NCBI GenBank assembly: GCA_020350885.1
Contig: CP070727.1
Coordinates: forward strand, 1,592,306-1,656,305
Origin: a bacterium
GTDB lineage: Bacteria > Krumholzibacteriota > Krumholzibacteriia > Krumholzibacteriales > Krumholzibacteriaceae
Length of the DNA stretch: 64,000 nt
Direction of reading: 5' to 3'
Every line of letters starts with the position of its first letter. Position 1 is the stretch's first letter. Below are positions 1 through 64,000 of this stretch, one piece after another. The notes beneath the pieces are model-generated. The model did no database searches. It was not told the origin of the DNA and saw only the letters and a program-made list of their open reading frames with translations. Made by a program: the position numbers and the translations under genes.

Positions 1-1
1 G

Positions 2-214
2 GGGAAGCTCCAGTTTGTCGTGGCGGTTACGGACGATTTGATCGAGAAGGGCAGTATCACGGCCGACCGGCTCGTCAAACGGTTGGGTAAGATTGCAGGT
101 GGTGGTGGGGGGGGAAAGAAGCACATGGCACAACTCGGAACGAAGGACCCCGGAAACGAGGACACCGTTTTTAAATCCCTGCCGGATGTCGTACGGGATC
201 TTGTGTCCGGATAG
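2..214 (+). CDS. alaS: Alanyl-tRNA synthetase, C-terminal fragment (DHHA1 domain)
   Basis: Only the last 70 codons lie in the window; the reading frame is open from the first bases, so the gene begins outside. The residues include a glycine-rich run followed by KKHMAQLGTKD and end with a short helix. This matches the C-terminal DHHA1 domain of AlaRS, where the usual text is GGGGGGRPDMAQAGG. In AlaRS this domain helps bind the elbow of tRNA-Ala and links the aminoacylation and editing domains. A free-standing DHHA1 protein cannot be excluded from the fragment alone. The gene is followed by 86 nt before the polysaccharide export gene, with a TATAAT-like hexamer at 228-233 but no good -35 partner. 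Confidence 0.85.
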   Translation, partial: GKLQFVVAVTDDLIEKGSITADRLVKRLGKIAGGGGGGKKHMAQLGTKDPGNEDTVFKSLPDVVRDLVSG

Positions 215-300
215 TATTTATCACTTGTATAATGTAGAGAATTAGGAAATAGTATTGGGAATTCTCGAGAAGGATGGCATCGTTTGCCGGGTGAATCGCA

Positions 301-1713
301 ATGCATGAACATTCCGTGAAAATTGCAGGGACCACCCTGTTGTTGAGCGTGTGTGCACTTTTCTTCGTTGGACCCGTTTTGGCACAGCATGAGGAGATGG
401 TGGCGCCGGCCGCGGTTCCGACACTCGAAAAGGCGATCGCCCCGGATCGCTATATCCTCGGGCCGTACGATCAAATGCTCGTGAATCTTGTCGGACCCGA
501 GTCGAGGAACTTCACGCTCCTCGTCCTTCCGGAGGGCGATGTTTTTTTCCCCGGCATCGGTACAATCCATGCCGATGGACTTACGCTCGCCGAGTTCAGC
601 CGCCGCCTCGAGGAAAAGGTGAACCGGTACTTCAAGAATATCACGACCTACTGCTACCTTAAGGTTCCACGCGTCTTCAGGGTCTTTGTCACCGGTGAGG
701 TAAACCGTCCCGGTGCAGTAAATATCTCGGCCTTTAACCGGGTGTCGGATGCAATCGGTAAAGCCGGTGGGACAAAAGATGTTGCATCGGCCAGGCTGAT
801 CCGGCTGGAGCGTGAGGGTACGGTAATCATGATCGACCTGGTACGATTCCTCACCCTTGGTGATTACGAACGCAATCCGTTGTTGATGAGCGGTGACCGG
901 ATACATGTACCGGCAGGCGGCATTCATGCTTCAATATACGGTCTGGTCTGGAAGCCCGGGCACTACGAGATCATACTGGGAGAAACCGTAAGCGATCTGA
1001 TCGAACTCGCCGGAGGTTTCATGGCGGAGGCGCTCGAGGACAGCGTCATGCTGAGCAGGGTGGAGGGTGATAACATCGTCTTCACGATGGCGGTGACGGC
1101 CGATCAGTATGAGACGATGGAACTCAGGGATCTCGACGAGATCCATACCTTCGACGGACTCAAGACGAACCGACGGGTCTACGTCGCCGGAGCGGTCCAA
1201 CGCTCGGGACGGTTCTTCCTCGCTCCCGGAGAGGATCTTTCGGATCTCCTCGTGCGTACCGGACGGTTACAGGATTACGCGGATCTCGATAACGTAAGCC
1301 TTGAGCGGAAGGACGGGACGATAATAAAGCTGAACATCCGCGAGTACCTCACACCGACCTCCCCCGCCCACTTTTCTCTCGAGGACGGGGATGTACTGCA
1401 CATCCCGGCCATCATGGGTAAGGTTTCAGTTGGTGGCGAGGTCCAGGAGCCGGGGCAGTACCCGTACCAGAACGATCTCACGGTCGTCCAGTATATCGGT
1501 CTTGCCGGGGGGCCGACACAGGATGGCAGTGTCAACAGGATCGTTATCTATTCGCCGGATGGAACAATGCGGAAGGCCGACAGCCGGAGTTATCCAAAAC
1601 GGGGTGATGTGATCATCGTCAAACGTGCGAAGGCGAAGATCTTCGGTGAGTTCTTCAGCGGATTGATAAGGCTGGGCACGGTCGTTGTAACGATCGTAGT
1701 GCTCACCAAGTGA
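301..1713 (+). CDS. Polysaccharide export outer-membrane protein, SLBB repeats (Wza-like)
   Basis: 470 aa. An N-terminal signal peptide (hydrophobic stretch about residues 10-28, ending at VLA) shows export. It is followed by a polysaccharide-export domain beginning near YILGPYDQMLVNLVG, the typical start of the Wza/KpsD family. Several SLBB units follow: FVTGEVNRPGAV near 125, VYGLVWKPGHYEI-like text near 205, VAGAVQRSGRFFL near 295 and VGGEVQEPGQYPY near 375. A hydrophobic C-terminal helix (IRLGTVVVTIVVLTK) could be the membrane-spanning helix that forms the pore in Wza. The family forms the outer-membrane channel for capsule or exopolysaccharide. Its stop overlaps the start of the gmhA-like gene, and glycan genes follow, so a role in exporting the product of locus 1 is likely. 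No lipobox cysteine is seen, unlike classical Wza. Confidence 0.9.
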   Translation: MHEHSVKIAGTTLLLSVCALFFVGPVLAQHEEMVAPAAVPTLEKAIAPDRYILGPYDQMLVNLVGPESRNFTLLVLPEGDVFFPGIGTIHADGLTLAEFSRRLEEKVNRYFKNITTYCYLKVPRVFRVFVTGEVNRPGAVNISAFNRVSDAIGKAGGTKDVASARLIRLEREGTVIMIDLVRFLTLGDYERNPLLMSGDRIHVPAGGIHASIYGLVWKPGHYEIILGETVSDLIELAGGFMAEALEDSVMLSRVEGDNIVFTMAVTADQYETMELRDLDEIHTFDGLKTNRRVYVAGAVQRSGRFFLAPGEDLSDLLVRTGRLQDYADLDNVSLERKDGTIIKLNIREYLTPTSPAHFSLEDGDVLHIPAIMGKVSVGGEVQEPGQYPYQNDLTVVQYIGLAGGPTQDGSVNRIVIYSPDGTMRKADSRSYPKRGDVIIVKRAKAKIFGEFFSGLIRLGTVVVTIVVLTK

Positions 1714-2318
1714 TGACCATGAAGAGGATAACCGGGACACTCAAGCAGGTATTTACCGAAATGAACGAGCTCGGGAGGCTTCTCACCGAGTTTCCCCAGG
1801 AGGAGGCCGAGAAATTGACCAGGATGGCCGGAATCATCGGAGAGGCGGTGCGGGACGGCAACGTCGTCTTCACCTGCGGAAACGGCGGGAGCGCCGCAGA
1901 TGCACAACATATCGCCGGTGAGCTGGTCGGCCGCTTCCGGCGGAAGGTGAAGGGGTACAAGGCCCATGCACTTACAACGAACAGCTCGGTCGTGACGGCC
2001 CTTGCGAACGACTACTCGTACGAAGAGATCTTCTCGCGTCAGCTCGAGAGCATGGGTCAGGAGGGGGATGTCCTGCTCTCGCTCTCGACGAGCGGGATGT
2101 CGCCGAATGTGGTGAAGGCCGCCCAGGCGGCGAATGCACTCGGGATGACCTCCCTCGCCTTCGTTGGGCGGGGTGGCGGGCGCCTCGCCGAGGTTTCCAC
2201 CGTGGCTCTTATCGTTCCCCACGACGACTTCGCCAGGATACAGGAGGTCCATATGGTGCTCGGGCACATCCTGTGCGGGCTCGTCGAGGAAGCTGTCCTT
2301 GCTCCCCGATCGAAGTAA
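1713..2318 (+). CDS. gmhA: SIS-domain sugar isomerase, GmhA-type (sedoheptulose-7-phosphate isomerase)
   Basis: 201 aa from ATG 1713, which overlaps the preceding stop as TGATG; GTG 1710 and ATG 1719 are alternatives. The SIS fold is clear: FTCGNGGSAADAQHIAGEL near 53-72 binds the sugar phosphate, and LLSLSTSGMSPNVVKA near 110-126 is the second phosphate-binding loop. The end carries RIQEVHMVLGHILCGLVE, which matches the Glu/His metal and catalytic region special to GmhA. GmhA converts sedoheptulose 7-phosphate to glycero-manno-heptose 7-phosphate, the first step to ADP- or GDP-heptose. The other heptose genes (gmhB, hldE) are not in the window. DiaA, a GmhA-like replication protein, is an alternative, but the glycan neighbours favour GmhA. 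Confidence 0.87.
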   Translation: MTMKRITGTLKQVFTEMNELGRLLTEFPQEEAEKLTRMAGIIGEAVRDGNVVFTCGNGGSAADAQHIAGELVGRFRRKVKGYKAHALTTNSSVVTALANDYSYEEIFSRQLESMGQEGDVLLSLSTSGMSPNVVKAAQAANALGMTSLAFVGRGGGRLAEVSTVALIVPHDDFARIQEVHMVLGHILCGLVEEAVLAPRSK

Positions 2319-2323
2319 CAATC

Positions 2324-3478
2324 GTGCACACGGAAACGGTACTTCAACTCTGCGCAGTGGACTTCACGGCGTACCATCTCCTGCGGCCCCTCGGAATGGC
2401 TCTGCGTGATGCAGGCTACCGTGTGACCTTCTGCTGCTCGCCGGGGGAGGGGTTGGAGAAACTTGCGGCGGAGGGCTTCGATGTGGTGCCGATACCTATC
2501 CATCGAAGCTACAACATCTTGCGGCACATTATATCGTTCGTGAGACTCTACCGGTTGCTCAGGCGTCGCCGCTTCGAGATCGTTCATGCCCACACCCCCG
2601 TTGCCGGCCTCATCGGTCGCGTCGCTGCGAAACTGGCTGGAGTTCCGCGGATCGTGTATACCGCCCATGGCTTCTATTTCCATGAGGGTATGCACGGGAT
2701 TGTCAGGTGTTTCTTTCTAGCCCTCGAGCGGTTCGGGGCCCGCCTCTCCGATCTGATCTTCGTACAGAGCAGGGAGGATTGGAAGGAGGCGCTCCGGGAA
2801 AGGATCGCCACCGAGGACAAAATGATCCATATCGGTAACGGAGTTGATCCGGCCCTCTTCGAGCCCCAGCGGTATGTAGAGGAGGCGGAAAAACTCAGGG
2901 CCGAACTCGGAGTGGATTACGGGCCGGTCATAGGATTCGTTGGAAGGATCGTGCGGGAGAAGGGAGCTGTCGAGTTCGTCCGGGCGGCGGCCTCAGTCAA
3001 GGCCACGTTTCCCGGGTCGAAGTTCGTTCTGGTCGGCTCACCGCTCGCCAGCGACAGGGACGGCTGCTGGGTCGAGGTAAACCGTCTTCGTGACGAACTG
3101 GGCATCTCGTCGGATATGGTACTCACCGGATACCGCACAGACGTTCCAGCAATCCTGACCGTTTTCGATATCTTCGTGCTTCCCAGCTATCGGGAAGGGA
3201 TGCCCCGGGCGCTGCTGGAGGCGATGGCGGCAGGGCTGCCAGTTGTCGCATCCGATATTCGCGGCTGCAGGGAGGAGGTCGAGGACGGTGTCACCGGCTA
3301 CCTCGTGCCGCCCCGCCGGCACGAGCCACTCGCCCGTGCGATCGAGAGGCTGCTCTCATCCGGAGACAGGGGGCAATCGATGGGGCGTGCTGGAAAGAGA
3401 AGGGTCAAAGAGCATTTCAACGAATACAACGTGCTTGAGAAGCAGGTTCATGGTATCAACACACTCATCAAGGGGTGA
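2324..3478 (+). CDS. Glycosyltransferase family 4 (GT-B)
   Basis: 384 aa from GTG 2324, six bases after gmhA; a longer frame running back into gmhA begins with a low-complexity stretch unlike the family and is rejected. The N-terminal half has VTFCCSPGEG, HAHTPVAGLIGRVAA and VYTAHGFYFHEG. The C-terminal half has IGFVGRIVREKGA and the nucleotide-sugar binding motif FVLPSYREGMPRALLEAMA followed by GLPVVAS, with the E-x7-E pattern of retaining GT4 enzymes. It would transfer a sugar from a nucleotide donor to a lipid-linked or growing glycan at the inner face of the membrane. Similar text occurs in N,N'-diacetylbacillosaminyl and WcaL/EpsD-type transferases; the exact sugar cannot be told. Confidence 0.9.
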   Translation: MHTETVLQLCAVDFTAYHLLRPLGMALRDAGYRVTFCCSPGEGLEKLAAEGFDVVPIPIHRSYNILRHIISFVRLYRLLRRRRFEIVHAHTPVAGLIGRVAAKLAGVPRIVYTAHGFYFHEGMHGIVRCFFLALERFGARLSDLIFVQSREDWKEALRERIATEDKMIHIGNGVDPALFEPQRYVEEAEKLRAELGVDYGPVIGFVGRIVREKGAVEFVRAAASVKATFPGSKFVLVGSPLASDRDGCWVEVNRLRDELGISSDMVLTGYRTDVPAILTVFDIFVLPSYREGMPRALLEAMAAGLPVVASDIRGCREEVEDGVTGYLVPPRRHEPLARAIERLLSSGDRGQSMGRAGKRRVKEHFNEYNVLEKQVHGINTLIKG

Positions 3479-3585
3479 ATCCGTCGGCATCCTCTATCTT
3501 CCGAGAAATTCCTTGTTCTCGATACACTCTTTCATTATCATCTCTCAATTGCTGCGGGGATTATTAGTGATAAGCGTGTAACGAG

Positions 3586-6099
3586 ATGCATGAACTCATC
3601 CTATTTCTCGAGGCGGGTCTGATCTCATTTTTGCTCACGGGGGCGATCCTTCGATTCTCGCTGAAGCGGAGCCTACTCGATATCCCGAACGATAGAAGCT
3701 CACACAGCATACCCAAACCGCGCCTCGGCGGTGTCGCCATTACCGTCGCCTTCTGCGTCACCTTCGCAACGATGCTGATGCTCGGATTGAGGCCCTTTCC
3801 TACAACCCTGCAAACGGTGGGGTTCTGTGTGGGGGGGGCACTGATTGCGGCCGTGGGGCTCACGGACGACCTCCACGGGCTCAATGCGCCGGTTAAGCTC
3901 GTCACACAGCTTGCAGCAAGCGGTTTCGTGGTCTATTCCGGAATCGTCCTCACACAGTTCAAACTGCCCCTCGTCGGCACACTGGAATTAGGACCGCTTG
4001 CCGTTCCGATTACCATTCTGTGGATCGTCGGTTTCATCAACCTCTACAACTTCATCGACGGCATCGACGGACTGGCGGCGGGTGTCGGGCTCATCGCCTC
4101 CGTCTTTCTGCTCCTGATAGGCCAGGCGAGCGGCGTGCCGTCCTATGGTGGCTGTTATGCGGCTCTGGCGGGATCGAGCTTCGGATTCCTCCGTTACAAC
4201 TTCCCTCCAGCCCGGATCTTCATGGGTGATATGGGAAGCACCGTTATGGGATTCGTCTTCGCCGTGCTTGCCGTGGCGGGTTCTGCGGCCGGTGTGCCCG
4301 CCTTTGTAACATTGCTTCTCCTGGTAGCAGCCATCGGCGATGCGGCTCTCACGCTCGCCAGGCGTGTAGCGAGACGGGAGCGTATCTTCAGCCCGCACCG
4401 CACACACTACTACCAGCGTCTTACATCTCTGGGTCTCTCGCACAAGCAGGTAACGCTGCTCGAGTACCTCGTTGCCGCTCTGCTCGGTGTAAGTGCACTC
4501 TTCACATTCAAGGGGGATCGCCTCTTCGTCACTTTCTTCTCGGTGACATGGCTCGTCTTCTTTCTTCTTACACTGGCGAAGATACGCAGCATGGAACGCG
4601 GAGGACGACTCTTCTGGGAAGGTCGCACAGTCGCCGTGGCGGCTGGAGATCTCGTTTTCATCGCAGCCAGTTACATTCTGAGCTACTACCTGCGGCTAAA
4701 CTTCTCCATTCCGGAGGCCCATGCCTCGTCTATGCTCATGAGCCTCCCGCTTGTTCTGGTGATCCGCTCGGTCGTTTTCTACTACTATGGATTGTATCGA
4801 AGCGTCTGGCGGTACACAACCTTCGACGATGTCGCACGAATAGTGAAGGCTATCTCGCTCAGCTCACTCATAATGATCGTCTCATTCACGTTGCTGTTCA
4901 GATTCAGGGCCTTCCCGAGATCGGTCTTCATCATCGACTGGTTCATTCTTACCGTCTTCATAACGGGTTCCCGTATCGCTACCCGCTGGTTCCACGAACT
5001 GCCACAGAAAGAGGAGGTCTCCGGCAAGAGGATCCTCATCGGAGGGACGGGGCCGATGGCCGAGCTGGTGGTTCAACAGTTGAAGAAGACCGGTGGGTGC
5101 CGACCGGTCGGGTTCCTCGATGATCGGTCGGAGATGATCGGGCGGATGATCCACGGAATGGAGGTTCTCGGTCCCTCCGGGGAGATCGAGCGAATCGTCC
5201 GGAAGCACGAGATCGATGAAATCGTTTGTATTCGTTCACTGCTCGACCGGTTTCCAGCCCCGTTGTTGCTGTCGCTCCAGAAAACGGGTGTTACGGTCCG
5301 GGTCGTCTCCGATCCGTCCGAGGTACCGGACGTAGGGAGTGACAGCCGGCAGAGGGCCCCCTTTGCAGGCATGAGGGTCCTCGTAGCCGGAAACGGGGAG
5401 CTTGCCGAATGTGCCGGAGCGATCTTCACCGATGCAAGGGGGATCTCGGTCATCTCGGACGAGGCCCGTGTACTGGGGGAATCCGTCGCGCTTTCGCACT
5501 CCCATGGCGAGGGGATATCCGTATATCTCGGCTTGCTGGGCGATCGAGAGGCACTCTCGGCGATCATCGAGCGACATCGACCGGAACTCATCATTGCCGA
5601 TTTCACAACGGGTACCGGCAGCCTCAGTAATCCCATGGAGGGGTTTGTGAGGACCGTAATCATCCCTATGGAGAGGATGGCCCGTCTCGCTGCGGAAGGA
5701 GGCGATGTACGGTTTATTGCAATCGTCCGGTGTGCGGATCCGGAAGGGAGCGGGGCCGAGTGTGCACCCCTGGCCCTCGAGAAGATACTCGGCGAGGTGT
5801 TCGCAAGTGGTAGAGATTCTTGTACGATCGTCCGGTCCCCAATGAGAATGTCGGCCACCGCCTGGGCGGGCGGCCTGCATGAACTTCCCCCCTCGGGCGG
5901 TTCCGTCTACCGGATCGAGACCGGGGAAACCGGTAATAGGGTCTTGATTACCCGGATCTCTGCCCTGCCTGAGCCGTCCGGAGCCGGTTCGCTCTTTCTG
6001 GAGCTCGTGCGGAAACTCGGTGCAGGAGGCGAGCAGCCGGTACGTGACGTACTTGCGAGGATTAATGACACAGCAACAGTCAGGACAGGCGAGCGCTGA
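3586..6099 (+). CDS. WecA/MraY-family sugar-1-phosphate transferase fused to a FlaA1-type membrane/Rossmann module and a decayed dehydratase domain
   Basis: 837 aa, much longer than WecA (about 350). Residues 1-335 are a complete multi-pass polyprenyl-phosphate HexNAc-1-phosphate transferase: DDLHG at 94-98, the NFIDGIDGL catalytic motif at 155-163, FMGDMGS at 212-218 and the HRTH loop at 271. Residues about 345-465 form four further membrane helices, and 480-580 a Rossmann domain (ILIGGTGPMAELV), as in the N-terminal part of FlaA1/CapD/PglF dehydratases. Residues 594-837 keep a Rossmann-like start (VLVAGNGELAE) but lack the GxxGxxG spacing and the DK/MGATK active-site motif of CapD, so this part is probably not catalytic. 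The protein should start repeat-unit synthesis on undecaprenyl phosphate. The role of the added modules is unknown; scaffold or regulation is an inference. There is a 107-nt gap before it. Confidence 0.88.
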   Translation: MHELILFLEAGLISFLLTGAILRFSLKRSLLDIPNDRSSHSIPKPRLGGVAITVAFCVTFATMLMLGLRPFPTTLQTVGFCVGGALIAAVGLTDDLHGLNAPVKLVTQLAASGFVVYSGIVLTQFKLPLVGTLELGPLAVPITILWIVGFINLYNFIDGIDGLAAGVGLIASVFLLLIGQASGVPSYGGCYAALAGSSFGFLRYNFPPARIFMGDMGSTVMGFVFAVLAVAGSAAGVPAFVTLLLLVAAIGDAALTLARRVARRERIFSPHRTHYYQRLTSLGLSHKQVTLLEYLVAALLGVSALFTFKGDRLFVTFFSVTWLVFFLLTLAKIRSMERGGRLFWEGRTVAVAAGDLVFIAASYILSYYLRLNFSIPEAHASSMLMSLPLVLVIRSVVFYYYGLYRSVWRYTTFDDVARIVKAISLSSLIMIVSFTLLFRFRAFPRSVFIIDWFILTVFITGSRIATRWFHELPQKEEVSGKRILIGGTGPMAELVVQQLKKTGGCRPVGFLDDRSEMIGRMIHGMEVLGPSGEIERIVRKHEIDEIVCIRSLLDRFPAPLLLSLQKTGVTVRVVSDPSEVPDVGSDSRQRAPFAGMRVLVAGNGELAECAGAIFTDARGISVISDEARVLGESVALSHSHGEGISVYLGLLGDREALSAIIERHRPELIIADFTTGTGSLSNPMEGFVRTVIIPMERMARLAAEGGDVRFIAIVRCADPEGSGAECAPLALEKILGEVFASGRDSCTIVRSPMRMSATAWAGGLHELPPSGGSVYRIETGETGNRVLITRISALPEPSGAGSLFLELVRKLGAGGEQPVRDVLARINDTATVRTGER

Positions 6100-7291
6100 T
6101 CCCACCGGGCAATTCGGCTCACGGGCACGAAGCGTTCTGTTTATACTCCTCGCCACAATCCTCTTCTTTTCCACCTTCTCCATCGCCGGCACACAGATTA
6201 CCTTGGCACTGGCCTTCTTGCTCTGGTTGGTAATCGCCCTAGTCAGCAAGAGGTTTCGCTTTGCAGGGACGATGCTCGATCTTCCCATTTTTCTTTTCAT
6301 TGCTACATCCCTCGCTGCCGCCATCTTCTCGGACGAACGCTACGCCAGCATTCTCGGTCTCAAGAATCTACTCCTTGCCAGTGTGGTGTACCTCTTCACA
6401 TTCAATGTCCGGGACAGGACCGAGGTGCGGCGCCTTCTCATAGTCCTGTTCCTCTCGGGTACGGCATCGGCAGTCTACGGCATCGTAATATATGCAATGG
6501 GTCACGGTGATGGTGGGCTCGGGAGAACCCCCGGCTCCTTCTCGATAGCGATGACCTTCGGGGGTGTAATGCTGGTTCTGTGCTCCCTCGCCCTCGGTCC
6601 GGCGATCGGCAGCAGTCTGCAGTGGCGTCTGCGTCTTCCGGCTCTCTCAATGGTGTCGATCGGATTGGTTGCGCTCCTTCTCTCCTTCACCAGGAGCTCG
6701 TGGGTCGGGATGGTTGCCGCCGCTGTCGTTGTCTTCTCCATCCTGCGTAAGCGGTGGTTGATACCGCTCATCGGATGCATGATCGTCCTCTACCTTGTTC
6801 TTCCCGATGCACTTCAGCAGCGCGTGTCGACAATCTGGGATCCCACGTACCGTACGAACATCCACCGGATGCAATTATTTCGGGGAGGGGTCAAGATCTT
6901 CTATGACTATCCGGTGCTCGGTGTCGGCACCCGCGATCTCGGGGAGCTTTACAGGAGGTACAAACCGCCCGAAGCCGTCTATATATACGGTCATATGCAC
7001 AATATATTTCTCCAGGTTGCGGTGACCACCGGCATCGTCGGGCTCGCCGCTTTCTGTTATCTGCTCATCTCGTGCTTCCGTCTCCTGATCGCCAATCTCC
7101 GTCTCGGTCTTCCTCCACCCGATCGCGCCTGGGTTGCGGGTTCGATTGGTGCCCTCGTGGGATTTATCGTGAACGGCCTCTTCGAGTGGAACTTCGGCGA
7201 CGCCGAGGTGGTAACCTTGTTCTACATCATGCTGGGAATGAACTGTGCAATCCCGAGGATTCACATACGGAAGTGTAATTCGTTGCTTTAG
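6065..7291 (+). CDS. O-antigen ligase / polymerase family membrane protein (Wzy_C)
   Basis: 408 aa from ATG 6065, which overlaps the end of the WecA fusion by 35 nt; a GAGG sequence at about 6057 supports this start over an earlier in-frame ATG at 6020. Some ten hydrophobic segments run through the protein, with the large periplasmic loop holding RVSTIWDPTYRTNIHRMQLFRGGVKIF and PVLGVGTRDLGELYRRY, the conserved loop of the Wzy_C/WaaL superfamily, where arginine and histidine residues (such as H in YIYGHMHNIFLQ) are important. Members either ligate a finished O-antigen to lipid A-core or polymerise repeat units in the periplasm. Position next to WecA fits both; sequence alone does not decide. 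Confidence 0.87.
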   Translation: MTQQQSGQASADPTGQFGSRARSVLFILLATILFFSTFSIAGTQITLALAFLLWLVIALVSKRFRFAGTMLDLPIFLFIATSLAAAIFSDERYASILGLKNLLLASVVYLFTFNVRDRTEVRRLLIVLFLSGTASAVYGIVIYAMGHGDGGLGRTPGSFSIAMTFGGVMLVLCSLALGPAIGSSLQWRLRLPALSMVSIGLVALLLSFTRSSWVGMVAAAVVVFSILRKRWLIPLIGCMIVLYLVLPDALQQRVSTIWDPTYRTNIHRMQLFRGGVKIFYDYPVLGVGTRDLGELYRRYKPPEAVYIYGHMHNIFLQVAVTTGIVGLAAFCYLLISCFRLLIANLRLGLPPPDRAWVAGSIGALVGFIVNGLFEWNFGDAEVVTLFYIMLGMNCAIPRIHIRKCNSLL

Positions 7292-7318
7292 AAGTGAAAA
7301 AAAGTTAGGATACGGAGC

Positions 7319-8209
7319 ATGAGGAGAATCTGGTACATAATCGTCTCTATGCGACCCCAGCAATGGACGAAGAACTTCGTCCTGTTCGCCGGAGTGGTCT
7401 TTTCGGAGAATTTCCTGAATGCCCCGCTGATTCGCAGGAGTGTGGCGGGGTTCTTTCTCTTCTGCATCTTCTCGGGTGCCGTGTATGTCCTGAACGATCT
7501 GTTCGATCGTACCCGTGACCGGGAGCACCCGAGCAAGCGGAATCGACCGATTGCCGCAGGACAGATCCCGGTAGCACCCGCCACTGCCGTTGTTGTCCTG
7601 CTGTTCTGTGTGGCATTCACCATCTCGTACTTCTACGGGTTGGGATTCTTCCTGCTCACCGTAGCGTTCGTTGTGCTCAACATCGCTTATTCGCTTTTTC
7701 TTCGCGGGGTGGTCATTCTCGACGTGATTACCATATCGTTCAGTTTCCTCATCCGTGCCGCTGCTGGCGTGGCGATACTCAAGCCCAAGGCACCCGATGT
7801 GGAGCTCTCACCATGGCTTCTCATCTGCACGCTCTTTCTCTCCCTGTTCCTGGGGTTTTGTAAACGGCGAAACGAGATCTGTGCCTTGGAGAGAGCCGGG
7901 AGCCACCGGAACTCACTGAGGGAATACTCGGTGCGGTTTCTCGACCAGCTCGTCGGTCTTTCCGCTGCGACGGCGCTTATTTCCTACTCGATTTATACTG
8001 TGTGGCCGAATACCGTCGAGAAGTTCGGGACGCGGAACTTGGTCTACACGATCCCGTTCGTCGTATTCGGTATCATGAGGTATCTATACCTGGTCTACAG
8101 CCGGAACGAGGGGGGCGATCCTTCGGGTGTTCTATTAATGGAGAAGGCCATCCTGATCGATGTGTTTCTCTGGGCGGTGGCCACGGTCATGATCTTGATC
8201 TGGACCTGA
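7319..8209 (+). CDS. UbiA-family decaprenyl-phosphate phosphoribosyltransferase-like protein
   Basis: 296 aa; GGAG just upstream of ATG 7319. About eight to nine membrane segments. It carries RPQQWTKN at the start and the first Asp-rich motif NDLFDRTRDREHPSKRNRP followed by IAAG. This NDxxDxxxDxxHPxKRxRPIAxG form is the one known in decaprenyl-phosphate 5-phosphoribosyltransferase (Rv3806c, UbiA of mycobacteria), which joins PRPP to a polyprenyl phosphate on the way to decaprenylphosphoryl-arabinose. A second Asp/Lys-rich region occurs around FCKRRNEI. Ordinary quinone UbiA enzymes have a different first motif, so a lipid-linked pentose donor is the better guess. DprE1/DprE2 epimerase genes are not in the window; prs, which makes PRPP, lies 2.5 kb downstream. 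Confidence 0.8.
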   Translation: MRRIWYIIVSMRPQQWTKNFVLFAGVVFSENFLNAPLIRRSVAGFFLFCIFSGAVYVLNDLFDRTRDREHPSKRNRPIAAGQIPVAPATAVVVLLFCVAFTISYFYGLGFFLLTVAFVVLNIAYSLFLRGVVILDVITISFSFLIRAAAGVAILKPKAPDVELSPWLLICTLFLSLFLGFCKRRNEICALERAGSHRNSLREYSVRFLDQLVGLSAATALISYSIYTVWPNTVEKFGTRNLVYTIPFVVFGIMRYLYLVYSRNEGGDPSGVLLMEKAILIDVFLWAVATVMILIWT

Positions 8210-8227
8210 TCGAAAGAAGAGCACGTT

Positions 8228-9313
8228 TTGACATCGAAGGTTGCTGTTGTACGAACGTCTCCCGGGAGCGTCCTCGACGATATCGGCAGAGCGATGGAGA
8301 TGGCCGGCGCCCGCACGTATTGCACGGCCGAACGCGATCTTCTTCTCAAGCTCAACCTCTCCTGGACGAAATATTTTCCCGCATGCTCCTCGCAGCCATG
8401 GCAGCTCGAGGGGGTCGTTCGGTATCTCCTCGATCATGGCTACGGGAAAGAGCAGATCATGCCGCTGGAGAACAAAACAGTCGTGACCAATCCACACAAG
8501 GGCGCACGGAACAACCTCTGGATGCCCATTCTCGACAAGTACGGCCTTCCGTTTATCGCGCTACCCGATGTCGAATGGACCGTCTACGAGTTCCGTTCGG
8601 ATCTCCTTCGTCTCAACCAGATCTTCCCGGAAGGGATCAGGATTCCGAAGATCTTCATCGGAAAGGATATCCTGCACCTGCCGACAGTGAAGACACACGG
8701 ACATTCGGTTACCACCGGCGCCGTAAAGAACGCATTCGGGGGTCTCCTTCAGGAGGTGCGTCACTACGCGCACAAGTACATCCACGAGGTGCTGGTCGAT
8801 CTCCTGCTCATGCAGCGTGAGCTCCATCCGAACGTCTTCTCTGTAATGGATGGAACGGTGTGCGGGAACGGGGCGGGCCCCCGTACAATGGATCCCGTCG
8901 AGGGTGATCTGCTTCTTGCGAGTGCCGATTCGGTTGCGATCGATGCGGTGGCGGCAAAGATAATGGGATTCGATCCGATGTCGATCCCCTATCTTCGTCT
9001 CTCGACAGAGATGGGGCTCGGTGAGGCCAGGCTCGAGAATATCGAGATCACCGGAGAGGACATCGGACCGTTGAACTTCCATTTTCAAACCAAAAAAAGC
9101 CTCGTAATCTGGGGCGATCAGATGCTCAGGATCGGTCCCTTGCGGTTTCTCGAGACCATCGCTCTCCATTCACCGCTCGTTGTCTGGGCACCGATCGCAT
9201 CCAACATCTATCACGATTTCTTCTGGTATCCAACCATCGGCAGGAGCAAGATACGGAAGTTCATGAAGACGAAGTGGGGAACCCTCTGGGAGCAGTACCG
9301 GAACCTTCACTGA
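8228..9313 (+). CDS. DUF362 domain protein
   Basis: 361 aa from TTG 8228, preceded by AGAAGAG; no ATG gives a better start. The DUF362 fold is recognised by LKLNLSW near 40, KIFIGKDILHLPTVKTHG near 145 and the KNAFGG motif near 170, then VMDGTVCGNGAGPRT and ASADSVAIDAVAAKIMGFDP. The C-terminal ferredoxin domain found in many members is absent. No enzyme activity is established for the family; it is often found beside redox or envelope genes. Only 18 nt separate it from the UbiA-like gene, so it is probably cotranscribed and may act on the same lipid or sugar, but that is a guess. Confidence 0.75.
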   Translation: MTSKVAVVRTSPGSVLDDIGRAMEMAGARTYCTAERDLLLKLNLSWTKYFPACSSQPWQLEGVVRYLLDHGYGKEQIMPLENKTVVTNPHKGARNNLWMPILDKYGLPFIALPDVEWTVYEFRSDLLRLNQIFPEGIRIPKIFIGKDILHLPTVKTHGHSVTTGAVKNAFGGLLQEVRHYAHKYIHEVLVDLLLMQRELHPNVFSVMDGTVCGNGAGPRTMDPVEGDLLLASADSVAIDAVAAKIMGFDPMSIPYLRLSTEMGLGEARLENIEITGEDIGPLNFHFQTKKSLVIWGDQMLRIGPLRFLETIALHSPLVVWAPIASNIYHDFFWYPTIGRSKIRKFMKTKWGTLWEQYRNLH

Positions 9314-9328
9314 AACCGTGGTGCAGGT

Positions 9329-10204
9329 GTGATTGCTCTTACCGTCAAGTGTGCCGCCAAGATTAACCTATATCTAGACATCCTCTACCGGAGGGACGAC
9401 GGATACCACGAGATAGAGACTCTCTATCAGCCGATCGCACTCTGGGACAGGATCACGCTGAGTCCCATCGAGGAGGGCGTTGTTATTTCGGGGGACGATC
9501 CCGCGATCCCCTGGGATGAAGATAATCTGTGTGTCCGGTCCGCACGGGCGCTCTTCGACCACACGGGTTTTCGGGGAGGGGTTCGGATCGAGGTCGAGAA
9601 GGAGATCCCTCCCGGCGCCGGCCTCGGGGGCGGGAGCAGTGATGCAGCGGCAATCCTGATCGGGTGTAACGAGTTATTCGGCCTGGAGCTCTCTGCGAAC
9701 GAGCTCGGAGATCTGGGGGCCGGCCTGGGAAGCGACATCCCCTTCTTTGTTATGGGCAGGCCCGCTTTGGGGAAGGGCCGGGGGGAGATTCTAGAGGCGG
9801 TGGAGGGGCTGTCCGGTGGGTGGATATTGATCGTCAAACCTGCGATATCCATTTCAACACAATGGGCTTATGAGAATGTTAATTTAAGGTTGACAAGGGG
9901 TAGGAGCGGGGATACACTTAAACTACTAATGCAGGATCTGAGAGGGTTTCCGGGTAAGAAGCTCAACACGTACAATGTCTTCGAAGAGGGTGTCGTTGAG
10001 CAGTATCCGGAAATCGGGAGGGTCCTTCGTGTACTTAGAGGAGCAGGAGCGGACGTCAGTTCTCTGAGTGGCAGCGGGTCAGCCTGTTTTGCGTTGTTCA
10101 GCGAAGCGAGCCGAGCGGAGGAGGCACGCGGGCAATTTGTGAAAGAGGGACTTTTCACCAGAATCGCACGACCGGTGAGCAGGGCGATTGTACTCACCCG
10201 GTAA
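9329..10204 (+). CDS. ispE: 4-diphosphocytidyl-2-C-methyl-D-erythritol kinase
   Basis: 291 aa from GTG 9329. GHMP-kinase architecture: AKINLYLDILYRRDDGYHEI at the start, with the substrate-binding Lys and Tyr/His residues of IspE. The ATP loop PPGAGLGGGSSDAAA lies near 92-106, with GSDIPFF near 135 and SGSGSACFALF near 243. IspE phosphorylates the 2-hydroxyl of CDP-methylerythritol in the cytosolic non-mevalonate pathway to isoprenoids, which also supplies undecaprenyl phosphate for the glycan loci. It is 15 nt after the DUF362 gene and 26 nt before spoVG. A strong promoter-like sequence lies inside the gene (9890-9918). Confidence 0.95.
   Translation: MIALTVKCAAKINLYLDILYRRDDGYHEIETLYQPIALWDRITLSPIEEGVVISGDDPAIPWDEDNLCVRSARALFDHTGFRGGVRIEVEKEIPPGAGLGGGSSDAAAILIGCNELFGLELSANELGDLGAGLGSDIPFFVMGRPALGKGRGEILEAVEGLSGGWILIVKPAISISTQWAYENVNLRLTRGRSGDTLKLLMQDLRGFPGKKLNTYNVFEEGVVEQYPEIGRVLRVLRGAGADVSSLSGSGSACFALFSEASRAEEARGQFVKEGLFTRIARPVSRAIVLTR
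9890..9918 (+). promoter_or_regulatory. Sigma70-type promoter inside ispE, for spoVG and downstream genes
   Basis: TTGACA at 9890-9895, a 17-nt spacer, and TACACT at 9913-9918. It lies in a short AT-rich patch of the otherwise GC-rich ispE gene, 312 nt upstream of spoVG. Predicted start near 9925. Only the sequence match supports it. Confidence 0.5.
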
Positions 10205-10230
10205 CAGGTGGGTAAGCCTAGGGGGACCAC

Positions 10231-10524
10231 ATGGAAATCACCGAGATACGGATATCATTACGTGACGACAACAAGTTGAAAGCGTTTGCCAGCATAACTC
10301 TCGATAATTGTTTCGTGATTCGGGGACTCAAGATCATCGAGGGTGCCAAGGGAATGTTTGTCGCCATGCCGAGTCGAAAGCGACCTGATGGTACGTATCA
10401 AGATGTAGCCCATCCAATCAATAACGAGACCCGAAGCTGGATGGAAAAACAGATTATAGACACCTACGATAGAGAACGTCAGAAGCTGGAAGCAGAAGCA
10501 GGGATAGAGGTAACGCGAGAGTGA
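10231..10524 (+). CDS. spoVG: SpoVG family RNA/DNA-binding regulator
   Basis: 97 aa; ATG 10231 preceded by AGGGGGACC. The family text is nearly complete: ITEIRISLRDDNKLKAFASI, FVIRGLKIIEG, GMFVAMPSRK and the C-terminal DVAHPINNETR, where SpoVG proteins bind nucleic acid. First known as a sporulation gene in Bacillus, SpoVG is widespread in non-sporulating bacteria, where it acts as a global regulator binding DNA and RNA. Nothing else in the window suggests sporulation. The order spoVG, tRNA-Gln, prs, rplY, pth matches a layout common in many bacterial phyla. Confidence 0.95.
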   Translation: MEITEIRISLRDDNKLKAFASITLDNCFVIRGLKIIEGAKGMFVAMPSRKRPDGTYQDVAHPINNETRSWMEKQIIDTYDRERQKLEAEAGIEVTRE

Positions 10525-10552
10525 CGTAGAGGTGCACAGACGCTGCTGATAC

Positions 10553-10623
10553 TGGGGCGTCGTCAAGTGGCAAGACACAGGACTTTGGATCCTGGATCGG
10601 AGGTTCGAATCCTCCCGCCCCAA
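10553..10623 (+). tRNA. tRNA-Gln (anticodon TTG)
   Basis: The acceptor arms TGGGGCG (10553-10559) and CGCCCCA (10616-10622) pair fully, with discriminator A at 10623. The anticodon stem CAGGA/TCCTG encloses the loop CTTTGGA with anticodon TTG at 10585-10587. The T arm is GGAGG-TTCGAAT-CCTCC. The U-A first pair is typical of bacterial tRNA-Gln. CCA is not encoded, so it must be added by a nucleotidyltransferase. The gene sits between spoVG and prs on the same strand. Confidence 0.96.
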
Positions 10624-10682
10624 TAAGAAACAGGGTTGAGACGGTGGCCGGATCGGTCACCTTTTTTATGGAGGAGGGCTTC

Positions 10683-11618
10683 ATGAACGACGAGCTGACG
10701 TTGATCTCGGGAACGGCCAATCCAGAACTATCTCAAAGAATCGCAACTTACCTGTCGATTGCCCTCTGTGAGGTCGATATCGGTCGCTTCTCCGATATGG
10801 AGATACGTGTCCGCATCAGTGAAAATATTCGAGGCAAGGATGTATTCATCATCCAGCCGACCCTGGCTCCGGCGGACAATCTCCTCGAGTTGCTGATCAT
10901 GATAGATGCCTGTAACCGGGCTTCAGCAGACCGGATCACAGCCGTCATACCCTATTACGGCTATGCACGGCAGGATAGGAAAGACCAGCCGAGGGTTCCG
11001 ATATCGGCGAAGCTCGTTGCAAACCTCATACAAGTCGCAGGGGCCCACCGTGTTCTGGCCCTCGATCTACACGCAGCACAGATCCAGGGCTTTTTCGACA
11101 TACAGGTGGACAATCTTTTTGCGGCTCCGATACTGCTCGAGTATATTAACAAGAAGAATTTCAAAAACCTTACCGTTGTATCCCCCGATGTCGGGGGTAT
11201 CAAGATGGGGCGGGCTTTTGCCAAGCGTCTCGGAGCCAACCTTGCCATCGTGGACAAACGGAGAACGACTGCAGACGCCTCGGAGCTCATGAACATCATC
11301 GGTGAAATAGCCGGAGGTGATATCATCATCCTGGACGATATCATCAGTACCGCAGGGACCATATCGCAAGCGGCGGTAGCGCTCGCTGATGCCGGTGCGG
11401 GACGGATCATAGCGGCGGCGACGCATCCGGTCCTCTCTGGAGGTGCTATCGAAAGACTCGAGAAATCGCCGATCGAGGAGGTCGTTGTTACCAATTCCAT
11501 TCCAGTGGAGAAACATGATGGCACCTTGAAGGTTACTGTACTCGATGTGTCTCCACTCCTCGGCGAGGCGATACGGAGAATCCATACCGGAGAGTCCGTG
11601 AGCAGCCTGTTTATATAA
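10683..11618 (+). CDS. prs: Ribose-phosphate pyrophosphokinase (PRPP synthase)
   Basis: 311 aa from ATG 10683, chosen because GGAGG lies just upstream and the protein then begins in the usual place before LISGTANPELSQRIA; the frame is open to 10644. Class I features: FSDMEIRVRISENIRGKDVFI, the ATP-binding YYGYARQDRKDQPR near 92-105, DLHAAQIQGFFDIQVDNL near 126-143, and the PRPP loop DIIILDDIISTAGTI near 216-230. Makes PRPP from ribose 5-phosphate and ATP for nucleotides, histidine and tryptophan. It could also feed the PRPP-using UbiA-like enzyme upstream. Confidence 0.97.
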   Translation: MNDELTLISGTANPELSQRIATYLSIALCEVDIGRFSDMEIRVRISENIRGKDVFIIQPTLAPADNLLELLIMIDACNRASADRITAVIPYYGYARQDRKDQPRVPISAKLVANLIQVAGAHRVLALDLHAAQIQGFFDIQVDNLFAAPILLEYINKKNFKNLTVVSPDVGGIKMGRAFAKRLGANLAIVDKRRTTADASELMNIIGEIAGGDIIILDDIISTAGTISQAAVALADAGAGRIIAAATHPVLSGGAIERLEKSPIEEVVVTNSIPVEKHDGTLKVTVLDVSPLLGEAIRRIHTGESVSSLFI

Positions 11619-11641
11619 CGTGTATAACGCTGGAGGAAACA

Positions 11642-12310
11642 ATGAAGGAGCAACTGCTGAAATCGCGCGTCAGGCAGGGATCAGGAAAAAAGGCCGCCCA
11701 CAAGATGCGTGCACAGGGTGAAATCCCGGTTATCCTGTACGGTCACAAGGAGGACCCGCTGAGCTTGGCGGTTCCGGAACACGAGTTATGGCATATCCTG
11801 CACAACGCCACGAGCGAGCACCTCATCCTGAAGCTCGCAATCGAGGGGATCGATAACGGGGAAGTGATGACGCTGGTTCGTGATGTTCAGCACCACCCGG
11901 TCTCCGGCGATATCCTACACGTCGATCTCCAGCGAATTTCGATGGATGAGAAGATCAAGGTCGGAGTCCCGGTGGAACTGGTCGGTACGGCGCATGGGGT
12001 GAAGGAGTTCGGCGGCATTCTCGACCATGGTGTCAGAGAGGTCACCGTACGGTGTAAGCCGAAAGAGATTCCGGAGACCCTTCGTATCGATGTAACACAC
12101 ATGGAGATCGGGGATTCGATCCACTTATCCGATCTCCTCGAGGCGTATCCGCTTCTCGAGTTCCTCGATGATCCACATGTAACCCTTGCGCATGTCTCGC
12201 CTCCGAAGAAGGTGGCCGCTGTCGAGGCCGCCGAGGTCGCCGAGGAGGGAGAGGCTGCCGAGGCCGCACCGGAAGAGGAAGCGGAGGCGGGAGAAGGAGA
12301 GGAATCGTAG
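11642..12310 (+). CDS. rplY: 50S ribosomal protein bL25, long (CTC/TL5) form
   Basis: 222 aa; CTGGAGGAAAC precedes ATG 11642. The N-terminal 5S-rRNA-binding beta-barrel includes SGKKAAHKMRAQGEIPVILYG, followed by the TL5-type C-terminal domain (KVGVPVELVGTAHGVKEFGG, MEIGDSIHLSDL). The tail is a low-complexity Glu/Ala run of about 35 residues, commonly seen in this long form. It binds 5S rRNA at the central protuberance. It lies between prs and pth, a conserved arrangement. Confidence 0.96.
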   Translation: MKEQLLKSRVRQGSGKKAAHKMRAQGEIPVILYGHKEDPLSLAVPEHELWHILHNATSEHLILKLAIEGIDNGEVMTLVRDVQHHPVSGDILHVDLQRISMDEKIKVGVPVELVGTAHGVKEFGGILDHGVREVTVRCKPKEIPETLRIDVTHMEIGDSIHLSDLLEAYPLLEFLDDPHVTLAHVSPPKKVAAVEAAEVAEEGEAAEAAPEEEAEAGEGEES

Positions 12311-12316
12311 CCCGGG

Positions 12317-12901
12317 ATGTCGGATGTATCGTTTCTATTAGGACTTGGCAATCCCGGAGATTCCTATTCCGGTACGAGACACAACCTCGGAAAACGAACA
12401 CTCGATCTACTGGCGGCGAAACACGATCTCACGTGGAGCACCGTGTCCGGCACGTGCGTGGAGGCCCGTTACGAAATCGGTGACAGGGTGGTACTTCTGG
12501 TCAAGCCGCTCATCTATATGAACGAATCGGGCAGGGCACTAGGACACTACGACTCAATCGATTCCCGTTCACTCCTTGTGATCTGCGACGATATCAATCT
12601 GCCGTTGGGACGGTTGCGCCTGCGGGAAAGGGGCGGAAGCGGTGGCCACCGGGGGATCGAATCGGTTGCCATGCATCTCGGTACAGACGATTTCCCCCGC
12701 CTGCGGATGGGGATCGGCCCTGCACCTCCGGGGGAGGACTGGAGTGATTATGTCCTCTCGCCATTTCTTGCCGAGGAACGGGAGGATGTGGAGCAGATGA
12801 TCGCTACCGCTGCTCTGGCCCTCGAACTCATTATCAGGGAAGGGCTTGAAGCTGCCATGCAGACCTTCAATCGAAAAGATCCACCACAATCATCTCCTTG
12901 A
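12317..12901 (+). CDS. pth: Peptidyl-tRNA hydrolase
   Basis: 194 aa, 6 nt after rplY. Motifs: LLGLGNPGDSYSGTRHNLGK at 7-26 with the catalytic His of TRHN, VLLVKPLIYMNESG with the conserved Asn, ICDDINLPLGRLRLRERG with the catalytic Asp, and GGSGGHRGIESV. It frees tRNA from peptidyl-tRNA that drops off ribosomes. The rpsF promoter -35 element lies across its stop codon. Confidence 0.96.
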   Translation: MSDVSFLLGLGNPGDSYSGTRHNLGKRTLDLLAAKHDLTWSTVSGTCVEARYEIGDRVVLLVKPLIYMNESGRALGHYDSIDSRSLLVICDDINLPLGRLRLRERGGSGGHRGIESVAMHLGTDDFPRLRMGIGPAPPGEDWSDYVLSPFLAEEREDVEQMIATAALALELIIREGLEAAMQTFNRKDPPQSSP

Positions 12902-12926
12902 CCGTATCGGGGCAATATGCTATATT
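12898..12926 (+). promoter_or_regulatory. Sigma70 promoter of the rpsF-rpsR-rplI operon
   Basis: TTGACC (12898-12903), 17-nt spacer, TATATT (12921-12926), with TGC directly before the -10 giving an extended -10 motif. This is the best promoter match in the first half of the window. Predicted start near 12933, leaving a leader of about 120 nt before rpsF. Confidence 0.65.
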
Positions 12927-12934
12927 GATCGACA

Positions 12935-12978
12935 CTGCTGCTCGGCCTCTTTATACGGCCACTTGTACCATGCAGCAG
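12935..12978 (+). promoter_or_regulatory. Structured rpsF mRNA leader (possible S6:S18 autoregulatory element)
   Basis: CTGCTGC (12935-12941) pairs perfectly with GCAGCAG (12972-12978). Inside it GGCC (12944-12947) can pair with GGCC (12957-12960). The structure starts about at the predicted transcription start and lies 73 nt before the rpsF start codon. Many bacteria have a leader RNA at this place bound by the S6:S18 complex. I cannot check the conserved CCG bulge of that family with certainty, so the identity is an inference from position and pairing. Confidence 0.45.
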
Positions 12979-13051
12979 TAACAGTATCCCTACTTTCTCC
13001 GAGACGCATCGCAGGGGAAAGTCATCATTGTCCGAAGGGAGGAACCCGCCA

Positions 13052-13384
13052 ATGCGTTTCTACGAGTGTGTTTTCATACTCGCTCCAACTCTCGACGACA
13101 ACGCGGTAAAGGAAAAAGCTGATCGGGTCGGCGAAATCATTACCTCGCGGAAGGGCACGGTCTTTAACGTGGAACAGTGGGGCAAGAGGAAGCTAGCCTA
13201 CCCGATCGAGAAGACCTACGAGGGCATCTACGCAGTGCTGAAATTCTCGGGCACGAGAGAGATCCTCAGCGAGCTGAACAGGGTTTTCAGGTTCGATGAT
13301 GCCGTACTGCGCCATATGATCGTAATCGATGAACACCCGCCGGTTGAAAGCCATGCGGGAAGTGCGGAGCCGGCAAAGGAATAG
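13052..13384 (+). CDS. rpsF: 30S ribosomal protein bS6
   Basis: 110 aa from ATG 13052, with GGGAGGAA upstream; an earlier in-frame start at 13028 would add residues not found in the family. Typical text: MRFYECVFILAPTLDD, VFNVEQWGKRKLAYPIEKTYEGIYAVLKF and a C-terminal MIVIDEHPP. S6 forms a dimer with S18 on the platform of the small subunit. First gene of the rpsF-rpsR-rplI operon; no ssb gene lies between rpsF and rpsR, unlike in many bacteria. Confidence 0.97.
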   Translation: MRFYECVFILAPTLDDNAVKEKADRVGEIITSRKGTVFNVEQWGKRKLAYPIEKTYEGIYAVLKFSGTREILSELNRVFRFDDAVLRHMIVIDEHPPVESHAGSAEPAKE

Positions 13385-13398
13385 GAAGGTGAGCGCTG

Positions 13399-13644
13399 GT
13401 GCGTAGAAAAAAGAAAAAGGAAAAGAAAACGACAAGCTCGAAACCGTGCAGGTTCTGCATGGACAAGATCCAGATCGATTACAAGAATGACGCTTTGTTG
13501 AGGCGATTCGTGACCGACAGGGGCAAGATCACGCCTCGCAGAATCACGGGTACCTGTGCCCGCCATCAGAGGCAGCTCGCGCAGGCTATCAAACGAGCGA
13601 GGGCCATAGCCCTGCTACCGTTCGTGAAAGAATACTACCGCTAG
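13399..13644 (+). CDS. rpsR: 30S ribosomal protein bS18
   Basis: 81 aa from GTG 13399, 14 nt after rpsF, with AAGGTGAG upstream. The lysine-rich start is followed by [14 protein letters not shown], an intact CxxC pair that suggests a zinc-binding S18, then [19 protein letters not shown] and [16 protein letters not shown] with a further Cys. Small-subunit protein and S6 partner. Confidence 0.97.
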
Positions 13645-13653
13645 GGGGCAGCG

Positions 13654-14097
13654 ATGGAGCTGATATTGAAAGAGAAGGTTGAAGGCCTCGGGGAACGCGG
13701 GGATATCGTTCGGGTAAAAGATGGGTATGCGAGAAACTTCCTCATACCGAAGAATCTCGCCGTCCCCGCGACCGCCTCGCAGAAAAGGATTCTCGAGGAA
13801 GAGGGTCGCCAGCGTATCATCAGGGACGACAAGATAAAGCGCAGTGTAGAGGCGGTGGCGGAGAAGATGAAGGATTTCTCCTGCACCATAGTAGTGCAGG
13901 CGGGTGAGGAGGACAAGCTGTACGGTTCGGTCGGCACGCATGATATCGCCAGGGTGATACAAGAACAGGGCTTTGATATAGACCACAAGATGGTGATCCT
14001 GAATGAGCCCATCAAGAAGCTCGGAGTCTACACCGTCCCGATACGGCTCCACCGTGAGGTCGAAGTTCCGATTAAAGTGTGGGTTGTTAAAGAGTAA
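13654..14097 (+). CDS. rplI: 50S ribosomal protein bL9
   Basis: 147 aa, 9 nt after rpsR. N-terminal domain ILKEKVEGLGERGDIVRVKDGYARNFLIP is the 23S-rRNA-binding part; a long helix and a C-terminal domain ending near IPIKVWVVKE follow. The length is normal. It lies in the same reading frame as the next gene, whose start must fall in the 24-100 nt after the rplI stop. Confidence 0.97.
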   Translation: MELILKEKVEGLGERGDIVRVKDGYARNFLIPKNLAVPATASQKRILEEEGRQRIIRDDKIKRSVEAVAEKMKDFSCTIVVQAGEEDKLYGSVGTHDIARVIQEQGFDIDHKMVILNEPIKKLGVYTVPIRLHREVEVPIKVWVVKE

Positions 14098-14121
14098 CTG
14101 TTTCTCGAAAAGGGGGGCGCA

Positions 14122-15495
14122 ATCGATATCCCAGAACATATCTTCAGGGAGTACGACATCCGCGGGATAGTCGATGAGGACCTGACCGATGAAGGGATGA
14201 AGGCGATCGGCTCTGCCGTCGCAACTACACTCACCCGTGATGGTATCACCCGCGCTGTCGTCGGGCGGGATATCCGCCTCAGCAGTGGCAGGTTTTTCGA
14301 AGCGGTGGCTGCTGGTTTGAACGGGGGTGGCGTCGATGTCGTCGATATCGGTGAGGTACCGACACCCGTCTTCTACTTTGCGGCCAAGCGGTGGAATATC
14401 AAGGGTGGAGTGATGATCACCGCAAGTCATAATCCGTCGGAATTCAACGGACTCAAGGTGTTACACGGTGAAGGGACGATCTACGGTGCGGAGATACGCA
14501 AGCTGCGGGAGATCGCAATAGCGTCTGCAGGCGTGCGCGGTAGCGGCACAGTGGAGCGTCGTGATGCAAACGGCGAGTACATCGAACACATCTGCGGGGA
14601 CATCAAGCTTGCCCGCCACGTCCGATTCGCCGCCGACGGTGGAAACGGCACGGCGGGGCTCGTGGTGCCGGATCTGGTTAAACGGTTGGAATGTGATCCG
14701 GTTTACCTATACATGGAGCCGGATGGTAACTATCCCAATCACCACCCAGATCCGACCGTAGAAACAAACCTCGCAGATCTCAAGAAGACCGTTATCGAGC
14801 AAGGACTAGAGCTCGGCGTAGGTTTCGACGGGGATACCGACCGTCTCGGAGTGATCGATGACCGCGGAGGTATACTCTGGGGTGACAGGCTCCTTGCACT
14901 CTTTGCTCGGAGTGTGCTGGCCGAGAATCCGGGAGCGACTGTGATCTTCGAGGTCAAGTGCTCGGAAGGTCTTGAAGAGGATATCCTGCGGCACGGCGGG
15001 CAACCGGTCATGTGGAAAACAGGGCATTCCCTCATCAAGAAGAAGATGCGCGACGAAGGAGCGCTTCTGGCGGGCGAGATGAGCGGTCACCTCTTCTTCG
15101 CCGATCGATACTACGGATACGACGATGCCATCTATGCGGCATGCCGGCTGCTTGAGATCGTTTCTCTGAACGAGAGACCACTCAGCGAGCTGCTCACCGA
15201 TATGACGCCGTACGTGAGCACGCCGGAAATTCGCATTGATTGTGACGATACGGTAAAGTTCGATATCGTCGAGAAGGTCGCCGAGCATTTCAAGAAGAGA
15301 TACGAGGTGATCGATATCGACGGGGCACGCGTGAAGTTCGGGGACGGATGGGGGTTGATCCGTGCATCCAACACACAGCCGGTTCTCGTTCTCCGATTCG
15401 AAGCTCGCACCGACAAGGCCTTACTGGCGATCAAGCAGGAGATGGCCGATGTACTATCTCGATACACCGATGTGTCGAGCATGCTTCAGGGATGA
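14122..15495 (+). CDS. Phosphomannomutase/phosphoglucomutase, apparent ATC start codon
   Basis: 457 aa if read from ATC 14122. The conserved N-terminal text IFREYDIRGIV lies upstream of the first in-frame ATG (14197), so the true start is earlier, yet the frame from the rplI stop holds no ATG, GTG or TTG. An AGGGGGG purine run ends 4 nt before ATC 14122; CTG 14098 is the alternative. The active-site loop TASHNPSEFNG has the phosphoserine near residue 99, the metal loop is GFDGDTDRLGVID near 232, and the sugar loop GEMSGHLFF near 322. It interconverts mannose 6- and 1-phosphate (and likely glucose phosphates). It is followed closely by the GDP-mannose pyrophosphorylase gene, so GDP-mannose supply is the likely role. 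Confidence 0.9.
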   Translation: MDIPEHIFREYDIRGIVDEDLTDEGMKAIGSAVATTLTRDGITRAVVGRDIRLSSGRFFEAVAAGLNGGGVDVVDIGEVPTPVFYFAAKRWNIKGGVMITASHNPSEFNGLKVLHGEGTIYGAEIRKLREIAIASAGVRGSGTVERRDANGEYIEHICGDIKLARHVRFAADGGNGTAGLVVPDLVKRLECDPVYLYMEPDGNYPNHHPDPTVETNLADLKKTVIEQGLELGVGFDGDTDRLGVIDDRGGILWGDRLLALFARSVLAENPGATVIFEVKCSEGLEEDILRHGGQPVMWKTGHSLIKKKMRDEGALLAGEMSGHLFFADRYYGYDDAIYAACRLLEIVSLNERPLSELLTDMTPYVSTPEIRIDCDDTVKFDIVEKVAEHFKKRYEVIDIDGARVKFGDGWGLIRASNTQPVLVLRFEARTDKALLAIKQEMADVLSRYTDVSSMLQG

Positions 15496-15556
15496 GGGTG
15501 TCTCGAAGGTGGAAGAACACCCTGAAACGGGTTGAGCCGTCGAAGGGAGCGTTACG

Positions 15557-16627
15557 GTGTACTCGGTAATATTAGCCGGGGGAAAAGGCAAACGGTTCTG
15601 GCCGTTCAGCCGGGCCAGGAAGCCGAAACAGTTTCTTGATATCACGGGTGCGGGCAGCATGCTCGCACTGACGTTTCAGCGCCTCAGGGAGATTGTGCCG
15701 CCCGAGCGGATACTCCTTCTCACCGTTGCCGAGCAGGTCGAACTGGTCCACAATGAATTACCGGATCTACCCGCTCAGAACATATTCGCCGAACCGGAGG
15801 GCCGAAACACTGCCCCCTCGTTGGCTGTCGCGGCGGCGCTTGTGGCGCACAGAGGTGGGGACGAACCGTTGCTATGCTGCCCGGCGGATCATATCATCGA
15901 GTATGCGGATGCATTCCGTGCGCTGGTCACGGCGGCAGGTGACATCGCCGCCGGCGACGATGTGCTGATAACCTTCGGTATCACACCCGATCGCCCCGCC
16001 ACGGGATACGGCTATATCGAAGCGGGCCGTGAGATGGGAGAATGCGGAGGTCAACGTTTTTACTATGTTAAGAAGTTCCATGAAAAACCGGACGGTGTGC
16101 GGGCCGAATCGTATCTCGAGCGGGGAGGTTACTATTGGAATAGTGGAATATTTCTCTGGCGTCCTTCCGTGTTCCTGGAATCGTGGCGGCGTTTCCTACC
16201 GGAGGGTGCCGGGCCGCTTGAAAGGATCGCCCGGGCTTTTGATCAACCGGATCAGGAGTCTGTTGTACGGGCCCAGTATCCGAAGATGCCCGCCATTTCG
16301 GTTGACTACGGAATACTGGAGCGTGCTGATAATGTGATCGTCGGCCCGGCGAATCTCGGCTGGAACGATGTCGGCTCGTGGGATGCCCTGTTTGATATTT
16401 TGCCTAGCAACGGGAAAGGCAATGTCGGTGCGGGTACGATGGAGCTCATCGATTCCTCGGGAAATCTATTCTTCAACCCGGACGGGGTGACGGCAGCTGT
16501 TGGCGTCGACAATCTGATCGTTGTCGTCGAGGGTCAAACGGTGCTTGTATGTAAACGAGGCCAAAGCGAGAGGGTCCGCGATCTTCTCGAGTCGATAGAG
16601 ACGAAGGGCGATGCGGAACTGTTGTGA
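15557..16627 (+). CDS. manC: Mannose-1-phosphate guanylyltransferase
   Basis: 356 aa from GTG 15557 with GAAGGGAG upstream. Motifs: VILAGGKGKRFWPFSRARKP at the start (nucleotidyltransferase signature), GRNTAPSLAVAAA near 78, CCPADHII, FHEKPD near 172, YYWNSGIFLWR and NLGWNDVGSWDALF near 270. It is the short form with only the guanylyltransferase domain and no fused isomerase. It makes GDP-mannose from mannose 1-phosphate and GTP. With the mutase just upstream it forms a two-gene GDP-mannose module. Confidence 0.94.
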   Translation: MYSVILAGGKGKRFWPFSRARKPKQFLDITGAGSMLALTFQRLREIVPPERILLLTVAEQVELVHNELPDLPAQNIFAEPEGRNTAPSLAVAAALVAHRGGDEPLLCCPADHIIEYADAFRALVTAAGDIAAGDDVLITFGITPDRPATGYGYIEAGREMGECGGQRFYYVKKFHEKPDGVRAESYLERGGYYWNSGIFLWRPSVFLESWRRFLPEGAGPLERIARAFDQPDQESVVRAQYPKMPAISVDYGILERADNVIVGPANLGWNDVGSWDALFDILPSNGKGNVGAGTMELIDSSGNLFFNPDGVTAAVGVDNLIVVVEGQTVLVCKRGQSERVRDLLESIETKGDAELL

Positions 16628-16655
16628 TCGCAGAAAAGGGTGTAAGGAGGTTTCA

Positions 16656-17879
16656 ATGTTGAGAGTGTCGGTGAAGACGATGGCGGTTGTGCTGTGTGTT
16701 GCAGCGATGCTGCTCGGCTGTTCGCGTGACGAAGGTGATTTGAAGATTCAATCAAACCTGGCGGCGCAGGTCGATGACACGAAGATCACAATCGATGAAA
16801 TCGATGAGCGGTTTGAAGCGTTGAGCGATCAACAGAAGGAGGACTTCAAGGGTGGAGACGGGCGGGCTAACTTTGTCGAGCGCTTGATAGAGGAGGAGCT
16901 TCTCTTTAAAGAAGCAGTTGCAGTCGGGATTGATGAGATCGATGAAGTCAAGGAGAATCTGGGTCGAGTGAGACGCTCGATCCTGGTGAGTGGATATTAC
17001 AAGCACGAGATCGTCGGAAAGGTGGAGATCCCCGAGGAGGAGGTAAGGGAGTATTACGAATCCCGTCAGGAGGAGTTCACGACGAGGTCGCTCGTTAAAG
17101 CGCAACATATCTTGACGTCGGATAGTCTCAAGGCCGTAGCATTAAAAAAGAGACTGGATGCGGGAGAGAAGTTCGGCGATATCGCCGTCCGGGAGTCCGA
17201 AGACGATCTCACCGCAAGCAAGGCGGGAAATATGGGTTACTTCAATCCCGGCGGATATATCAGGGGTATCGGGTATTCCCAGGTATTCAGCGATGCTGTC
17301 GAAGAGCTCGAGGTCGGTGTAATAAGTGATGTCATTGCCCACGAGCGCGGGTACTCGATCGTACGGGTGAACGAAAAGACGCCGTCGAAAGTCGAACCCC
17401 TCTCGGAGGTGAGAAATCGGATAATCAAGAGGCTCCGCTCGTTAAAGGCGAATGAAGCGTACCAGAAGAAACTATCCGATCTTAAGCAGAAGTATCATGT
17501 GGAGAACTTCGTTCAAAAACGGCTCGAGCTGCGCCAGCGTACACCCGAAGAGCTCTGGGAAGTGGCTCAGATTGAGGAAAATCCGCAGGCCCGGATTAAG
17601 TACTACCGGGAACTCGTCGATAACTACCCCGAGCATAAATATGCAGCACAGGCGCTCTTCATGATCGGATTTGTGTGGGCCGAAGAGAAGCAAGATCTTG
17701 TCGAAGCGAGACGCACCTTCGATGAGCTGATTAGGAAATACCCAGACAGCGATGTCGTAGAGTCGGCAAAGTGGATGATAGAGAATCTGCATGAATCTCA
17801 TCCCAAGTTCGAGTCCGTAGAGGGGATGATGGAACGGATGAAAGAGGACAAGAAAATGAAGGCAGAGGGGAAGGAGTAG
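16656..17879 (+). CDS. Peptidylprolyl isomerase lipoprotein (SurA/PrsA-like, PpiC domain plus TPR-like tail)
   Basis: 407 aa from ATG 16656, preceded by AAGGAGG; the longer frame from 16611 is rejected. A lipoprotein signal ends in LLGC with the lipidated Cys at residue 22. A SurA-N-like helical region follows (ANFVERLIEEELLFKEAV). The parvulin domain is near 145-245, beginning LVKAQHIL and including GNMGYFNPGG and VISDVIAHERGYSIVRV. The last 100 residues hold tetratricopeptide-like repeats (NYPEHKYAAQALFMIGFV, RKYPDSDVVESAKWMIEN). A periplasmic folding catalyst or chaperone for outer-membrane or secreted proteins. Confidence 0.9.
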   Translation: MLRVSVKTMAVVLCVAAMLLGCSRDEGDLKIQSNLAAQVDDTKITIDEIDERFEALSDQQKEDFKGGDGRANFVERLIEEELLFKEAVAVGIDEIDEVKENLGRVRRSILVSGYYKHEIVGKVEIPEEEVREYYESRQEEFTTRSLVKAQHILTSDSLKAVALKKRLDAGEKFGDIAVRESEDDLTASKAGNMGYFNPGGYIRGIGYSQVFSDAVEELEVGVISDVIAHERGYSIVRVNEKTPSKVEPLSEVRNRIIKRLRSLKANEAYQKKLSDLKQKYHVENFVQKRLELRQRTPEELWEVAQIEENPQARIKYYRELVDNYPEHKYAAQALFMIGFVWAEEKQDLVEARRTFDELIRKYPDSDVVESAKWMIENLHESHPKFESVEGMMERMKEDKKMKAEGKE

Positions 17880-17888
17880 GGATCGAAG

Positions 17889-18386
17889 ATGGAACTTGTT
17901 GAGGTATATGTCCGGGGTATCGCCGTCGACAGCGAGCGGGAGCATCCGGTGGTCCTTCTCAAATCACGGCAATCACCGGATGACGATTCGGTGCTTCCTA
18001 TATGGATAGGCCCCGCCGAGGCGACAGCGATCTACACTGTTCTCACCGGCAAGTCGTTCGAGCGCCCCATGACCCATGACCTGATGGGAATTATCCTCGA
18101 CGTTCTCGGTGCCGAAATGTCAAGGATTGAGGTCACAGGTATCCACAAGGATACTTACTTTGCAAGGATTGTATTAAAGCAGGGCAAGGACGAATTTTAC
18201 ATCGATGCACGACCGAGCGACTCGATAGCGCTGGCGCTCCGTGCAGAGGCACCGATCTTCGTCGATAGCGAACTCTTTGGCAAGTACAAGCGGAACATCC
18301 ACATCGGCAAGGACGGTGAGGAGAACGACGTGCGGAAGAGACTCGAGGAACTCGATCCAGGCAGTTTCGGGGATTTGGATATCTAA
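17889..18386 (+). CDS. Bifunctional nuclease family protein (DUF151)
   Basis: 165 aa; GGGATCGAAG lies upstream. The DUF151/BFN domain fills residues 1-135: VVLLKSR, LPIWIGPAEATAI near 40, MTHDLMGIILDVLGA near 61-75 and IDARPSDSIALALR near 101-114, ending at IFVDSELF. Plant and thermophile members have DNase/RNase activity, but for most bacterial members the role is unknown. The C-terminal UVR domain of some homologues is missing; a charged tail takes its place. It is 9 nt after the PpiC gene and 13 nt before the LpoA-like gene. Confidence 0.9.
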   Translation: MELVEVYVRGIAVDSEREHPVVLLKSRQSPDDDSVLPIWIGPAEATAIYTVLTGKSFERPMTHDLMGIILDVLGAEMSRIEVTGIHKDTYFARIVLKQGKDEFYIDARPSDSIALALRAEAPIFVDSELFGKYKRNIHIGKDGEENDVRKRLEELDPGSFGDLDI

Positions 18387-18399
18387 GGTAACGTCGGTA

Positions 18400-20124
18400 A
18401 TGGGATTAAAACGAGCCGGTCTCTTCATTCTCATCGTGTCATTCTCGTGCAGCGTCAGGCCGCCCGCCGTGGAGCGCGACACGAGCTTTGCGGGGAGGGG
18501 TGAGATGATGCTCGAAGAAGTGAAGGAATATGCGGACCTCAAACATTACCGTGAACTTCGCAAGGTCGGGAAGCAATATCTCGAGGAATTTGCTATGGCA
18601 CCCGGGGCGGACGAGGTGAGGATCCTTCTTGGAACCGCCGACATCGAGCTCGGATTTTTCGATGAGGCACGGTCGGTACTCGAGCCGCTCGCCGACCACG
18701 CTGCCGAAAGCCCCTTGCGAGGGCATGCTCTTATTCTTCTTGCCGAGGTTGATAGATCAAAAGGGCTCTATCCCGCCTCGGCCGGGCGATTGCTGGAGGC
18801 GCTCTCGACCGATCTCGAATCACAGAGACGTAGGGACGCCCTGGAGGTGCTTTCGGATGTCAGCACGCTTCTATCCTGGCAGCAACTCGACCGTTTGGAG
18901 ATCGAGCACGCCTCATCGCCGGGAATCGGTATCATACTCAATGCGAGCCTGGCTTTTTCAAAGGCCGTGAACGACACGGCTGCCGTTCGTCGCCTCACCG
19001 CGAAGCTTTCAGAGATCGATTTGAAGATGGCTCATCCGGAACCCTACGTAGCGGAGACCGTCGAACCGATCTTCACGAAGGTGCCGGGTCGTTCCTCCAG
19101 GTATCGTATCGGCCTCCTGTGCCCTCTCAGCGGTCGGTTTGCGGCCATCGGAGAGGCCTTTCTCCGGGGGGCGTCTCTCGCGTTGAAGGAGGCGCGCAGG
19201 GGAGGGCTTGTCGATATCGAGCTCGTCGTGGCGGATTCCCGGGCGAATCCCCTCGGTGCAAGGGAAGCTGCTGAGCGGTTGGTAACGGACGAGCATGTCG
19301 GTGCTCTTATCGGCGGGGTACTGAGTACATCGACGATTGCGGCGGCACAGGTGGCGAACTTCGAGGAGACCGTGCTCCTTTCACCGGTGGCCACGGAGGC
19401 GGGCATAGCAGAAATTGGGGAATGGATTTTTCAGACAACCGATAACGCGGAGGCCGAGGTGGTTGCGGTGGCTCGGCTTGTTTGTGACGATCTCGGTCTT
19501 GTGAGAATTGCGTTTCTTGCCGCTGACGATATTCGATTCAGGGACATCGAGCGGCTATTCAGCGCTGAGGTGCGGCGCTCAGGTGGCGAATTGACCATAT
19601 CGGAGTTCTATGCCGAGGGAAGCACCGATTACAAGGAGCATATCGAACGGATTCGGGCCTCGGATCCCGAGGCGTTGTTCATCGCATCCGACACCGATGA
19701 CTTGATTCTTATTCTTCCGCAGCTGTCGTTTTACGAGTTCGGTACCCAGCTACTGGGTACCAGCGGTTGGAACTCGGGGCGTTTGCTGCGGATGGTGGGC
19801 CGCGATATGGAGGGAGCGATCTTTCCGGCGGTGGTACGATCCCGTATCGATGAGGAGCTTTACAAGGCCGCCGCTGCCCTGACGGGAGAGCCGGTGGGTG
19901 ATATCAATCCGTTCATACTTGGTGGATACAAGGGGGTTCGGACGGTTCTCGAGGCCATGAAACGGAGCGGGGAGGGCGGTGAGGCTCTCAGGAACGAGCT
20001 TGCGAGACTCCTCGACAACAGGCGTCATCCGTTTTTGGAGCTCTATCTCGGACGCGGAATCCCTTTTTACCGCGTTGTAAACGAGCGGTTGGAAGAATAC
20101 ACGATCCTCAGAGTGAATCCCTAG
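18400..20124 (+). CDS. LpoA/LivK-like protein: TPR-like N-terminus and periplasmic binding domain
   Basis: 574 aa from ATG 18400 (AAGG upstream); the frame is open further back but overlaps the DUF151 gene without family match. A signal peptide ends at FSC (Cys 17), so it may be a lipoprotein, although the lipobox is not a good one. Residues about 30-220 are helical, TPR-like (LAEVDRSKGLYPASAGRLLEAL). Residues 235-570 are a type I periplasmic binding fold: YRIGLLCPLSGRFAAIGEAF, ALIGGVLSTSTIAAAQVA, DPEALFIASDTDDLILILPQL. This order matches LpoA-type activators of penicillin-binding proteins as well as amino-acid binding proteins. No ABC transporter genes are near, which favours a cell-wall role. 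Its stop overlaps the opposite-strand gene at CTAG. Confidence 0.82.
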   Translation: MGLKRAGLFILIVSFSCSVRPPAVERDTSFAGRGEMMLEEVKEYADLKHYRELRKVGKQYLEEFAMAPGADEVRILLGTADIELGFFDEARSVLEPLADHAAESPLRGHALILLAEVDRSKGLYPASAGRLLEALSTDLESQRRRDALEVLSDVSTLLSWQQLDRLEIEHASSPGIGIILNASLAFSKAVNDTAAVRRLTAKLSEIDLKMAHPEPYVAETVEPIFTKVPGRSSRYRIGLLCPLSGRFAAIGEAFLRGASLALKEARRGGLVDIELVVADSRANPLGAREAAERLVTDEHVGALIGGVLSTSTIAAAQVANFEETVLLSPVATEAGIAEIGEWIFQTTDNAEAEVVAVARLVCDDLGLVRIAFLAADDIRFRDIERLFSAEVRRSGGELTISEFYAEGSTDYKEHIERIRASDPEALFIASDTDDLILILPQLSFYEFGTQLLGTSGWNSGRLLRMVGRDMEGAIFPAVVRSRIDEELYKAAAALTGEPVGDINPFILGGYKGVRTVLEAMKRSGEGGEALRNELARLLDNRRHPFLELYLGRGIPFYRVVNERLEEYTILRVNP

Positions 20125-20789
20125 AGCCTGTACTCGAAACGTATGAGAAAGCTCACCCAGAAGGGTATCGCTTTGCCTTCCCGGATAGACGGTTTGAAGA
20201 GGAACTGTCGGACGGCCTTGAGCGATGCCTTCTCAAAGCTTGTCGGTCCATAGGAGCTTCGCACATACGACTCGATGACCGTCCCGTCTGTGCCGACATA
20301 CACCTCGACGAGTACGTACCCTTCGAGCCCTTTCACCAGGGCATCCGGTGGATATACCGGTTCGACCATCTTCAAGAGCACATAGTCCTCGCTGAACGGG
20401 ACATCTGCCCGTGACGGGTAGGAACGTACTTTTTGCTCGCCCTCGACATCGTCGAAGTATGGTTTTTCGGGTATCCGCTTGATCGCCTCACTCGTCGTTC
20501 TATCGGGATTCTCATCTCTCTCCCGTTCATCCGTATCCAGCACGACGTTGCGCGCGATGAGGGTATGCTGTTCCCGCTTCGAGGTTTCGCCTTTGATCTC
20601 ACGTTCGTCGATAATCCGTATCTCGGGTATGAGCTGCATGGGCCCCTCGTAGCCGACGAGGAAGACCTTTTCGACTACCTGGGAGCGGTGGAGGCTGAAC
20701 AGAATAACAGAGAGTACGGCTATGCCGATCGGGATCGAGATGAGCAACCTCTTGTTCCGTTTACGATCATACTCTTCTATTCGACCCAT
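20121..20789 (-). CDS. TonB C-terminal domain protein
   Basis: 222 aa. A short cytoplasmic start is followed by one membrane helix (LLISIPIGIAVLSVILFSL, about 15-33). A charged linker runs to residue 130. The C-terminal TonB domain then begins EPVYPPDALVKGLEGYVLVE and continues with VGTDGTVIESYVR and FKPSIREGKAIPFWVSFLIRFEYRL. TonB proteins pass energy from the inner membrane to outer-membrane receptors. No exbB, exbD or receptor gene is in the window, so it may serve a distant system or act as an orphan. The linker lacks the Pro-Glu/Pro-Lys repeats of classical TonB. Confidence 0.86.
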   Translation of the reverse strand: MGRIEEYDRKRNKRLLISIPIGIAVLSVILFSLHRSQVVEKVFLVGYEGPMQLIPEIRIIDEREIKGETSKREQHTLIARNVVLDTDERERDENPDRTTSEAIKRIPEKPYFDDVEGEQKVRSYPSRADVPFSEDYVLLKMVEPVYPPDALVKGLEGYVLVEVYVGTDGTVIESYVRSSYGPTSFEKASLKAVRQFLFKPSIREGKAIPFWVSFLIRFEYRL

Positions 20790-20815
20790 TGTCCTGATCC
20801 GATCCCTTCATTATA

Positions 20816-20845
20816 AATATGTTGTCGTAGTCTTTTTTCTGTCAA
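20816..20845 (-). promoter_or_regulatory. Candidate promoter of the TonB-like gene
   Basis: Read on the minus strand: TTGACA at 20845-20840, an 18-nt spacer, CATATT at 20821-20816; a TATAAT at 20815-20810 lies too far away for standard spacing. It falls in the 70-nt gap between the amidase stop and the tonB-like start, so the downstream gene may be transcribed on its own. Confidence 0.4.
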
Positions 20846-20859
20846 GCAAAGGAGCATTC

Positions 20860-23214
20860 TTATGGGATCTGAGCCTTGCGGATCGGGTAATGCTCATCCA
20901 AATGAATCCGGTGTTCCACTTCTTCCGTGAAGAGATGCGTGAAACCATACACCACGCCTTCAGGAGTCTCGATCGTGATCAGGTGGCGGCCTGGTCCGAT
21001 ATTCATACATTCGACGGAGCCGGCCTCATCCGTTATCATGGTGGATATCTGATCGATGCTGACGGCCGCTCCCTGCACGTAGTACGTGTCGGCAACAACC
21101 CGGATGGTTCTGTTTGTAACGGGCCAATCGCCGCCACCGAAATGCTGCAGTATCGCCGACAGTATGCGTTCGGCCTCCATATTCGCAAATCGCCTGTTCT
21201 CGAGTATCCTCTCGCCCGATTCATTCTCGATGAAGCCGTAGTGGATCTCGCATGCAGTGCAGCTCGTTTGCTGGATGAATGGTGTGATGGATTCATCCAC
21301 ACGGAACACTTCGCATGGGGGAAGTCCCGAAAGAGCGGTAGCGAGCTTACCCGCCAGGTCCATGCCCTTGGTACTTCCCGGGTAATGATGTACGCTGCAG
21401 CGTGAGGATTCGTCACCGCCGCCCGCCCCGTGGTGGATGCCGATGGCCAGATCGGGATTGAACCTATTGACGATATAGACCCGCTCGACGGGTGAGAGCG
21501 TCTCCTCTCCCGGCCGGGTGAGCAGCACATGCGCCCCGCCCCGTACGAGCCGGTCCTTGAGCAGCCGGGCTACCTCGTGATTGATGGTGGATCCGCGACG
21601 CTTCCTTTCACCGAGACCGCCGGGATCTGCACCGCCACCTCCCGGATCGAGTACGATACGCTTTCCGTGCAGTGTTCCGTTGAAGACCGGTGTGAGCGTT
21701 ATGATCTCACCACCGGATGAGGACTCGAGACTATCGGGGGTGATCAGCGCAGGCCGGTATCCGTTGGCGGAAACCAGGAGCATTCCATCGTGGCGGGATA
21801 GCAGGTAGATACGACCGTCACTCCCTCCCCGCACGGCCCCGTCGGCGTTCAGTTCCCGTTCTCGAAAAGGAGTTGCGAGGGGGTGGGCGATCGTTTTCCC
21901 TGTCTCTCGGTCGCTGACGATGATGGAACGGCACTCGGTGAAACCGTCGAGCTGAAAGCCGAGCGTGTCACGTATTCCCGATGATTCGATCACGTACCTG
22001 TCATCCGGTGCAAAGCCCCGTACCGTGAAGCCGAACCGGCCTTTCCGGCATCTGCCTCTGACGGTCTCACCGCCTCGAACGGCACGGACCGTCACCGGTG
22101 TTCCATCGGCAACGGGTTGGGCGAGTCTGTCGAGTACCTTCACCCCCAGGGATGTGCGATCCCCCGGTTCGGGGAAGGCCGGCAGGGGAAGCAGGAATGC
22201 CGCAGGCCTGCTGATGAGCAACGTATACGGTTTGCTAGTGGCTGTTGCACCGCCGGTACTCCGTATCATGCAGTGTATGCGGTACGGTCCGTTCGGTATA
22301 TCCGCAGGGAGCACGTGTCGCAGCATCCCGGTGGAAGGATCGTGGAGGGGTACCGATGTATGATCTCCGATTGTAATCCTTGCCGATGCGGGATCCAGGG
22401 GTATGCCGGCGCTTCCTCTCACGCGGAAGGCGAGTTCACCCGGGGTATCGATCGTGTCGCCGGACGGAATGAAACGCTCGATCTTCGGGACCCCTCTCCC
22501 GAAGTACGAGACAAGTCCGATAAAGTATGCCTCCGCCTCAAGCCTCTGCTTGGCGGCAAGCTTCAACCGATCCTCGACAATTGGGTGTGAGAGGTAGCTC
22601 GCTTCCCCGAGGATCGAGGCCCCCGCCTCTGAACTTCGCAGGACGAAATAGTTGCCCGGTTTTATCTCGGTTTCCTCGATTCCCAGATTCCGGGCGAGAT
22701 GGAGGTGTATGTCCCTGGCGAGCTCGAGGGAGGGACCGGTATCGTCACCCTTGTAGTATATCTCGATCTTATTGATCTCCTTGTCGAGAAAGATATTGGA
22801 GTTGTGATGGATCGAGATAAAGACCTCTGGATTCATGCTGTTCGCCTCACGCATGCGCTCCTCGAGATCATCCCGCAATTCTGTCGCTCCTGCGGGGAGA
22901 AAGTCCTTGTCGGTTGTCCTCGTCAGGGTCACCTCCGCTCCGGCCTCTTCGAGCATACCCCACAGGTAGAGGGCCACCCCGAGGTTCACGTCAGATTCAC
23001 TCAGGCTGTCGAGTCCCAGCGCACCGTCGAAACATCCCCCGTGGCCGGGATCGATGACGATCCGCCGCCCCTCGAGTACGCTCTGCTCGAGTGTAGGGAC
23101 CTCCTCCTCCAGGTGCCGGTAGAGGACCTCATAAGGAGTACGCTGGGCTGCACAGCCTGCCAGGATGACCCAGGCAATATAGAGTAACGAAATGGAAACC
23201 CCGTATCGTCGCAT
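20860..23214 (-). CDS. Cell-wall amidase lipoprotein with two Amidase_3 domains, second one decayed
   Basis: 784 aa; GGAGAG precedes the ATG at 23214. The lipoprotein signal ends LAGC, Cys 21. Domain 1 (about 50-240) is a complete zinc-dependent N-acetylmuramoyl-L-alanine amidase: DPGHGG with His58, the Glu of SES at 73, SIHHNSN with His136/137 and the catalytic Glu204 in ILGEASYLS. Residues 250-510 look like beta-rich linking domains. Domain 2 (about 516-690) has the same fold text (KRIVLDPGGGG, HVLLTRPGE, AIGIHHGAGG, CEIHYGFIE), but Gly526 replaces the first zinc His and Gly541 stands where the zinc Glu should be. It is therefore likely a non-catalytic copy that might bind peptidoglycan. 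The last 90 residues form another small domain. Confidence 0.9.
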   Translation of the reverse strand: MRRYGVSISLLYIAWVILAGCAAQRTPYEVLYRHLEEEVPTLEQSVLEGRRIVIDPGHGGCFDGALGLDSLSESDVNLGVALYLWGMLEEAGAEVTLTRTTDKDFLPAGATELRDDLEERMREANSMNPEVFISIHHNSNIFLDKEINKIEIYYKGDDTGPSLELARDIHLHLARNLGIEETEIKPGNYFVLRSSEAGASILGEASYLSHPIVEDRLKLAAKQRLEAEAYFIGLVSYFGRGVPKIERFIPSGDTIDTPGELAFRVRGSAGIPLDPASARITIGDHTSVPLHDPSTGMLRHVLPADIPNGPYRIHCMIRSTGGATATSKPYTLLISRPAAFLLPLPAFPEPGDRTSLGVKVLDRLAQPVADGTPVTVRAVRGGETVRGRCRKGRFGFTVRGFAPDDRYVIESSGIRDTLGFQLDGFTECRSIIVSDRETGKTIAHPLATPFRERELNADGAVRGGSDGRIYLLSRHDGMLLVSANGYRPALITPDSLESSSGGEIITLTPVFNGTLHGKRIVLDPGGGGADPGGLGERKRRGSTINHEVARLLKDRLVRGGAHVLLTRPGEETLSPVERVYIVNRFNPDLAIGIHHGAGGGDESSRCSVHHYPGSTKGMDLAGKLATALSGLPPCEVFRVDESITPFIQQTSCTACEIHYGFIENESGERILENRRFANMEAERILSAILQHFGGGDWPVTNRTIRVVADTYYVQGAAVSIDQISTMITDEAGSVECMNIGPGRHLITIETPEGVVYGFTHLFTEEVEHRIHLDEHYPIRKAQIP

Positions 23215-23391
23215 AGCTCTCTCCTTCGTAATCTTGTTACATTTCCATTAAGGTCTTTAGCAGAAGTGTCCGGTACCATCAAGGGACAATTAATCCCATG
23301 GGTCCCGGCGGGGGTGCATTCGGGCATCTGGCTATGCACTCACTTTTCGTATTGACCGGGGAACAATATGTTGTGAAAATAGTTGACGGTA

Positions 23392-23409
23392 TCTACCACA
23401 TATGGTAGA
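23392..23409. repeat. Inverted repeat upstream of selA (possible operator)
   Basis: TCTACCA (23392-23398) and TGGTAGA (23403-23409) form a perfect 7-bp inverted repeat around the centre CATA. It directly follows a TTGACG (23383-23388), at -10 distance from it, and ends 36 nt before the selA start. It looks like an operator for a dimeric repressor or a small hairpin; no bound protein can be named. Confidence 0.4.
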
Positions 23410-23444
23410 AGATGGCAGGTTTTGTTACAATCCTAACTGAAGGC

Positions 23445-24866
23445 ATGATGGATATTCAGTCGTCGTTAAAGAAGTTACCCTCGGTCGAGAAGCTCCTCGA
23501 GGAGGGACGGATCGCCACCCGCATCGGGCTCCTTTCCAGGCGGGGGATCACGGCTCTCGTACGGGCGAGCATCGATCGGTTCCGAAAGCGCTTACTGGAC
23601 GGTGAGCTTGGAAGGCAGGGCGGGCAAGCACTTTTTCGCCTGATAGCCGACGATATTGCACTGGAGCTCGACCGCCTGGGCGGGACCGGTCAACGCAGGG
23701 TCATTAATGCGACGGGCGTCATACTGCATACGAATCTGGGGCGTGCCGTTCTGGGGACACAGACATGCGAGGCGATTGCCAGGGCCGCATCCGGGTATGT
23801 CGATCTCGAGGTCGATCTGGAAACGGGGAAGCGGACGAGCCGCGTCCGGCGGGTGCAGCGCCTCCTTTCACTCATCACCGGGACGGAGGATGCCCTGGTG
23901 GTCAACAACAATGCGGCAGCGGTTCTCCTTGCAGTCAACACATTTGCAGCTGAGGGCGCAGTTGCGGTATCACGGGGCGAATTGGTCGAGATAGGAGGGA
24001 GTTTTCGCCTGCCGGAAATACTCGCAAGCGCTGCGGGACGGATCATCGAGGTCGGAACGACAAATCGGACGCACCTCGAAGATTACGTACGCGCCATCGA
24101 GGAGGGGGCAACCCTTCTGCTCAAGGTACATGCGAGCAATTACCGGATCCTCGGTTATACAAACGAGGTATCGCTGAAGTCTCTTGCAGAGCTCGGCAAG
24201 GCGCACAATGTAGTCACCATGTACGATCAGGGAAGCGGGATACTCTACCCACTCGATAGAGATGGAGTCATGGGAGAGGCCTCAATCGAAACCATACTTG
24301 CAAGCGGAGTCGATCTGGTATGCTTCAGCACGGACAAGGTGCTTGGGGCGACTCAGGGTGGTGCGCTGATCGGTCCCCGCAGCCTTGTCGGGAAGATGCG
24401 CGGTAACCATCTCTCGCGGGCACTGCGCCTTGATAAGCTCGCCATTGCTGGATTGGAGCAAGTTCTTATGCATCTCTGGCTCGGTGAATATGAATCCGTT
24501 CCGGCGCTCAGGATGATCACTACACCCGTTCAGTCGATCGCCGAACGGGCCGAACGATTGGTCGGCAGGCTCGAAGGTGCCCGTCTGCCCGGTATAAAGT
24601 CGGTGGCTGTGATCACGGGAGAATCATCAATCGGAGGGGGAAGTTTCCCCATCAATCCTCTGCCTACCGCTCTCGTTGAGCTGACCATCGAAGATGGTAC
24701 ACCGGAAGCAGTTGTAGCCGCCCTTCGGAAGCAGGACCCCGCCATCCTGGTGCGTATCAAGGGTAATACGGTTCTAATAGATCTCAGATCGGTCTTCGAG
24801 ACGGAAGAAGACATGCTTGTAGATGGTGTGGTGGCGGGAATTGGGGATATCTACGGGAGGGAGTGA
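23445..24866 (+). CDS. selA: L-seryl-tRNA(Sec) selenium transferase
   Basis: 473 aa from ATG 23445 (ATG 23448 follows at once; GAAGG upstream). N-terminal SelA domain (KKLPSVEKLLEEG), then RRVINATGVILHTNLGRAVL near 96, EVDLETGKRTSR near 132, VNNNAAAVLLA near 164, SRGELVEIGGSFRLPEI near 184, and the PLP lysine in CFSTDKVLGATQGGALIG near 300. It converts Ser-tRNA(Sec) to Sec-tRNA(Sec) with selenophosphate, so the organism probably makes selenoproteins. selB, selC and selD are not in the window. Its stop overlaps a possible GTG start of the next gene. Confidence 0.95.
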   Translation: MMDIQSSLKKLPSVEKLLEEGRIATRIGLLSRRGITALVRASIDRFRKRLLDGELGRQGGQALFRLIADDIALELDRLGGTGQRRVINATGVILHTNLGRAVLGTQTCEAIARAASGYVDLEVDLETGKRTSRVRRVQRLLSLITGTEDALVVNNNAAAVLLAVNTFAAEGAVAVSRGELVEIGGSFRLPEILASAAGRIIEVGTTNRTHLEDYVRAIEEGATLLLKVHASNYRILGYTNEVSLKSLAELGKAHNVVTMYDQGSGILYPLDRDGVMGEASIETILASGVDLVCFSTDKVLGATQGGALIGPRSLVGKMRGNHLSRALRLDKLAIAGLEQVLMHLWLGEYESVPALRMITTPVQSIAERAERLVGRLEGARLPGIKSVAVITGESSIGGGSFPINPLPTALVELTIEDGTPEAVVAALRKQDPAILVRIKGNTVLIDLRSVFETEEDMLVDGVVAGIGDIYGRE

Positions 24867-24871
24867 TCGCT

Positions 24872-26347
24872 ATGGGAAACGATGTTCGCAAGGGAACGGA
24901 AAAGGGCACGAGATGCGATTCTGTGGAGGGGGGGTATACGATCTTCCTCGGCGAGGAAACGATCGGTTCCTTCATGGAGTCAGGTGACTTCTCCTCCGCC
25001 CGTCAACTTGATCATTTCAAGGAGATCGGTGCCCAGATCGAGAAAAGACTGCAGGAGGGTACGGGGTCTTCTCTCCTTGCGCTGTCGGCGACCGAGAAAC
25101 GCTCACCACGGGACTTTACTGTACTGCAACTTGCCCACCTTCTTGCCAAGCACGGCAGGCGGGTTTTGATCGTCGACTGTGATTTTCTGGAACCAGGTTT
25201 GGGAGGTCTGATAGAGGACCCAGATGACCTAGGATTTCTGGATCTGCTGCTCTATGGAAGCTCATTGAAATCCGTGTCGCGTTCGATCGGAATCGACGGT
25301 GTCAACATCACCGGACCGGGTTCCTTCCCGGTTTCGAAGACGATGCCATTTGCTCAGGGAGAGTTCCGCAAGGTCAGGGATTTCCTGAGGGAGCGAAGCG
25401 ACGTCGTTATCTATTGCTCTACCCTCTACACCGAGGATCAGGGTGTGAATCCACTCAGGAAGCTGGTCGACGGAATTGTGCTCTGCTGTCGCATCGAGGA
25501 GATGGACGAGGGGCAGCTCCAGAAATGCCTGTCCGATCTGGGGTCCAATGTGCCGCCCGTTGATCTCGTCTGCTACTGCGCTGCGAAGGAACTTGTCTCA
25601 GTGGCACAGGGTGAGCCTCCGGCCGAAGGTGAGGCGGCCGGTGAGGAAGTGACCGGCCCGGCTAAGGAGCAGCCGGAGGCTGGTGAGCGGGAACCCGAAC
25701 CGAGCTATCTGGAAAAGACAGAGGAACTGGAGGAAGAGGGCGAGAGGCGCAGTAATCTTCCGCGTTTGATAATGATCGTCGTCGCCGTCATAATCATCGT
25801 CTTTATTACGTGGTGGGTATTCATAAGCCGATCGATCCGGAAAGAGGAAACGAGCCAGCAAATGACGGAGCTCGTACACAAGCAACGGGACGTGCGGGAG
25901 GCGGCCGAGCGGACGACTGCCGATGAGGAAGCAGCCGGCGGTGTGGTCACAGGGGAGCCTTCCGAAATACAGGATGAAGGAGAGGAGACGGTACCGCCGG
26001 GCACGGGTGAAGACGAACCGGTCCGGGAAGAAGGTGGATCGAGAGGACCGGAGTCGATACAAGAGAAGCCCCGGGAGGCCGTGGCAGTGGATGTACCCGG
26101 GGGCCCGAGATACACCATCCACGTCGCATCCTTCAGGAATGTCAATCGCGCCGGTATCGAGGCCGAGTACCTCAAGGAGCGGGAATTCGAGTCGCGCGTT
26201 GTCGAATTTGAAGTCAAAGGGCAGTTATGGTACCGGGTATTCGTTGGGAATTATGCATCAGAGTCCGAAGCATCCAAAGTGCGGCTCGAATTGCTTACCC
26301 TAAAGCGGATCAGCTATGCGAGGGTAATCGAACTCAAAGGCGAGTGA
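24872..26347 (+). CDS. SPOR-domain membrane protein with an N-terminal ParA/BY-kinase-like pseudo-ATPase domain
   Basis: 491 aa from ATG 24872 (GGGAG 8 nt upstream; GTG 24863 is an alternative). Residues about 45-240 resemble the MinD/ParA/CpsD fold: QLAHLLAKHGRRVLIVDCDFLEPGLGG-type text with the A-prime Asp, split here as AHLLAKHGRRVLIVDCD. But the P-loop position reads SATEKRSPRDFT with no GKS/T, and the Walker B Asp region reads DVVIYCSTL, so ATP use is doubtful. An acidic linker, one membrane helix (NLPRLIMIVVAVIIIVFITW, near 295-315) and a second acidic linker follow. The C-terminal SPOR domain (YTIHVASFRNVNRA to the end) binds glycan strands lacking stem peptides at division sites. Its topology puts the SPOR domain in the periplasm. 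A structural role in division is inferred. Confidence 0.8.
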   Translation: MGNDVRKGTEKGTRCDSVEGGYTIFLGEETIGSFMESGDFSSARQLDHFKEIGAQIEKRLQEGTGSSLLALSATEKRSPRDFTVLQLAHLLAKHGRRVLIVDCDFLEPGLGGLIEDPDDLGFLDLLLYGSSLKSVSRSIGIDGVNITGPGSFPVSKTMPFAQGEFRKVRDFLRERSDVVIYCSTLYTEDQGVNPLRKLVDGIVLCCRIEEMDEGQLQKCLSDLGSNVPPVDLVCYCAAKELVSVAQGEPPAEGEAAGEEVTGPAKEQPEAGEREPEPSYLEKTEELEEEGERRSNLPRLIMIVVAVIIIVFITWWVFISRSIRKEETSQQMTELVHKQRDVREAAERTTADEEAAGGVVTGEPSEIQDEGEETVPPGTGEDEPVREEGGSRGPESIQEKPREAVAVDVPGGPRYTIHVASFRNVNRAGIEAEYLKEREFESRVVEFEVKGQLWYRVFVGNYASESEASKVRLELLTLKRISYARVIELKGE

Positions 26348-26385
26348 AGGATTAGAAGCATACAATTCTCAGGAGGGAGAACCTC

Positions 26386-29300
26386 GTGAGCCTTTCGAGA
26401 CTGGAGCTAGTCGGATTTAAATCGTTCATGTCGCCGGTTATCCTCGATTTCAAGGAAGGGATCACGGCGATCCTCGGACCGAACGGGTGCGGGAAGACCA
26501 ACATCGTCGATGCGGTTCGTTGGGTTCTCGGTGAGCAGAGTGCCCGGCAGCTTCGCGGTGCAAAAATGGAGAATATCATCTTCAACGGGACCGAGGTACA
26601 CAAGCCGATGGGATGCGCTCATGTCAACCTCACCATCAAGAATGAAAGGGGAATCTTTCCGCTCGATTACTCCGAGATCAGTATCACGAGAAAGGTCTAC
26701 CGCTCGGGGGTGAGCGAGTACTTCATCAACAAGACACCTTGCCGGCTCAAGGATGTCAAGGAACTGTTCGCCGATACGGGTACGGGAAGCCATTCGTACG
26801 CCGTGATCGAACAGGAGATGATCGATTACGTTCTCGACGATGCATATGGAGAGCGACGCCACATGTTCGAGGAGGCCTCCGGCATCGTCAAATACCGGAT
26901 GCGACGCGAGGAGGCTAAGCGGAAACTGAAACTGACCGATGCGGACCTCCTGCGCATTGAGGATATCATCGAGGAACTCGGCAAGCAGGTTCGTTCGCTC
27001 CGGTACCAGATGGGTAAAGCCAAACGTTACAACACGATCAAGGAGCGGATACGCCTCTGGGAGCTCATCCAGCTTCGGATGAGTCTATCGGACCTCAGGG
27101 AAAAGCGAAGGGCAGCGGAAGGCGAGCTTGCAGAAGCACAGACCCGTATGCAAACGGAGGATGTTTCACTCGCCGACCTCGAACGTGTTGTCGGGGAAGA
27201 AAAGCTGCAATTGATCGGTCTCGAGAAACGGAATACCGAATTGCAAAACCTTCGGTATGACGTTCGCCGGCAGGTGCAGTCATCGGAGGAGAAGATCATC
27301 CAGTTCACGGAGCGGAAGAATGAAGCCCAGCGGCTCTCCGGGAGGGCACGGCGCGAGATCGAGGAAGCCCAGGCAAGACTTTCCACAATCGCCGAGAGGA
27401 TCACTGCTATCGATGGCGAGTGCAACACCCTTGGGGAAAGGATCGAGGCGAACGAGACTTCCATGGGTGTCGGTGAAGAAGCGTTCAGTGAGATCGCAAA
27501 CTGCATTGAAAACCGGAAATCGCAATTCCTGGAGTTGAAACAAACCCAACTCGATTTCCTGCAGGACCAGGTGCGTGTAAAGAGTAGTCTGGAGCACTAC
27601 GAAACGGTGCTCGGTGAGCTTGATTCACGATCATCCACAACCCGGGAGCAGATACTCGAGCTCGAGAAGGAAACGAAGCGAATATCGGGTGAGAAAGCGG
27701 AACGCGAAGTCTCGCTTCAGGAGCTCGAGAGTGCTCAACAGGCGAAGGTACGGAAAAGGGAACGCGACGTGCAGTCTATCGAAGAGATCGAAACGCGTCT
27801 CAGTACAAACGAGGAGAGATTTTCGGAGATGAAGACGGAGCTTGCCCAACTGGGGAGCAGGCGCGACCTCTTGATCCGTATGCGTGAAGATCTCGAGGGT
27901 TTTCCGAGCGGGGCGCGGTATGTACTGAAAAAAGGTGACGGCCGCGTTCACGGCCCTCTGGTCGAAAAGATTCAGGTAGATGCGCGTTTCCGCCCCGCCA
28001 TGGAGGCCGTACTGGGAGGAATGCTCGACGGCGTGGTCGTCGAGGACGTGGGCGGCGCTGTCGAGCTTGCGAACGAGCTGGTCGGGCGGAATCTCGGCCG
28101 GGCACGCTTCCTCGTCCGTACCGGCCTAAACGGATCCCAGAGTGATCGGATCTCTGAAGCGCCGGGCCTGATGGGCGAGCTCAGTGACTTCGTCTCGGTT
28201 GATAAGGCTTTTGAACCCCTGGTGAATGAGTTACTTGCGCGCAACTATCTCTTCGAGACGGTCGATGATGCGCTTCGTTTCGTATCGAGTGAGCAGGGAA
28301 AGCAGAGCAGTGCAGTAACGCTCTCGGGTGTCTATTTTTGCAGGGGAAAAGGTATCTATTTTTCGGGTGGTAGTGACGAGGGAGGAACGCTCCTCGGCCG
28401 CTCCGAAGAGATCGCACAGGTCGAGGAGCGCATCGCCGCTCTACGGAATGATATCGGTCTGATGAAGGAGTCGTGCGCGCAACAGCGTCGAGATGTACAG
28501 GAGCTCAAGCGGCATGTGAACGGGCTCGAGATCGAGATTGCCGGTTTGAGGGAAGAGAGCTCGGTGAAGCGGAACGAGCTTCAGGAGATCGAAAGGAATT
28601 ACATCTCCCGGAAAGAGAGATGCTCGCACCTGCTCAATGCGCTCGAAGAAATGGAGGACTCCAGAGTGGGGATACTCTCGAAACTCGAGGAGGCGAGATT
28701 GATGCTCCAGATGCAGGAGCGGGGTGAGGAGATCTCCGGGCTCGGCGAGCTGGAGGACGAACTCGCCGCACTTCATAACCAACGCGGAGAGCTCGACGAG
28801 AAATTGACGGAGCAGAAAGTGGAGCTTGCCTCGCTCAGAGGCGACCTCGAGCGAAAACACGAGGAGATCAAGGGCCTCAGGGAAATGGAGAAAAGTTTCC
28901 ACGACATCATCACGCAACGCAGCGGTGAGATCGATTCGGCCGACGAGGAGACGGTTCGGCTGAACAGCGAGATCGAGACGGAACGTGCAATCGTCACGGA
29001 ACTCCTCGAACGGGAGCGCTCGTATCAGAGTGATCTCGATCAGATGCACGGCGAGCTCGAGGAGAGGCGGCAGGGGATCGCGTCGCGGGAACAGGAGCTC
29101 AAGGAGAGGAAAACCGAAAGGGAGCGCATAATAGCCAAAGAGAACGAAGTGCGTATCGCCATCTCATCACTGGAGACACGAATGAACGATCTCGTGGACC
29201 GGGCACGGAACTATTACAATGAGGATCTGAGCTGTTACCTCGACGGACAGGAGATCCCGCTCTCGGAAGAAGAGAGAGAGGTCACGCCCGAGATGCTGGA

Positions 29301-29991
29301 GAGGGAGAAACGGAGACTGGATGGGATGGGCCCTGTAAACCTCGCCGCTGCCCAGGAGTACGAGGAGAAAAAGGAGCGTCTCTCATTTCTCGTCTCCCAG
29401 AAGGAGGATCTCGTCAGGGCCAAAGAGGAGCTCAACGAGGCTATCCGGAAGATCAACAGGCGGGCCCGGAAGAAGTTCCTCGCGACATTCGAGGGGGTGC
29501 GCACCAATTTTGCCAAAACGTTCCAGATCCTGTTCGAGGGCGGTGAGGCCGATCTCTCGCTTGCCGGCGGTGGTGATCCCCTCGAGGCCGATATCGTCAT
29601 AACCGCCAGACCGAAGGGGAAGAGGTTACAGGACATCTCGCTACTTTCGGGTGGTGAGCGGGCGCTCACGGCCCTCGCCCTGCTCTTCGCCCTGTATATG
29701 ACGAAACCCAGTCCCTTCTGTATCTTCGATGAGGTCGACGCCCCTCTCGATGATGCAAACATCAAGCGTTTCGTTCGGATGCTAGAGCGGTTTCAGGATG
29801 AGACACAGTTCATCATCATCACGCACAACAAACGCACGATGGAGGTGGCCAACACGCTCTACGGTGTGACCATGGAGGAGCATGGTGTTTCCAGCCTGGT
29901 ATCGGTCGACCTGGAAGAAGTCGAGAGGGTGTTGCAGGAGAAGGAACCTGCCGGAAAGACGTTAGTGGAATCTACAATTTCCCCGAATTGA
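26386..29991 (+). CDS. smc: Chromosome segregation protein SMC
   Basis: 1201 aa from GTG 26386 with CAGGAGGGAG upstream. Full SMC layout: N-terminal ATPase head with ILGPNGCGKTNIVDAVRWVLG at 29-49 and EQSARQLRGAKMENIIF; coiled coil about 165-500; hinge about 510-670 (YVLKKGDGRVHGPLVEKI, LEAVLGGMLDGVV-like text); second coiled coil to about 1000; and the C-terminal head with LLSGGERALTALALLFALY near 1085 and FCIFDEVDAPLDDANI near 1108. It forms the condensin core with ScpA and ScpB, which are not in the window. It is followed 16 nt later by ftsY, a common pairing. Confidence 0.97.
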   Translation: MSLSRLELVGFKSFMSPVILDFKEGITAILGPNGCGKTNIVDAVRWVLGEQSARQLRGAKMENIIFNGTEVHKPMGCAHVNLTIKNERGIFPLDYSEISITRKVYRSGVSEYFINKTPCRLKDVKELFADTGTGSHSYAVIEQEMIDYVLDDAYGERRHMFEEASGIVKYRMRREEAKRKLKLTDADLLRIEDIIEELGKQVRSLRYQMGKAKRYNTIKERIRLWELIQLRMSLSDLREKRRAAEGELAEAQTRMQTEDVSLADLERVVGEEKLQLIGLEKRNTELQNLRYDVRRQVQSSEEKIIQFTERKNEAQRLSGRARREIEEAQARLSTIAERITAIDGECNTLGERIEANETSMGVGEEAFSEIANCIENRKSQFLELKQTQLDFLQDQVRVKSSLEHYETVLGELDSRSSTTREQILELEKETKRISGEKAEREVSLQELESAQQAKVRKRERDVQSIEEIETRLSTNEERFSEMKTELAQLGSRRDLLIRMREDLEGFPSGARYVLKKGDGRVHGPLVEKIQVDARFRPAMEAVLGGMLDGVVVEDVGGAVELANELVGRNLGRARFLVRTGLNGSQSDRISEAPGLMGELSDFVSVDKAFEPLVNELLARNYLFETVDDALRFVSSEQGKQSSAVTLSGVYFCRGKGIYFSGGSDEGGTLLGRSEEIAQVEERIAALRNDIGLMKESCAQQRRDVQELKRHVNGLEIEIAGLREESSVKRNELQEIERNYISRKERCSHLLNALEEMEDSRVGILSKLEEARLMLQMQERGEEISGLGELEDELAALHNQRGELDEKLTEQKVELASLRGDLERKHEEIKGLREMEKSFHDIITQRSGEIDSADEETVRLNSEIETERAIVTELLERERSYQSDLDQMHGELEERRQGIASREQELKERKTERERIIAKENEVRIAISSLETRMNDLVDRARNYYNEDLSCYLDGQEIPLSEEEREVTPEMLEREKRRLDGMGPVNLAAAQEYEEKKERLSFLVSQKEDLVRAKEELNEAIRKINRRARKKFLATFEGVRTNFAKTFQILFEGGEADLSLAGGGDPLEADIVITARPKGKRLQDISLLSGGERALTALALLFALYMTKPSPFCIFDEVDAPLDDANIKRFVRMLERFQDETQFIIITHNKRTMEVANTLYGVTMEEHGVSSLVSVDLEEVERVLQEKEPAGKTLVESTISPN

Positions 29992-30007
29992 CGGGAAACG
30001 CATCATC

Positions 30008-30910
30008 ATGCTTGGATTTACCCGGGGACTCAAGAAAACGAAGGACCGCCTGTTCCGTCCCCTGAAGGGGATCTTTGCTTCTAGTGTTCTCGATAGAGAA
30101 TCGATCGATGAGATCGAGGCGGTTCTGCTATCCGCCGACCTGGGTATAGATGCAGCGGAGCGCATCATCGACCGGCTGCGTGAACGGGCCGGCGCCGGCA
30201 AACCCGGAGAATATCTCAGGATCGTCGGTGACGAACTGCTGGCTATGATCGATGAGGTGCCGCCCCCAGTGCGGAGGGATGGATCGCCGCATGTTATCGT
30301 CGTGATCGGGGTCAACGGTGTCGGTAAGACATCGACGATCGGAAAGCTCGCCTACCGCTTTAGGAGCGAGGGCAAGGGGGTTCTCCTTGCGGCGTGCGAT
30401 ACGTTCCGGGCAGCGGCGATCGAGCAGCTCGCGCTGTGGGCCGACAGGGCCGGCGTTCCCGTCGTGCAACAGAAGATGGGGGCCGATCCGGCTGCTGTGG
30501 CCTTCGACGCCGTACAATCCGCCCGTGCAAAAGAAATGGACATAGTGATCATCGATACAGCCGGGCGGCTTCATACGAAGACGAATCTCATGGAGGAACT
30601 CTCAAAGATATTCAGGGTACTCGAGAAACGGGCCGGAGTGACGAACTGTGAAGCCTGGCTCGTCCTTGATGCCAATACGGGGCAGAACTCCATCCGCCAG
30701 GCAGAGGCGTTCGTCGCCTCCCTGCCCGTCACCGGTATCGTGCTCACCAAGCTCGATAGCACAGCCAAGGGCGGTGTGGTGATCCCCATTCAAGCGGGAC
30801 TGCGTATCCCCGTTCTCTATGTCGGTCTCGGCGAGGGGATCGGGGATATGGAGCCCTTCGATCACCGGCTATTCGTCTCCGCCCTTCTTGGTGATGAGGT
30901 GTACTCGTAG
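30008..30910 (+). CDS. ftsY: Signal recognition particle receptor FtsY
   Basis: 300 aa. N-terminal four-helix N domain, then the GTPase: GVNGVGKTSTIGKLA near 99-113 (P-loop), LLAACDTFRAAAIEQL (the DTFRAAA motif), DIVIIDTAGRLHTK near 177 (G3), LVLDANTGQN, and TGIVLTKLDSTAKGGVVIP (G4 TKLD). It lacks the long acidic A domain of the E. coli protein, as in many bacteria. It docks ribosome-SRP complexes at the inner membrane. Confidence 0.97.
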   Translation: MLGFTRGLKKTKDRLFRPLKGIFASSVLDRESIDEIEAVLLSADLGIDAAERIIDRLRERAGAGKPGEYLRIVGDELLAMIDEVPPPVRRDGSPHVIVVIGVNGVGKTSTIGKLAYRFRSEGKGVLLAACDTFRAAAIEQLALWADRAGVPVVQQKMGADPAAVAFDAVQSARAKEMDIVIIDTAGRLHTKTNLMEELSKIFRVLEKRAGVTNCEAWLVLDANTGQNSIRQAEAFVASLPVTGIVLTKLDSTAKGGVVIPIQAGLRIPVLYVGLGEGIGDMEPFDHRLFVSALLGDEVYS

Positions 30911-30949
30911 AACGATGAGAAAATCATCGACCGGCATGATATTCAGGGC

Positions 30950-30979
30950 TTGACAGTTTAGATATATCTGGTTTATGTT
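30950..30979 (+). promoter_or_regulatory. Promoter of the riboflavin operon
   Basis: TTGACA at 30950-30955, then an 18-nt spacer to TATGTT at 30974-30979 (TTATGT with 17 nt is the other reading). Predicted start near 30986, about 35 nt before the FMN riboswitch. It lies in an AT-rich gap after ftsY. Confidence 0.6.
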
Positions 30980-31020
30980 AGTAATGCTGGACGGAGATTG
31001 ACCCTCCAGTAATGGATTAA

Positions 31021-31134
31021 CCTTCGGGGCGGGGTGAAAGTCCCCACCGGCGGTGAAAGTCCGCGAATGGGCCTGCAGGCCCACCGACCCGGTGGAATTC
31101 CGGGACCGACAGTGAAAGTCTGGATGGGAGAAGG
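31021..31134 (+). promoter_or_regulatory. FMN riboswitch (RFN element)
   Basis: The conserved blocks of the RFN aptamer are all present: CTTCGGGGCGGGGTGAAAG at the 5' side, TCCCCACCGGCGGTGAAAG, the AGTCCGCGA helix, GACCCGGTGG, CCGGGACCGACAGTGAAAG, and TCTGGATGGGAGAAGG closing the central helix with the 5' CCTTC. FMN binding lowers expression of riboflavin genes. It lies 110 nt before ribD, the first gene of a complete rib operon. Confidence 0.97.
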
Positions 31135-31152
31135 TTTCTGTGCGCATACTCC

Positions 31153-31177
31153 GTATCGCCGCATTCTGAGGCGGTAT
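31153..31177 (+). promoter_or_regulatory. Hairpin downstream of the FMN aptamer (possible expression platform)
   Basis: GTATCGCC (31153-31160) can pair with GGCGGTAT (31170-31177), with two G-U pairs, leaving a 9-nt loop. The following CGTTCTTCCCC is a poor U-tract, so a weak terminator or a translation-control element are both possible. Confidence 0.3.
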
Positions 31178-31244
31178 CGTTCTTCCCCGTCAGAAGAGAA
31201 CCCCGAAAAGTTGGATGTAACCGAGGCGTACTGGTGTGGCCGGA

Positions 31245-32399
31245 ATGAAAGAACTACTTCACAACGATGAGGGGTACATGCGGCGGGCCTTAGAGCTTGC
31301 GCGTCGGCCGGCCGGCCCGACGTACCCCAACCCTCGCGTCGGGGCGGTAATCGTTTCGGACGGTGAGATCATCGGGGAGGGGTATCACCGCGCGGTAGGT
31401 CTTCCCCATGCCGAGATCGAGGCAATCACCATGGCGGGTGATCGTGTCCGGGGATCGACGATCTATCTCAACCTCGAGCCGTGTTGCCATTACGGGAGAA
31501 CGCCGCCTTGTACAGATGCCATCCGTGAAGCGGGCATCGCGCGCGTTGTCTTCGGCATCTATGATCCGGACGAACGGGTCCGGGGGCGGGGGGCCGGGAT
31601 TCTGAAGGGGGAAGGGATCGACGTATGTGCCGGTGTTCTGGAGCGCGACGCCCTTGAGCTCAACCTTCCCTACATACACAGGAGTGTCACGGGAAGGTGC
31701 TTCGTCATGCTGAAGCTCGCCTCGACGCTCGACGGACGGTTGACGGCGGTCGGACGAAGGTGGCTAACGGGTTCGCCGGCACGAGCCCGTGTGCATGACC
31801 TTCGTGCCCAAACGGAAGCGATCGCCGTCGGTATCGGAACCCTCATCGACGATCGGCCACGCCTCGACAGGAGGCTGCACGAAGAGGAACTGCCACCTCC
31901 CGTGCGGATGGTTTTCGATCCACAGCTGCGATTTCCTTTGGATTATCCCTGGCTGGTCGACGGAGAGCGGGTGATCATCTACGCCGTCCGGAACGCGGAT
32001 CCAGGGCGCAGGCATGCACTCGAGGCAGCGAATGCAGAGGTTGTGATTCTTCCGGAGAAGGACGGGCTTGTCGACTTGACGCATTGGATCGAGGAGATCA
32101 GTTCGAGGGGTTTCACATCCGTTATGGTCGAGGGGGGAGGGCGGATTGCAACTTCGATCCTCAGGGAGGGTTGCTTCGAGCGCCTTGTCCTCTTCTATGC
32201 TCCGGTCATCTCGGGGCAGGGGGGAGTACTGTGGTTCGGGGACAGGAAGGAGCCGCCGTGGTTCGAGAACGGGGGGCTGGTACTCGAGCGGCAAGAGCTC
32301 ATCGGCGACGATGTAATGGCGGTCTACGATCGTTCGCACATCGATCGATACCTCGAGCTTGTAACGGGGGGGGATAGGCTTGTTCACAGGACTGATTGA
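31245..32399 (+). CDS. ribD: Bifunctional pyrimidine deaminase/reductase in riboflavin synthesis
   Basis: 384 aa from ATG 31245, which keeps the usual GYMRRALELA start; ATG 31278, with GAGGGG before it, is an alternative. Deaminase domain: TYPNPRVGAVIV, HAEIEAI with the zinc His, and LEPCCHYGRTPPCTDAI with the zinc Cys residues. Reductase domain from about 145: VMLKLASTLDGRLTAVGRRWLTG, then VMVEGGGRIATSIL near 290. It carries out the second and third steps from GTP to riboflavin. First gene after the FMN riboswitch; the ribE start lies 20 nt inside its end. Confidence 0.96.
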   Translation: MKELLHNDEGYMRRALELARRPAGPTYPNPRVGAVIVSDGEIIGEGYHRAVGLPHAEIEAITMAGDRVRGSTIYLNLEPCCHYGRTPPCTDAIREAGIARVVFGIYDPDERVRGRGAGILKGEGIDVCAGVLERDALELNLPYIHRSVTGRCFVMLKLASTLDGRLTAVGRRWLTGSPARARVHDLRAQTEAIAVGIGTLIDDRPRLDRRLHEEELPPPVRMVFDPQLRFPLDYPWLVDGERVIIYAVRNADPGRRHALEAANAEVVILPEKDGLVDLTHWIEEISSRGFTSVMVEGGGRIATSILREGCFERLVLFYAPVISGQGGVLWFGDRKEPPWFENGGLVLERQELIGDDVMAVYDRSHIDRYLELVTGGDRLVHRTD

Positions 32400-32985
32400 G
32401 GAGGTCGGCACGGTCGTTTCGTTACGGCGGGTGCGGAGCGGTGGAAGCCTAACGGTGAGAACCGGACTGGCGGATCTCACCGAAGGTGAGAGTATCGCCG
32501 TCAGCGGTGTATGCCAGACCGTCTCCAAGAAGGGTAAGGGAACCTTCTCCTGTGATCTGCTGGAGGAGACCATGCGGGCAACCACACTGGGACTGCTCAG
32601 GGCGGGTTCGCTCGTAAACCTCGAGCGCGCCGTGCGTCCGGGCGACCGTATGGGAGGACACTTCGTGAGCGGTCACGTGGACGGGACGGGAACGATCACC
32701 GCCGTCAGCCGAAGACCGCTCAGCATCGAGATAGCCGTCGATAGTGAAATGTTTCAGTTTATGATTCCAAAAGGATCGGTTGCGGTCAACGGGGTAAGTC
32801 TTACGATAGGACCCGAGTTAGGGCATGGACGTTTCACCGTCTTTATCATTCCGTTCACTTGGGAGCACACGAATCTCCATGCGGTGAGGGAGGGATCAAA
32901 GGTGAATATCGAGGTGGATATCCTGGGCAAGTATGTGTATTCCTTCCTCCGACAGGGAGGGCATATCGACACAGCTTCGAAGTGA
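32380..32985 (+). CDS. ribE: Riboflavin synthase, alpha chain
   Basis: 201 aa from TTG 32380, with GGGGGGGATAG upstream, overlapping ribD by 20 nt. Two lumazine-binding repeats: MFTGLIEEVGTV with IAVSGVCQTV and GHFVSGHVDGTG in the first; VAVNGVSLTIG and FTVFIIPFTWEHTNL in the second. The enzyme joins two dimethylribityllumazine molecules into riboflavin and a pyrimidine. Length is normal. Confidence 0.96.
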   Translation: MFTGLIEEVGTVVSLRRVRSGGSLTVRTGLADLTEGESIAVSGVCQTVSKKGKGTFSCDLLEETMRATTLGLLRAGSLVNLERAVRPGDRMGGHFVSGHVDGTGTITAVSRRPLSIEIAVDSEMFQFMIPKGSVAVNGVSLTIGPELGHGRFTVFIIPFTWEHTNLHAVREGSKVNIEVDILGKYVYSFLRQGGHIDTASK

Positions 32986-33106
32986 CCGTCGCACGGACGG
33001 GGTGATGTCCGAAAGGTTGAACGGATTCTGGATTGACTGAACGGTATATCTGAGATAACGGTCGGATTTGTGGGAGTCAACAAAGATGGATAAGGGGTGA
33101 GCGCTT

Positions 33107-34387
33107 GTGAATGTCTTCAGCTCTGTTGAGGATGCGGTACGGGATATCGCAGAAGGAAGAATGGTTATCGTCGTCGATGACGAGGATCGCGAGAACGAGG
33201 GTGACATCGTTATGGCCGCCGAGTGCGTGACACCCGAGAGTATCAATTTCATCGCCAGACATGCACGGGGGCTCATCTGCGTGGCTCTTGAGAGGAATCG
33301 TGTCGATGAATTGCAGCTGGAGCCCATGGTGAAGGAGAACACGGCGAAGATGGGAACACCCTTCACCGTATCGGTCGATGCAATTCACGGAACCACGACG
33401 GGTATCTCCGCCTACGATCGCGCTGTAACGATTCAGGCTCTCGTCGATCCCGGGACCTCGCCCGAAGATCTTGCACGTCCCGGGCATATCTTTCCCCTCA
33501 AGGCGGCCCGCGGGGGAGTTCTTCGCCGCGCCGGGCACACCGAGGCTGCGGTCGATCTGGCGAGACTCGCGGGTCTCAAGCCCGCCGGCGTGCTCTGCGA
33601 GATCATGGCCGAGGATGGGACGATGGCGAGGATCCCCGAGCTCGCCGAGATCGCCAGGCGGTTCGATCTGCGGATCGTCACGATCTGTGATCTCATCGAG
33701 TACCGCCGCATGAAGGACAAACTGGTGCGACGGGTTGCCGAAACGGTACTACCGACGAAGTACGGAGAGTTCCGCCTCATCGCATACGAGGGAACGATCG
33801 ATCGGTCGGCGAGTGTGGCGCTCGTCATGGGAGATCCGGTCGGGAAAGAGAACATACTGGTACGCGTACATTCGCAGTGCCTTACGGGCGACGTCTTCGG
33901 TTCTCTCCGCTGTGACTGCGGCGACCAGCTCGGGAAGGCCCTGGAAATGATCGCCCGCGACGGAACCGGCGTTTTTCTCTACATCCAACAGGAGGGGCGC
34001 GGCATCGGGCTGGTGAACAAGATCCGTGCGTACGCCCTTCAAGATGAGGGGAGGGACACGGTCGAAGCGAATGAGGAGCTTGGATTTCCCGCCGATCTTC
34101 GAGATTACGGCATCGGTGCGCAGATCCTGGCCGATATCGGATTGCACAAGATCAGGCTGCTGACGAACAATCCGCGCAAGGTGATCGGACTCAAGGCCTA
34201 CGGGCTCGAGATCACCGAGCGCGTGCCGATCGAGGTTCCGCCGAATAAACAGAACGTCGGGTATCTCGCCGCAAAGCGCGACAAGCTCGGTCATCTGTTC
34301 GGCGAGCTCGATGATGAACAGGGAGGCGAAGACAGAGTGCACTATTCGGAAAAAGGAGAGCATGATGGTGGTCGAAAAGTCGGGTAA
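33107..34387 (+). CDS. ribBA: DHBP synthase / GTP cyclohydrolase II
   Basis: 426 aa from GTG 33107 (AAGGGGTGAG upstream). N-terminal DHBP synthase: [16 protein letters not shown] at 23-38, [12 protein letters not shown] near 101, [14 protein letters not shown] near 142. C-terminal GTP cyclohydrolase [22 protein letters not shown] with the zinc Cys residues near 250-265, [18 protein letters not shown] near 290, DYGIGAQIL and LLTNNPRK. Both entry reactions of riboflavin synthesis are therefore in one protein. There is a 121-nt gap after ribE with a doubtful TTGACT but no good -10. The end overlaps ribH. Confidence 0.97.
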
Positions 34388-34832
34388 TCTGCTCGGAACG
34401 GGCAAGCGTTTCGGCGTCGTCATCGGACGGTTCAACGAGATCGTGACCAAGAACCTGCTCGGGGGTGTTATGGATTGTCTGACCCGGCATGACGTATCGG
34501 AAAAGGATGTCAGCGTCTACTGGGTTCCGGGCTCCTTCGAGATACCGCAGGCCGCACGTCTCGTCGCCGATACGGATGTGGACGGCGTAATCTGTGTGGG
34601 GGCGCTCATCAGGGGTGATACCCCTCACTTCGAAGTGCTTGCTAATCAGGTTGTAAAGGATATCTCCCGCGTGGCTCTCGAATCCCGCAAGCCGGTTACC
34701 TTCGGTATCATAACCGCCGATACGCAGGAACAGGCGCTCGAGCGGGCCGGCAGCAAGGCCGGTAACAAGGGCTGGCAGGCGGCTTTGTCGGCAATTGAGC
34801 TTGCCAGTCTGTGGAAGGAATTAGCGACGTAA
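34362..34832 (+). CDS. ribH: 6,7-dimethyl-8-ribityllumazine synthase
   Basis: 156 aa from ATG 34362, preceded by AAAGGAGAGC and overlapping ribBA by 26 nt. Motifs: [35 protein letters not shown] near 52-67, [19 protein letters not shown] with the catalytic His near 90, and [28 protein letters not shown]. Forms icosahedral or pentameric lumazine synthase; the penultimate step of riboflavin synthesis. Confidence 0.97.
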
Positions 34833-34849
34833 CGAGGTTGGGATTATCC

Positions 34850-35260
34850 ATGAGCAGGCGGAGGAAGGCCCGGGAGCTGGCGCTTCAGACGCTGTATGCG
34901 GAGCAGGTTTCGGGTGCGGACTGGAAGGTGGCCCTCAAGGAGAACGCCGAACGTCGCAGGTCATCGGGCGAGTCGGTGACGTACGCCGGTGAGTTGATAC
35001 AACACGTCGTCGCCAACAAGGACCATCTCGACGCGCTGATATCGGACACCCTCGAGAACTGGACGCTCGATCGAGTATCGATCGTTGACAGGACGATACT
35101 TCGTATCGCGCTCGCCGAACTTCTCTACGTACCCCGGACGCCCACGAAGGTCATTATCGACGAGGCGATAGAGATTGCGTACGCCTTCAGCTCCCGTGAT
35201 GCCGGTCGGTTCATCAACGGCATCCTCGACCGGCTGGCGAAGGAGGTCCGTGATCATTGA
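34850..35260 (+). CDS. nusB: Transcription antitermination factor NusB
   Basis: 136 aa from ATG 34850, 17 nt after ribH; the earlier in-frame ATG 34811 lies inside ribH. Helical NusB text: RRKARELALQTLYA at the start, LDRVSIVDRTILRIALAELLY near 78-98, PTKVIIDEAIEIAYAFSSRDAGRFINGILDRLAKE to the end. It binds boxA RNA with S10 in rRNA antitermination. The ribH-nusB order is widely conserved. Confidence 0.95.
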   Translation: MSRRRKARELALQTLYAEQVSGADWKVALKENAERRRSSGESVTYAGELIQHVVANKDHLDALISDTLENWTLDRVSIVDRTILRIALAELLYVPRTPTKVIIDEAIEIAYAFSSRDAGRFINGILDRLAKEVRDH

Positions 35261-35988
35261 AGATCTTCGTCTGCTCGGACATCCATGGTAACGTCAGAGC
35301 GCTCGATGCGGTTCTTGCAATCTACCGGAGTAGCGCGCCCTGTTCTTTTCTGAACCTCGGCGATTGCGTAGGCTACGGCCCGCACCCGGATGCCTGTCTC
35401 GAACGTGTGCTTGCATTGCCGCAGGCGCATCACGTTATGGGCAATCATGAATGGGCTCTTATCCACCGTGGCGAACGGATACATCTGAACTCCTTCGCCG
35501 CCAGGGCACTTGATTGGTCCGAATCATTGCTCATGGGCAAGTTCGATCGAAGCATACACGAACGTTTCACCATGGAATACAAATCGCAACACTACCTGGC
35601 CGCCCACGGCTCGCCGGTGCATCCCGAGGAGTGGCCGTACATCTTGAGTGAAATCGATGCCGGGGAGATCTTCTACAGCAGGGATTTTCACGTCTGCTTC
35701 ATCGGGCATACCCATATCCCGGTAATCTTCAGCTTCGAGAAGGGTGCAGTGGATATCGTCGAAGAAGCGACCTTCAGGCTCGATGCGAACGACCGGTACC
35801 TGATCAATCCCGGCAGCGTTGGGCAACCGCGTGATCTTGATCCGAGGGCATCGTGCTGCATGTACGATACGAGCGAGGGAACGATTACGTTTCATAGGTG
35901 TGAATACGATGTGAAGGCCGAAGTGGATGATTTTCGCCGTGCCAATTTACCTGCGTTTCTCGGTGAACGTTTGTTGCACGGTACGTGA
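35257..35988 (+). CDS. Metallophosphoesterase (YfcE/MJ0936-like)
   Basis: 243 aa from TTG 35257, whose last two bases form the nusB stop; AAGGAGGT lies upstream at good distance. Calcineurin-type phosphoesterase motifs: VCSDIHGNVRALDAVL near 4-19, LNLGDCVGYGPHP near 34-46, VMGNHEWAL near 58-66, AAHGSP near 115, and CFIGHTHIP near 145-153; the metal ligands Asp, His, Asp, Asn, His, His are all present. Then LINPGSVGQPRD. Substrate not known; the group includes phosphodiesterases with broad activity. Confidence 0.9.
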   Translation: MKIFVCSDIHGNVRALDAVLAIYRSSAPCSFLNLGDCVGYGPHPDACLERVLALPQAHHVMGNHEWALIHRGERIHLNSFAARALDWSESLLMGKFDRSIHERFTMEYKSQHYLAAHGSPVHPEEWPYILSEIDAGEIFYSRDFHVCFIGHTHIPVIFSFEKGAVDIVEEATFRLDANDRYLINPGSVGQPRDLDPRASCCMYDTSEGTITFHRCEYDVKAEVDDFRRANLPAFLGERLLHGT

Positions 35989-35999
35989 GGGTAGTATCG

Positions 36000-36776
36000 A
36001 TGGCATCACGGAAGATATCGAAACGGGATCATTGGGACCGCTTCTGGAAAGGCTCGTCCCGGATCGAGGAGGTATACGCAAACGAGGGCAGGATCACCGA
36101 GCGCCTGCTCAAGCTCATTCGCCCGGAGGGGATGCGTATTCTCGAGGTGGGTGCCGGCTCGGGAAGGGACGGCTTGCTCCTCTCGCGTGCCGGTGGTGAA
36201 GTTGTCTCCCTCGACTACAGCCTTCCGAGCCTGCAGGTGATCAGGGAGCAGCTCGAAGAGGATGATACCCTCTCGTTGTGCTGCGGTGATGCCTTCGCCC
36301 TTCCCTTCGGGGACGAATCATTCGATCTCGTCTTCCATCAGGGCCTGCTCGAACATTTCAGAAATCCGGATGATCTGATAGCCGAGAACGTACGCGTGCT
36401 CAAACCGGGGGGATATATCCTGGTGGACGTGCCCCAGCGGTACCATTACTATACCCTTATAAAACATTGTTTCATCGCGCTCGGTGCGTGGTTTGCAGGC
36501 TGGGAGTGCGAGTATTCCGTACGGGAGCTGGAGGGGCTGCTCCGGAGACACTCGCTGATGATCGTCACCAGCTACGGCGAGTGGTTCAATCCGCCGATCT
36601 GGTACCGGATATTGCGAAAGGGTCTGATGCCGACGGGGATCAAGCTCCCGATGTACCCGAGACTCTTCACCGCGATTCGAAAGGTCTTCGGGGGCGTGAG
36701 GACCTCCATATTGCGTCACCGGTGGGCACTCTATTCGACGCTCGTCATCGGTACGATCGCCCGGAAGAAAGGGTAG
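36000..36776 (+). CDS. Class I SAM-dependent methyltransferase
   Basis: 258 aa from ATG 36000; GTG 35985 is possible and would overlap the preceding stop. SAM site ILEVGAGSGRDGLLLSRAG near 47-65, VVSLDYS, CCGDAFALPFGDESFDLVFHQGLLEHF near 95-121 and LKPGGYILVDVP. The C-terminal part has hydrophobic stretches. It is first of the long run of surface-glycan genes, so a sugar or lipid-linked glycan is a plausible substrate; not proven. Confidence 0.87.
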   Translation: MASRKISKRDHWDRFWKGSSRIEEVYANEGRITERLLKLIRPEGMRILEVGAGSGRDGLLLSRAGGEVVSLDYSLPSLQVIREQLEEDDTLSLCCGDAFALPFGDESFDLVFHQGLLEHFRNPDDLIAENVRVLKPGGYILVDVPQRYHYYTLIKHCFIALGAWFAGWECEYSVRELEGLLRRHSLMIVTSYGEWFNPPIWYRILRKGLMPTGIKLPMYPRLFTAIRKVFGGVRTSILRHRWALYSTLVIGTIARKKG

Positions 36777-36784
36777 TGCGACGT

Positions 36785-37888
36785 ATGAAGATACTGGCCA
36801 TCAACTGGCGGGATATCGAAAATCCCGATGCTGGCGGAGCCGAAGTCCACCTGCATGAGATCCTCTCTCACCTCGTCCGGTGGGGGTATGAGGCCACGCA
36901 GATCAGTGCCGCCTTTCCCGGGTGCACGCCCGAGAAGGAGATCGACGGGATCCGCATCCTCCGGCATGGGCACTGGTTCGATGCCAATTTCACGATCCCG
37001 CAGTTTGCCCGCAGGCATCTGTCGAAGAACTCATACGACATCATACTCGAGGATATCAACAAGGTGCCGTTCTATATGCCGCTGGTGACACGTACGCCGG
37101 TCGTTCCGGTCGTGCCCCATCTCTTCGGTACGACGGTGTTCAGGGAAACGAACGCCGTCTTCGGATTGTACGTATGGTTTTGGGAGTCGTTCATTCCGCT
37201 CGTCTACCGGAAGAGCGTTTTTTTGGTGATCAGCCCGAGCACGCGGGATGATCTCGTCTCCCGCGGGGTTCCGGCCGAGCGTATCAAGGTAATCCTGTGC
37301 GGTCTCGATCACCAGCGGTATCGAAACCTCGATCTCGAACGCTTCGAAAGGCCTACGATCGTACATCTCGGCCGGCTCAGGAAATACAAGAGCGTCGAGG
37401 TTGCCGTAAGGGCCATGATTAGAATACGGGAACGGATACCGGAAGCACGCCTCGTTATCATAGGTACCGGGCCCCATCAGGCGGTACTCGAGCGGGAGGT
37501 GCAAAGGCTCGGTCTGACGGAAGCCGTCGAGTTCAAGGGATACATGGAGAGCGAGGAGCTCGTTCGATATCTGAATCGAACCCACCTCGTGATGAATCCG
37601 AGCCCCAAGGAAGGGTGGGGTCTCACGGTCGTTGAGGCCAACGCATGCGGGGTGCCGGTCGTCGCCAGCGACCGGCCTGGTCTTCGGGATTCCGTGATGG
37701 ACGGTGAGACGGGGATCCTCGTCCCATACGGGGACGAGAGGGCATTCGCCGCGAGAGCGGTCGAGATCCTCGAGGATAGGGAGCTGCACGGGCGGCTGCG
37801 CGAGGGTGCGCTGCGCCGTGTGCGGGAACTGACGTGGGAGCGCTGTGCCAGCGAGACCAAGGAGTTCCTCGAATCCACCCTCGGGTAG
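36785..37888 (+). CDS. Glycosyltransferase family 4
   Basis: 367 aa from ATG 36785 (GTG 36776, overlapping the previous stop, is an alternative). N-terminal: INWRDIENPDAGGAEVHLHEI with the donor/acceptor glycine loop, RILRHGHWF. C-terminal: IVHLGRLRKYKSVEVAVRAM near 205, and MNPSPKEGWGLTVVEANACG near 280, with VPVVASDRPGLRDSV. Retaining GT-B enzyme of the GT4 group. The next gene follows after 20 nt. Confidence 0.92.
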   Translation: MKILAINWRDIENPDAGGAEVHLHEILSHLVRWGYEATQISAAFPGCTPEKEIDGIRILRHGHWFDANFTIPQFARRHLSKNSYDIILEDINKVPFYMPLVTRTPVVPVVPHLFGTTVFRETNAVFGLYVWFWESFIPLVYRKSVFLVISPSTRDDLVSRGVPAERIKVILCGLDHQRYRNLDLERFERPTIVHLGRLRKYKSVEVAVRAMIRIRERIPEARLVIIGTGPHQAVLEREVQRLGLTEAVEFKGYMESEELVRYLNRTHLVMNPSPKEGWGLTVVEANACGVPVVASDRPGLRDSVMDGETGILVPYGDERAFAARAVEILEDRELHGRLREGALRRVRELTWERCASETKEFLESTLG

Positions 37889-37908
37889 CGTCGAAAAGGG
37901 GAGCTTGG

Positions 37909-38874
37909 GTGCAACCGAAGAAATTCCTTCTGCAGTTACTGAAGATCGTGGTCAGCCTCGGGCTGATTATCTTTCTCCTGATAAAGATCTCACCCGGCAA
38001 GCTCGTCCCGCACCTCGCCTCCTTGAATCCACTCTTCATCGCCGTTTCCCTCGTCGTCTTCTTCGTGAGCAGCCTGCTCGGGGCGGTTCAGTGGTACATC
38101 CTGATCCGGACGGGGGGGATTGAGCTCTCGTTCCCCCGGGCCCTCAAGCTCTACTTCGTGGGGCTCTTCTTCAACAATTTCCTCCCCGCCAACGTTGGCG
38201 GAGATGCCGTGAAGATCTACGACGTCGTACGTGTCGGTAACGATCCCTACCAGGTATTCGCCATAACACTCCTCGACAGAATTATAGGTATCACGGGATT
38301 ATGCCTGCTGGCGATTGCCGCCTCCGTCTCCCTTATCCCAATCGGGGCCACAGAGAACCTGGTCGTATTCATGCTGATCTTTATCGGCTGCATCGCCCCG
38401 GTGCTTGCGTTGATCCTCAATAGGCGCCTCTCACGCGGCGTCCGCAAGTTATTCGGTATGATAAAGTTATGGGGGCTCGGGGAACGATTCAATGCGATCT
38501 TCGAGCACCTGGGCAGCTTCCGGCATCTGCGGACTCTCCTGCTGAGACTGTTGCTCCTGGCACTCGTGGTACAGTTCCTGCGTGTGGCAACCCACATCTT
38601 CGTGGGAAGGGCCCTCGGAATCGAGGTAACATCCTGGAACTTCGTTCACTTTTATGTTTTTATTCCTTTGTTGGGACTGATCATGGTGCTGCCGATCTCC
38701 ATCAACGGTCTCGGGGTGCGGGAAGGGACGGGAATCCTGCTCTTTACGAGGATCGGTTTTTCGGAGGAACGGGCGCTCCTGATGGAGTTCCTGACATACG
38801 TTGTGATGGTTGTCGTAAGCCTCATCGGAGGCATCATATTCCTCGGCAGGCACCTCAGGCGAGGCCCGGAGTAG
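37909..38874 (+). CDS. AglD/MprF-type flippase-like membrane protein
   Basis: 321 aa from GTG 37909, with AAAAGGGGAG upstream; the frame runs further back but overlaps the GT4 gene. About eight membrane segments. The family text includes LVPHLASLNPLFIAVSL, ALKLYFVGLFFNNFLPANVGGDAVKIYDV near 75-103 and LPISINGLGVREGTGI near 262. The family (UPF0104, LPG_synthase_TM) includes the membrane part of MprF, which flips lysyl-phosphatidylglycerol, and archaeal AglD. Next to glycosyltransferases it may move a lipid-linked sugar; not established. Confidence 0.87.
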   Translation: MQPKKFLLQLLKIVVSLGLIIFLLIKISPGKLVPHLASLNPLFIAVSLVVFFVSSLLGAVQWYILIRTGGIELSFPRALKLYFVGLFFNNFLPANVGGDAVKIYDVVRVGNDPYQVFAITLLDRIIGITGLCLLAIAASVSLIPIGATENLVVFMLIFIGCIAPVLALILNRRLSRGVRKLFGMIKLWGLGERFNAIFEHLGSFRHLRTLLLRLLLLALVVQFLRVATHIFVGRALGIEVTSWNFVHFYVFIPLLGLIMVLPISINGLGVREGTGILLFTRIGFSEERALLMEFLTYVVMVVVSLIGGIIFLGRHLRRGPE

Positions 38875-38956
38875 AAAGTGCTTTCCATCGGAGCAGAATT
38901 ATTGTAGGTTTTACATTTACGGGTTCAACATGTCGTTCATACAGGGGTAGCTGGAT

Positions 38957-41518
38957 ATGTCAGATAAGGCGATATATCGTTTCCTTGCAATAGTTGTATT
39001 TGTGGTGAGCATCATCACATACATTCTATCGATGCCGCGCACGACACCGTTCTGGGATGCGGGCGAGTTCATCGCCACATCGTACATCCTTGGGATACCC
39101 CATTCCCCCGGGACACCGCTCTACGTTCTCGTCGGCAGGGTCTTTGCCATGCTCCCCATACCGGTGACCACGGCAGCGAAGGTGAACTTCATGTCGGTCC
39201 TCTTCGGAGCGCTCGGAGTCGTCGTTGCCTACCTCATCATGGTTGCCGTACTCAGGTTCATGTACGGTTCGCCCAAGAGCGGCGTGGCCCGTTTCATTCA
39301 CTATGGTGGGCCTCTCGTGGGTGCATTCTTCCTGACCTTCAGCGATACCTACTGGATCGACTCGACCGAGGCCGAGGTCTATTCCCTCAGTGCCTTCGTG
39401 ATAGGATTCTGCACTCTCCTGGCGCTCAAATGGTTGCGGAATCCCTCGGGTGAGGTCGATGACGAGACGAAGAAGGAACTAGCGGCGACATTGAATAAGC
39501 AGGAGCTTGCCACCGCTATCAGGGAACGTGAAGAGGAGGGACGGAGCCGTGCCCGGAACCTCGTCTATATCATCATCTACATGCTCTCGCTGGGGATCGG
39601 ATTCCACCTGGGGACCGTCATCGTCTTCGGCGGTATCTTTCTGCTCTTTATCATGGTGAAAAAGAAGGCATTCAGTAATCTCGAGCTCATCGCCTTCACC
39701 TTCGGGCTGGCCGTCGTCGTTGCCGACATGACCCTTCACAAGCAATCCCAGCTCACGATCCTTGGTCTCGTGATCTTTGCCATCCTCGTGATCTGGGCCA
39801 CGATCTCGGAGGGCAAGTTCGCCCTCGCCGCCACCGGACTCTTCGTACTCGGGATATCGGTCCACCTCTATCTGTACATTCGCTCCGGACTGGATCCGGC
39901 GATCGATGAAGTCGATCCCGAAACCTGGAAATCGCTCTACTATCATCTCAGACGGGAGCAGTACCCCCCCATAAACGTATTCGTTCGGAAGGCCTCGTTC
40001 CTCTTCCAGCTGTCGCATTTCGGCAATTATTTTGCCGAGCAGTTCCGGATGCTGGGGAGGGTAATGATCGGCTCGTTCAACCTGGGGAAGGCCACGATTG
40101 CGATTCCGACCGCGCTGGGACTCTACGGCATCTTTGCGAACTTCCAGCGCGAACGCAGGACCTGGGTCATGAACTTCACGAATCTGGCGCTCAACTCGAT
40201 CGGACTCATTCTCTTTCTCAACTTCAGCGACCACGAGGTGAGGGAGCGGGATTACTTCTACGGCGGGGCGTTCTATTTCTTCGCGATCTTCATCGGAATC
40301 GGCGCCGCAGGATTCTTGCATATGCTGATGGAGAGCGCCAGAGAGAAGGGGGAGGAACTTGGCCGGTCGGTCATTCCCCTCGGCCTGATCCTGCTGATCT
40401 GCTCTATCATGCCGGCCAGGTACCACTGGTTCCAGCACAACCGGTCCCAGAACTATATCGCCAGGGATTACGCATACAACATGCTCGCCGGCCTGGAGCC
40501 GGATGCCATCATCTTCACGAACGGAGACAACGACACCTTTCCCCTCTGGTACATACAGACCGTGGAGGATTTCCGGACCGACGTGCGGGTGGCCAACCGG
40601 AGTCTTCTCAATACACCGTGGTACATAAAGCAGCTCAGGGATCAGGAACCGAAGGTTCCGATATCGCTCACGGACGATGAGATCGAACGGTTGCGACCGA
40701 TAGCACTCAGGGGCGGGGGGATCGCGTGGAAGAGCGAGCTGGCGATCCAGCATATCATACGGGAGACCAATTGGAAGAAACCGATATACTTCGCCGTCAC
40801 GACTCCACCTGAGGTGTGGCAGCCGTACTCGGATTTTCTGGAGATGCAGGGGATGGCACGGCGGCTTGTTCCGAGACGCGGCAAGCAGATGATCAATGAA
40901 TTCATGCTGGAACGCAACTTTGACCAGATCTTCAACTTTCGCGGAGTGATCACACCTGACGGTGAGGTCGATCGATCGGTATTCAAGGACAACGATACCC
41001 GCGGCATGTTCACCAACTTCTCGGTTGCTGCCTTCACGCTCGGCCAGCTCAAGGGCCAACAGAAGAAGTACGACGAGGCCATCGAGCGGATGAAGCTGTC
41101 GCTGAAGCTCGATCCGACATTCGATTGGCCGAAGCGGCTGCTGGGAACCTACTACGTGAACAACGGCGAGCCGCAGAAGGCGATCGATTTCTACAAGCAG
41201 GAGCTCGTACGGAATCCGGGAAATGGTGAGTTCTGGCTCATCCTGGCGAACGTCTACAAGATCATGGGACAACCTTCGGCTGCCCTCTTCAATATCCAGG
41301 AGGGTACGAAGAATGCGCCCGATTACCGCGATCTCTACGGGTACGGTGTCCAGATTGCCGCACAACTGGGACAGGGTGATGTCGTTCGGGACTTCGTTCG
41401 GCGATGGCTGGAGAGGCATCCCGAGGACAAGGAGTTCCAGGCGCTCAACGAAAATATCGACGACTATCTCAGGCAACAGCCGGATTCCGGGGCTGGTGCC
41501 GGGGGGGAAACACCGTGA
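38957..41518 (+). CDS. DUF2723 (GT117-type) membrane glycosyltransferase with TPR tail
   Basis: 853 aa. Begins with a hydrophobic helix and the hallmark FWDAGEFIATSYILGIPHSPGTPLYVLVGR of DUF2723, where acidic residues at the membrane edge resemble the GT-C catalytic site. Many membrane helices run to about residue 510. A periplasmic domain then has TNGDNDTFPLWYIQ near 520. The last 180 residues carry TPR units (GQLKGQQKKYDEAIERM, NNGEPQKAIDFYKQEL). The family is typical of Bacteroidetes and other FCB bacteria, and is linked to protein or lipid glycosylation using polyprenyl-phosphate sugars. It follows an 82-nt gap. Confidence 0.88.
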   Translation: MSDKAIYRFLAIVVFVVSIITYILSMPRTTPFWDAGEFIATSYILGIPHSPGTPLYVLVGRVFAMLPIPVTTAAKVNFMSVLFGALGVVVAYLIMVAVLRFMYGSPKSGVARFIHYGGPLVGAFFLTFSDTYWIDSTEAEVYSLSAFVIGFCTLLALKWLRNPSGEVDDETKKELAATLNKQELATAIREREEEGRSRARNLVYIIIYMLSLGIGFHLGTVIVFGGIFLLFIMVKKKAFSNLELIAFTFGLAVVVADMTLHKQSQLTILGLVIFAILVIWATISEGKFALAATGLFVLGISVHLYLYIRSGLDPAIDEVDPETWKSLYYHLRREQYPPINVFVRKASFLFQLSHFGNYFAEQFRMLGRVMIGSFNLGKATIAIPTALGLYGIFANFQRERRTWVMNFTNLALNSIGLILFLNFSDHEVRERDYFYGGAFYFFAIFIGIGAAGFLHMLMESAREKGEELGRSVIPLGLILLICSIMPARYHWFQHNRSQNYIARDYAYNMLAGLEPDAIIFTNGDNDTFPLWYIQTVEDFRTDVRVANRSLLNTPWYIKQLRDQEPKVPISLTDDEIERLRPIALRGGGIAWKSELAIQHIIRETNWKKPIYFAVTTPPEVWQPYSDFLEMQGMARRLVPRRGKQMINEFMLERNFDQIFNFRGVITPDGEVDRSVFKDNDTRGMFTNFSVAAFTLGQLKGQQKKYDEAIERMKLSLKLDPTFDWPKRLLGTYYVNNGEPQKAIDFYKQELVRNPGNGEFWLILANVYKIMGQPSAALFNIQEGTKNAPDYRDLYGYGVQIAAQLGQGDVVRDFVRRWLERHPEDKEFQALNENIDDYLRQQPDSGAGAGGETP

Positions 41519-42477
41519 CGGGGAAGGTCATAGTAACCGGAGCGGCGGGCTTTATCGGTTCCCACCTGTGCGAACACCTTCTGGATAAAGGATACCGGGT
41601 CATCGGGATCGACAGCCTCACCGACTACTACAGCCCCGAGAGAAAACGGGGACACATCAAGCAGGCGATCGGGCATAAAGGGTTCACACTGGTCGAAGAG
41701 GACCTGAACGATTGCGATATCGAGACCCTTCTGGATGAGACCGAATGCGTATTTCACCTGGCGGCACAGGCGGGTGTGCGCGGCAGTTGGGGATCCGAGT
41801 TCAATCATTACGTATCTTCGAACATCGTGGCGACGCAGCGGCTACTCGAGGTGTTGAAGGGACATGGATCAATTCCGTTGGTATTCGCCAGTTCGAGCTC
41901 GGTGTACGGGGACACACGCGAGATACCGATGCGTGAGGGACAATCGCTCAAGCCGGTCTCCCCGTACGGTGCAACCAAGCTTTCCGCAGAGCACCTGTGC
42001 GAGCTCTACCACATCAATTTCGGTCTCCGATACGTTGCGCTCCGATACTTCACCGTCTTTGGACCGCGTCAGCGGCCGGATATGGCGTTCAGCCGGTTCA
42101 TAACCGCCTCGCTCGGGGACGAGCCTGTCGAGGTATACGGAGAAGGCACACAGACAAGGGACTTCACGTATGTGTCCGATGCCGTGGCGGCGACGGCGCA
42201 GGCCATGCTGTACGACGGTCCCCAGCGGGTATTCAATATCGGAGGAGGCAACCGTTCCTCGATACTCGACGTGCTCTCAACCATTGAGCGGCTGATCGGG
42301 AAGAAGCTCGAGATCCGTTTCGATGCACCGGCGAAGGGCGATGTACTCGATACCTGGGCCGATACCGGCCGGGCCCGTGCCGAGCTCGGATTCGAACCGA
42401 CCGTCTCGCTTGAGACCGGATTGGAGGCTGAGATCGATTGGTACCGATCACACCTTCGAGTCATGGAGGGAGGGTAG
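41515..42477 (+). CDS. NAD-dependent nucleotide-sugar epimerase/dehydratase
   Basis: 320 aa from GTG 41515, which shares bases with the preceding stop; GGGGGGGAAA lies upstream. Extended SDR: VTGAAGFIGSHLCEHLL at 6-22 binds NAD, then HLAAQAGVRGSWG near 79, SSSSVYGD near 122, and the catalytic YGATKLSAEHL near 147. ALRYFTVFGPRQRPDMAFSRF resembles UDP-glucuronate and UDP-glucose 4-epimerases. It supplies a nucleotide sugar for the locus; the exact sugar is not settled. Confidence 0.92.
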   Translation: MTGKVIVTGAAGFIGSHLCEHLLDKGYRVIGIDSLTDYYSPERKRGHIKQAIGHKGFTLVEEDLNDCDIETLLDETECVFHLAAQAGVRGSWGSEFNHYVSSNIVATQRLLEVLKGHGSIPLVFASSSSVYGDTREIPMREGQSLKPVSPYGATKLSAEHLCELYHINFGLRYVALRYFTVFGPRQRPDMAFSRFITASLGDEPVEVYGEGTQTRDFTYVSDAVAATAQAMLYDGPQRVFNIGGGNRSSILDVLSTIERLIGKKLEIRFDAPAKGDVLDTWADTGRARAELGFEPTVSLETGLEAEIDWYRSHLRVMEGG

Positions 42478-42485
42478 GATACTCC

Positions 42486-43427
42486 ATGGCGGGCAGCACA
42501 AGCTATATCGTCTCCGTCGTTATTCCACTCCTGAATGAACGGGAGAGCCTCAAGGAGCTCTTCCGACGGTTGACCGACGTGCTCGAGGCGAGCGCCGCCG
42601 GCCATGAGCTGATATTCGTCGACGACGGTTCGACCGATGGTTCCCTCGATATGCTGCGCACGCTCCGCAGCACGGATCGCAGGGTCCGGATATTGAGCTT
42701 CCAGCGCAACTACGGGAAGTCGGCCGCCCTCTCGGAAGCGTTCCGGGTCGTGAAGGGGGATATCGTCGTAACGATCGACGCCGATCTGCAGGACAATCCC
42801 GAAGAGATACCGGCCTTGATCGAGAAACTCGATACGGGGTACGATCTCGTATCCGGCTGGAAACGAAAGAGGCAGGATCCGATCAGCAAGACATTCCCGT
42901 CAAAGTTTTTTAACTTCGTCACGTCCGTCGTGAGCGGAATCAAGCTGCACGATTTCAACTGCGGTCTGAAGGTGTACCGTGCCGAGGTGGTGAAACGAAT
43001 CTGCATCTACGGTGAGTTGCACCGGTTCATACCGGTCCTGGCCGGGTGGGAGGGATTCAGGATATCGGAGAAACTGGTGGAGCACAGCCCCCGCAAATAC
43101 GGGAAGAGCAAGTACGGCGTCAACCGGTTCCTCAACGGTTTCCTGGATCTCGTGACCGTCATGTTCGTTACCAGGCGCGCCGCTTCACCGCTGCACTTCT
43201 TCGGGCGGATCGCCGCAGTCTTCTTTACCATCGGGAGTGCCATCTGCCTCTACTTCCTGATACTCTGGATCATGGGTAGAGGGCTCCACGTCCGTCCGAT
43301 AATGGTGGGCGGCCTGGTCATGATCGTCATCGCGATCCAGATCGGTTCGTTCGGTCTACTCGCCGAGCTCTTCTCCGCCAGGACGGAGCGGATCTTCACC
43401 TATCGCGAGTACCAGATCGATGACTGA
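42486..43427 (+). CDS. Polyprenyl-phosphate sugar synthase-like GT2 with membrane anchor (GtrB/ArnC-like)
   Basis: 313 aa from ATG 42486 (GGGTAGGAT upstream). GT-A core: VVIPLLNERESLKELF, FVDDGSTDGSLDML near 45, ITIDADLQDNPEEIP-type text with DADLQDNP near 100, and KLHDFNCGLKVYRAEV near 158. Two C-terminal membrane helices (AAVFFTIGSAICLYFLILW; GLVMIVIAIQIGSFGLLAEL). Matches GtrB/ArnC/DPMS-like enzymes that load a sugar onto polyprenyl phosphate at the inner face of the membrane. Ends inside the next gene's start (ATGACTGA). Confidence 0.9.
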   Translation: MAGSTSYIVSVVIPLLNERESLKELFRRLTDVLEASAAGHELIFVDDGSTDGSLDMLRTLRSTDRRVRILSFQRNYGKSAALSEAFRVVKGDIVVTIDADLQDNPEEIPALIEKLDTGYDLVSGWKRKRQDPISKTFPSKFFNFVTSVVSGIKLHDFNCGLKVYRAEVVKRICIYGELHRFIPVLAGWEGFRISEKLVEHSPRKYGKSKYGVNRFLNGFLDLVTVMFVTRRAASPLHFFGRIAAVFFTIGSAICLYFLILWIMGRGLHVRPIMVGGLVMIVIAIQIGSFGLLAELFSARTERIFTYREYQIDD

Positions 43428-44601
43428 AGAGAACGGGAAGCATGCGCTCCGCATTTGCCTCGTAGGTCCCGCCTATCCCTACCGGGGTGGCATTTCCCAT
43501 TACAATACCTCCCTGGCGCGCGAGCTTACGAGACGGCATGACGTCCATATCGTGAACTACAGCAGGCTCTATCCCGCATTCCTCTTTCCAGGGAAGACTC
43601 AGTACGACGACAGCGACAGCGCCATGCGGATAGAGTCGGCTCGTCTCATCGATTCTATGAATCCCTTCACATGGGTCAGGGCAGGATTTCATATCGTCGG
43701 CTTCCATCCCGACGCCGTGATCATGCAGTGGTGGCATCCCTATTTCGCTCCGGCCCTCTTCAAGGTCGGGCAGATCCTCAGGATGATGAGACGGGGAAAG
43801 GTCATCTTCGTCTGTCACAACGTCGTACCTCATGAGCGCTCCGTGCTCGACCGCATACTCTCGAGGCTCGCCTTCTCGGTTGCCCATGGATTCCTCGTGC
43901 AGTCCGAGGAGGACCGGGACAATCTCCTCCGGTTGCGGAGGGGGGCGCAGGTCGTAGTGCATCCACTTCCGCTCTTTGATTTCTTCAAGAGGGGTGAACT
44001 CACGAGGCAACAGGCACGTGAGCGGTTCGGAGGGGATTCTAATCCGATAATCCTCTTCTTCGGATATATCCGGCCGTACAAAGGGCTCAGGTACCTGTTG
44101 GAGGCGATGCCGCGCATTCACGAGCGCACGGGCGCCCGGCTCATGGTCGTCGGAGAGTTCTACGAGGACGATACACCGTATCGCGAACTCGTGGAAGAGT
44201 CGGGATTACAGGATACCGTAACCTTTGTGGATCGCTACGTTGGTAACGAGGAGGTCGAATCATACTTTATGGCTTGTGACCTGGTTGTTCTTCCCTACGT
44301 ATCGGCTACCCAAAGCGGTATCGTTCAGATCTCTCTCTCCTTCGATCGTCCCGTCGTCGTCACACGTGTGGGCGGATTACCGGAGGTGGTTGTGGAAGGG
44401 AAGACGGGCTTTATCGTTCCACCCGAGGATTCCCGTTCACTCGCGGGAGCGGTGATTCGGTTCTTCGAGGAAGGGTGGGGGGAGAAGATGGCGCCGTTCT
44501 TCGCAGAGGAAAAAAGGCGCTTTTCGTGGTCGGAGGTAGCTGCATCCCTCATGCGCCTCTTGGAGGCGACAGGCCGGAAGGAGACCCGTCGCATTGAATG
44601 A
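43420..44601 (+). CDS. Glycosyltransferase family 4
   Basis: 393 aa from ATG 43420, overlapping the previous gene by 8 nt. Begins LRICLVGPAYPYRGGISHYNTSLA, with the glycine loop of GT-B enzymes. Then VIFVCHNVVPHERSVLDRIL near 125, FFGYIRPYKGLRYLLEAM near 208, and CDLVVLPYVSATQSGIVQIS near 285, with VVVTRVGGLPEVV. In place of the usual E-x7-E it shows SATQSGIVQIS, as in a GT4 subgroup. Acceptor unknown. Confidence 0.9.
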   Translation: MTEENGKHALRICLVGPAYPYRGGISHYNTSLARELTRRHDVHIVNYSRLYPAFLFPGKTQYDDSDSAMRIESARLIDSMNPFTWVRAGFHIVGFHPDAVIMQWWHPYFAPALFKVGQILRMMRRGKVIFVCHNVVPHERSVLDRILSRLAFSVAHGFLVQSEEDRDNLLRLRRGAQVVVHPLPLFDFFKRGELTRQQARERFGGDSNPIILFFGYIRPYKGLRYLLEAMPRIHERTGARLMVVGEFYEDDTPYRELVEESGLQDTVTFVDRYVGNEEVESYFMACDLVVLPYVSATQSGIVQISLSFDRPVVVTRVGGLPEVVVEGKTGFIVPPEDSRSLAGAVIRFFEEGWGEKMAPFFAEEKRRFSWSEVAASLMRLLEATGRKETRRIE

Positions 44602-45481
44602 ACGGCAGCTCCACGTAATTGTCCTGAACTGGAACGGCGAGCGGGTGATCGAGGCCTGCCTGCGTTCCCTGCACGCAGTCAGGGGTATCCCGCTGCGTAT
44701 CATAGTCGTCGACAACGCCTCAACGGATGCTTCACCCGAGATCGTGAAGCGGCTCTTCCCCGAGACGGAGCTGATCAGAAACGACGGGAACCTTATGTAC
44801 GCCGAGGGGAACAACGTCGGCCTGCGCCGTGCCATGGAGGACGGCGGAGAACTGTTCTTGCTGCTCAATAACGATACGGAGGTCGATCCGGATTTCGCCG
44901 TGAGGATGTTGGAGATCTTGGAAAAACGCCCCGATGTCGGGATCGTAGGGCCCAAGATCTTCTACTACGACGATCCGAAGCGCATCTGGTACGGCGGGGG
45001 TGATTTCTATCCGTTCGTGTGGATCCCGCGGCACCGGAATATAAGGAAACTCGACGGCACTTTCGAGGAATCGGGCGGGGAGACGGGGTACGTCTCCGGA
45101 TGCGCGCTTCTCGTACGCCGTGAGGTCATCGAGGAGATCGGTCTCCTCGACCCCGGATATTTCATCTATTGCGAGGATGTAGATTTCTGTCTCAGGGCGT
45201 TCCGCGCGGGGTGGCGCTGCTTCTACGAGCCGTCGGCGAAGGTGTGGCATAAGGTCAGCTCGAGCAGCGGAGGGGGATTGACACCATTCAAGCTCGAGAA
45301 CCGGCTGGTAAGCACCTTCCGCCTCTTCGTGCGTTTTCGGCCCTTATGGTGGCGCATTTTTCTTGCCCCCGCGCACGCGGGCGGCTTCCTCGTCCTTTCG
45401 TTCGCATTGCTGGCTATGGGTCGATGGGGGCTCCTGCGGGGTGCATGGCGGGGAGCAACTCGAATACTCAAAAGTGCTTGA
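44594..45481 (+). CDS. Glycosyltransferase family 2 (rhamnosyltransferase-like)
   Basis: 295 aa from TTG 44594, overlapping the previous gene by 8 nt. VIVLNWNGERVIEACLRSL near 9, VVDNASTDASPEIV near 38, LLLNNDTEVDPDF near 94 with the DxD-like acidic pair, SGCALLVRREVIEEIGLLDPGYFIYCEDVDFCLR near 165. Ends with an amphipathic or membrane segment. Similar proteins transfer rhamnose or other deoxysugars in O-antigen synthesis. An 81-nt gap follows. Confidence 0.9.
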   Translation: MNERQLHVIVLNWNGERVIEACLRSLHAVRGIPLRIIVVDNASTDASPEIVKRLFPETELIRNDGNLMYAEGNNVGLRRAMEDGGELFLLLNNDTEVDPDFAVRMLEILEKRPDVGIVGPKIFYYDDPKRIWYGGGDFYPFVWIPRHRNIRKLDGTFEESGGETGYVSGCALLVRREVIEEIGLLDPGYFIYCEDVDFCLRAFRAGWRCFYEPSAKVWHKVSSSSGGGLTPFKLENRLVSTFRLFVRFRPLWWRIFLAPAHAGGFLVLSFALLAMGRWGLLRGAWRGATRILKSA

Positions 45482-45562
45482 CTCTCTAATGTATGCCATT
45501 TTACCGGTTTACTCATTTCTGCGTTCGTGCTACCTTTATAGGAGAGCACTGGGAGGTTCCGT

Positions 45563-48034
45563 TTGAAGGAGAAGGATAGGCCCGCCGCAGGGGCACACAA
45601 GGGGATCGATCTCATCGATCGACTCGAAGAGACACAGCCGTGGAGAAGGGGACTTATCGTTTTCCTGACCCTCGCAGTCATACTGTGCATCCTCATGCCC
45701 GAGCTCATCTTTCAGAACAGGATCTTCCTCGTTCCCGACTCGAAGGCGCCGCTCAGCTTCGCATCCGTCGGCAGGGAGACCCTCGAGTCGGGCACATATC
45801 CGCTCTGGAATCCCTATCTCTTCTGCGGGATGCCGAGCTATCCGAGCCTCGCCTATACACCGTACGTATACCCGGTCTCGTACATCACCCATGTCCTGCA
45901 TTCCTATATGCGGTTTCCCGAGATGACATGGCTGCTCGTCCACTACCTGATCGCCGGTATCGGCGTCTACCTGCTGCTGCGCTCCCTGGAGGTGCGTGCC
46001 ATACTGGCGCTGCTCGCCGGCGCCGTCTTCATGATCATGCCGAACTTCGTGGCCGCGGGGGCCAACGGTCATGGATCGCAGGCGTCGGCGATCGCATACA
46101 TGCCGCTGGCCATTCTCTTCGCCCGCAACATCTTCCGGGGCTATCATCGAATTCCCATGACGGCCTTCCTGGCGATTATACTCGGATTCCAGATGCTCCG
46201 GGGGCACGTGCAGATATCGTATTACACATTTCTGATCATCGCGCTGCTCTTTATCGTCGAATCGATCCATCTGCTCCGGCGCGGCCAGCGGCGGGCTATC
46301 GGTATCAATCTCGTTTTTGCGGCAATCGCCTTCGCGCTTGCCGTCGGCATCGCTTCGGTACTCATCTTCCCCGTGCGTGGATACGCATCGCTCTCCATCC
46401 GGGGGGGTGACGGTGGGGGAGGGCTCGATTACGGCTACGCCACGGGATGGAGCCTCCATCCCAAGGAGATGCTGACGTTCCTCTTCGCCTGGTCATTCGG
46501 CTTCGGAAAGAAGACCTACTGGGGGGAGATGCCGTTCACCGATTATCCGAACTACATCGGAGCGGTAACCGCTTTCTTTGCGGTCCTTGCCGTGTTCATC
46601 GTCCGAAATCGGTGGAAATGGTTCTTTATAGTTGCGGCCGTGCTCTCGACGCTGATCAGCTTCGGCCGCTTCTTCCCGGTACTCTACGATCCAATGTTCA
46701 GGTTGCTGCCGTTTTTCAACAAATTCAGGGTACCGGTCATGATACTTATCGTCCAGCAACTTTCTCTTGTTGTGCTCATGGCCATGGGGATCGAATCACT
46801 CGTCGCCCGACATCGTGACGGCACCCTCCCGAAACAGCTATCCACAGATTCGATGAAGTGGTTGACGATCGCCCTCGCCGTCGTCTTCATCATTGTGCTG
46901 ATCTCCGGAGGCAGCATAGAGAACGGAGTCGCCACAAGTCCGGCGGTGGCGGGGAAGGTGAGCGGTGAGATGGTACCCATCGCTGCCGATGCTTTCGCAA
47001 AGGATTTGATAAAGACCGTGGTCATGTTCGGTGCTATCTCCCTCGCCGTCTTTTTGTTCGTTGCGGGCAAGCTCCGTCACGGTAATCTCATGATCGTTCT
47101 CTTCGTCGTTTCCCTTGTCGATCTTCTCGTCGTGGACCGCCTGGTCGTACATCCTGAGAGCGGATGGAAAAACGACGGATACAGGATCATACGCAGGATC
47201 GAGGATCGCGAGGATTATCTCAAGCCGGATCCGATTGTAGATTTCTTGAAACAGGACAGCTCATACTTTAGAATATTCCCTGCGCCAGCCGCCCCGCTTG
47301 CAAATTGGTCGCACAGTACGCCACCATTCAGTGACAACCGCTACATGGTGTTCGGCATCTTTTCGATGGGTGGATATCATGCGGCGAAACTGAGGAACTA
47401 CCAGGATGTCATGGACCGCATGTTCACCGTCTTCAAACAGGGAAGTGTTCCGATCTCCATTCTCAACATGCTGAATGCGAAGTATATCGTCTCTCTTGTT
47501 CCACTTTTCCGTGAGAGCTCTTACTTTCCAACCGTGTGGCAGCAGGGGAGGGTATATATCTACGAGAATAGGGGAGTCCTTCCCCGAGTCTTCTTCGTGT
47601 CCGCCTACCGGGTACTCTCCCCGGATAGGATCCTTCACACCCTGGGGGAACGGGACTTCGATCCGTCCGCAGAGGTTCTCCTCGAACGGGAGCCGGCGGT
47701 AGCCCCTGTATCCGCAGAGGGGAGTCACGCCGAGATCAGTGACTACCGCTTGAATTCGTTCACGGTTAAGGCCCACGTCGAAGAACCGTGTATCATGGTC
47801 GTTAGTGAAATCGCATACCCCGACTGGCAGGTCAGTGTCGATGGTGAGCGGGGGGAGGTCCTGACGGCGAACTACTGTCTCCGGGCCGTCCCCCTCGAGG
47901 CAGGTGACCACGAAATCGGTTTTGTGTTCGCGTCCGGGATGCTCAGGCGTTCACTCATCGTATCGATCATCGCGTTTGCCGTCGCCGCCGCCATGCCGAT
48001 CGCGTCTCGGCTGTTGGCACGTGAAAAGGAGTAA
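45563..48034 (+). CDS. YfhO family membrane protein (GT-C-like)
   Basis: 823 aa from TTG 45563; GGGAGG upstream. Twelve or so membrane helices fill residues 30-510, followed by a periplasmic domain (VEEPCIMVVSEIAYPDWQVSVDG) and a final helix. Family landmarks: LWNPYLFCGMPSYPSLAY near 76, SQASAIAYMPLAILFARN, AYPDWQ near 755. YfhO of Bacillus is needed to glycosylate lipoteichoic acid with GlcNAc from an undecaprenyl-phosphate donor. Here, beside polyprenol-phosphate sugar synthases, a role in transferring a lipid-linked sugar outside the membrane is likely. Confidence 0.87.
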   Translation: MKEKDRPAAGAHKGIDLIDRLEETQPWRRGLIVFLTLAVILCILMPELIFQNRIFLVPDSKAPLSFASVGRETLESGTYPLWNPYLFCGMPSYPSLAYTPYVYPVSYITHVLHSYMRFPEMTWLLVHYLIAGIGVYLLLRSLEVRAILALLAGAVFMIMPNFVAAGANGHGSQASAIAYMPLAILFARNIFRGYHRIPMTAFLAIILGFQMLRGHVQISYYTFLIIALLFIVESIHLLRRGQRRAIGINLVFAAIAFALAVGIASVLIFPVRGYASLSIRGGDGGGGLDYGYATGWSLHPKEMLTFLFAWSFGFGKKTYWGEMPFTDYPNYIGAVTAFFAVLAVFIVRNRWKWFFIVAAVLSTLISFGRFFPVLYDPMFRLLPFFNKFRVPVMILIVQQLSLVVLMAMGIESLVARHRDGTLPKQLSTDSMKWLTIALAVVFIIVLISGGSIENGVATSPAVAGKVSGEMVPIAADAFAKDLIKTVVMFGAISLAVFLFVAGKLRHGNLMIVLFVVSLVDLLVVDRLVVHPESGWKNDGYRIIRRIEDREDYLKPDPIVDFLKQDSSYFRIFPAPAAPLANWSHSTPPFSDNRYMVFGIFSMGGYHAAKLRNYQDVMDRMFTVFKQGSVPISILNMLNAKYIVSLVPLFRESSYFPTVWQQGRVYIYENRGVLPRVFFVSAYRVLSPDRILHTLGERDFDPSAEVLLEREPAVAPVSAEGSHAEISDYRLNSFTVKAHVEEPCIMVVSEIAYPDWQVSVDGERGEVLTANYCLRAVPLEAGDHEIGFVFASGMLRRSLIVSIIAFAVAAAMPIASRLLAREKE

Positions 48035-48039
48035 TCCGT

Positions 48040-48756
48040 TTGGAAGCCCTGATCATCATTCCAACTTATAACGAGCGGGAAAATATCGAAAATATCATTC
48101 GGGCGGTACTGAATGTATCGGACGGAGTCGGTGTACTCGTCGTTGACGACAACTCGCCGGACGGGACCGGACAGATCGTGGATGCAATGGCGTCCGCCGA
48201 CGGTCGGGTGCATGTGATCCACCGTGAGGGAAAGCTTGGACTGGGCTCGGCATACATCAGAGGGTTCAAGTGGGCACTGGCGAATACCGAAGCCCGCTAC
48301 GTATTTGAGATGGATGCCGATTTCTCACACGATCCCGAGTCGATACCCGACTTTCTGGAATCGATCAAGAACCACGATCTCGTGATCGGCTCCCGCTATC
48401 TCCATGGGGTCACGGTTGTGAACTGGCCTCTCAGCAGATTGATCTTGAGCTACGGCGCGAATATCTACACAAGGATCGTGACGGGATTGCCGCTCAAAGA
48501 TTCCACGGGGGGATTCAAATGCTTTCGGCGTGAGGTGCTCGAGCAGCTCCCGCTCGATACGATACGGAGTGACGGCTACTCATTCCAGATCGAAGTGAAT
48601 TTTCTCTGCTGGAAGAAAGGCTTTCGCATAACGGAGATACCGATCCTCTTCGTTGATAGGCGTGTCGGAATATCGAAGATGTCGAGGAAGATCGTCTGGG
48701 AGGCTGCCCGCATGGTTTGGCGTCTCCGCTTCATGCACCCAAGCAGATGGAAGTAA
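48040..48756 (+). CDS. Polyprenol-phosphate mannose synthase (Dpm1-like)
   Basis: 238 aa from TTG 48040, with AAAAGGAG upstream. MEALIIIPTYNERENIENII at the start; VVDDNSPDGTGQIVDAM near 36, HREGKLGLGSAYIRGFKWA near 60, EMDADFSHDPESIP near 89 with the metal-binding DAD, and LKDSTGGFKCFRREVLEQ near 149. No membrane helix, as in the soluble bacterial Ppm1 catalytic domain. It moves mannose from GDP-mannose to polyprenyl phosphate. The GDP-mannose genes are at 14122-16627. Confidence 0.92.
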   Translation: MEALIIIPTYNERENIENIIRAVLNVSDGVGVLVVDDNSPDGTGQIVDAMASADGRVHVIHREGKLGLGSAYIRGFKWALANTEARYVFEMDADFSHDPESIPDFLESIKNHDLVIGSRYLHGVTVVNWPLSRLILSYGANIYTRIVTGLPLKDSTGGFKCFRREVLEQLPLDTIRSDGYSFQIEVNFLCWKKGFRITEIPILFVDRRVGISKMSRKIVWEAARMVWRLRFMHPSRWK

Positions 48757-48777
48757 GCCTATCGCTGTTTCGTTACT

Positions 48778-50856
48778 ATGAATCTCTCGATCATTATCGT
48801 CACTCATAACAGTTCGTCCCCCGTTGTGGAATGTCTGGCCTCTCTCCGGGAACATCCGCCTTCGAGGGCTTTCGAGACAATCATTATCGATAATGCGAGC
48901 AGCGACGGCACGCCGCGGATTGTCGAGGAACGGTTTCCCGAGGTCCGTGTGATTGCGAACACGGATAATCGAGGCTACTCGCGCGGCGTCAATCAGGGAA
49001 TCGAGCAATCCAGCGGGACATTCATCCTGATCCTCAATCCCGACATAATACTCACCGACGGCGCGGTCGACCGGCTGATCGAGTTGATGGAGAAGAGGCC
49101 GGATGCAGGTATCACGGCATCGAAGCTGATCTACCCTGACGGCAGGCTTCAGTACTCATGCAGGACGTTTTATAACCTGAAAGTACTGTTGCTTCGCCGA
49201 ACCTTTCTCGGCAGGCTGTTCCCGAACGCCAAATCCCTCCGCCGGCATCTCATGAAAGACTATGATCACGAACAAGTCCGCGTTGTGGATTGGGTACTCG
49301 GCGCGTGCATGATGGTCCGACGTGAGGCGATCGAACGGGTCGGGAAGATGGATGAACGGTTTTTCCTGTACTTTGAGGACATCGACTGGTGTTTTAGAAT
49401 GAAAAACCAAGGTTGGTCGGTATACTATCTTCCGGATTCCGTCATGATACACAGCTATGAACGCTCGAGCGCACGATCAGTGCTCAACAGACCGTTCATG
49501 ATCCATATGCTCAGCATGCTCAGGTACTACGAGAAATGGAATCAGTTCTTTTACTTCTTCAGGAGGCACCGCACGGCGCTCAAGGCGACCGCTTTGGTGC
49601 TTTCGGACATCATTGCCATCAACGTAGGTTTCTTCGCGGCCTATTACCTCAGGGACCTGCTCCAGCCGTTCTTCGTGAACAGGCTCTATCCCATCGATTG
49701 GTATCGTTCGTTCATCATCTTTTCCAATTTCATCTACTTCCTGACACTTCTGTTCAGCGGTCTGTACCGTGTCCGACGCGAAACACCTAGGGTCGAGGGA
49801 TTTCTCCGGCTATCCCGCGCTGTCTTCATCGGGCTTGTGATCCTCATGGCATCCACGTATCTCACGAGGGTGCGCATCTTCTCGAGAGCAGTCCTGATAG
49901 GGCATGCGGGCCTCACCGTTCTGGCCGTAACGTGTTTCCGCCAGATCATCCGGCGTCTGCACCGGGAGCTGGTCAAGGCGAGCTTCGACCTGAAACGGGT
50001 ACTCCTCGTGGGAACGGGCGGCGAGGTTCAGAGCCTTGCCCGGAGGCTCTCGGAATCGCCGGAGATGGGATTCGATATTGTGGGAAGCATCAGTGATGCT
50101 CCCGATTCTCTCGGAACCGTACATGACCTGGTCGATGTCGTCGAACGCTTCAAGGTACAAGAGGTAATTCTCTTTCCCTCATCGCTCGGGGAGGAGCAGA
50201 TCCTTCCGGTATTGATACAACTCAAGGAGCGTATGATACAGATCCGGATCGTTTCCCCCCTTGCACGCATCATCGGGACCAACGTCCGTATCGAGGAACT
50301 GGAGGGATTGCATCTCTTCTCTGTAGAGCGGGGTGCATTTCTTCTTGCAAGGCGGTGTATCAAGCGACTCGGAGACATTCTCATTGCAGTTCTATCGCTG
50401 CCGTTTGTGTTATTACTCTGTGCCGTGTATTTTATGTATGGTACGATAACGGGACAGGTGAGATTCTACGGGGAGATACGCCTGGGGAAAGGCGGAAGGA
50501 GGTTTGCATGGCCGAGAGCTATTACAGGGAGGGGTAGGGAGGCTTCCGATTGCGTCAAGATCAGGCTTCTGTTCCAGCTGCTTGCAGGTACCTTGAGCTT
50601 GGTCGGACCTCCCGCGCTCCATCCATCATGGGATGTCAGCGATGCAGCAAGCGAGCTGCTGGAGACAAGGCCGGGGATTACAGGGCGGTGGCGTATCATG
50701 ATGTTTGGTGATCACTCCACCGCTCTGAGCGACGAGGCGCTCGAGCTGCACCAGTGGTCGCTGACAAGAGAGATGATGGTTCTGATTCAATCCATACCGG
50801 CGATATTGTCAGGGCGATATCCGACTTGGTACTTCGAGAACGGGAGGGACACGTGA
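48778..50856 (+). CDS. GT2 glycosyltransferase fused to a WcaJ-type membrane/Rossmann module and a decayed phosphoglycosyltransferase domain
   Basis: 692 aa. Residues 1-230 are a rhamnosyltransferase-type GT2 (IIIVTHNSSSPVVECL, IDNASSDGTPRIV, LILNPDIILTDGAV, FFLYFEDIDWCFRM). Residues 268-390 are four membrane helices and 405-510 a Rossmann domain (RVLLVGTGGEVQSLARRL), as in WcaJ/WbaP-type proteins. Residues 527-690 resemble the bacterial sugar transferase domain: KRLGDILIAVLSLPFVLL with the re-entrant helix, and LSLVGPPALHP. But the FRSM segment is replaced by FAWPRAITG, and the DELPQLWNVL stretch with its catalytic Asp-Glu reads CVKIRLLFQLL. So this part is probably not catalytic, while the GT2 part looks intact. 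The stop overlaps the start of the PorZ-like gene. Confidence 0.85.
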   Translation: MNLSIIIVTHNSSSPVVECLASLREHPPSRAFETIIIDNASSDGTPRIVEERFPEVRVIANTDNRGYSRGVNQGIEQSSGTFILILNPDIILTDGAVDRLIELMEKRPDAGITASKLIYPDGRLQYSCRTFYNLKVLLLRRTFLGRLFPNAKSLRRHLMKDYDHEQVRVVDWVLGACMMVRREAIERVGKMDERFFLYFEDIDWCFRMKNQGWSVYYLPDSVMIHSYERSSARSVLNRPFMIHMLSMLRYYEKWNQFFYFFRRHRTALKATALVLSDIIAINVGFFAAYYLRDLLQPFFVNRLYPIDWYRSFIIFSNFIYFLTLLFSGLYRVRRETPRVEGFLRLSRAVFIGLVILMASTYLTRVRIFSRAVLIGHAGLTVLAVTCFRQIIRRLHRELVKASFDLKRVLLVGTGGEVQSLARRLSESPEMGFDIVGSISDAPDSLGTVHDLVDVVERFKVQEVILFPSSLGEEQILPVLIQLKERMIQIRIVSPLARIIGTNVRIEELEGLHLFSVERGAFLLARRCIKRLGDILIAVLSLPFVLLLCAVYFMYGTITGQVRFYGEIRLGKGGRRFAWPRAITGRGREASDCVKIRLLFQLLAGTLSLVGPPALHPSWDVSDAASELLETRPGITGRWRIMMFGDHSTALSDEALELHQWSLTREMMVLIQSIPAILSGRYPTWYFENGRDT

Positions 50857-53195
50857 AACGGCTCGGATTACTACTCCTGGTGACACTGCTTGTTCCCGGT
50901 TTTGCGGCGGGGGCTGATGATCAATGGACCGTATTTCTCAATGCGAGCTCTGTGAACAGGATCATACCCTCGGGTGATACGCTCTGGTGCGCGACGAACG
51001 GCGGCATCCTGCTCTTCGATCTGAACGATTCGACCTTTACCCAGTATATGGACGGGATCGGCCTTCGATCGAGCCACATTGCAGCCATTGCAGTAGATGA
51101 TAACCAGAGCTTGTGGATCGGCCACGTATCGAGCGGCATCGACCGCATCGATCACATCGACTCGGAGCCGTTCGTCAAGCATTACGGTGCCGCAATCGAT
51201 CTCATCCAGAGCGACAGCATAACCTCGATCGTTGCGGCGGGTGACGATATCTACTACGGAGGCAGCAACGGAGTAGCGAAGTTCTTCGACAATCTCCCGT
51301 CCCCCGAGACGGGCCTGACGAGCGAGCTCGAGGGAACCTTCGTGTACGATCTGCTCCTGGCCGGCGATTCGCTCTGGATCGCATCCGAAGACGGAGCCGG
51401 GCTCTTCGAGCGGAGCACCTTGCAGTTCACTCTGTACTCGATCGGGGGCGTCAACTCGCTCACGAGACACGAGGGCCGGATCTACGCTGCGACCACGGGC
51501 GGTGTACAGCGGTTCGTGCCGGAGGGGGATCCGAGCTGGGAGCAGGTGGGGACGATCGTTGGTGTGCCGCTCTCGATATCCTCGGGAGGGGGCGTGCTCG
51601 CCTGTGTAACCGCCGGTGTTGCGTACCGATGGGATGGGTCGCAGTGGGACGATATTGCAGGCAACAGAGATACGCCTGGAAGCCTGAAGTACGTCATCAG
51701 CCGTACCTACTATATCTGGACCTCATACGATATCTTCACCACGATCGCCGTGGATGTCCGGGGTACTCCATGGGTCGGCGGCATCCGGGAGGTTGAAAAC
51801 AGGGGAGCGTACCTGAGTGGTTATATCGGTGGAGAGTGGGTGAACAAGGCCCCGACTCAGCTCACGCAAAACGAGGTGGTCGAGCTCGGTCTCGATCCGC
51901 AGAGGGGGCTCTGGATGAGCTCCCTGCGCTACGGTGTCAGCTACCTTTCGAACGGGGGCACGTGGTCAACGTACACAAGGTATCGGGGAGACGTCGGCGA
52001 CGATGCACTCTCGTACTTCGCCTATAATCTGGCGCTCCTCTACGATTCGCAGGGCTATCTGTGGGTGAACGTACCCAGTGCAGACCTCGATCGAATCGAG
52101 GTGAATGATCCGCTGAGCAAAACCGACGATGTCTGGGAACATTACGGACTCGCAGAAGGCACGCTCACCTCGAACCGCTTCGTAAAGGCCAAGGAGGATC
52201 CGGTTGGCAACCGCTGGTTTCTCTCCGATGATGACGGGTTCGAGAACGGTATATGGGGTATAAATATCGTGAACGCCGCCGGTACCGAGTGGCTCACGGT
52301 GAATCCCGATTCGGTGCCGGAGATGGAAGGCGGCAGCGTATTCGACTGCGCCTTCGGTCCGGATGGGAGGGTGTATCTCGGCCTGCGTGGGTACGGAGTA
52401 CAGGTTTGGTTTCCGGGCTACTACGACTGGGATAACCTCAGCGATCTCGACGACGACGTATGGTTCACGATCATCGATTCCGACCAGCTGACCAGCACCA
52501 TCATACATTCGATCGCGCTCGATGAGGATGGTAGCGTATGGTTGGGCACCGCCGGCGGTCTCGTACGATACAGTAGCGGTGTCATAGATTCTCTGACGAA
52601 GAAGATATTTACCGGTCAGGAGGGTCTTGTCGGCGCAATCGTCTACGATCTCGAGTTCGATGGCGAGGGGAACCTCTGGGTGGCGACCGACGGGGGGCTT
52701 GATAAGATCAACGAAGAGGGCGAAATCGTTGAAACGTACACAACGGCAGACTACTGGAGCAGCGGTCTGGAGTTTCTCTATCCGAATACGATCATATCGC
52801 CCCTGCCTTCTCCGATCTGCAAGGCGCTCGAATACGACGTGTACGAAAATGTGATATGGATAGGGACCGACAACGGACTGGCCCGAATGGATATATCGCC
52901 CCCGTCCGGAGAAGAGGCCCCGCTCTCGGGGCTGATACTCTATCCAAATCCGATATACCCCTCACGGGGAGACGATGCCCTGCGAATCTGGGGCATCACG
53001 GTCCCCGTGAGCATACGGGTTTACACCCTTGAGGGTGAACTGGTACATAACGTGATGGGAGTGATGGAAGGTAGTGTGGCCTGGGATTTGCTCACCCTGA
53101 ACGGGTACATCGCACAGTCGGGTATCTATATCGTGGTTGTAAGGTCGTTCGACGGTCGGTTCTCGGAAACGAGAAAGATCGCACTCATCAGGTGA
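50853..53195 (+). CDS. PorZ-like beta-propeller protein with T9SS/FlgD-type C-terminal domain
   Basis: 780 aa from GTG 50853, overlapping the previous stop; GGGAGG upstream. Signal peptide LLLLVTLLVPGFAAGA. Residues 25-690 consist of repeated propeller blades: DTLWCATNGGILLFD, SLWIGHVSSGIDRID, DSLWIASEDGAGLFE, RIYAATTGGVQRFV, SVWLGTAGGLVRY, NLWVATDGGLDKI, IWIGTDNGLARMD. The end is a sorting-type domain: LYPNPIYPSRG near 705, WDLLTLNGYIAQSGIYIVVV and the final KIALIR. Two propellers plus a C-terminal domain at this length is the layout of PorZ, which in Porphyromonas brings anionic LPS to the type IX sortase PorU. A periplasmic sensor propeller is the other option. Confidence 0.78.
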   Translation: MKRLGLLLLVTLLVPGFAAGADDQWTVFLNASSVNRIIPSGDTLWCATNGGILLFDLNDSTFTQYMDGIGLRSSHIAAIAVDDNQSLWIGHVSSGIDRIDHIDSEPFVKHYGAAIDLIQSDSITSIVAAGDDIYYGGSNGVAKFFDNLPSPETGLTSELEGTFVYDLLLAGDSLWIASEDGAGLFERSTLQFTLYSIGGVNSLTRHEGRIYAATTGGVQRFVPEGDPSWEQVGTIVGVPLSISSGGGVLACVTAGVAYRWDGSQWDDIAGNRDTPGSLKYVISRTYYIWTSYDIFTTIAVDVRGTPWVGGIREVENRGAYLSGYIGGEWVNKAPTQLTQNEVVELGLDPQRGLWMSSLRYGVSYLSNGGTWSTYTRYRGDVGDDALSYFAYNLALLYDSQGYLWVNVPSADLDRIEVNDPLSKTDDVWEHYGLAEGTLTSNRFVKAKEDPVGNRWFLSDDDGFENGIWGINIVNAAGTEWLTVNPDSVPEMEGGSVFDCAFGPDGRVYLGLRGYGVQVWFPGYYDWDNLSDLDDDVWFTIIDSDQLTSTIIHSIALDEDGSVWLGTAGGLVRYSSGVIDSLTKKIFTGQEGLVGAIVYDLEFDGEGNLWVATDGGLDKINEEGEIVETYTTADYWSSGLEFLYPNTIISPLPSPICKALEYDVYENVIWIGTDNGLARMDISPPSGEEAPLSGLILYPNPIYPSRGDDALRIWGITVPVSIRVYTLEGELVHNVMGVMEGSVAWDLLTLNGYIAQSGIYIVVVRSFDGRFSETRKIALIR

Positions 53196-53308
53196 TCGCA
53201 CAGTCACCGCCCGGAGAGCGGCGTTGCGGGTGGATGCACATTCGTACGGTTGCAGGGTTCCCACCGAGCGCATCGCCTTCTCTTGACCACATGCGATGAG
53301 GGGGATTG

Positions 53309-54766
53309 GTGAAACGTGATGATCGCAAGAAGATTCTCATTGTCGGCGCCGGGGAAGCGGCGCGCATGGTGGCGTCTGAGATACGCGGTGACAAGGAGTT
53401 TGGTGCCTCGGTAGAGGGTTATCTCGATGACAATCCCGAATTGGTCGGCACGGAAATAGATACCGTCCGGGTCCTGGGCAGGACCGACGCGCTCGAGCTG
53501 ATCGTTCAAGAGCGGGGGATCGATGAGATAATCATCGCCATCCCAACGGCACCCGGGCGGTTCGTTCGGCGAATTGTGAAACGCTGCAAACAGGCCGATG
53601 TGCCGTTCAAGATCGTTCCGGGCGTTATGGAGATTATCCGGGGTGAGGTCAAGATCGAACAGATCCGCGATGTGCGGGTCGAAGATCTGCTCGGGAGGGA
53701 GACGGTCGAATTCGACATTGAATCCGCGAAGGAGGTGCTCTCGGGCAAGCGGATTCTCATTACGGGGGCGGGCGGATCGATCGGCAGCGAGCTCTGCCGG
53801 CAGCTGATTCGTGTCGCGCCGGCAGAATTGGTACTGCTTGGACGGGGAGAAAACAGGATCTTCGAGATAGAGGAGGATCTGCGTGCGACACACCCCTTCT
53901 TCACTCCCCGTTCGGTGATATGCGACCTCCGTAACCGCCGGCGGGTTACGCGGCTCTTCAAGCAGTTCGAGCCACAGATTATCTTCCATACGGCCGCCCA
54001 CAAGCATGTCCACTACATGGAGCGGGACCCGGAAGAGGCGGTCCTCAACAATATCGAGGGGAGCCTCAACACGATCGCGGCCGCAGAATCGGTCAGGGCG
54101 GAGAGATTCATCTTTATCTCAACCGATAAGGCCGCTAGTCCCGGTGGCGTGATGGGTGCGACGAAGCGGATCATCGAGCTCTATCTCCGCAGCCTTCACG
54201 GGAAGAGCGATGTTCGCTACATTACGGTGCGGTTCGGGAACGTCATAGGCAGTAAGGGGAGTGTGGTACCGCTCTTCCTCAAGCAGATCGAGCGTGGTGG
54301 GCCCGTGACCGTGAGCAGCCCGAAGGCGACCCGTTACTTCATGACTGTCAAGGAGGCATCCCTACTCGTCATACGTGCGGCGGTCATAGGAAAGGGTGGA
54401 GAGGTATTCATTCTCGATATGGGTGAAGCTATAAATATTCTCGAAATAGCACAGGATATCATACTGCTGACGGGTCACGAATCGCAGACTGAGATCCCAA
54501 TCGTGATAACCGGCCTGCGCGAGGGAGAGAGGCTTCACGAGGAACTCATCGGTGATGACGAGAGACTCATCCCGCTCGACGAGGAAAAGATACTGCTTGC
54601 CGAGAGTTCGTTGCCCATTCCCAGGGACCTCGACGAGAGAATGCACGAGATGATAGCGGCGGCCAATGAAGGCGATCCGTCTCGAATCATCGAGCTGTTC
54701 GCTGCCGTCGTTCCTGGATTCGGCGCATCGCACGGTGTAAGCTCCCGGGGAGTGGAGGACAGGTGA
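53309..54766 (+). CDS. Soluble CapD/FlaA1-type nucleotide-sugar 4,6-dehydratase
   Basis: 485 aa from GTG 53309 (GATGAGGGGG upstream; TTG 53306 also possible). N-terminal Rossmann domain (KILIVGAGEAARMVASEI, residues 8-125), then the extended-SDR domain: ILITGAGGSIGSELCRQL near 150-167, HTAAHKHVHYMERDPEEAV near 228, and FISTDKAASPGGVMGATKR near 268, which carries the Asp-Lys and Met-x3-Lys active-site residues of the FlaA1/PglF type. It lacks the four N-terminal membrane helices of PglF/CapD (about 600 aa). It would convert UDP-HexNAc to a 4-keto-6-deoxy sugar. The 113-nt gap before it holds no clear terminator. Confidence 0.92.
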   Translation: MKRDDRKKILIVGAGEAARMVASEIRGDKEFGASVEGYLDDNPELVGTEIDTVRVLGRTDALELIVQERGIDEIIIAIPTAPGRFVRRIVKRCKQADVPFKIVPGVMEIIRGEVKIEQIRDVRVEDLLGRETVEFDIESAKEVLSGKRILITGAGGSIGSELCRQLIRVAPAELVLLGRGENRIFEIEEDLRATHPFFTPRSVICDLRNRRRVTRLFKQFEPQIIFHTAAHKHVHYMERDPEEAVLNNIEGSLNTIAAAESVRAERFIFISTDKAASPGGVMGATKRIIELYLRSLHGKSDVRYITVRFGNVIGSKGSVVPLFLKQIERGGPVTVSSPKATRYFMTVKEASLLVIRAAVIGKGGEVFILDMGEAINILEIAQDIILLTGHESQTEIPIVITGLREGERLHEELIGDDERLIPLDEEKILLAESSLPIPRDLDERMHEMIAAANEGDPSRIIELFAAVVPGFGASHGVSSRGVEDR

Positions 54767-55713
54767 AGGTAGCGTGCGAAAAGGATCTACGCCCGGGAGA
54801 GATCACACGTTTCATCAATCGCATTTCACATGCGACTTTCTTTCATACTCCGACCTGGATGGAGGCGCTCACAGCCTCCTTTTCCCACTTCCGACCATGC
54901 TGGGTGACATCGCGCGAGGGGACGGATCTCGTCGGCATCATGCCGTGTATCGAGATCAGCCGGGGTCCTTTTATATCGCTGTGGTCGCTGCCGTTCGGCA
55001 CATACGGGAATCCGCTCGCACGGGACCCCGCCATCTATGATGCGATCCTTACCGCTTTCTTCGATAGAGTACGCAGCCGCTCGTGCCTGGAAGGTTGCGC
55101 CTACCTCTTTGATGCAACGGGGGACCGGAAGCTCCCCGCTGACGTGGATGTCACCAACCGGGAATGCCGCATTGTTCGTCTCGAAGGAACCTTCGAAGAT
55201 TACTGGAGCACGAAGATAAGCAAGAAAAGGAGGCAGGGGTGCAACAGGGCGGAGAAGGCCGGCATCGAGGTCAGGGTGCTGCTTGATGATAAAGAGGTCG
55301 AGGAATTCTACCGCATCTACAGGCTCGGCTCGAAAGGGTGGGGAGGAGTGCATCCTTATCCCTTCAGGCTGTTCATGGAGCTCTTCAGACGGCGCGATGA
55401 AGGCGTACTGATACTCGGGGGTTTCAAGGAGGGCAAACTACTCGGAGGTCATATCAACCTCTACTTCGGGGGGATGGCGCATGGCTGGCAGGCCGGGGTA
55501 TCGGCGGCGTCACATCAGTACGATCTGGGCTCATTGCTCGTCATCCATGCGGTGAAGGAGGCATTCAGAAGGGGGATGCAAGTCTACAATCTCGGCAGCA
55601 GCGGGCCGCATAGCGGTCTGTTGTTCTTCAAAGAGTCGCTCGGCGGGGAGGAGTACAACTACCTGGCGGCCAGCGTGCGGAAACGCTGGTGGGGGTGGCT
55701 GAGGAGACGGTAA
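54763..55713 (+). CDS. FemAB-like / GNAT-fold acyltransferase
   Basis: 316 aa from GTG 54763, overlapping the capD stop by 4 nt. Features of the FemAB-like acetyltransferase group (Acetyltransf_6): ATFFHTPTWMEAL near 25, TKISKKRRQGCNRAEKAGIEV near 150-170, FYRIYRLGSKGWGG, LLGGHINLYFGGMAHGWQAG near 227 and GSLLVIHAVKEAFRRGMQVYNLGSSG near 255-280. Relatives act in exosortase-linked exopolysaccharide loci and add aminoacyl or acyl groups. Here it may modify a sugar of the glycan; substrate unknown. Confidence 0.85.
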   Translation: MKVACEKDLRPGEITRFINRISHATFFHTPTWMEALTASFSHFRPCWVTSREGTDLVGIMPCIEISRGPFISLWSLPFGTYGNPLARDPAIYDAILTAFFDRVRSRSCLEGCAYLFDATGDRKLPADVDVTNRECRIVRLEGTFEDYWSTKISKKRRQGCNRAEKAGIEVRVLLDDKEVEEFYRIYRLGSKGWGGVHPYPFRLFMELFRRRDEGVLILGGFKEGKLLGGHINLYFGGMAHGWQAGVSAASHQYDLGSLLVIHAVKEAFRRGMQVYNLGSSGPHSGLLFFKESLGGEEYNYLAASVRKRWWGWLRRR

Positions 55714-57236
55714 TGGAGCGGAGATCGAAGATCGCCGAAAATACACTCTCACTCACCGCAAGCGGGGCCGGGAGCGCCGTTCTCGCCATCATACAGCTCT
55801 CCATACTGAGCAGATCGCTCGAGGGCGATCTCTTCGGTCTCTTCGTCGCACTCAGGGGATTTTCCCTTCTGCTCGGCACAGTGGTATTGATCGGCCTCCC
55901 GCAGGTACTGGTACGTTTCCTGCCGTCGTATCAGAGCAGGGGAATGCGGGATCGTGCACTGATTCTCTTCACGGTATCAACGGGGCTCGTTCTATTGCTC
56001 GGTTACCTGATTCACATCGGCTCACCGGTCTGGGCTGAGTGGATGCCTGAGGATGTCGGGGGGCTGGTCGCATTCCCGAGAGTGACCCTCTGGGTCACAC
56101 TCGCCTCCGTCATGCTGGCGATGAAGATGCTTCTGTACGGGGGATTCAACGGCCTTCGCGAGATGCGGATGCAGATGGTGCTCGAGCTCCTCTACCATGT
56201 ACTGCTTACCGTCTTTATATTCGCCGCACGCCACAGGCTCGGGGTAACATTGCTCTTCCAGATCATCTGTGTACTGAACACCTTTGTATTTCTCATGGGA
56301 CTGCCGGTATTTGTCCGTCTCGCCAGGCGCCTGATCCCGGCAGGCGGGGCCGGCGGGGACAGCGGCCTCATTCTCCCGCCGCTCGTTCCGTACTGGCTCG
56401 GTTCTATTCTTCTGAGTTTCGTGTCTCTCGCCTTCACCGATGTTGACAGGTACGTCATGAGTGCGGTTCTGCCGCTCTCGGCCATCTCGATCTTCCATGT
56501 CGCTTCGAGAATCAACAATCTCCTACGTCGTTTTCTCGGGATACCAGTGATCGCCGCACAACCGGAGATCACGAGGATCTACGAAGAAGGGCGGTGGGAG
56601 GAGCTCGCAGGGAAGATCGGTCTCTTCACGAAGGGAACGATAATCGCCTCCCTGTTCGTATCGGCTCTCATGACCATTACCGGCAGAGATATAATAACCG
56701 TGCTTTCGGGGGACCGCTACATTTCAGGGTACCGGGTGCTCCTGGTGCTGCTGGTAACGGTTCCGATTGCGGCGGTCATCGCGCCGCTCCTGGCAACGAT
56801 GCGGTCGTTACACTTCATGAAATGGGCGGTGCTGTGCGATTTCATTTGGATGGCCGTCTATTTCGGCACCTTCTTCTTCCTCGTCTCGTGGTGGGGTGTG
56901 ATCGGTATGGCGGTGGCCCAGGTGACAGCATCCTGCTGTCAATTGCTGGCCGCCGTGCTACTCGCCAGACGGGAAGGTTTCTTCGGGGGGGTGGGCACGA
57001 ACCTCGGGAGGGTACTCCTCTCTCTCGTCTTCCTGGTACCGACGGGTGTCGTTTTAACGAGGCAGTTCGGACTACCGGCATCGGCTGCGTGTCTTCTGCT
57101 ATCTCCCATAATCTGCAAGTATCTCCTCAAGTGGCTCTCGGTCTTCGGGGAGGAAGAGAAGGAGCGGATCGTGGAGCTCGTTCCGGTCTCGTTCGGAAAA
57201 CGCACTACCTCATGGCTTCTCTCATTGGGGGCATGA
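55713..57236 (+). CDS. Wzx-type polysaccharide flippase (MOP superfamily)
   Basis: 507 aa from ATG 55713, which shares a base with the preceding TAA; GAGGAGAC upstream. Twelve to fourteen membrane helices. MOP text: LSRSLEGDLFGLFVALRGFSLLLGT near 25-50, LPQVLVRFLPSY, FTDVDRYVMSAVLPLSAISIFHVA near 245, and a second-half VLSGDRYISGYRVLLVLLV near 325. It would flip lipid-linked repeat units across the inner membrane. It pairs in function with the O-antigen ligase/polymerase-like protein in locus 1. Confidence 0.92.
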   Translation: MERRSKIAENTLSLTASGAGSAVLAIIQLSILSRSLEGDLFGLFVALRGFSLLLGTVVLIGLPQVLVRFLPSYQSRGMRDRALILFTVSTGLVLLLGYLIHIGSPVWAEWMPEDVGGLVAFPRVTLWVTLASVMLAMKMLLYGGFNGLREMRMQMVLELLYHVLLTVFIFAARHRLGVTLLFQIICVLNTFVFLMGLPVFVRLARRLIPAGGAGGDSGLILPPLVPYWLGSILLSFVSLAFTDVDRYVMSAVLPLSAISIFHVASRINNLLRRFLGIPVIAAQPEITRIYEEGRWEELAGKIGLFTKGTIIASLFVSALMTITGRDIITVLSGDRYISGYRVLLVLLVTVPIAAVIAPLLATMRSLHFMKWAVLCDFIWMAVYFGTFFFLVSWWGVIGMAVAQVTASCCQLLAAVLLARREGFFGGVGTNLGRVLLSLVFLVPTGVVLTRQFGLPASAACLLLSPIICKYLLKWLSVFGEEEKERIVELVPVSFGKRTTSWLLSLGA

Positions 57237-58526
57237 TTGAGAGAGAAGAAGATTCTTATGATGATCAATTTCTTTCCGCCCGCCGGGGGCGGGGGCGTGT
57301 ACCGTCCGCTCGGATTCGTGAAATACCTGGTCCGGCTCGGGTGGAAGGTGACCGTCATCACCCCCAGGCCGGGCGAGTACTGGATCAGCGATCCAGATCT
57401 CGCCGGCACCGTGCCCGGGGAGGTGACAATCGTGAGGACGCCGTCGCTGTCCGGGTTTCGCATGTTATCACTCGTACGGGGGCGGCGGGCCGGTAGGGGG
57501 TCGGCACGCTCATCGAGCCGGTTCGAATGGCTCCGGCGTTTGAGCGAGTTCTGCATGCTTCCCGACACCTATGTGGGGTGGGTCCCCTTTGCCCGGCGTG
57601 CGGCCATGAGGCTCTGTTCGGAACAACGTTTCGATGTCCTGTACTCGACCAGCCCTCCCGACAGCACACATCTGGCTGCTTGGAGCGTTGCACGGCGCCG
57701 CTCGCTGCCGTGGCTGGCCGATTGCCGCGATCCGTGGATTTCGCTCTACCTCCGAGATCCCCCGACCGCACTGCACCGGCGCCTGCATGAGCGGATGGAA
57801 AGCCGCCTTTCCGATGCGGACCGGATCCTGGTGACAACGGCGTGGCAAGAGGAGATGATGCGCCGGCGCTTCCCCTCCTGCCGCCTGGAGCGGATCGAAA
57901 ACGGGTACGACGAGGACGATTTCGAAGGGACCGATGAGCTCCGCCCCCCCCAGAAGCCCTTTACGATCATGCACTGTGGTATGTTGACACTCGGGCGATC
58001 GTCCCGGCCCGTCCTTGAGGGGCTCCGCGAGGTCTTCCGGAGGCAGCCCGGGGTGCGTGATTCGATACGGGTGCTCTTCCTCGGGGCGCGTGAGTCCGAG
58101 AACGAGGCATGGGTGCGACGGCTCGGTCTCGATGATGTGGCCGTCTTCATGGACAATGTAGCGCACCATGAATGTGTAAAGCTCGAGAGGAAGAGCCATG
58201 TGCTGCTTCTCGTGAAGCATGACGACGAACGGTACCGTGGTCTCGTGCCTGGCAAGGTATACGAATACATCGGTGCCCGCCGGCCCATCCTCGCCGTTGT
58301 GCCGGAGGGTGAGGCGGCCGATATTGTCACGAGGCATAACCGCGGAGAGGTAGCGTGGATCGGTGATCCCGGCAGGGTAGCAGATGCGATCCTGAAGATG
58401 TTCCGGTTGTACCGGGAGGGCGCCTTCGAGAGTGCATACTTCCTGGATCCCCTTCCCCACTACTCGAGACGTACCGAGACGGAGCGCCTGGCTGAGATAC
58501 TCGATGAATTACTGGAGGAAGGATGA
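57237..58526 (+). CDS. Glycosyltransferase, GT4-like GT-B fold
   Basis: 429 aa from TTG 57237, which directly follows the preceding TGA. ILMMINFFPPAGGGGVYRPLGFVKYL at the start, FDVLYSTSPPDSTHLAAW near 133, WLADCRDPWISLYL near 160, then a C-terminal half with TTAWQEEMMRRRFP, FTIMHCGMLTLGRS near 240 and PGKVYEYIGARRPILAVVPEG near 340, with the Glu of the EYIGA motif facing the nucleotide sugar. This resembles WfgS/PelF-like and capsular transferases. Acceptor unknown. Confidence 0.87.
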   Translation: MREKKILMMINFFPPAGGGGVYRPLGFVKYLVRLGWKVTVITPRPGEYWISDPDLAGTVPGEVTIVRTPSLSGFRMLSLVRGRRAGRGSARSSSRFEWLRRLSEFCMLPDTYVGWVPFARRAAMRLCSEQRFDVLYSTSPPDSTHLAAWSVARRRSLPWLADCRDPWISLYLRDPPTALHRRLHERMESRLSDADRILVTTAWQEEMMRRRFPSCRLERIENGYDEDDFEGTDELRPPQKPFTIMHCGMLTLGRSSRPVLEGLREVFRRQPGVRDSIRVLFLGARESENEAWVRRLGLDDVAVFMDNVAHHECVKLERKSHVLLLVKHDDERYRGLVPGKVYEYIGARRPILAVVPEGEAADIVTRHNRGEVAWIGDPGRVADAILKMFRLYREGAFESAYFLDPLPHYSRRTETERLAEILDELLEEG

Positions 58527-60058
58527 GTTCGAGAGACCTGTTTACAGTCTTGGCGTGCACGGCACTTTTCGCCCTGCTGCTCTATCCACTCGCCGGGAGT
58601 CTTGTTGACGATACCTACATACACCTGCAGTACGCCCGAAATCTCGCCGAGGACGGAGATCTCTCCTTTAACCGCGGCCATCCGACATACGGCGCAACAA
58701 GCCCGCTCTGGGTGGCGCTTCTGTCTATAATATATAGGATGGGCGGTGAGATATTCCTCTGGTGTCAGATCCTCTCCTGGCTCTTCGGCATACTGGCGGT
58801 CCGGCTCGCCTACCGAATGGCGCTGGAGTTGAGCGGTACGCGGCTCGTAGCCGCCGCGGCCGGATTGATGCTCGCCTCGGAGGCATGGTTCGTCCGGTGG
58901 AGCGCCGTCGGTATGGAGACATCATTCGCCGTCTTCATGATCCTCGCAACCATCTACGTAGCACTATCCGCACACCGATCCGCCATCCGCTCGCTCCTCT
59001 TCGGAGCGATGCTTTTCCTCGCCATCCTCTCGAGACCCGAGGCACTGCTTCTCGTCCCATTGGCCGTCTTCGTGAGCATCCGCTTTGGGCCTCCTACGCC
59101 GGGCCGTCGTATGGAATGGCTTATGATCGTTCTCCCTCTTTTCGCCGTATGGTTATTGGTAATAAAGAGTCATACGGGTGCCTTCATGCCGCTTACGGCC
59201 GGGGCGAAACAGGGGAGACTCGTCTTCACGGCGGCCGTCGTGCGGCGCGCCCTCGTGCCGATCAAGATCATGGGGATCACAGACGTCCTGCCGTGGTGTG
59301 CCCTGCTTGTCGGTGCATGTGCCGGGCTCATCAAACACCGATCGATTTTCTACTTCTTCGAATCCGGACACGAAACGAACGGGGCCCGCAGGGCTGGAAT
59401 CCTCCTTGCGATTCTCTGGGTCATCGCCCTTCCCGTAGTCTATGTGCTATTCGATTTCCAGGTGCTCTCGCGGTACCTGCTTCCCGTGATTCCACCCGTA
59501 ATCGTTCTCGGAACTACCGCACTGTGGGGCCTGGTCCGTCACACCGGGAAACCGGTACGCAGGGCGGTGATCGTAGCCTTCCTCGTTGTTGCCGTGGCCC
59601 AGAACGTGATCGTCTACACCGGGATCGTAGTTCCCTCGACCCGTGCCTTCTCGCGCGGCATGAAGGAGGTACTGGTGGGGATGGGGGAGTGGCTCTTCGA
59701 GAACGCTGACGATACGGCCGTCGTGGCGACGCCGGATATCGGCGCCATCGGTTACGTCTCACAGAGAGAGATCCTCGACCTCGGCGGTCTGGTTACCCCC
59801 GAGATAAACAGGATGCGCCAGGATACGCCCGTGGAAACAATCATCGTGGAGGGATTGTATCTCAGGTTTCAACCCGACTACCTCGTCGACCGTCACGAGA
59901 CAGCGGCTCGGTTCGGCGGAATGATCATCCGGGGCGTGCGGTTCGAGCCGGTCATGCAGGGAACCGTGCCGAATCTGGGAATACGGAAACCCTACCCCGT
60001 TGTATACACCCTGTACCGGCTCATACCCGGGGCCGAAGGGGCGGAGGGATCCAGGTGA
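58523..60058 (+). CDS. GT-C-fold membrane glycosyltransferase
   Basis: 511 aa from ATG 58523, overlapping the previous gene by 4 nt (ATGA). An N-terminal helix is followed by SLVDDTYIHLQYARNLAEDG near 27, with the paired Asp of the first periplasmic loop of GT-C enzymes, then GATSPLWVALLS. About ten membrane helices to residue 380, then a short periplasmic part (VVATPDIGAIGYVSQREILDLGGLV). Enzymes of this type (ArnT/PMT-like) use polyprenyl-phosphate sugars. With the Dpm1-like enzyme in the same locus, a mannosyl or similar donor is plausible. Confidence 0.85.
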   Translation: MSSRDLFTVLACTALFALLLYPLAGSLVDDTYIHLQYARNLAEDGDLSFNRGHPTYGATSPLWVALLSIIYRMGGEIFLWCQILSWLFGILAVRLAYRMALELSGTRLVAAAAGLMLASEAWFVRWSAVGMETSFAVFMILATIYVALSAHRSAIRSLLFGAMLFLAILSRPEALLLVPLAVFVSIRFGPPTPGRRMEWLMIVLPLFAVWLLVIKSHTGAFMPLTAGAKQGRLVFTAAVVRRALVPIKIMGITDVLPWCALLVGACAGLIKHRSIFYFFESGHETNGARRAGILLAILWVIALPVVYVLFDFQVLSRYLLPVIPPVIVLGTTALWGLVRHTGKPVRRAVIVAFLVVAVAQNVIVYTGIVVPSTRAFSRGMKEVLVGMGEWLFENADDTAVVATPDIGAIGYVSQREILDLGGLVTPEINRMRQDTPVETIIVEGLYLRFQPDYLVDRHETAARFGGMIIRGVRFEPVMQGTVPNLGIRKPYPVVYTLYRLIPGAEGAEGSR

Positions 60059-60858
60059 AGGGAAAGGCTCTCGTCATACCCGAAGATATCCCGAGCGAGC
60101 AAACGCCCGATCTCTTGCGTCACTGGTACCTCGGCTCGCTGGCCCGCCGCTATCTCAGCGTGCGGCGTTTCGAGACCGTCACATCTCTGGTGGGAACCGG
60201 TGATGGGAAGCGGGCCCTCGATGTGGGTTGCGGCTGGGGATACAACCTGCATCTCCTGCACGAGGCTGGATTCGATCCGTACGGAATCGATATCGTTCAA
60301 AACGATTTCTTTGCGGCTCGTCGGATCGGTGAGGCGAACGGCTATCCGGTTACGCTCGTCGGCGCCGATATCAGCAGGCTCCCGTTCGCAGATGGCACAT
60401 TCGCCGCTGTAACCGCCGTCGAGACCTTCGAGCACATCTTCGAGCCCGACCGGCCACGGGCGGCACGGGAGATCGCCCGTGTCCTGGCGCCCGGTGGCAC
60501 CTTCGTACTTTCGACACCCAATTACGGATCGCTCGTGGAGCGGGGGAAGCGTATGATCGTACGTCTTCCCGTTCTGAAGAGCCTCTTTCCGACGATGTGC
60601 TACCCGGTGGGTGATGTGTTGCGCAACGATTATCATCCGTATAGCTACCACAAGCCGCTGCACCCGCAAGAGCTTACGGCGCTGCTGACTGCAGCGGGGC
60701 TTAGGGTCTTCTCAATGGATGCGATTCTCTTTATCACGAAGAACGTGTCCGATCGCTTTTTTCAGGTGACCAGGGCCCTGGAGAGTGTGATGGAGTCACT
60801 CCCTCCGATCCGGGCTCTCGCAAGCACGCTCATCGTGTCTGCCGGGAAGGATCGGTAG
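60055..60858 (+). CDS. Class I SAM-dependent methyltransferase
   Basis: 267 aa from GTG 60055, overlapping the previous stop. SAM motif ALDVGCGWGYNLHLLHEAG near 53-71, PYGIDIVQNDFFAAR, VGADISRLPFADGTFAAVTAVETFEHIF near 101-128 and VLAPGGTFVLSTPNYGSL near 142. The C-terminal part (YHPYSYHKPLHPQELTALL) is typical of UbiG/Methyltransf_11-like enzymes that act on sugars or lipids. Last gene of glycan locus 2; a convergent gene follows. Confidence 0.88.
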   Translation: MKGKALVIPEDIPSEQTPDLLRHWYLGSLARRYLSVRRFETVTSLVGTGDGKRALDVGCGWGYNLHLLHEAGFDPYGIDIVQNDFFAARRIGEANGYPVTLVGADISRLPFADGTFAAVTAVETFEHIFEPDRPRAAREIARVLAPGGTFVLSTPNYGSLVERGKRMIVRLPVLKSLFPTMCYPVGDVLRNDYHPYSYHKPLHPQELTALLTAAGLRVFSMDAILFITKNVSDRFFQVTRALESVMESLPPIRALASTLIVSAGKDR

Positions 60859-60946
60859 ACGGTCCGACGGTATCAACTGCACCCTGATATTCCTCGAGGA
60901 CATACACTGCATGCGGGATAAGAGAATGCGGTCCTCCCGAGCCCTC

Positions 60947-61705
60947 TCATCGCATGTAGCTTCCGGCGTTGATGTCGATCGTGCAGCCGGTAGCGTGGTC
61001 CATCATCCCGCCCGAAATAAACGCCACGAGGGGGGCGATGTCTGTGGGACTCGTGAGCTCCCGAAGGGCCAGCTCCCCCTCGATTATCCGTTTCTCGTTC
61101 CGGGCCAGGTAGTCGGCTGTCATGGGGGTTCGAACGAAACCCGGAGCTATGACGAAGGAGGTGATGTTGTGGTGGCCGAAGGAGCGGGCGATCGACCGGC
61201 TCAACGATACAAGACCGCCCTTCGAGGCGGCGTAGGCGAGGTATTCCTCCGTTTCCCCCCTGAATGCGGCCCGAGAGGCGATGTGTATGATACGGCCGCC
61301 GGATCGTTCCCTGAAGTGGTTGATGGCCGATCGGCAGAGCATCCCGGCAGCGGTGAGGTTGACGGCCAGAGTCCGGTTCCAGTCGTCGAGCCAGAGGTCG
61401 CTCTCGCGCTCGACCGGCGAGTCGACGAATATGCCGGCATTGTTCACCAGAACATCAACAACCCCGTATCGTTCGATGACACGGTCGAACAGCGCGGTCG
61501 CGTTTCGGGGCTCGGAGAAGTCGGCCTGAAAGGCCTCCGATTCACGTCCGAACGAGGCAACCAGTTCCTCCGCATGCTCCCTTCTGCTCCTGAAATGGAG
61601 CGCAACCGTGGCTCCGGCTTCGGCGAGACAGCGGCAGATTGCCTCGCCGATACCGCTGCTCCCACCGGTGACGAGTACGACTCTATCGTTGAGACGGATC
61701 TCCAT
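60947..61705 (-). CDS. Short-chain dehydrogenase/reductase (FabG-like)
   Basis: 252 aa; AGGAGG lies upstream of the ATG at 61705. Classical SDR: VTGGSSGIGEAICRCLAEAG near 14-33, NNAGIFVDSPVERES near 88, catalytic Ser in HIASRAAF near 141, YAASKGGLVSLSRS near 156-169 with the YxxxK motif, and a C-terminal TGCTIDINAGSYM. NADP-binding is suggested by the Arg residues after the first strand (HFRSRREH). Close to 3-oxoacyl-ACP reductase, but no fatty-acid genes are near, so the substrate is open. It is convergent with the methyltransferase and probably cotranscribed with the upstream CMD gene. Confidence 0.9.
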   Translation of the reverse strand: MEIRLNDRVVLVTGGSSGIGEAICRCLAEAGATVALHFRSRREHAEELVASFGRESEAFQADFSEPRNATALFDRVIERYGVVDVLVNNAGIFVDSPVERESDLWLDDWNRTLAVNLTAAGMLCRSAINHFRERSGGRIIHIASRAAFRGETEEYLAYAASKGGLVSLSRSIARSFGHHNITSFVIAPGFVRTPMTADYLARNEKRIIEGELALRELTSPTDIAPLVAFISGGMMDHATGCTIDINAGSYMR

Positions 61706-61778
61706 GATGCGGCATCCTCCTGGTTATGGCCGAACTTTACGATTTCTTGTTTGAGTCACGTTCGATCTATCCGGGCTC

Positions 61779-62168
61779 TCAGCGTTTCCCCTTCCCTTCA
61801 CGCTTGTCAAAGACATCCTTCGCCGTATACAGGGCGTTGATGGCCAGCGGAAAACCGGCATATACGATCATCTGAAGCATTACCTCGACGACCTGCTCCC
61901 TGGTGCAACCGACATTCAGCGCCGCATGGATATGAACCCGCAACTGCGGCTCTGCGTTTCCCATGGCGGTGAGTGCGGCGATTGCAAGGAGCTCTCTCGT
62001 TGGAAGATCGAGACCCTCCCTCGAATAGATATCGCCGAACGGGAACTCGACGAGGTAGCGGCCCAGCTCCGGTGCGATCTCCTTTAGGTCCTCAATGGCT
62101 CTAAGTCCCGCTTTACCATCGACCTGTATCATTTTCTCCAAGCCTCTCTCGTACCGATCCTGCACCAT
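61779..62168 (-). CDS. Carboxymuconolactone decarboxylase family protein
   Basis: 129 aa from the ATG at 62168 (GGAAGGAG 8 nt upstream); a longer frame from 62249 adds 27 residues unlike the family. CMD text: LPTRELLAIAALTAMGNAEPQLRVHIHAALNVGCTREQVVEVMLQMIVYAG, split across residues 54-105, then FPLAINALYTAKDVF. It lacks the CxxC redox pair of AhpD. The family includes gamma-carboxymuconolactone decarboxylase and many proteins of unknown role. Paired with the SDR downstream, it may take part in a small catabolic or detoxifying unit. Confidence 0.87.
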   Translation of the reverse strand: MVQDRYERGLEKMIQVDGKAGLRAIEDLKEIAPELGRYLVEFPFGDIYSREGLDLPTRELLAIAALTAMGNAEPQLRVHIHAALNVGCTREQVVEVMLQMIVYAGFPLAINALYTAKDVFDKREGKGKR

Positions 62169-62362
62169 AGTGTACGCTCCTTCCCGCAGGTTGCATCGTG
62201 GCGCCGAGGGTCCGTTAATTACCATCTCACCATAGATTTGTGCACACATCCAAGAATAAACGACACCTGTTCTTCCGTGCGAGCCGTGTGGGGGGGGAGG
62301 TGTGGGAAATACGCATATCGGCTCGGCATCCCCGGCATTCTTTCATATACCCCTTGTATTTG
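62169..62362. other. Intergenic leader region between the CMD gene and mraZ, CMD side
   Basis: Part of the 396-nt gap between divergent genes (62169-62564), the only gap above 300 bases in the window. This part is the predicted 5' leader of the minus-strand CMD-SDR unit. It contains a G-run (62290-62298) but I see no gene, tRNA or riboswitch in it. The rest of the gap holds the two divergent promoters, the MraZ-type operator and the mraZ leader. Confidence 0.5.
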
Positions 62363-62391
62363 TTTATAAAACAGGTTGTTACATGATGCAA
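62363..62391 (-). promoter_or_regulatory. Candidate promoter for the CMD-SDR genes
   Basis: Read on the minus strand: TTGCAT at 62391-62386, 17-nt spacer, TATAAA at 62368-62363. It lies back to back with the mraZ promoter in an AT-rich patch and would give a leader of about 185 nt before the CMD start. Confidence 0.4.
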
Positions 62392-62419
62392 TTTAATTTG
62401 GAATAGGGTAAAAATTTTC

Positions 62420-62448
62420 TTGACAGGTGGGGGGAAGTGGAATAAAGT
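62420..62448 (+). promoter_or_regulatory. mraZ (dcw cluster) promoter
   Basis: TTGACA at 62420-62425, a 17-nt spacer and TAAAGT at 62443-62448. The -35 is a perfect match and is preceded by an AT-rich stretch that could act as an UP element. Predicted start near 62455, about 110 nt before mraZ. Confidence 0.65.
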
Positions 62449-62462
62449 GGGGACCAATGGTA
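62428..62462 (+). promoter_or_regulatory. MraZ-type operator: four TGG repeats at 10-bp steps
   Basis: TGGGG (62428), TGGAA (62438), TGGGG (62448) and TGGTA (62458) repeat exactly every 10 bp, one helical turn, across the spacer, the -10 element and the start of the mraZ promoter. MraZ in E. coli binds TGGGN direct repeats separated by 5 nt upstream of its own gene, and the pattern here has the same step. Overlap with the -10 suggests repression by MraZ. Confidence 0.75.
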
Positions 62463-62564
62463 GAGAAGGGTAAGAAGGATACCATACTCTGAATAATATG
62501 CTTCACTCTATCAGGTTCATGGATCAAAAACGTAATCGGCAAACCACACTGGAATGTACGGTGT

Positions 62565-62999
62565 ATGAAAAACTACCTCGGATATTTCGAATGTAAGTTA
62601 GATGCCAAGGGTCGTTTGATGATACCGGCTCGGTTCAGGCACCTCGTTTCAAGTGATACCGGCGGAGTGTACGTGATCAGCATGGGCAAGGAGAGGTGCC
62701 TGAACCTTTTCTCGATTAAGGAGTGGGATGAAGTAATACTCAGCAAGCTGCACGAGCTTCCTCCAGGTCCTGAGAAACGCAAGTATATCCGGTTCTTCAG
62801 CACCAAGTCCCTTACTCTCAATATCGACAAGGCGGGGCGGATCGCGATCCCCGCTCACTTTCTGGAGGCGATCGGCAATCCCAAGACGGTGGTGGTTGTG
62901 GGGATTCTCAACTATATGGAGATCTGGGCTCCGGAGGATTATAACAAGGCACAGCAGGAAGTGGATGAGGCATTCATCGAGGGCGACTGGGAGTACTAG
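62565..62999 (+). CDS. mraZ: Transcriptional regulator MraZ
   Basis: 144 aa. Two SpoVT/AbrB-like repeats: DAKGRLMIPARFRHLV near 13-28 and DKAGRIAIPAHFLEAIG near 86-102, the two DxxGRxxxPxxF DNA-binding motifs. Also LNLFSIKEWDEV. MraZ forms a ring-shaped oligomer and represses the dcw operon. The first gene of the division and cell-wall cluster here. The start ATG has only a weak ribosome site. Confidence 0.96.
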   Translation: MKNYLGYFECKLDAKGRLMIPARFRHLVSSDTGGVYVISMGKERCLNLFSIKEWDEVILSKLHELPPGPEKRKYIRFFSTKSLTLNIDKAGRIAIPAHFLEAIGNPKTVVVVGILNYMEIWAPEDYNKAQQEVDEAFIEGDWEY

Positions 63000-63007
63000 G
63001 GACGGCG

Positions 63008-63385
63008 ATGCGGATATACAGGACCGAGAAGGATGGTATTGTCATATGGAAACTCTCGGGTGTCGTAGGTCTGGATGACGCCCGTACCCTCTCCCGCACG
63101 CTCCATAAAGATACGAACGGCACCGGTGGATGCTGGATCCTGGATTTCGAACAGGTCGAGCACGTCAACTATCGGGCGTTCAAGGTTCTCGAGGATTGGT
63201 TTCCATCCAATGCTCACGTCCTCATCAGCGGTCTCAGTGACTATATTCTCGATATATTTGCGATATTCAGGATGACAAACACCCTGCGGGTGTTCCCGGA
63301 TTGGAGAACGGCATTTCGGTACCTGATGGCCGAGCGGGGCAAAATCCTCGGATCCTCGCCCGTCAGTGCAATCGGACAGCAGTAG
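63008..63385 (+). CDS. STAS-like domain protein inserted between mraZ and rsmH
   Basis: 125 aa, 8 nt after mraZ. Residues 1-108 look like a STAS fold (anti-sigma-factor antagonist type): IVIWKLSGVVGLDDARTLSRTL near 11-32, CWILDFEQVEHVNYRAFKVLEDW near 42-64, VLISGLSDYILDIFAIF near 71-87, FPDWRTAFRYL near 96. The usual phosphoserine region (DSSG) reads VNYRAF, so it may not be phosphorylated like SpoIIAA. It lies in the dcw cluster, where mraZ is usually followed directly by rsmH. Function unknown. Confidence 0.72.
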   Translation: MRIYRTEKDGIVIWKLSGVVGLDDARTLSRTLHKDTNGTGGCWILDFEQVEHVNYRAFKVLEDWFPSNAHVLISGLSDYILDIFAIFRMTNTLRVFPDWRTAFRYLMAERGKILGSSPVSAIGQQ

Positions 63386-63393
63386 CATGAAAG

Positions 63394-64000
63394 ATGGGAT
63401 CCACGCAACATACCCCCGTTATGGTCGAGTCCGTGACGAAGTTCCTCGCGCCGAAGCCGGGTGGTCGCTATCTGGATGTGACGATGGGTGGCGGGGGGCA
63501 TGCGGAGCATCTCCTGAAGGCGGTAGGAGGGGATATCACGGTAGTCGGCATCGACCGGGATCCGGCCGCACTCGAGGTGGCCAGACACCGCCTCGCCGCC
63601 TTCGGGTCACGGGTCTCATTGGCGGTCGGCAACTTTCGTCACGTGAAGAGGATTGTTCCGGATGGCGACTTCGACGGGATTTTCGCCGATCTCGGGCTCT
63701 CCTCGCTCCAGCTAGCAGATACCGGCCGCGGATTCAGCTATCTGCGGGACGGACCGCTGGATATGTCAATGGGGCCGAACGGACGTTCCGTCGCAACACT
63801 GCTTCAACGGGGGGACGAGGGGGAGATCAGTGGAATTCTCAAGCAGTTCGGCCAGGTCAGGCGACACCGGACCCTCACGCGGGCGATCCTCACGGCCCGC
63901 ACGGCGGGACAGCTCGGCGGGACCATGGAGCTCAGGGCGGCGGTGGAGCGCGTCCTTCCAGTCCACGGCCGCATGCAGATTCTCTCGAAGGTGTTTCAAG
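63394..64000 (+). CDS. rsmH: 16S rRNA (cytosine1402-N4)-methyltransferase, 5' part
   Basis: The first 202 codons lie in the window and the frame stays open to its end. From ATG 63394: STQHTPVMVESVTKFLAPKP, LDVTMGGGGHAEHLL near 29-43 (SAM site), VGIDRDPAALEVA, and FDGIFADLGLSSLQLADTGRGFSY near 91-114, the hallmark RsmH motif, then GPLDMSMGP. The last residues (LSKVFQ) match the conserved KTFQALRI region. It methylates C1402 in the decoding centre. It follows the STAS-like gene by 8 nt. Confidence 0.95.
   Translation, partial: MGSTQHTPVMVESVTKFLAPKPGGRYLDVTMGGGGHAEHLLKAVGGDITVVGIDRDPAALEVARHRLAAFGSRVSLAVGNFRHVKRIVPDGDFDGIFADLGLSSLQLADTGRGFSYLRDGPLDMSMGPNGRSVATLLQRGDEGEISGILKQFGQVRRHRTLTRAILTARTAGQLGGTMELRAAVERVLPVHGRMQILSKVFQ

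Follow-up and report, generated by a model that had tools for sequence, protein, structure and literature searches.

The gene studied here encodes a divergent PorZ outside the Bacteroidota, set in a glycan operon that is found class-wide and within a partial type IX system. It lies in a window of 64,000 nucleotides, the whole stretch of DNA analysed, from a member of the Krumholzibacteriia. The close relatives of the protein belong to Candidatus Krumholzibacteriota and not to Bacteroidota; some members of the class are labelled Latescibacterota, and NCBI treats Krumholzibacteriota as a separate phylum. At a probability of roughly 70%, we think that this PorZ presents to PorU, within an attachment complex, the glycan that its own operon makes, and that secreted cargo is anchored by that glycan.

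Results

The porZ gene and its product

The initial annotation had described a secreted protein of 780 aa with a signal peptide, about two propellers and a type A-like C-terminal domain, whose gene overlaps a GT2 fusion gene and precedes capD, and this description stood when the open reading frame, Pfam, TIGR04183 and an AlphaFold2 model were consulted (Table 1). There is a four-base overlap between the GTG start of porZ, which the purine-rich GGGAGGGACAC immediately precedes, and the stop of the fusion gene upstream; capD starts 110 bp downstream here, overlapping or abutting porZ in many relatives. The predicted structure is all-beta (mean pLDDT 86.2, pTM 0.79), the disorder at its N-terminus being expected for a signal peptide. 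Reg_prop is the strongest match in a Pfam scan of the whole protein (7.8e-15), and the same scan found neither a Y_Y_Y domain nor a histidine kinase. Residues 696-770 score 22.0 bits with TIGR04183, one bit short of the cut-off (23), and 17 of the 18 orthologues match this model. Most of the class has full-length orthologues, and their gene neighbourhood is conserved, so the gene is not a product of chance.

Table 1. Features of the porZ locus, with positions in the window.
Feature	Position	Strand	Basis
TMEM260-like O-mannosyltransferase gene and NAD-dependent epimerase gene	38957..42477	+	Pfam
Three glycosyltransferase genes (GT2, GT4, GT2)	42438..45481	+	44594-45481 taken as GT2 from sequence and synteny
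YfhO-like membrane protein	45563..48034	+	PF09586; kept in relatives
GT2, polyprenyl-phosphate-mannose-synthase type (DPM-like)	48040..48756	+	PF00535 1.7e-34; synteny; type from sequence
GT2 + CoA_binding_3 + Bac_transf-like fusion	48778..50856	+	Pfam; direct upstream neighbour of porZ in 27/27 evaluable loci
PorZ-like protein, 780 aa	50853..53195	+	NF052228 112 bits; hhalign 1.1e-38; Foldseek 5m11 first
Signal peptide, approximate end	50853..50915	+	KRLGLLLLVTLLVPGFAAGA sequence; residues 1-22 disordered in model
SPLP motif, 48 residues before YPNP	52797..52808	+	in Bacteroidota PorZ too; not in three sensor propellers
Type A-like C-terminal sorting domain (YPNP ... SGIYIVVV ... KIALIR)	52932..53192	+	TIGR04183
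CapD-type nucleotide-sugar dehydratase/epimerase	53306..54766	+	PF02719 4.3e-99; downstream neighbour in 25/29 evaluable loci
GNAT/FemAB-like transferase and Wzx-type flippase	54763..57236	+	PF13480, PF01943
Glycosyltransferase-like protein, membrane protein with no Pfam match, methyltransferase	57237..60858	+	conserved downstream; Pfam scan covered the last two

Comparison with PorZ and with sensor propellers

The NF052228 model of PorZ scores the protein at 112.2 bits (E 2.4e-32), the highest value among the 18 class orthologues, and misses its cut-off of 260. Within its own genome the gene is the best match to this model, with 76 bits for the best stretch against about 41 for the next. When a profile of the 18 class orthologues was aligned by hhalign with one of 13 Bacteroidota PorZ sequences, every one above the curated NF052228 cut-off, the two were collinear from columns 1-777 to 1-762 (E 1.1e-38, score 319), through the signal peptide, both propellers and the C-terminal domain. 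Against sensors the same class profile gave E 8.9e-20 and a score of 166, in an alignment that ends before the C-terminal domain; with three sequences only in the sensor profile, this comparison is uneven and is supportive rather than balanced. Foldseek ranked the crystal structure of PorZ, 5m11, first (E 1.3e-31, TM 0.58/0.60), whereas sensors reached TM 0.33-0.36. An SPL-type motif lies 47-50 residues before YPNP/FPNP in 18/18 class sequences and 13/13 Bacteroidota PorZ, and in 0/3 sensors. Per-blade HMMER comparison with the PDB gave the opposite order, 170 bits for the sensor 4a2l and 93 for PorZ 5m11, because each blade matches repeatedly and the sensor score is a sum of many short matches; none of these sensor matches covers the C-terminal domain. 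The N-terminal propeller model PF21544 gave 0.016 for this protein and 1.3e-4 at best within its family.

The match to PorZ in domain order and length, on which the initial annotation had relied, is thus borne out by the full-length hhalign alignment and by fold. Of the comparison by HMM that it proposed, the profile-profile part succeeded and the curated threshold was missed; where it asked whether sensor domains would fit the propellers better, PorZ wins by profile-profile and fold comparison, and per-blade HMMER favours the sensors. The protein is a divergent PorZ by homology, fold and motif, and is not an NF052228 member by the curated threshold. Because of its divergence from known PorZ, ligand-binding residues are not transferable. 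Two loci, from Sphingobacterium and Paraflavisolibacter (L090, L091), were set aside as sensor-type propeller genes and not PorZ, the genomes having no PorZ above the cut-off.

The glycan locus and its conservation

Synteny was counted by hand from tblastn results at 30 loci from eight families, 27 with upstream sequence and 29 evaluable downstream, after open reading frame calling had concealed some genes behind antisense frames. The order DPM - fusion - PorZ - CapD is kept across families of the class. The Bac_transf-like C-terminal part of the fusion has no D-E catalytic motif (DELPQ-type) of the stand-alone enzymes, and neither do the fusions of relatives in which the region could be located; this domain is probably not an active phosphoglycosyltransferase. 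Elsewhere in the window, a phosphomannomutase (ManB)-like and a ManC-like gene stand side by side (14197-16627), which suggests a supply of GDP-mannose.

Among 56 Bacteroidota PorZ loci, 14 have PorZ beside genes that match the fusion, adjacent or one small gene away, and 11 have it adjoining recO; the three Bacteroidota fusions that were scanned are likewise made up of GT2, CoA_binding_3 and Bac_transf parts. Gene order differs, the fusion being upstream of PorZ in the class and downstream in these Bacteroidota. In a quickly computed, midpoint-rooted tree, with SH-aLRT as its sole measure of support and one row on a long branch, the class sequences separate from Bacteroidota PorZ with SH-aLRT 100, and the 14 fusion-adjacent sequences group together as a single clade inside Bacteroidota (SH-aLRT 98). 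This fully supported separation and single nested clade do not favour an exchange of the PorZ-fusion pair between the class and Bacteroidota; the pairing would then be either ancestral and lost elsewhere, or of two origins.

Type IX components elsewhere in the genome

The suggestion of a type IX-like system outside the Bacteroidota has held up, with the search for its parts succeeding for SprA, PorU and the PorV family and yielding no counterparts of PorK/L/M/N. SprA scores 523.5 bits, summed, with TIGR04189 (cut-off 200) and is backed by a phmmer match to the solved SprA structure 6h3i (1.8e-38). PorU (C1 1721111-1724413) reaches 563 bits (cut-off 420), and its His868/Cys902 align with His657/Cys690, which we take to be the catalytic pair of the reference PorU, so that the pair is kept. 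PorV directly follows PorU, and further barrels of the PorV/PorQ family are present, the best gene for PorQ scoring 102 of 220 bits. Other proteins with the same kind of C-terminal domain, for which a search had been proposed, are abundant, with 131 PF18962 matches at E <= 0.001 in this genome. The SprA, PorU and PorV models match in 58/58 relatives, above cut-off in 53 (SprA), 42 (PorU) and 58 (PorV); the weak PorU-model matches may be other C25 peptidases.

Several further genes were noted. LptF/LptG permease genes lie divergently beside sprA across the class (in this genome at C1 3264.6-3274.0 kb, L093; also L099, L102, L104, L106 and L108), as would suit an outer membrane that contains LPS. 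A second C25-family peptidase (C1 3293572-3297510; L094:5573-9511) has both a C25 propeptide and a sorting domain at its C-terminus, and is apparently a secreted cargo. The gene directly after PorV encodes an M6-peptidase-like protein that also bears such a sorting domain (L092:12617-15862); it is similar, at a score under the cut-off, to the T9SS-dependent inactivated M6 family of NCBI.

The motor

Models of GldM and GldL matched in 0/30 genomes and that of GldN in 0/10, while GldK found sub-threshold relatives only, none much above 100 bits (cut-off 350), scores comparable to other below-cut-off matches within the control genomes. The positive controls, successful in two Bacteroidota genomes, covered GldM, GldN and GldK only, and a very divergent motor might escape all of these models. 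Motor disruption in Flavobacterium leaves substrates trapped on the translocon (PMC10994853), and if the class is truly without GldL/M, energy must have another source.

At about 424.7-429.7 kb of C1 in this genome (L096:2734-7680) we observed a cluster of a PorV-family barrel, a GWxTD protein, ExbB and two ExbD, to which the versions in relatives from several families (L116, L118-L121, L123, L125, L128, L129) add TonB, a TonB-dependent receptor and a C-terminal-signal protein. This TonB-ExbB-ExbD-ExbD cluster may simply serve its own receptor, and to tie it to secretion is conjecture. We offer as a speculative and rather doubtful proposal that the Krumholzibacteriota might operate a type IX translocon and sortase with no rotary PorL/M-PorK/N motor, powered otherwise, for example by this class-conserved unit, and with cargo anchored by the glycan of porZ's operon.

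Discussion

In P. gingivalis, PorZ binds anionic LPS (A-LPS) by way of a mannan that is phosphorylated and branched, and passes this LPS on to PorU (PMC8545088). Let us assume that the present protein acts in an analogous way. Its signal peptide would then export it to the periplasm, and SprA would carry it through the outer membrane using its C-terminal domain, after which it would stay on the cell surface, forming an attachment complex together with PorU and barrels of the PorV/PorQ type. There, the propellers might bind the lipid-linked polysaccharide made by PorZ's own operon and present it to PorU, which would remove the C-terminal domain of the cargo and join the cargo to the glycan. Taking the operon that contains porZ as the source of the anchor glycan would be the simplest transfer of the P. 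gingivalis model; alternatively, the locus could produce a capsule or an exopolysaccharide that does not serve as an anchor. The low score with the PorZ model, the lack of matches to the ring and motor proteins on which Bacteroidota depend, and the distance of PorZ from glycan genes in most Bacteroidota loci examined also count against our reading.

The protein might instead be an ordinary cargo with a C-terminal signal, a lectin-like surface propeller that holds or organises the operon's polysaccharide, for example in capsule attachment, and that has no role with the sortase. We regard this as unlikely. A fixed place in a polysaccharide locus, the company of about 130 other proteins with such C-terminal domains and a PorZ-model score below the cut-off would all suit a cargo of this kind, whereas collinearity with PorZ over the whole length, SPL motif included, and the rank of best PorZ-model match in its own genome would not, and an orthologue kept across a class that has PorU and PorV fits a part of the system better than it fits a variable cargo. 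Somewhat less probable still, in our estimate, is that the protein is a true PorZ whose anchor glycan comes from genes at another place in the genome, its neighbourhood reflecting joint regulation of envelope genes only; PorZ does stand away from glycan genes in most of the Bacteroidota loci examined, but conservation of the neighbourhood across families of the class and recurrence of the pairing in a separate Bacteroidota clade argue for a closer connection. A sensor-type propeller that gained a C-terminal sorting domain and serves to monitor or regulate the locus, a reading raised by the per-blade bits and the strength of the Reg_prop match, is very improbable and was dropped on the fold comparison, the profile-profile comparison (uneven, given the three-sequence sensor profile) and the SPL motif: hybrid two-component Reg_prop ectodomains such as BT4663 (4a2l) share the two propellers of Reg_prop blades, whereas the class protein has no Y_Y_Y or kinase domain and has an additional C-terminal sorting domain, and the sensors have neither that domain nor the motif.

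A divergent PorZ presenting its operon's glycan to PorU is thus the reading that we prefer, and it bears both resemblances to and departures from the known systems. With P. gingivalis PorZ (5m11; NF052228) the class protein shares the signal peptide, two beta-propellers, the type A-like C-terminal domain, the SPL motif near YPNP, a length of about 760-780 aa and the presence of PorU and PorV in the same genome; unlike it, the class protein, at ~17-18% identity and below the curated cut-off, sits in a glycan operon of a host outside the Bacteroidota. As in the T9SS attachment complex of PorU, PorV, PorQ and PorZ, there is a PorU above cut-off with its catalytic pair, a PorV beside it, the PorZ-like protein and more PorV/PorQ barrels, whereas no single gene is assigned as PorQ and the complex is here a putative one. 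Relative to the Bacteroidota type IX system as a whole, SprA above cut-off and the many C-terminal signals are held in common, whereas counterparts of GldM, GldN and GldK were not found here with models that had matched in two Bacteroidota genomes, and GldL was not found either.

Type IX secretion has mostly been described as Bacteroidota-specific (PMC4793230, PMC7463736), and one review places it in the wider FCB superphylum (PMC11205867). Our literature search found no mention of it together with Krumholzibacteriota and nothing specific on its occurrence outside the Bacteroidota. If our reading is true, a class of an uncultured phylum that has SprA, PorU, PorV and PorZ, and no recognisable motor, would show the older core parts of this secretion system. 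The neighbourhood of porZ, with a similar pairing in one Bacteroidota clade, would at the same time indicate which genes make the anchor glycan.
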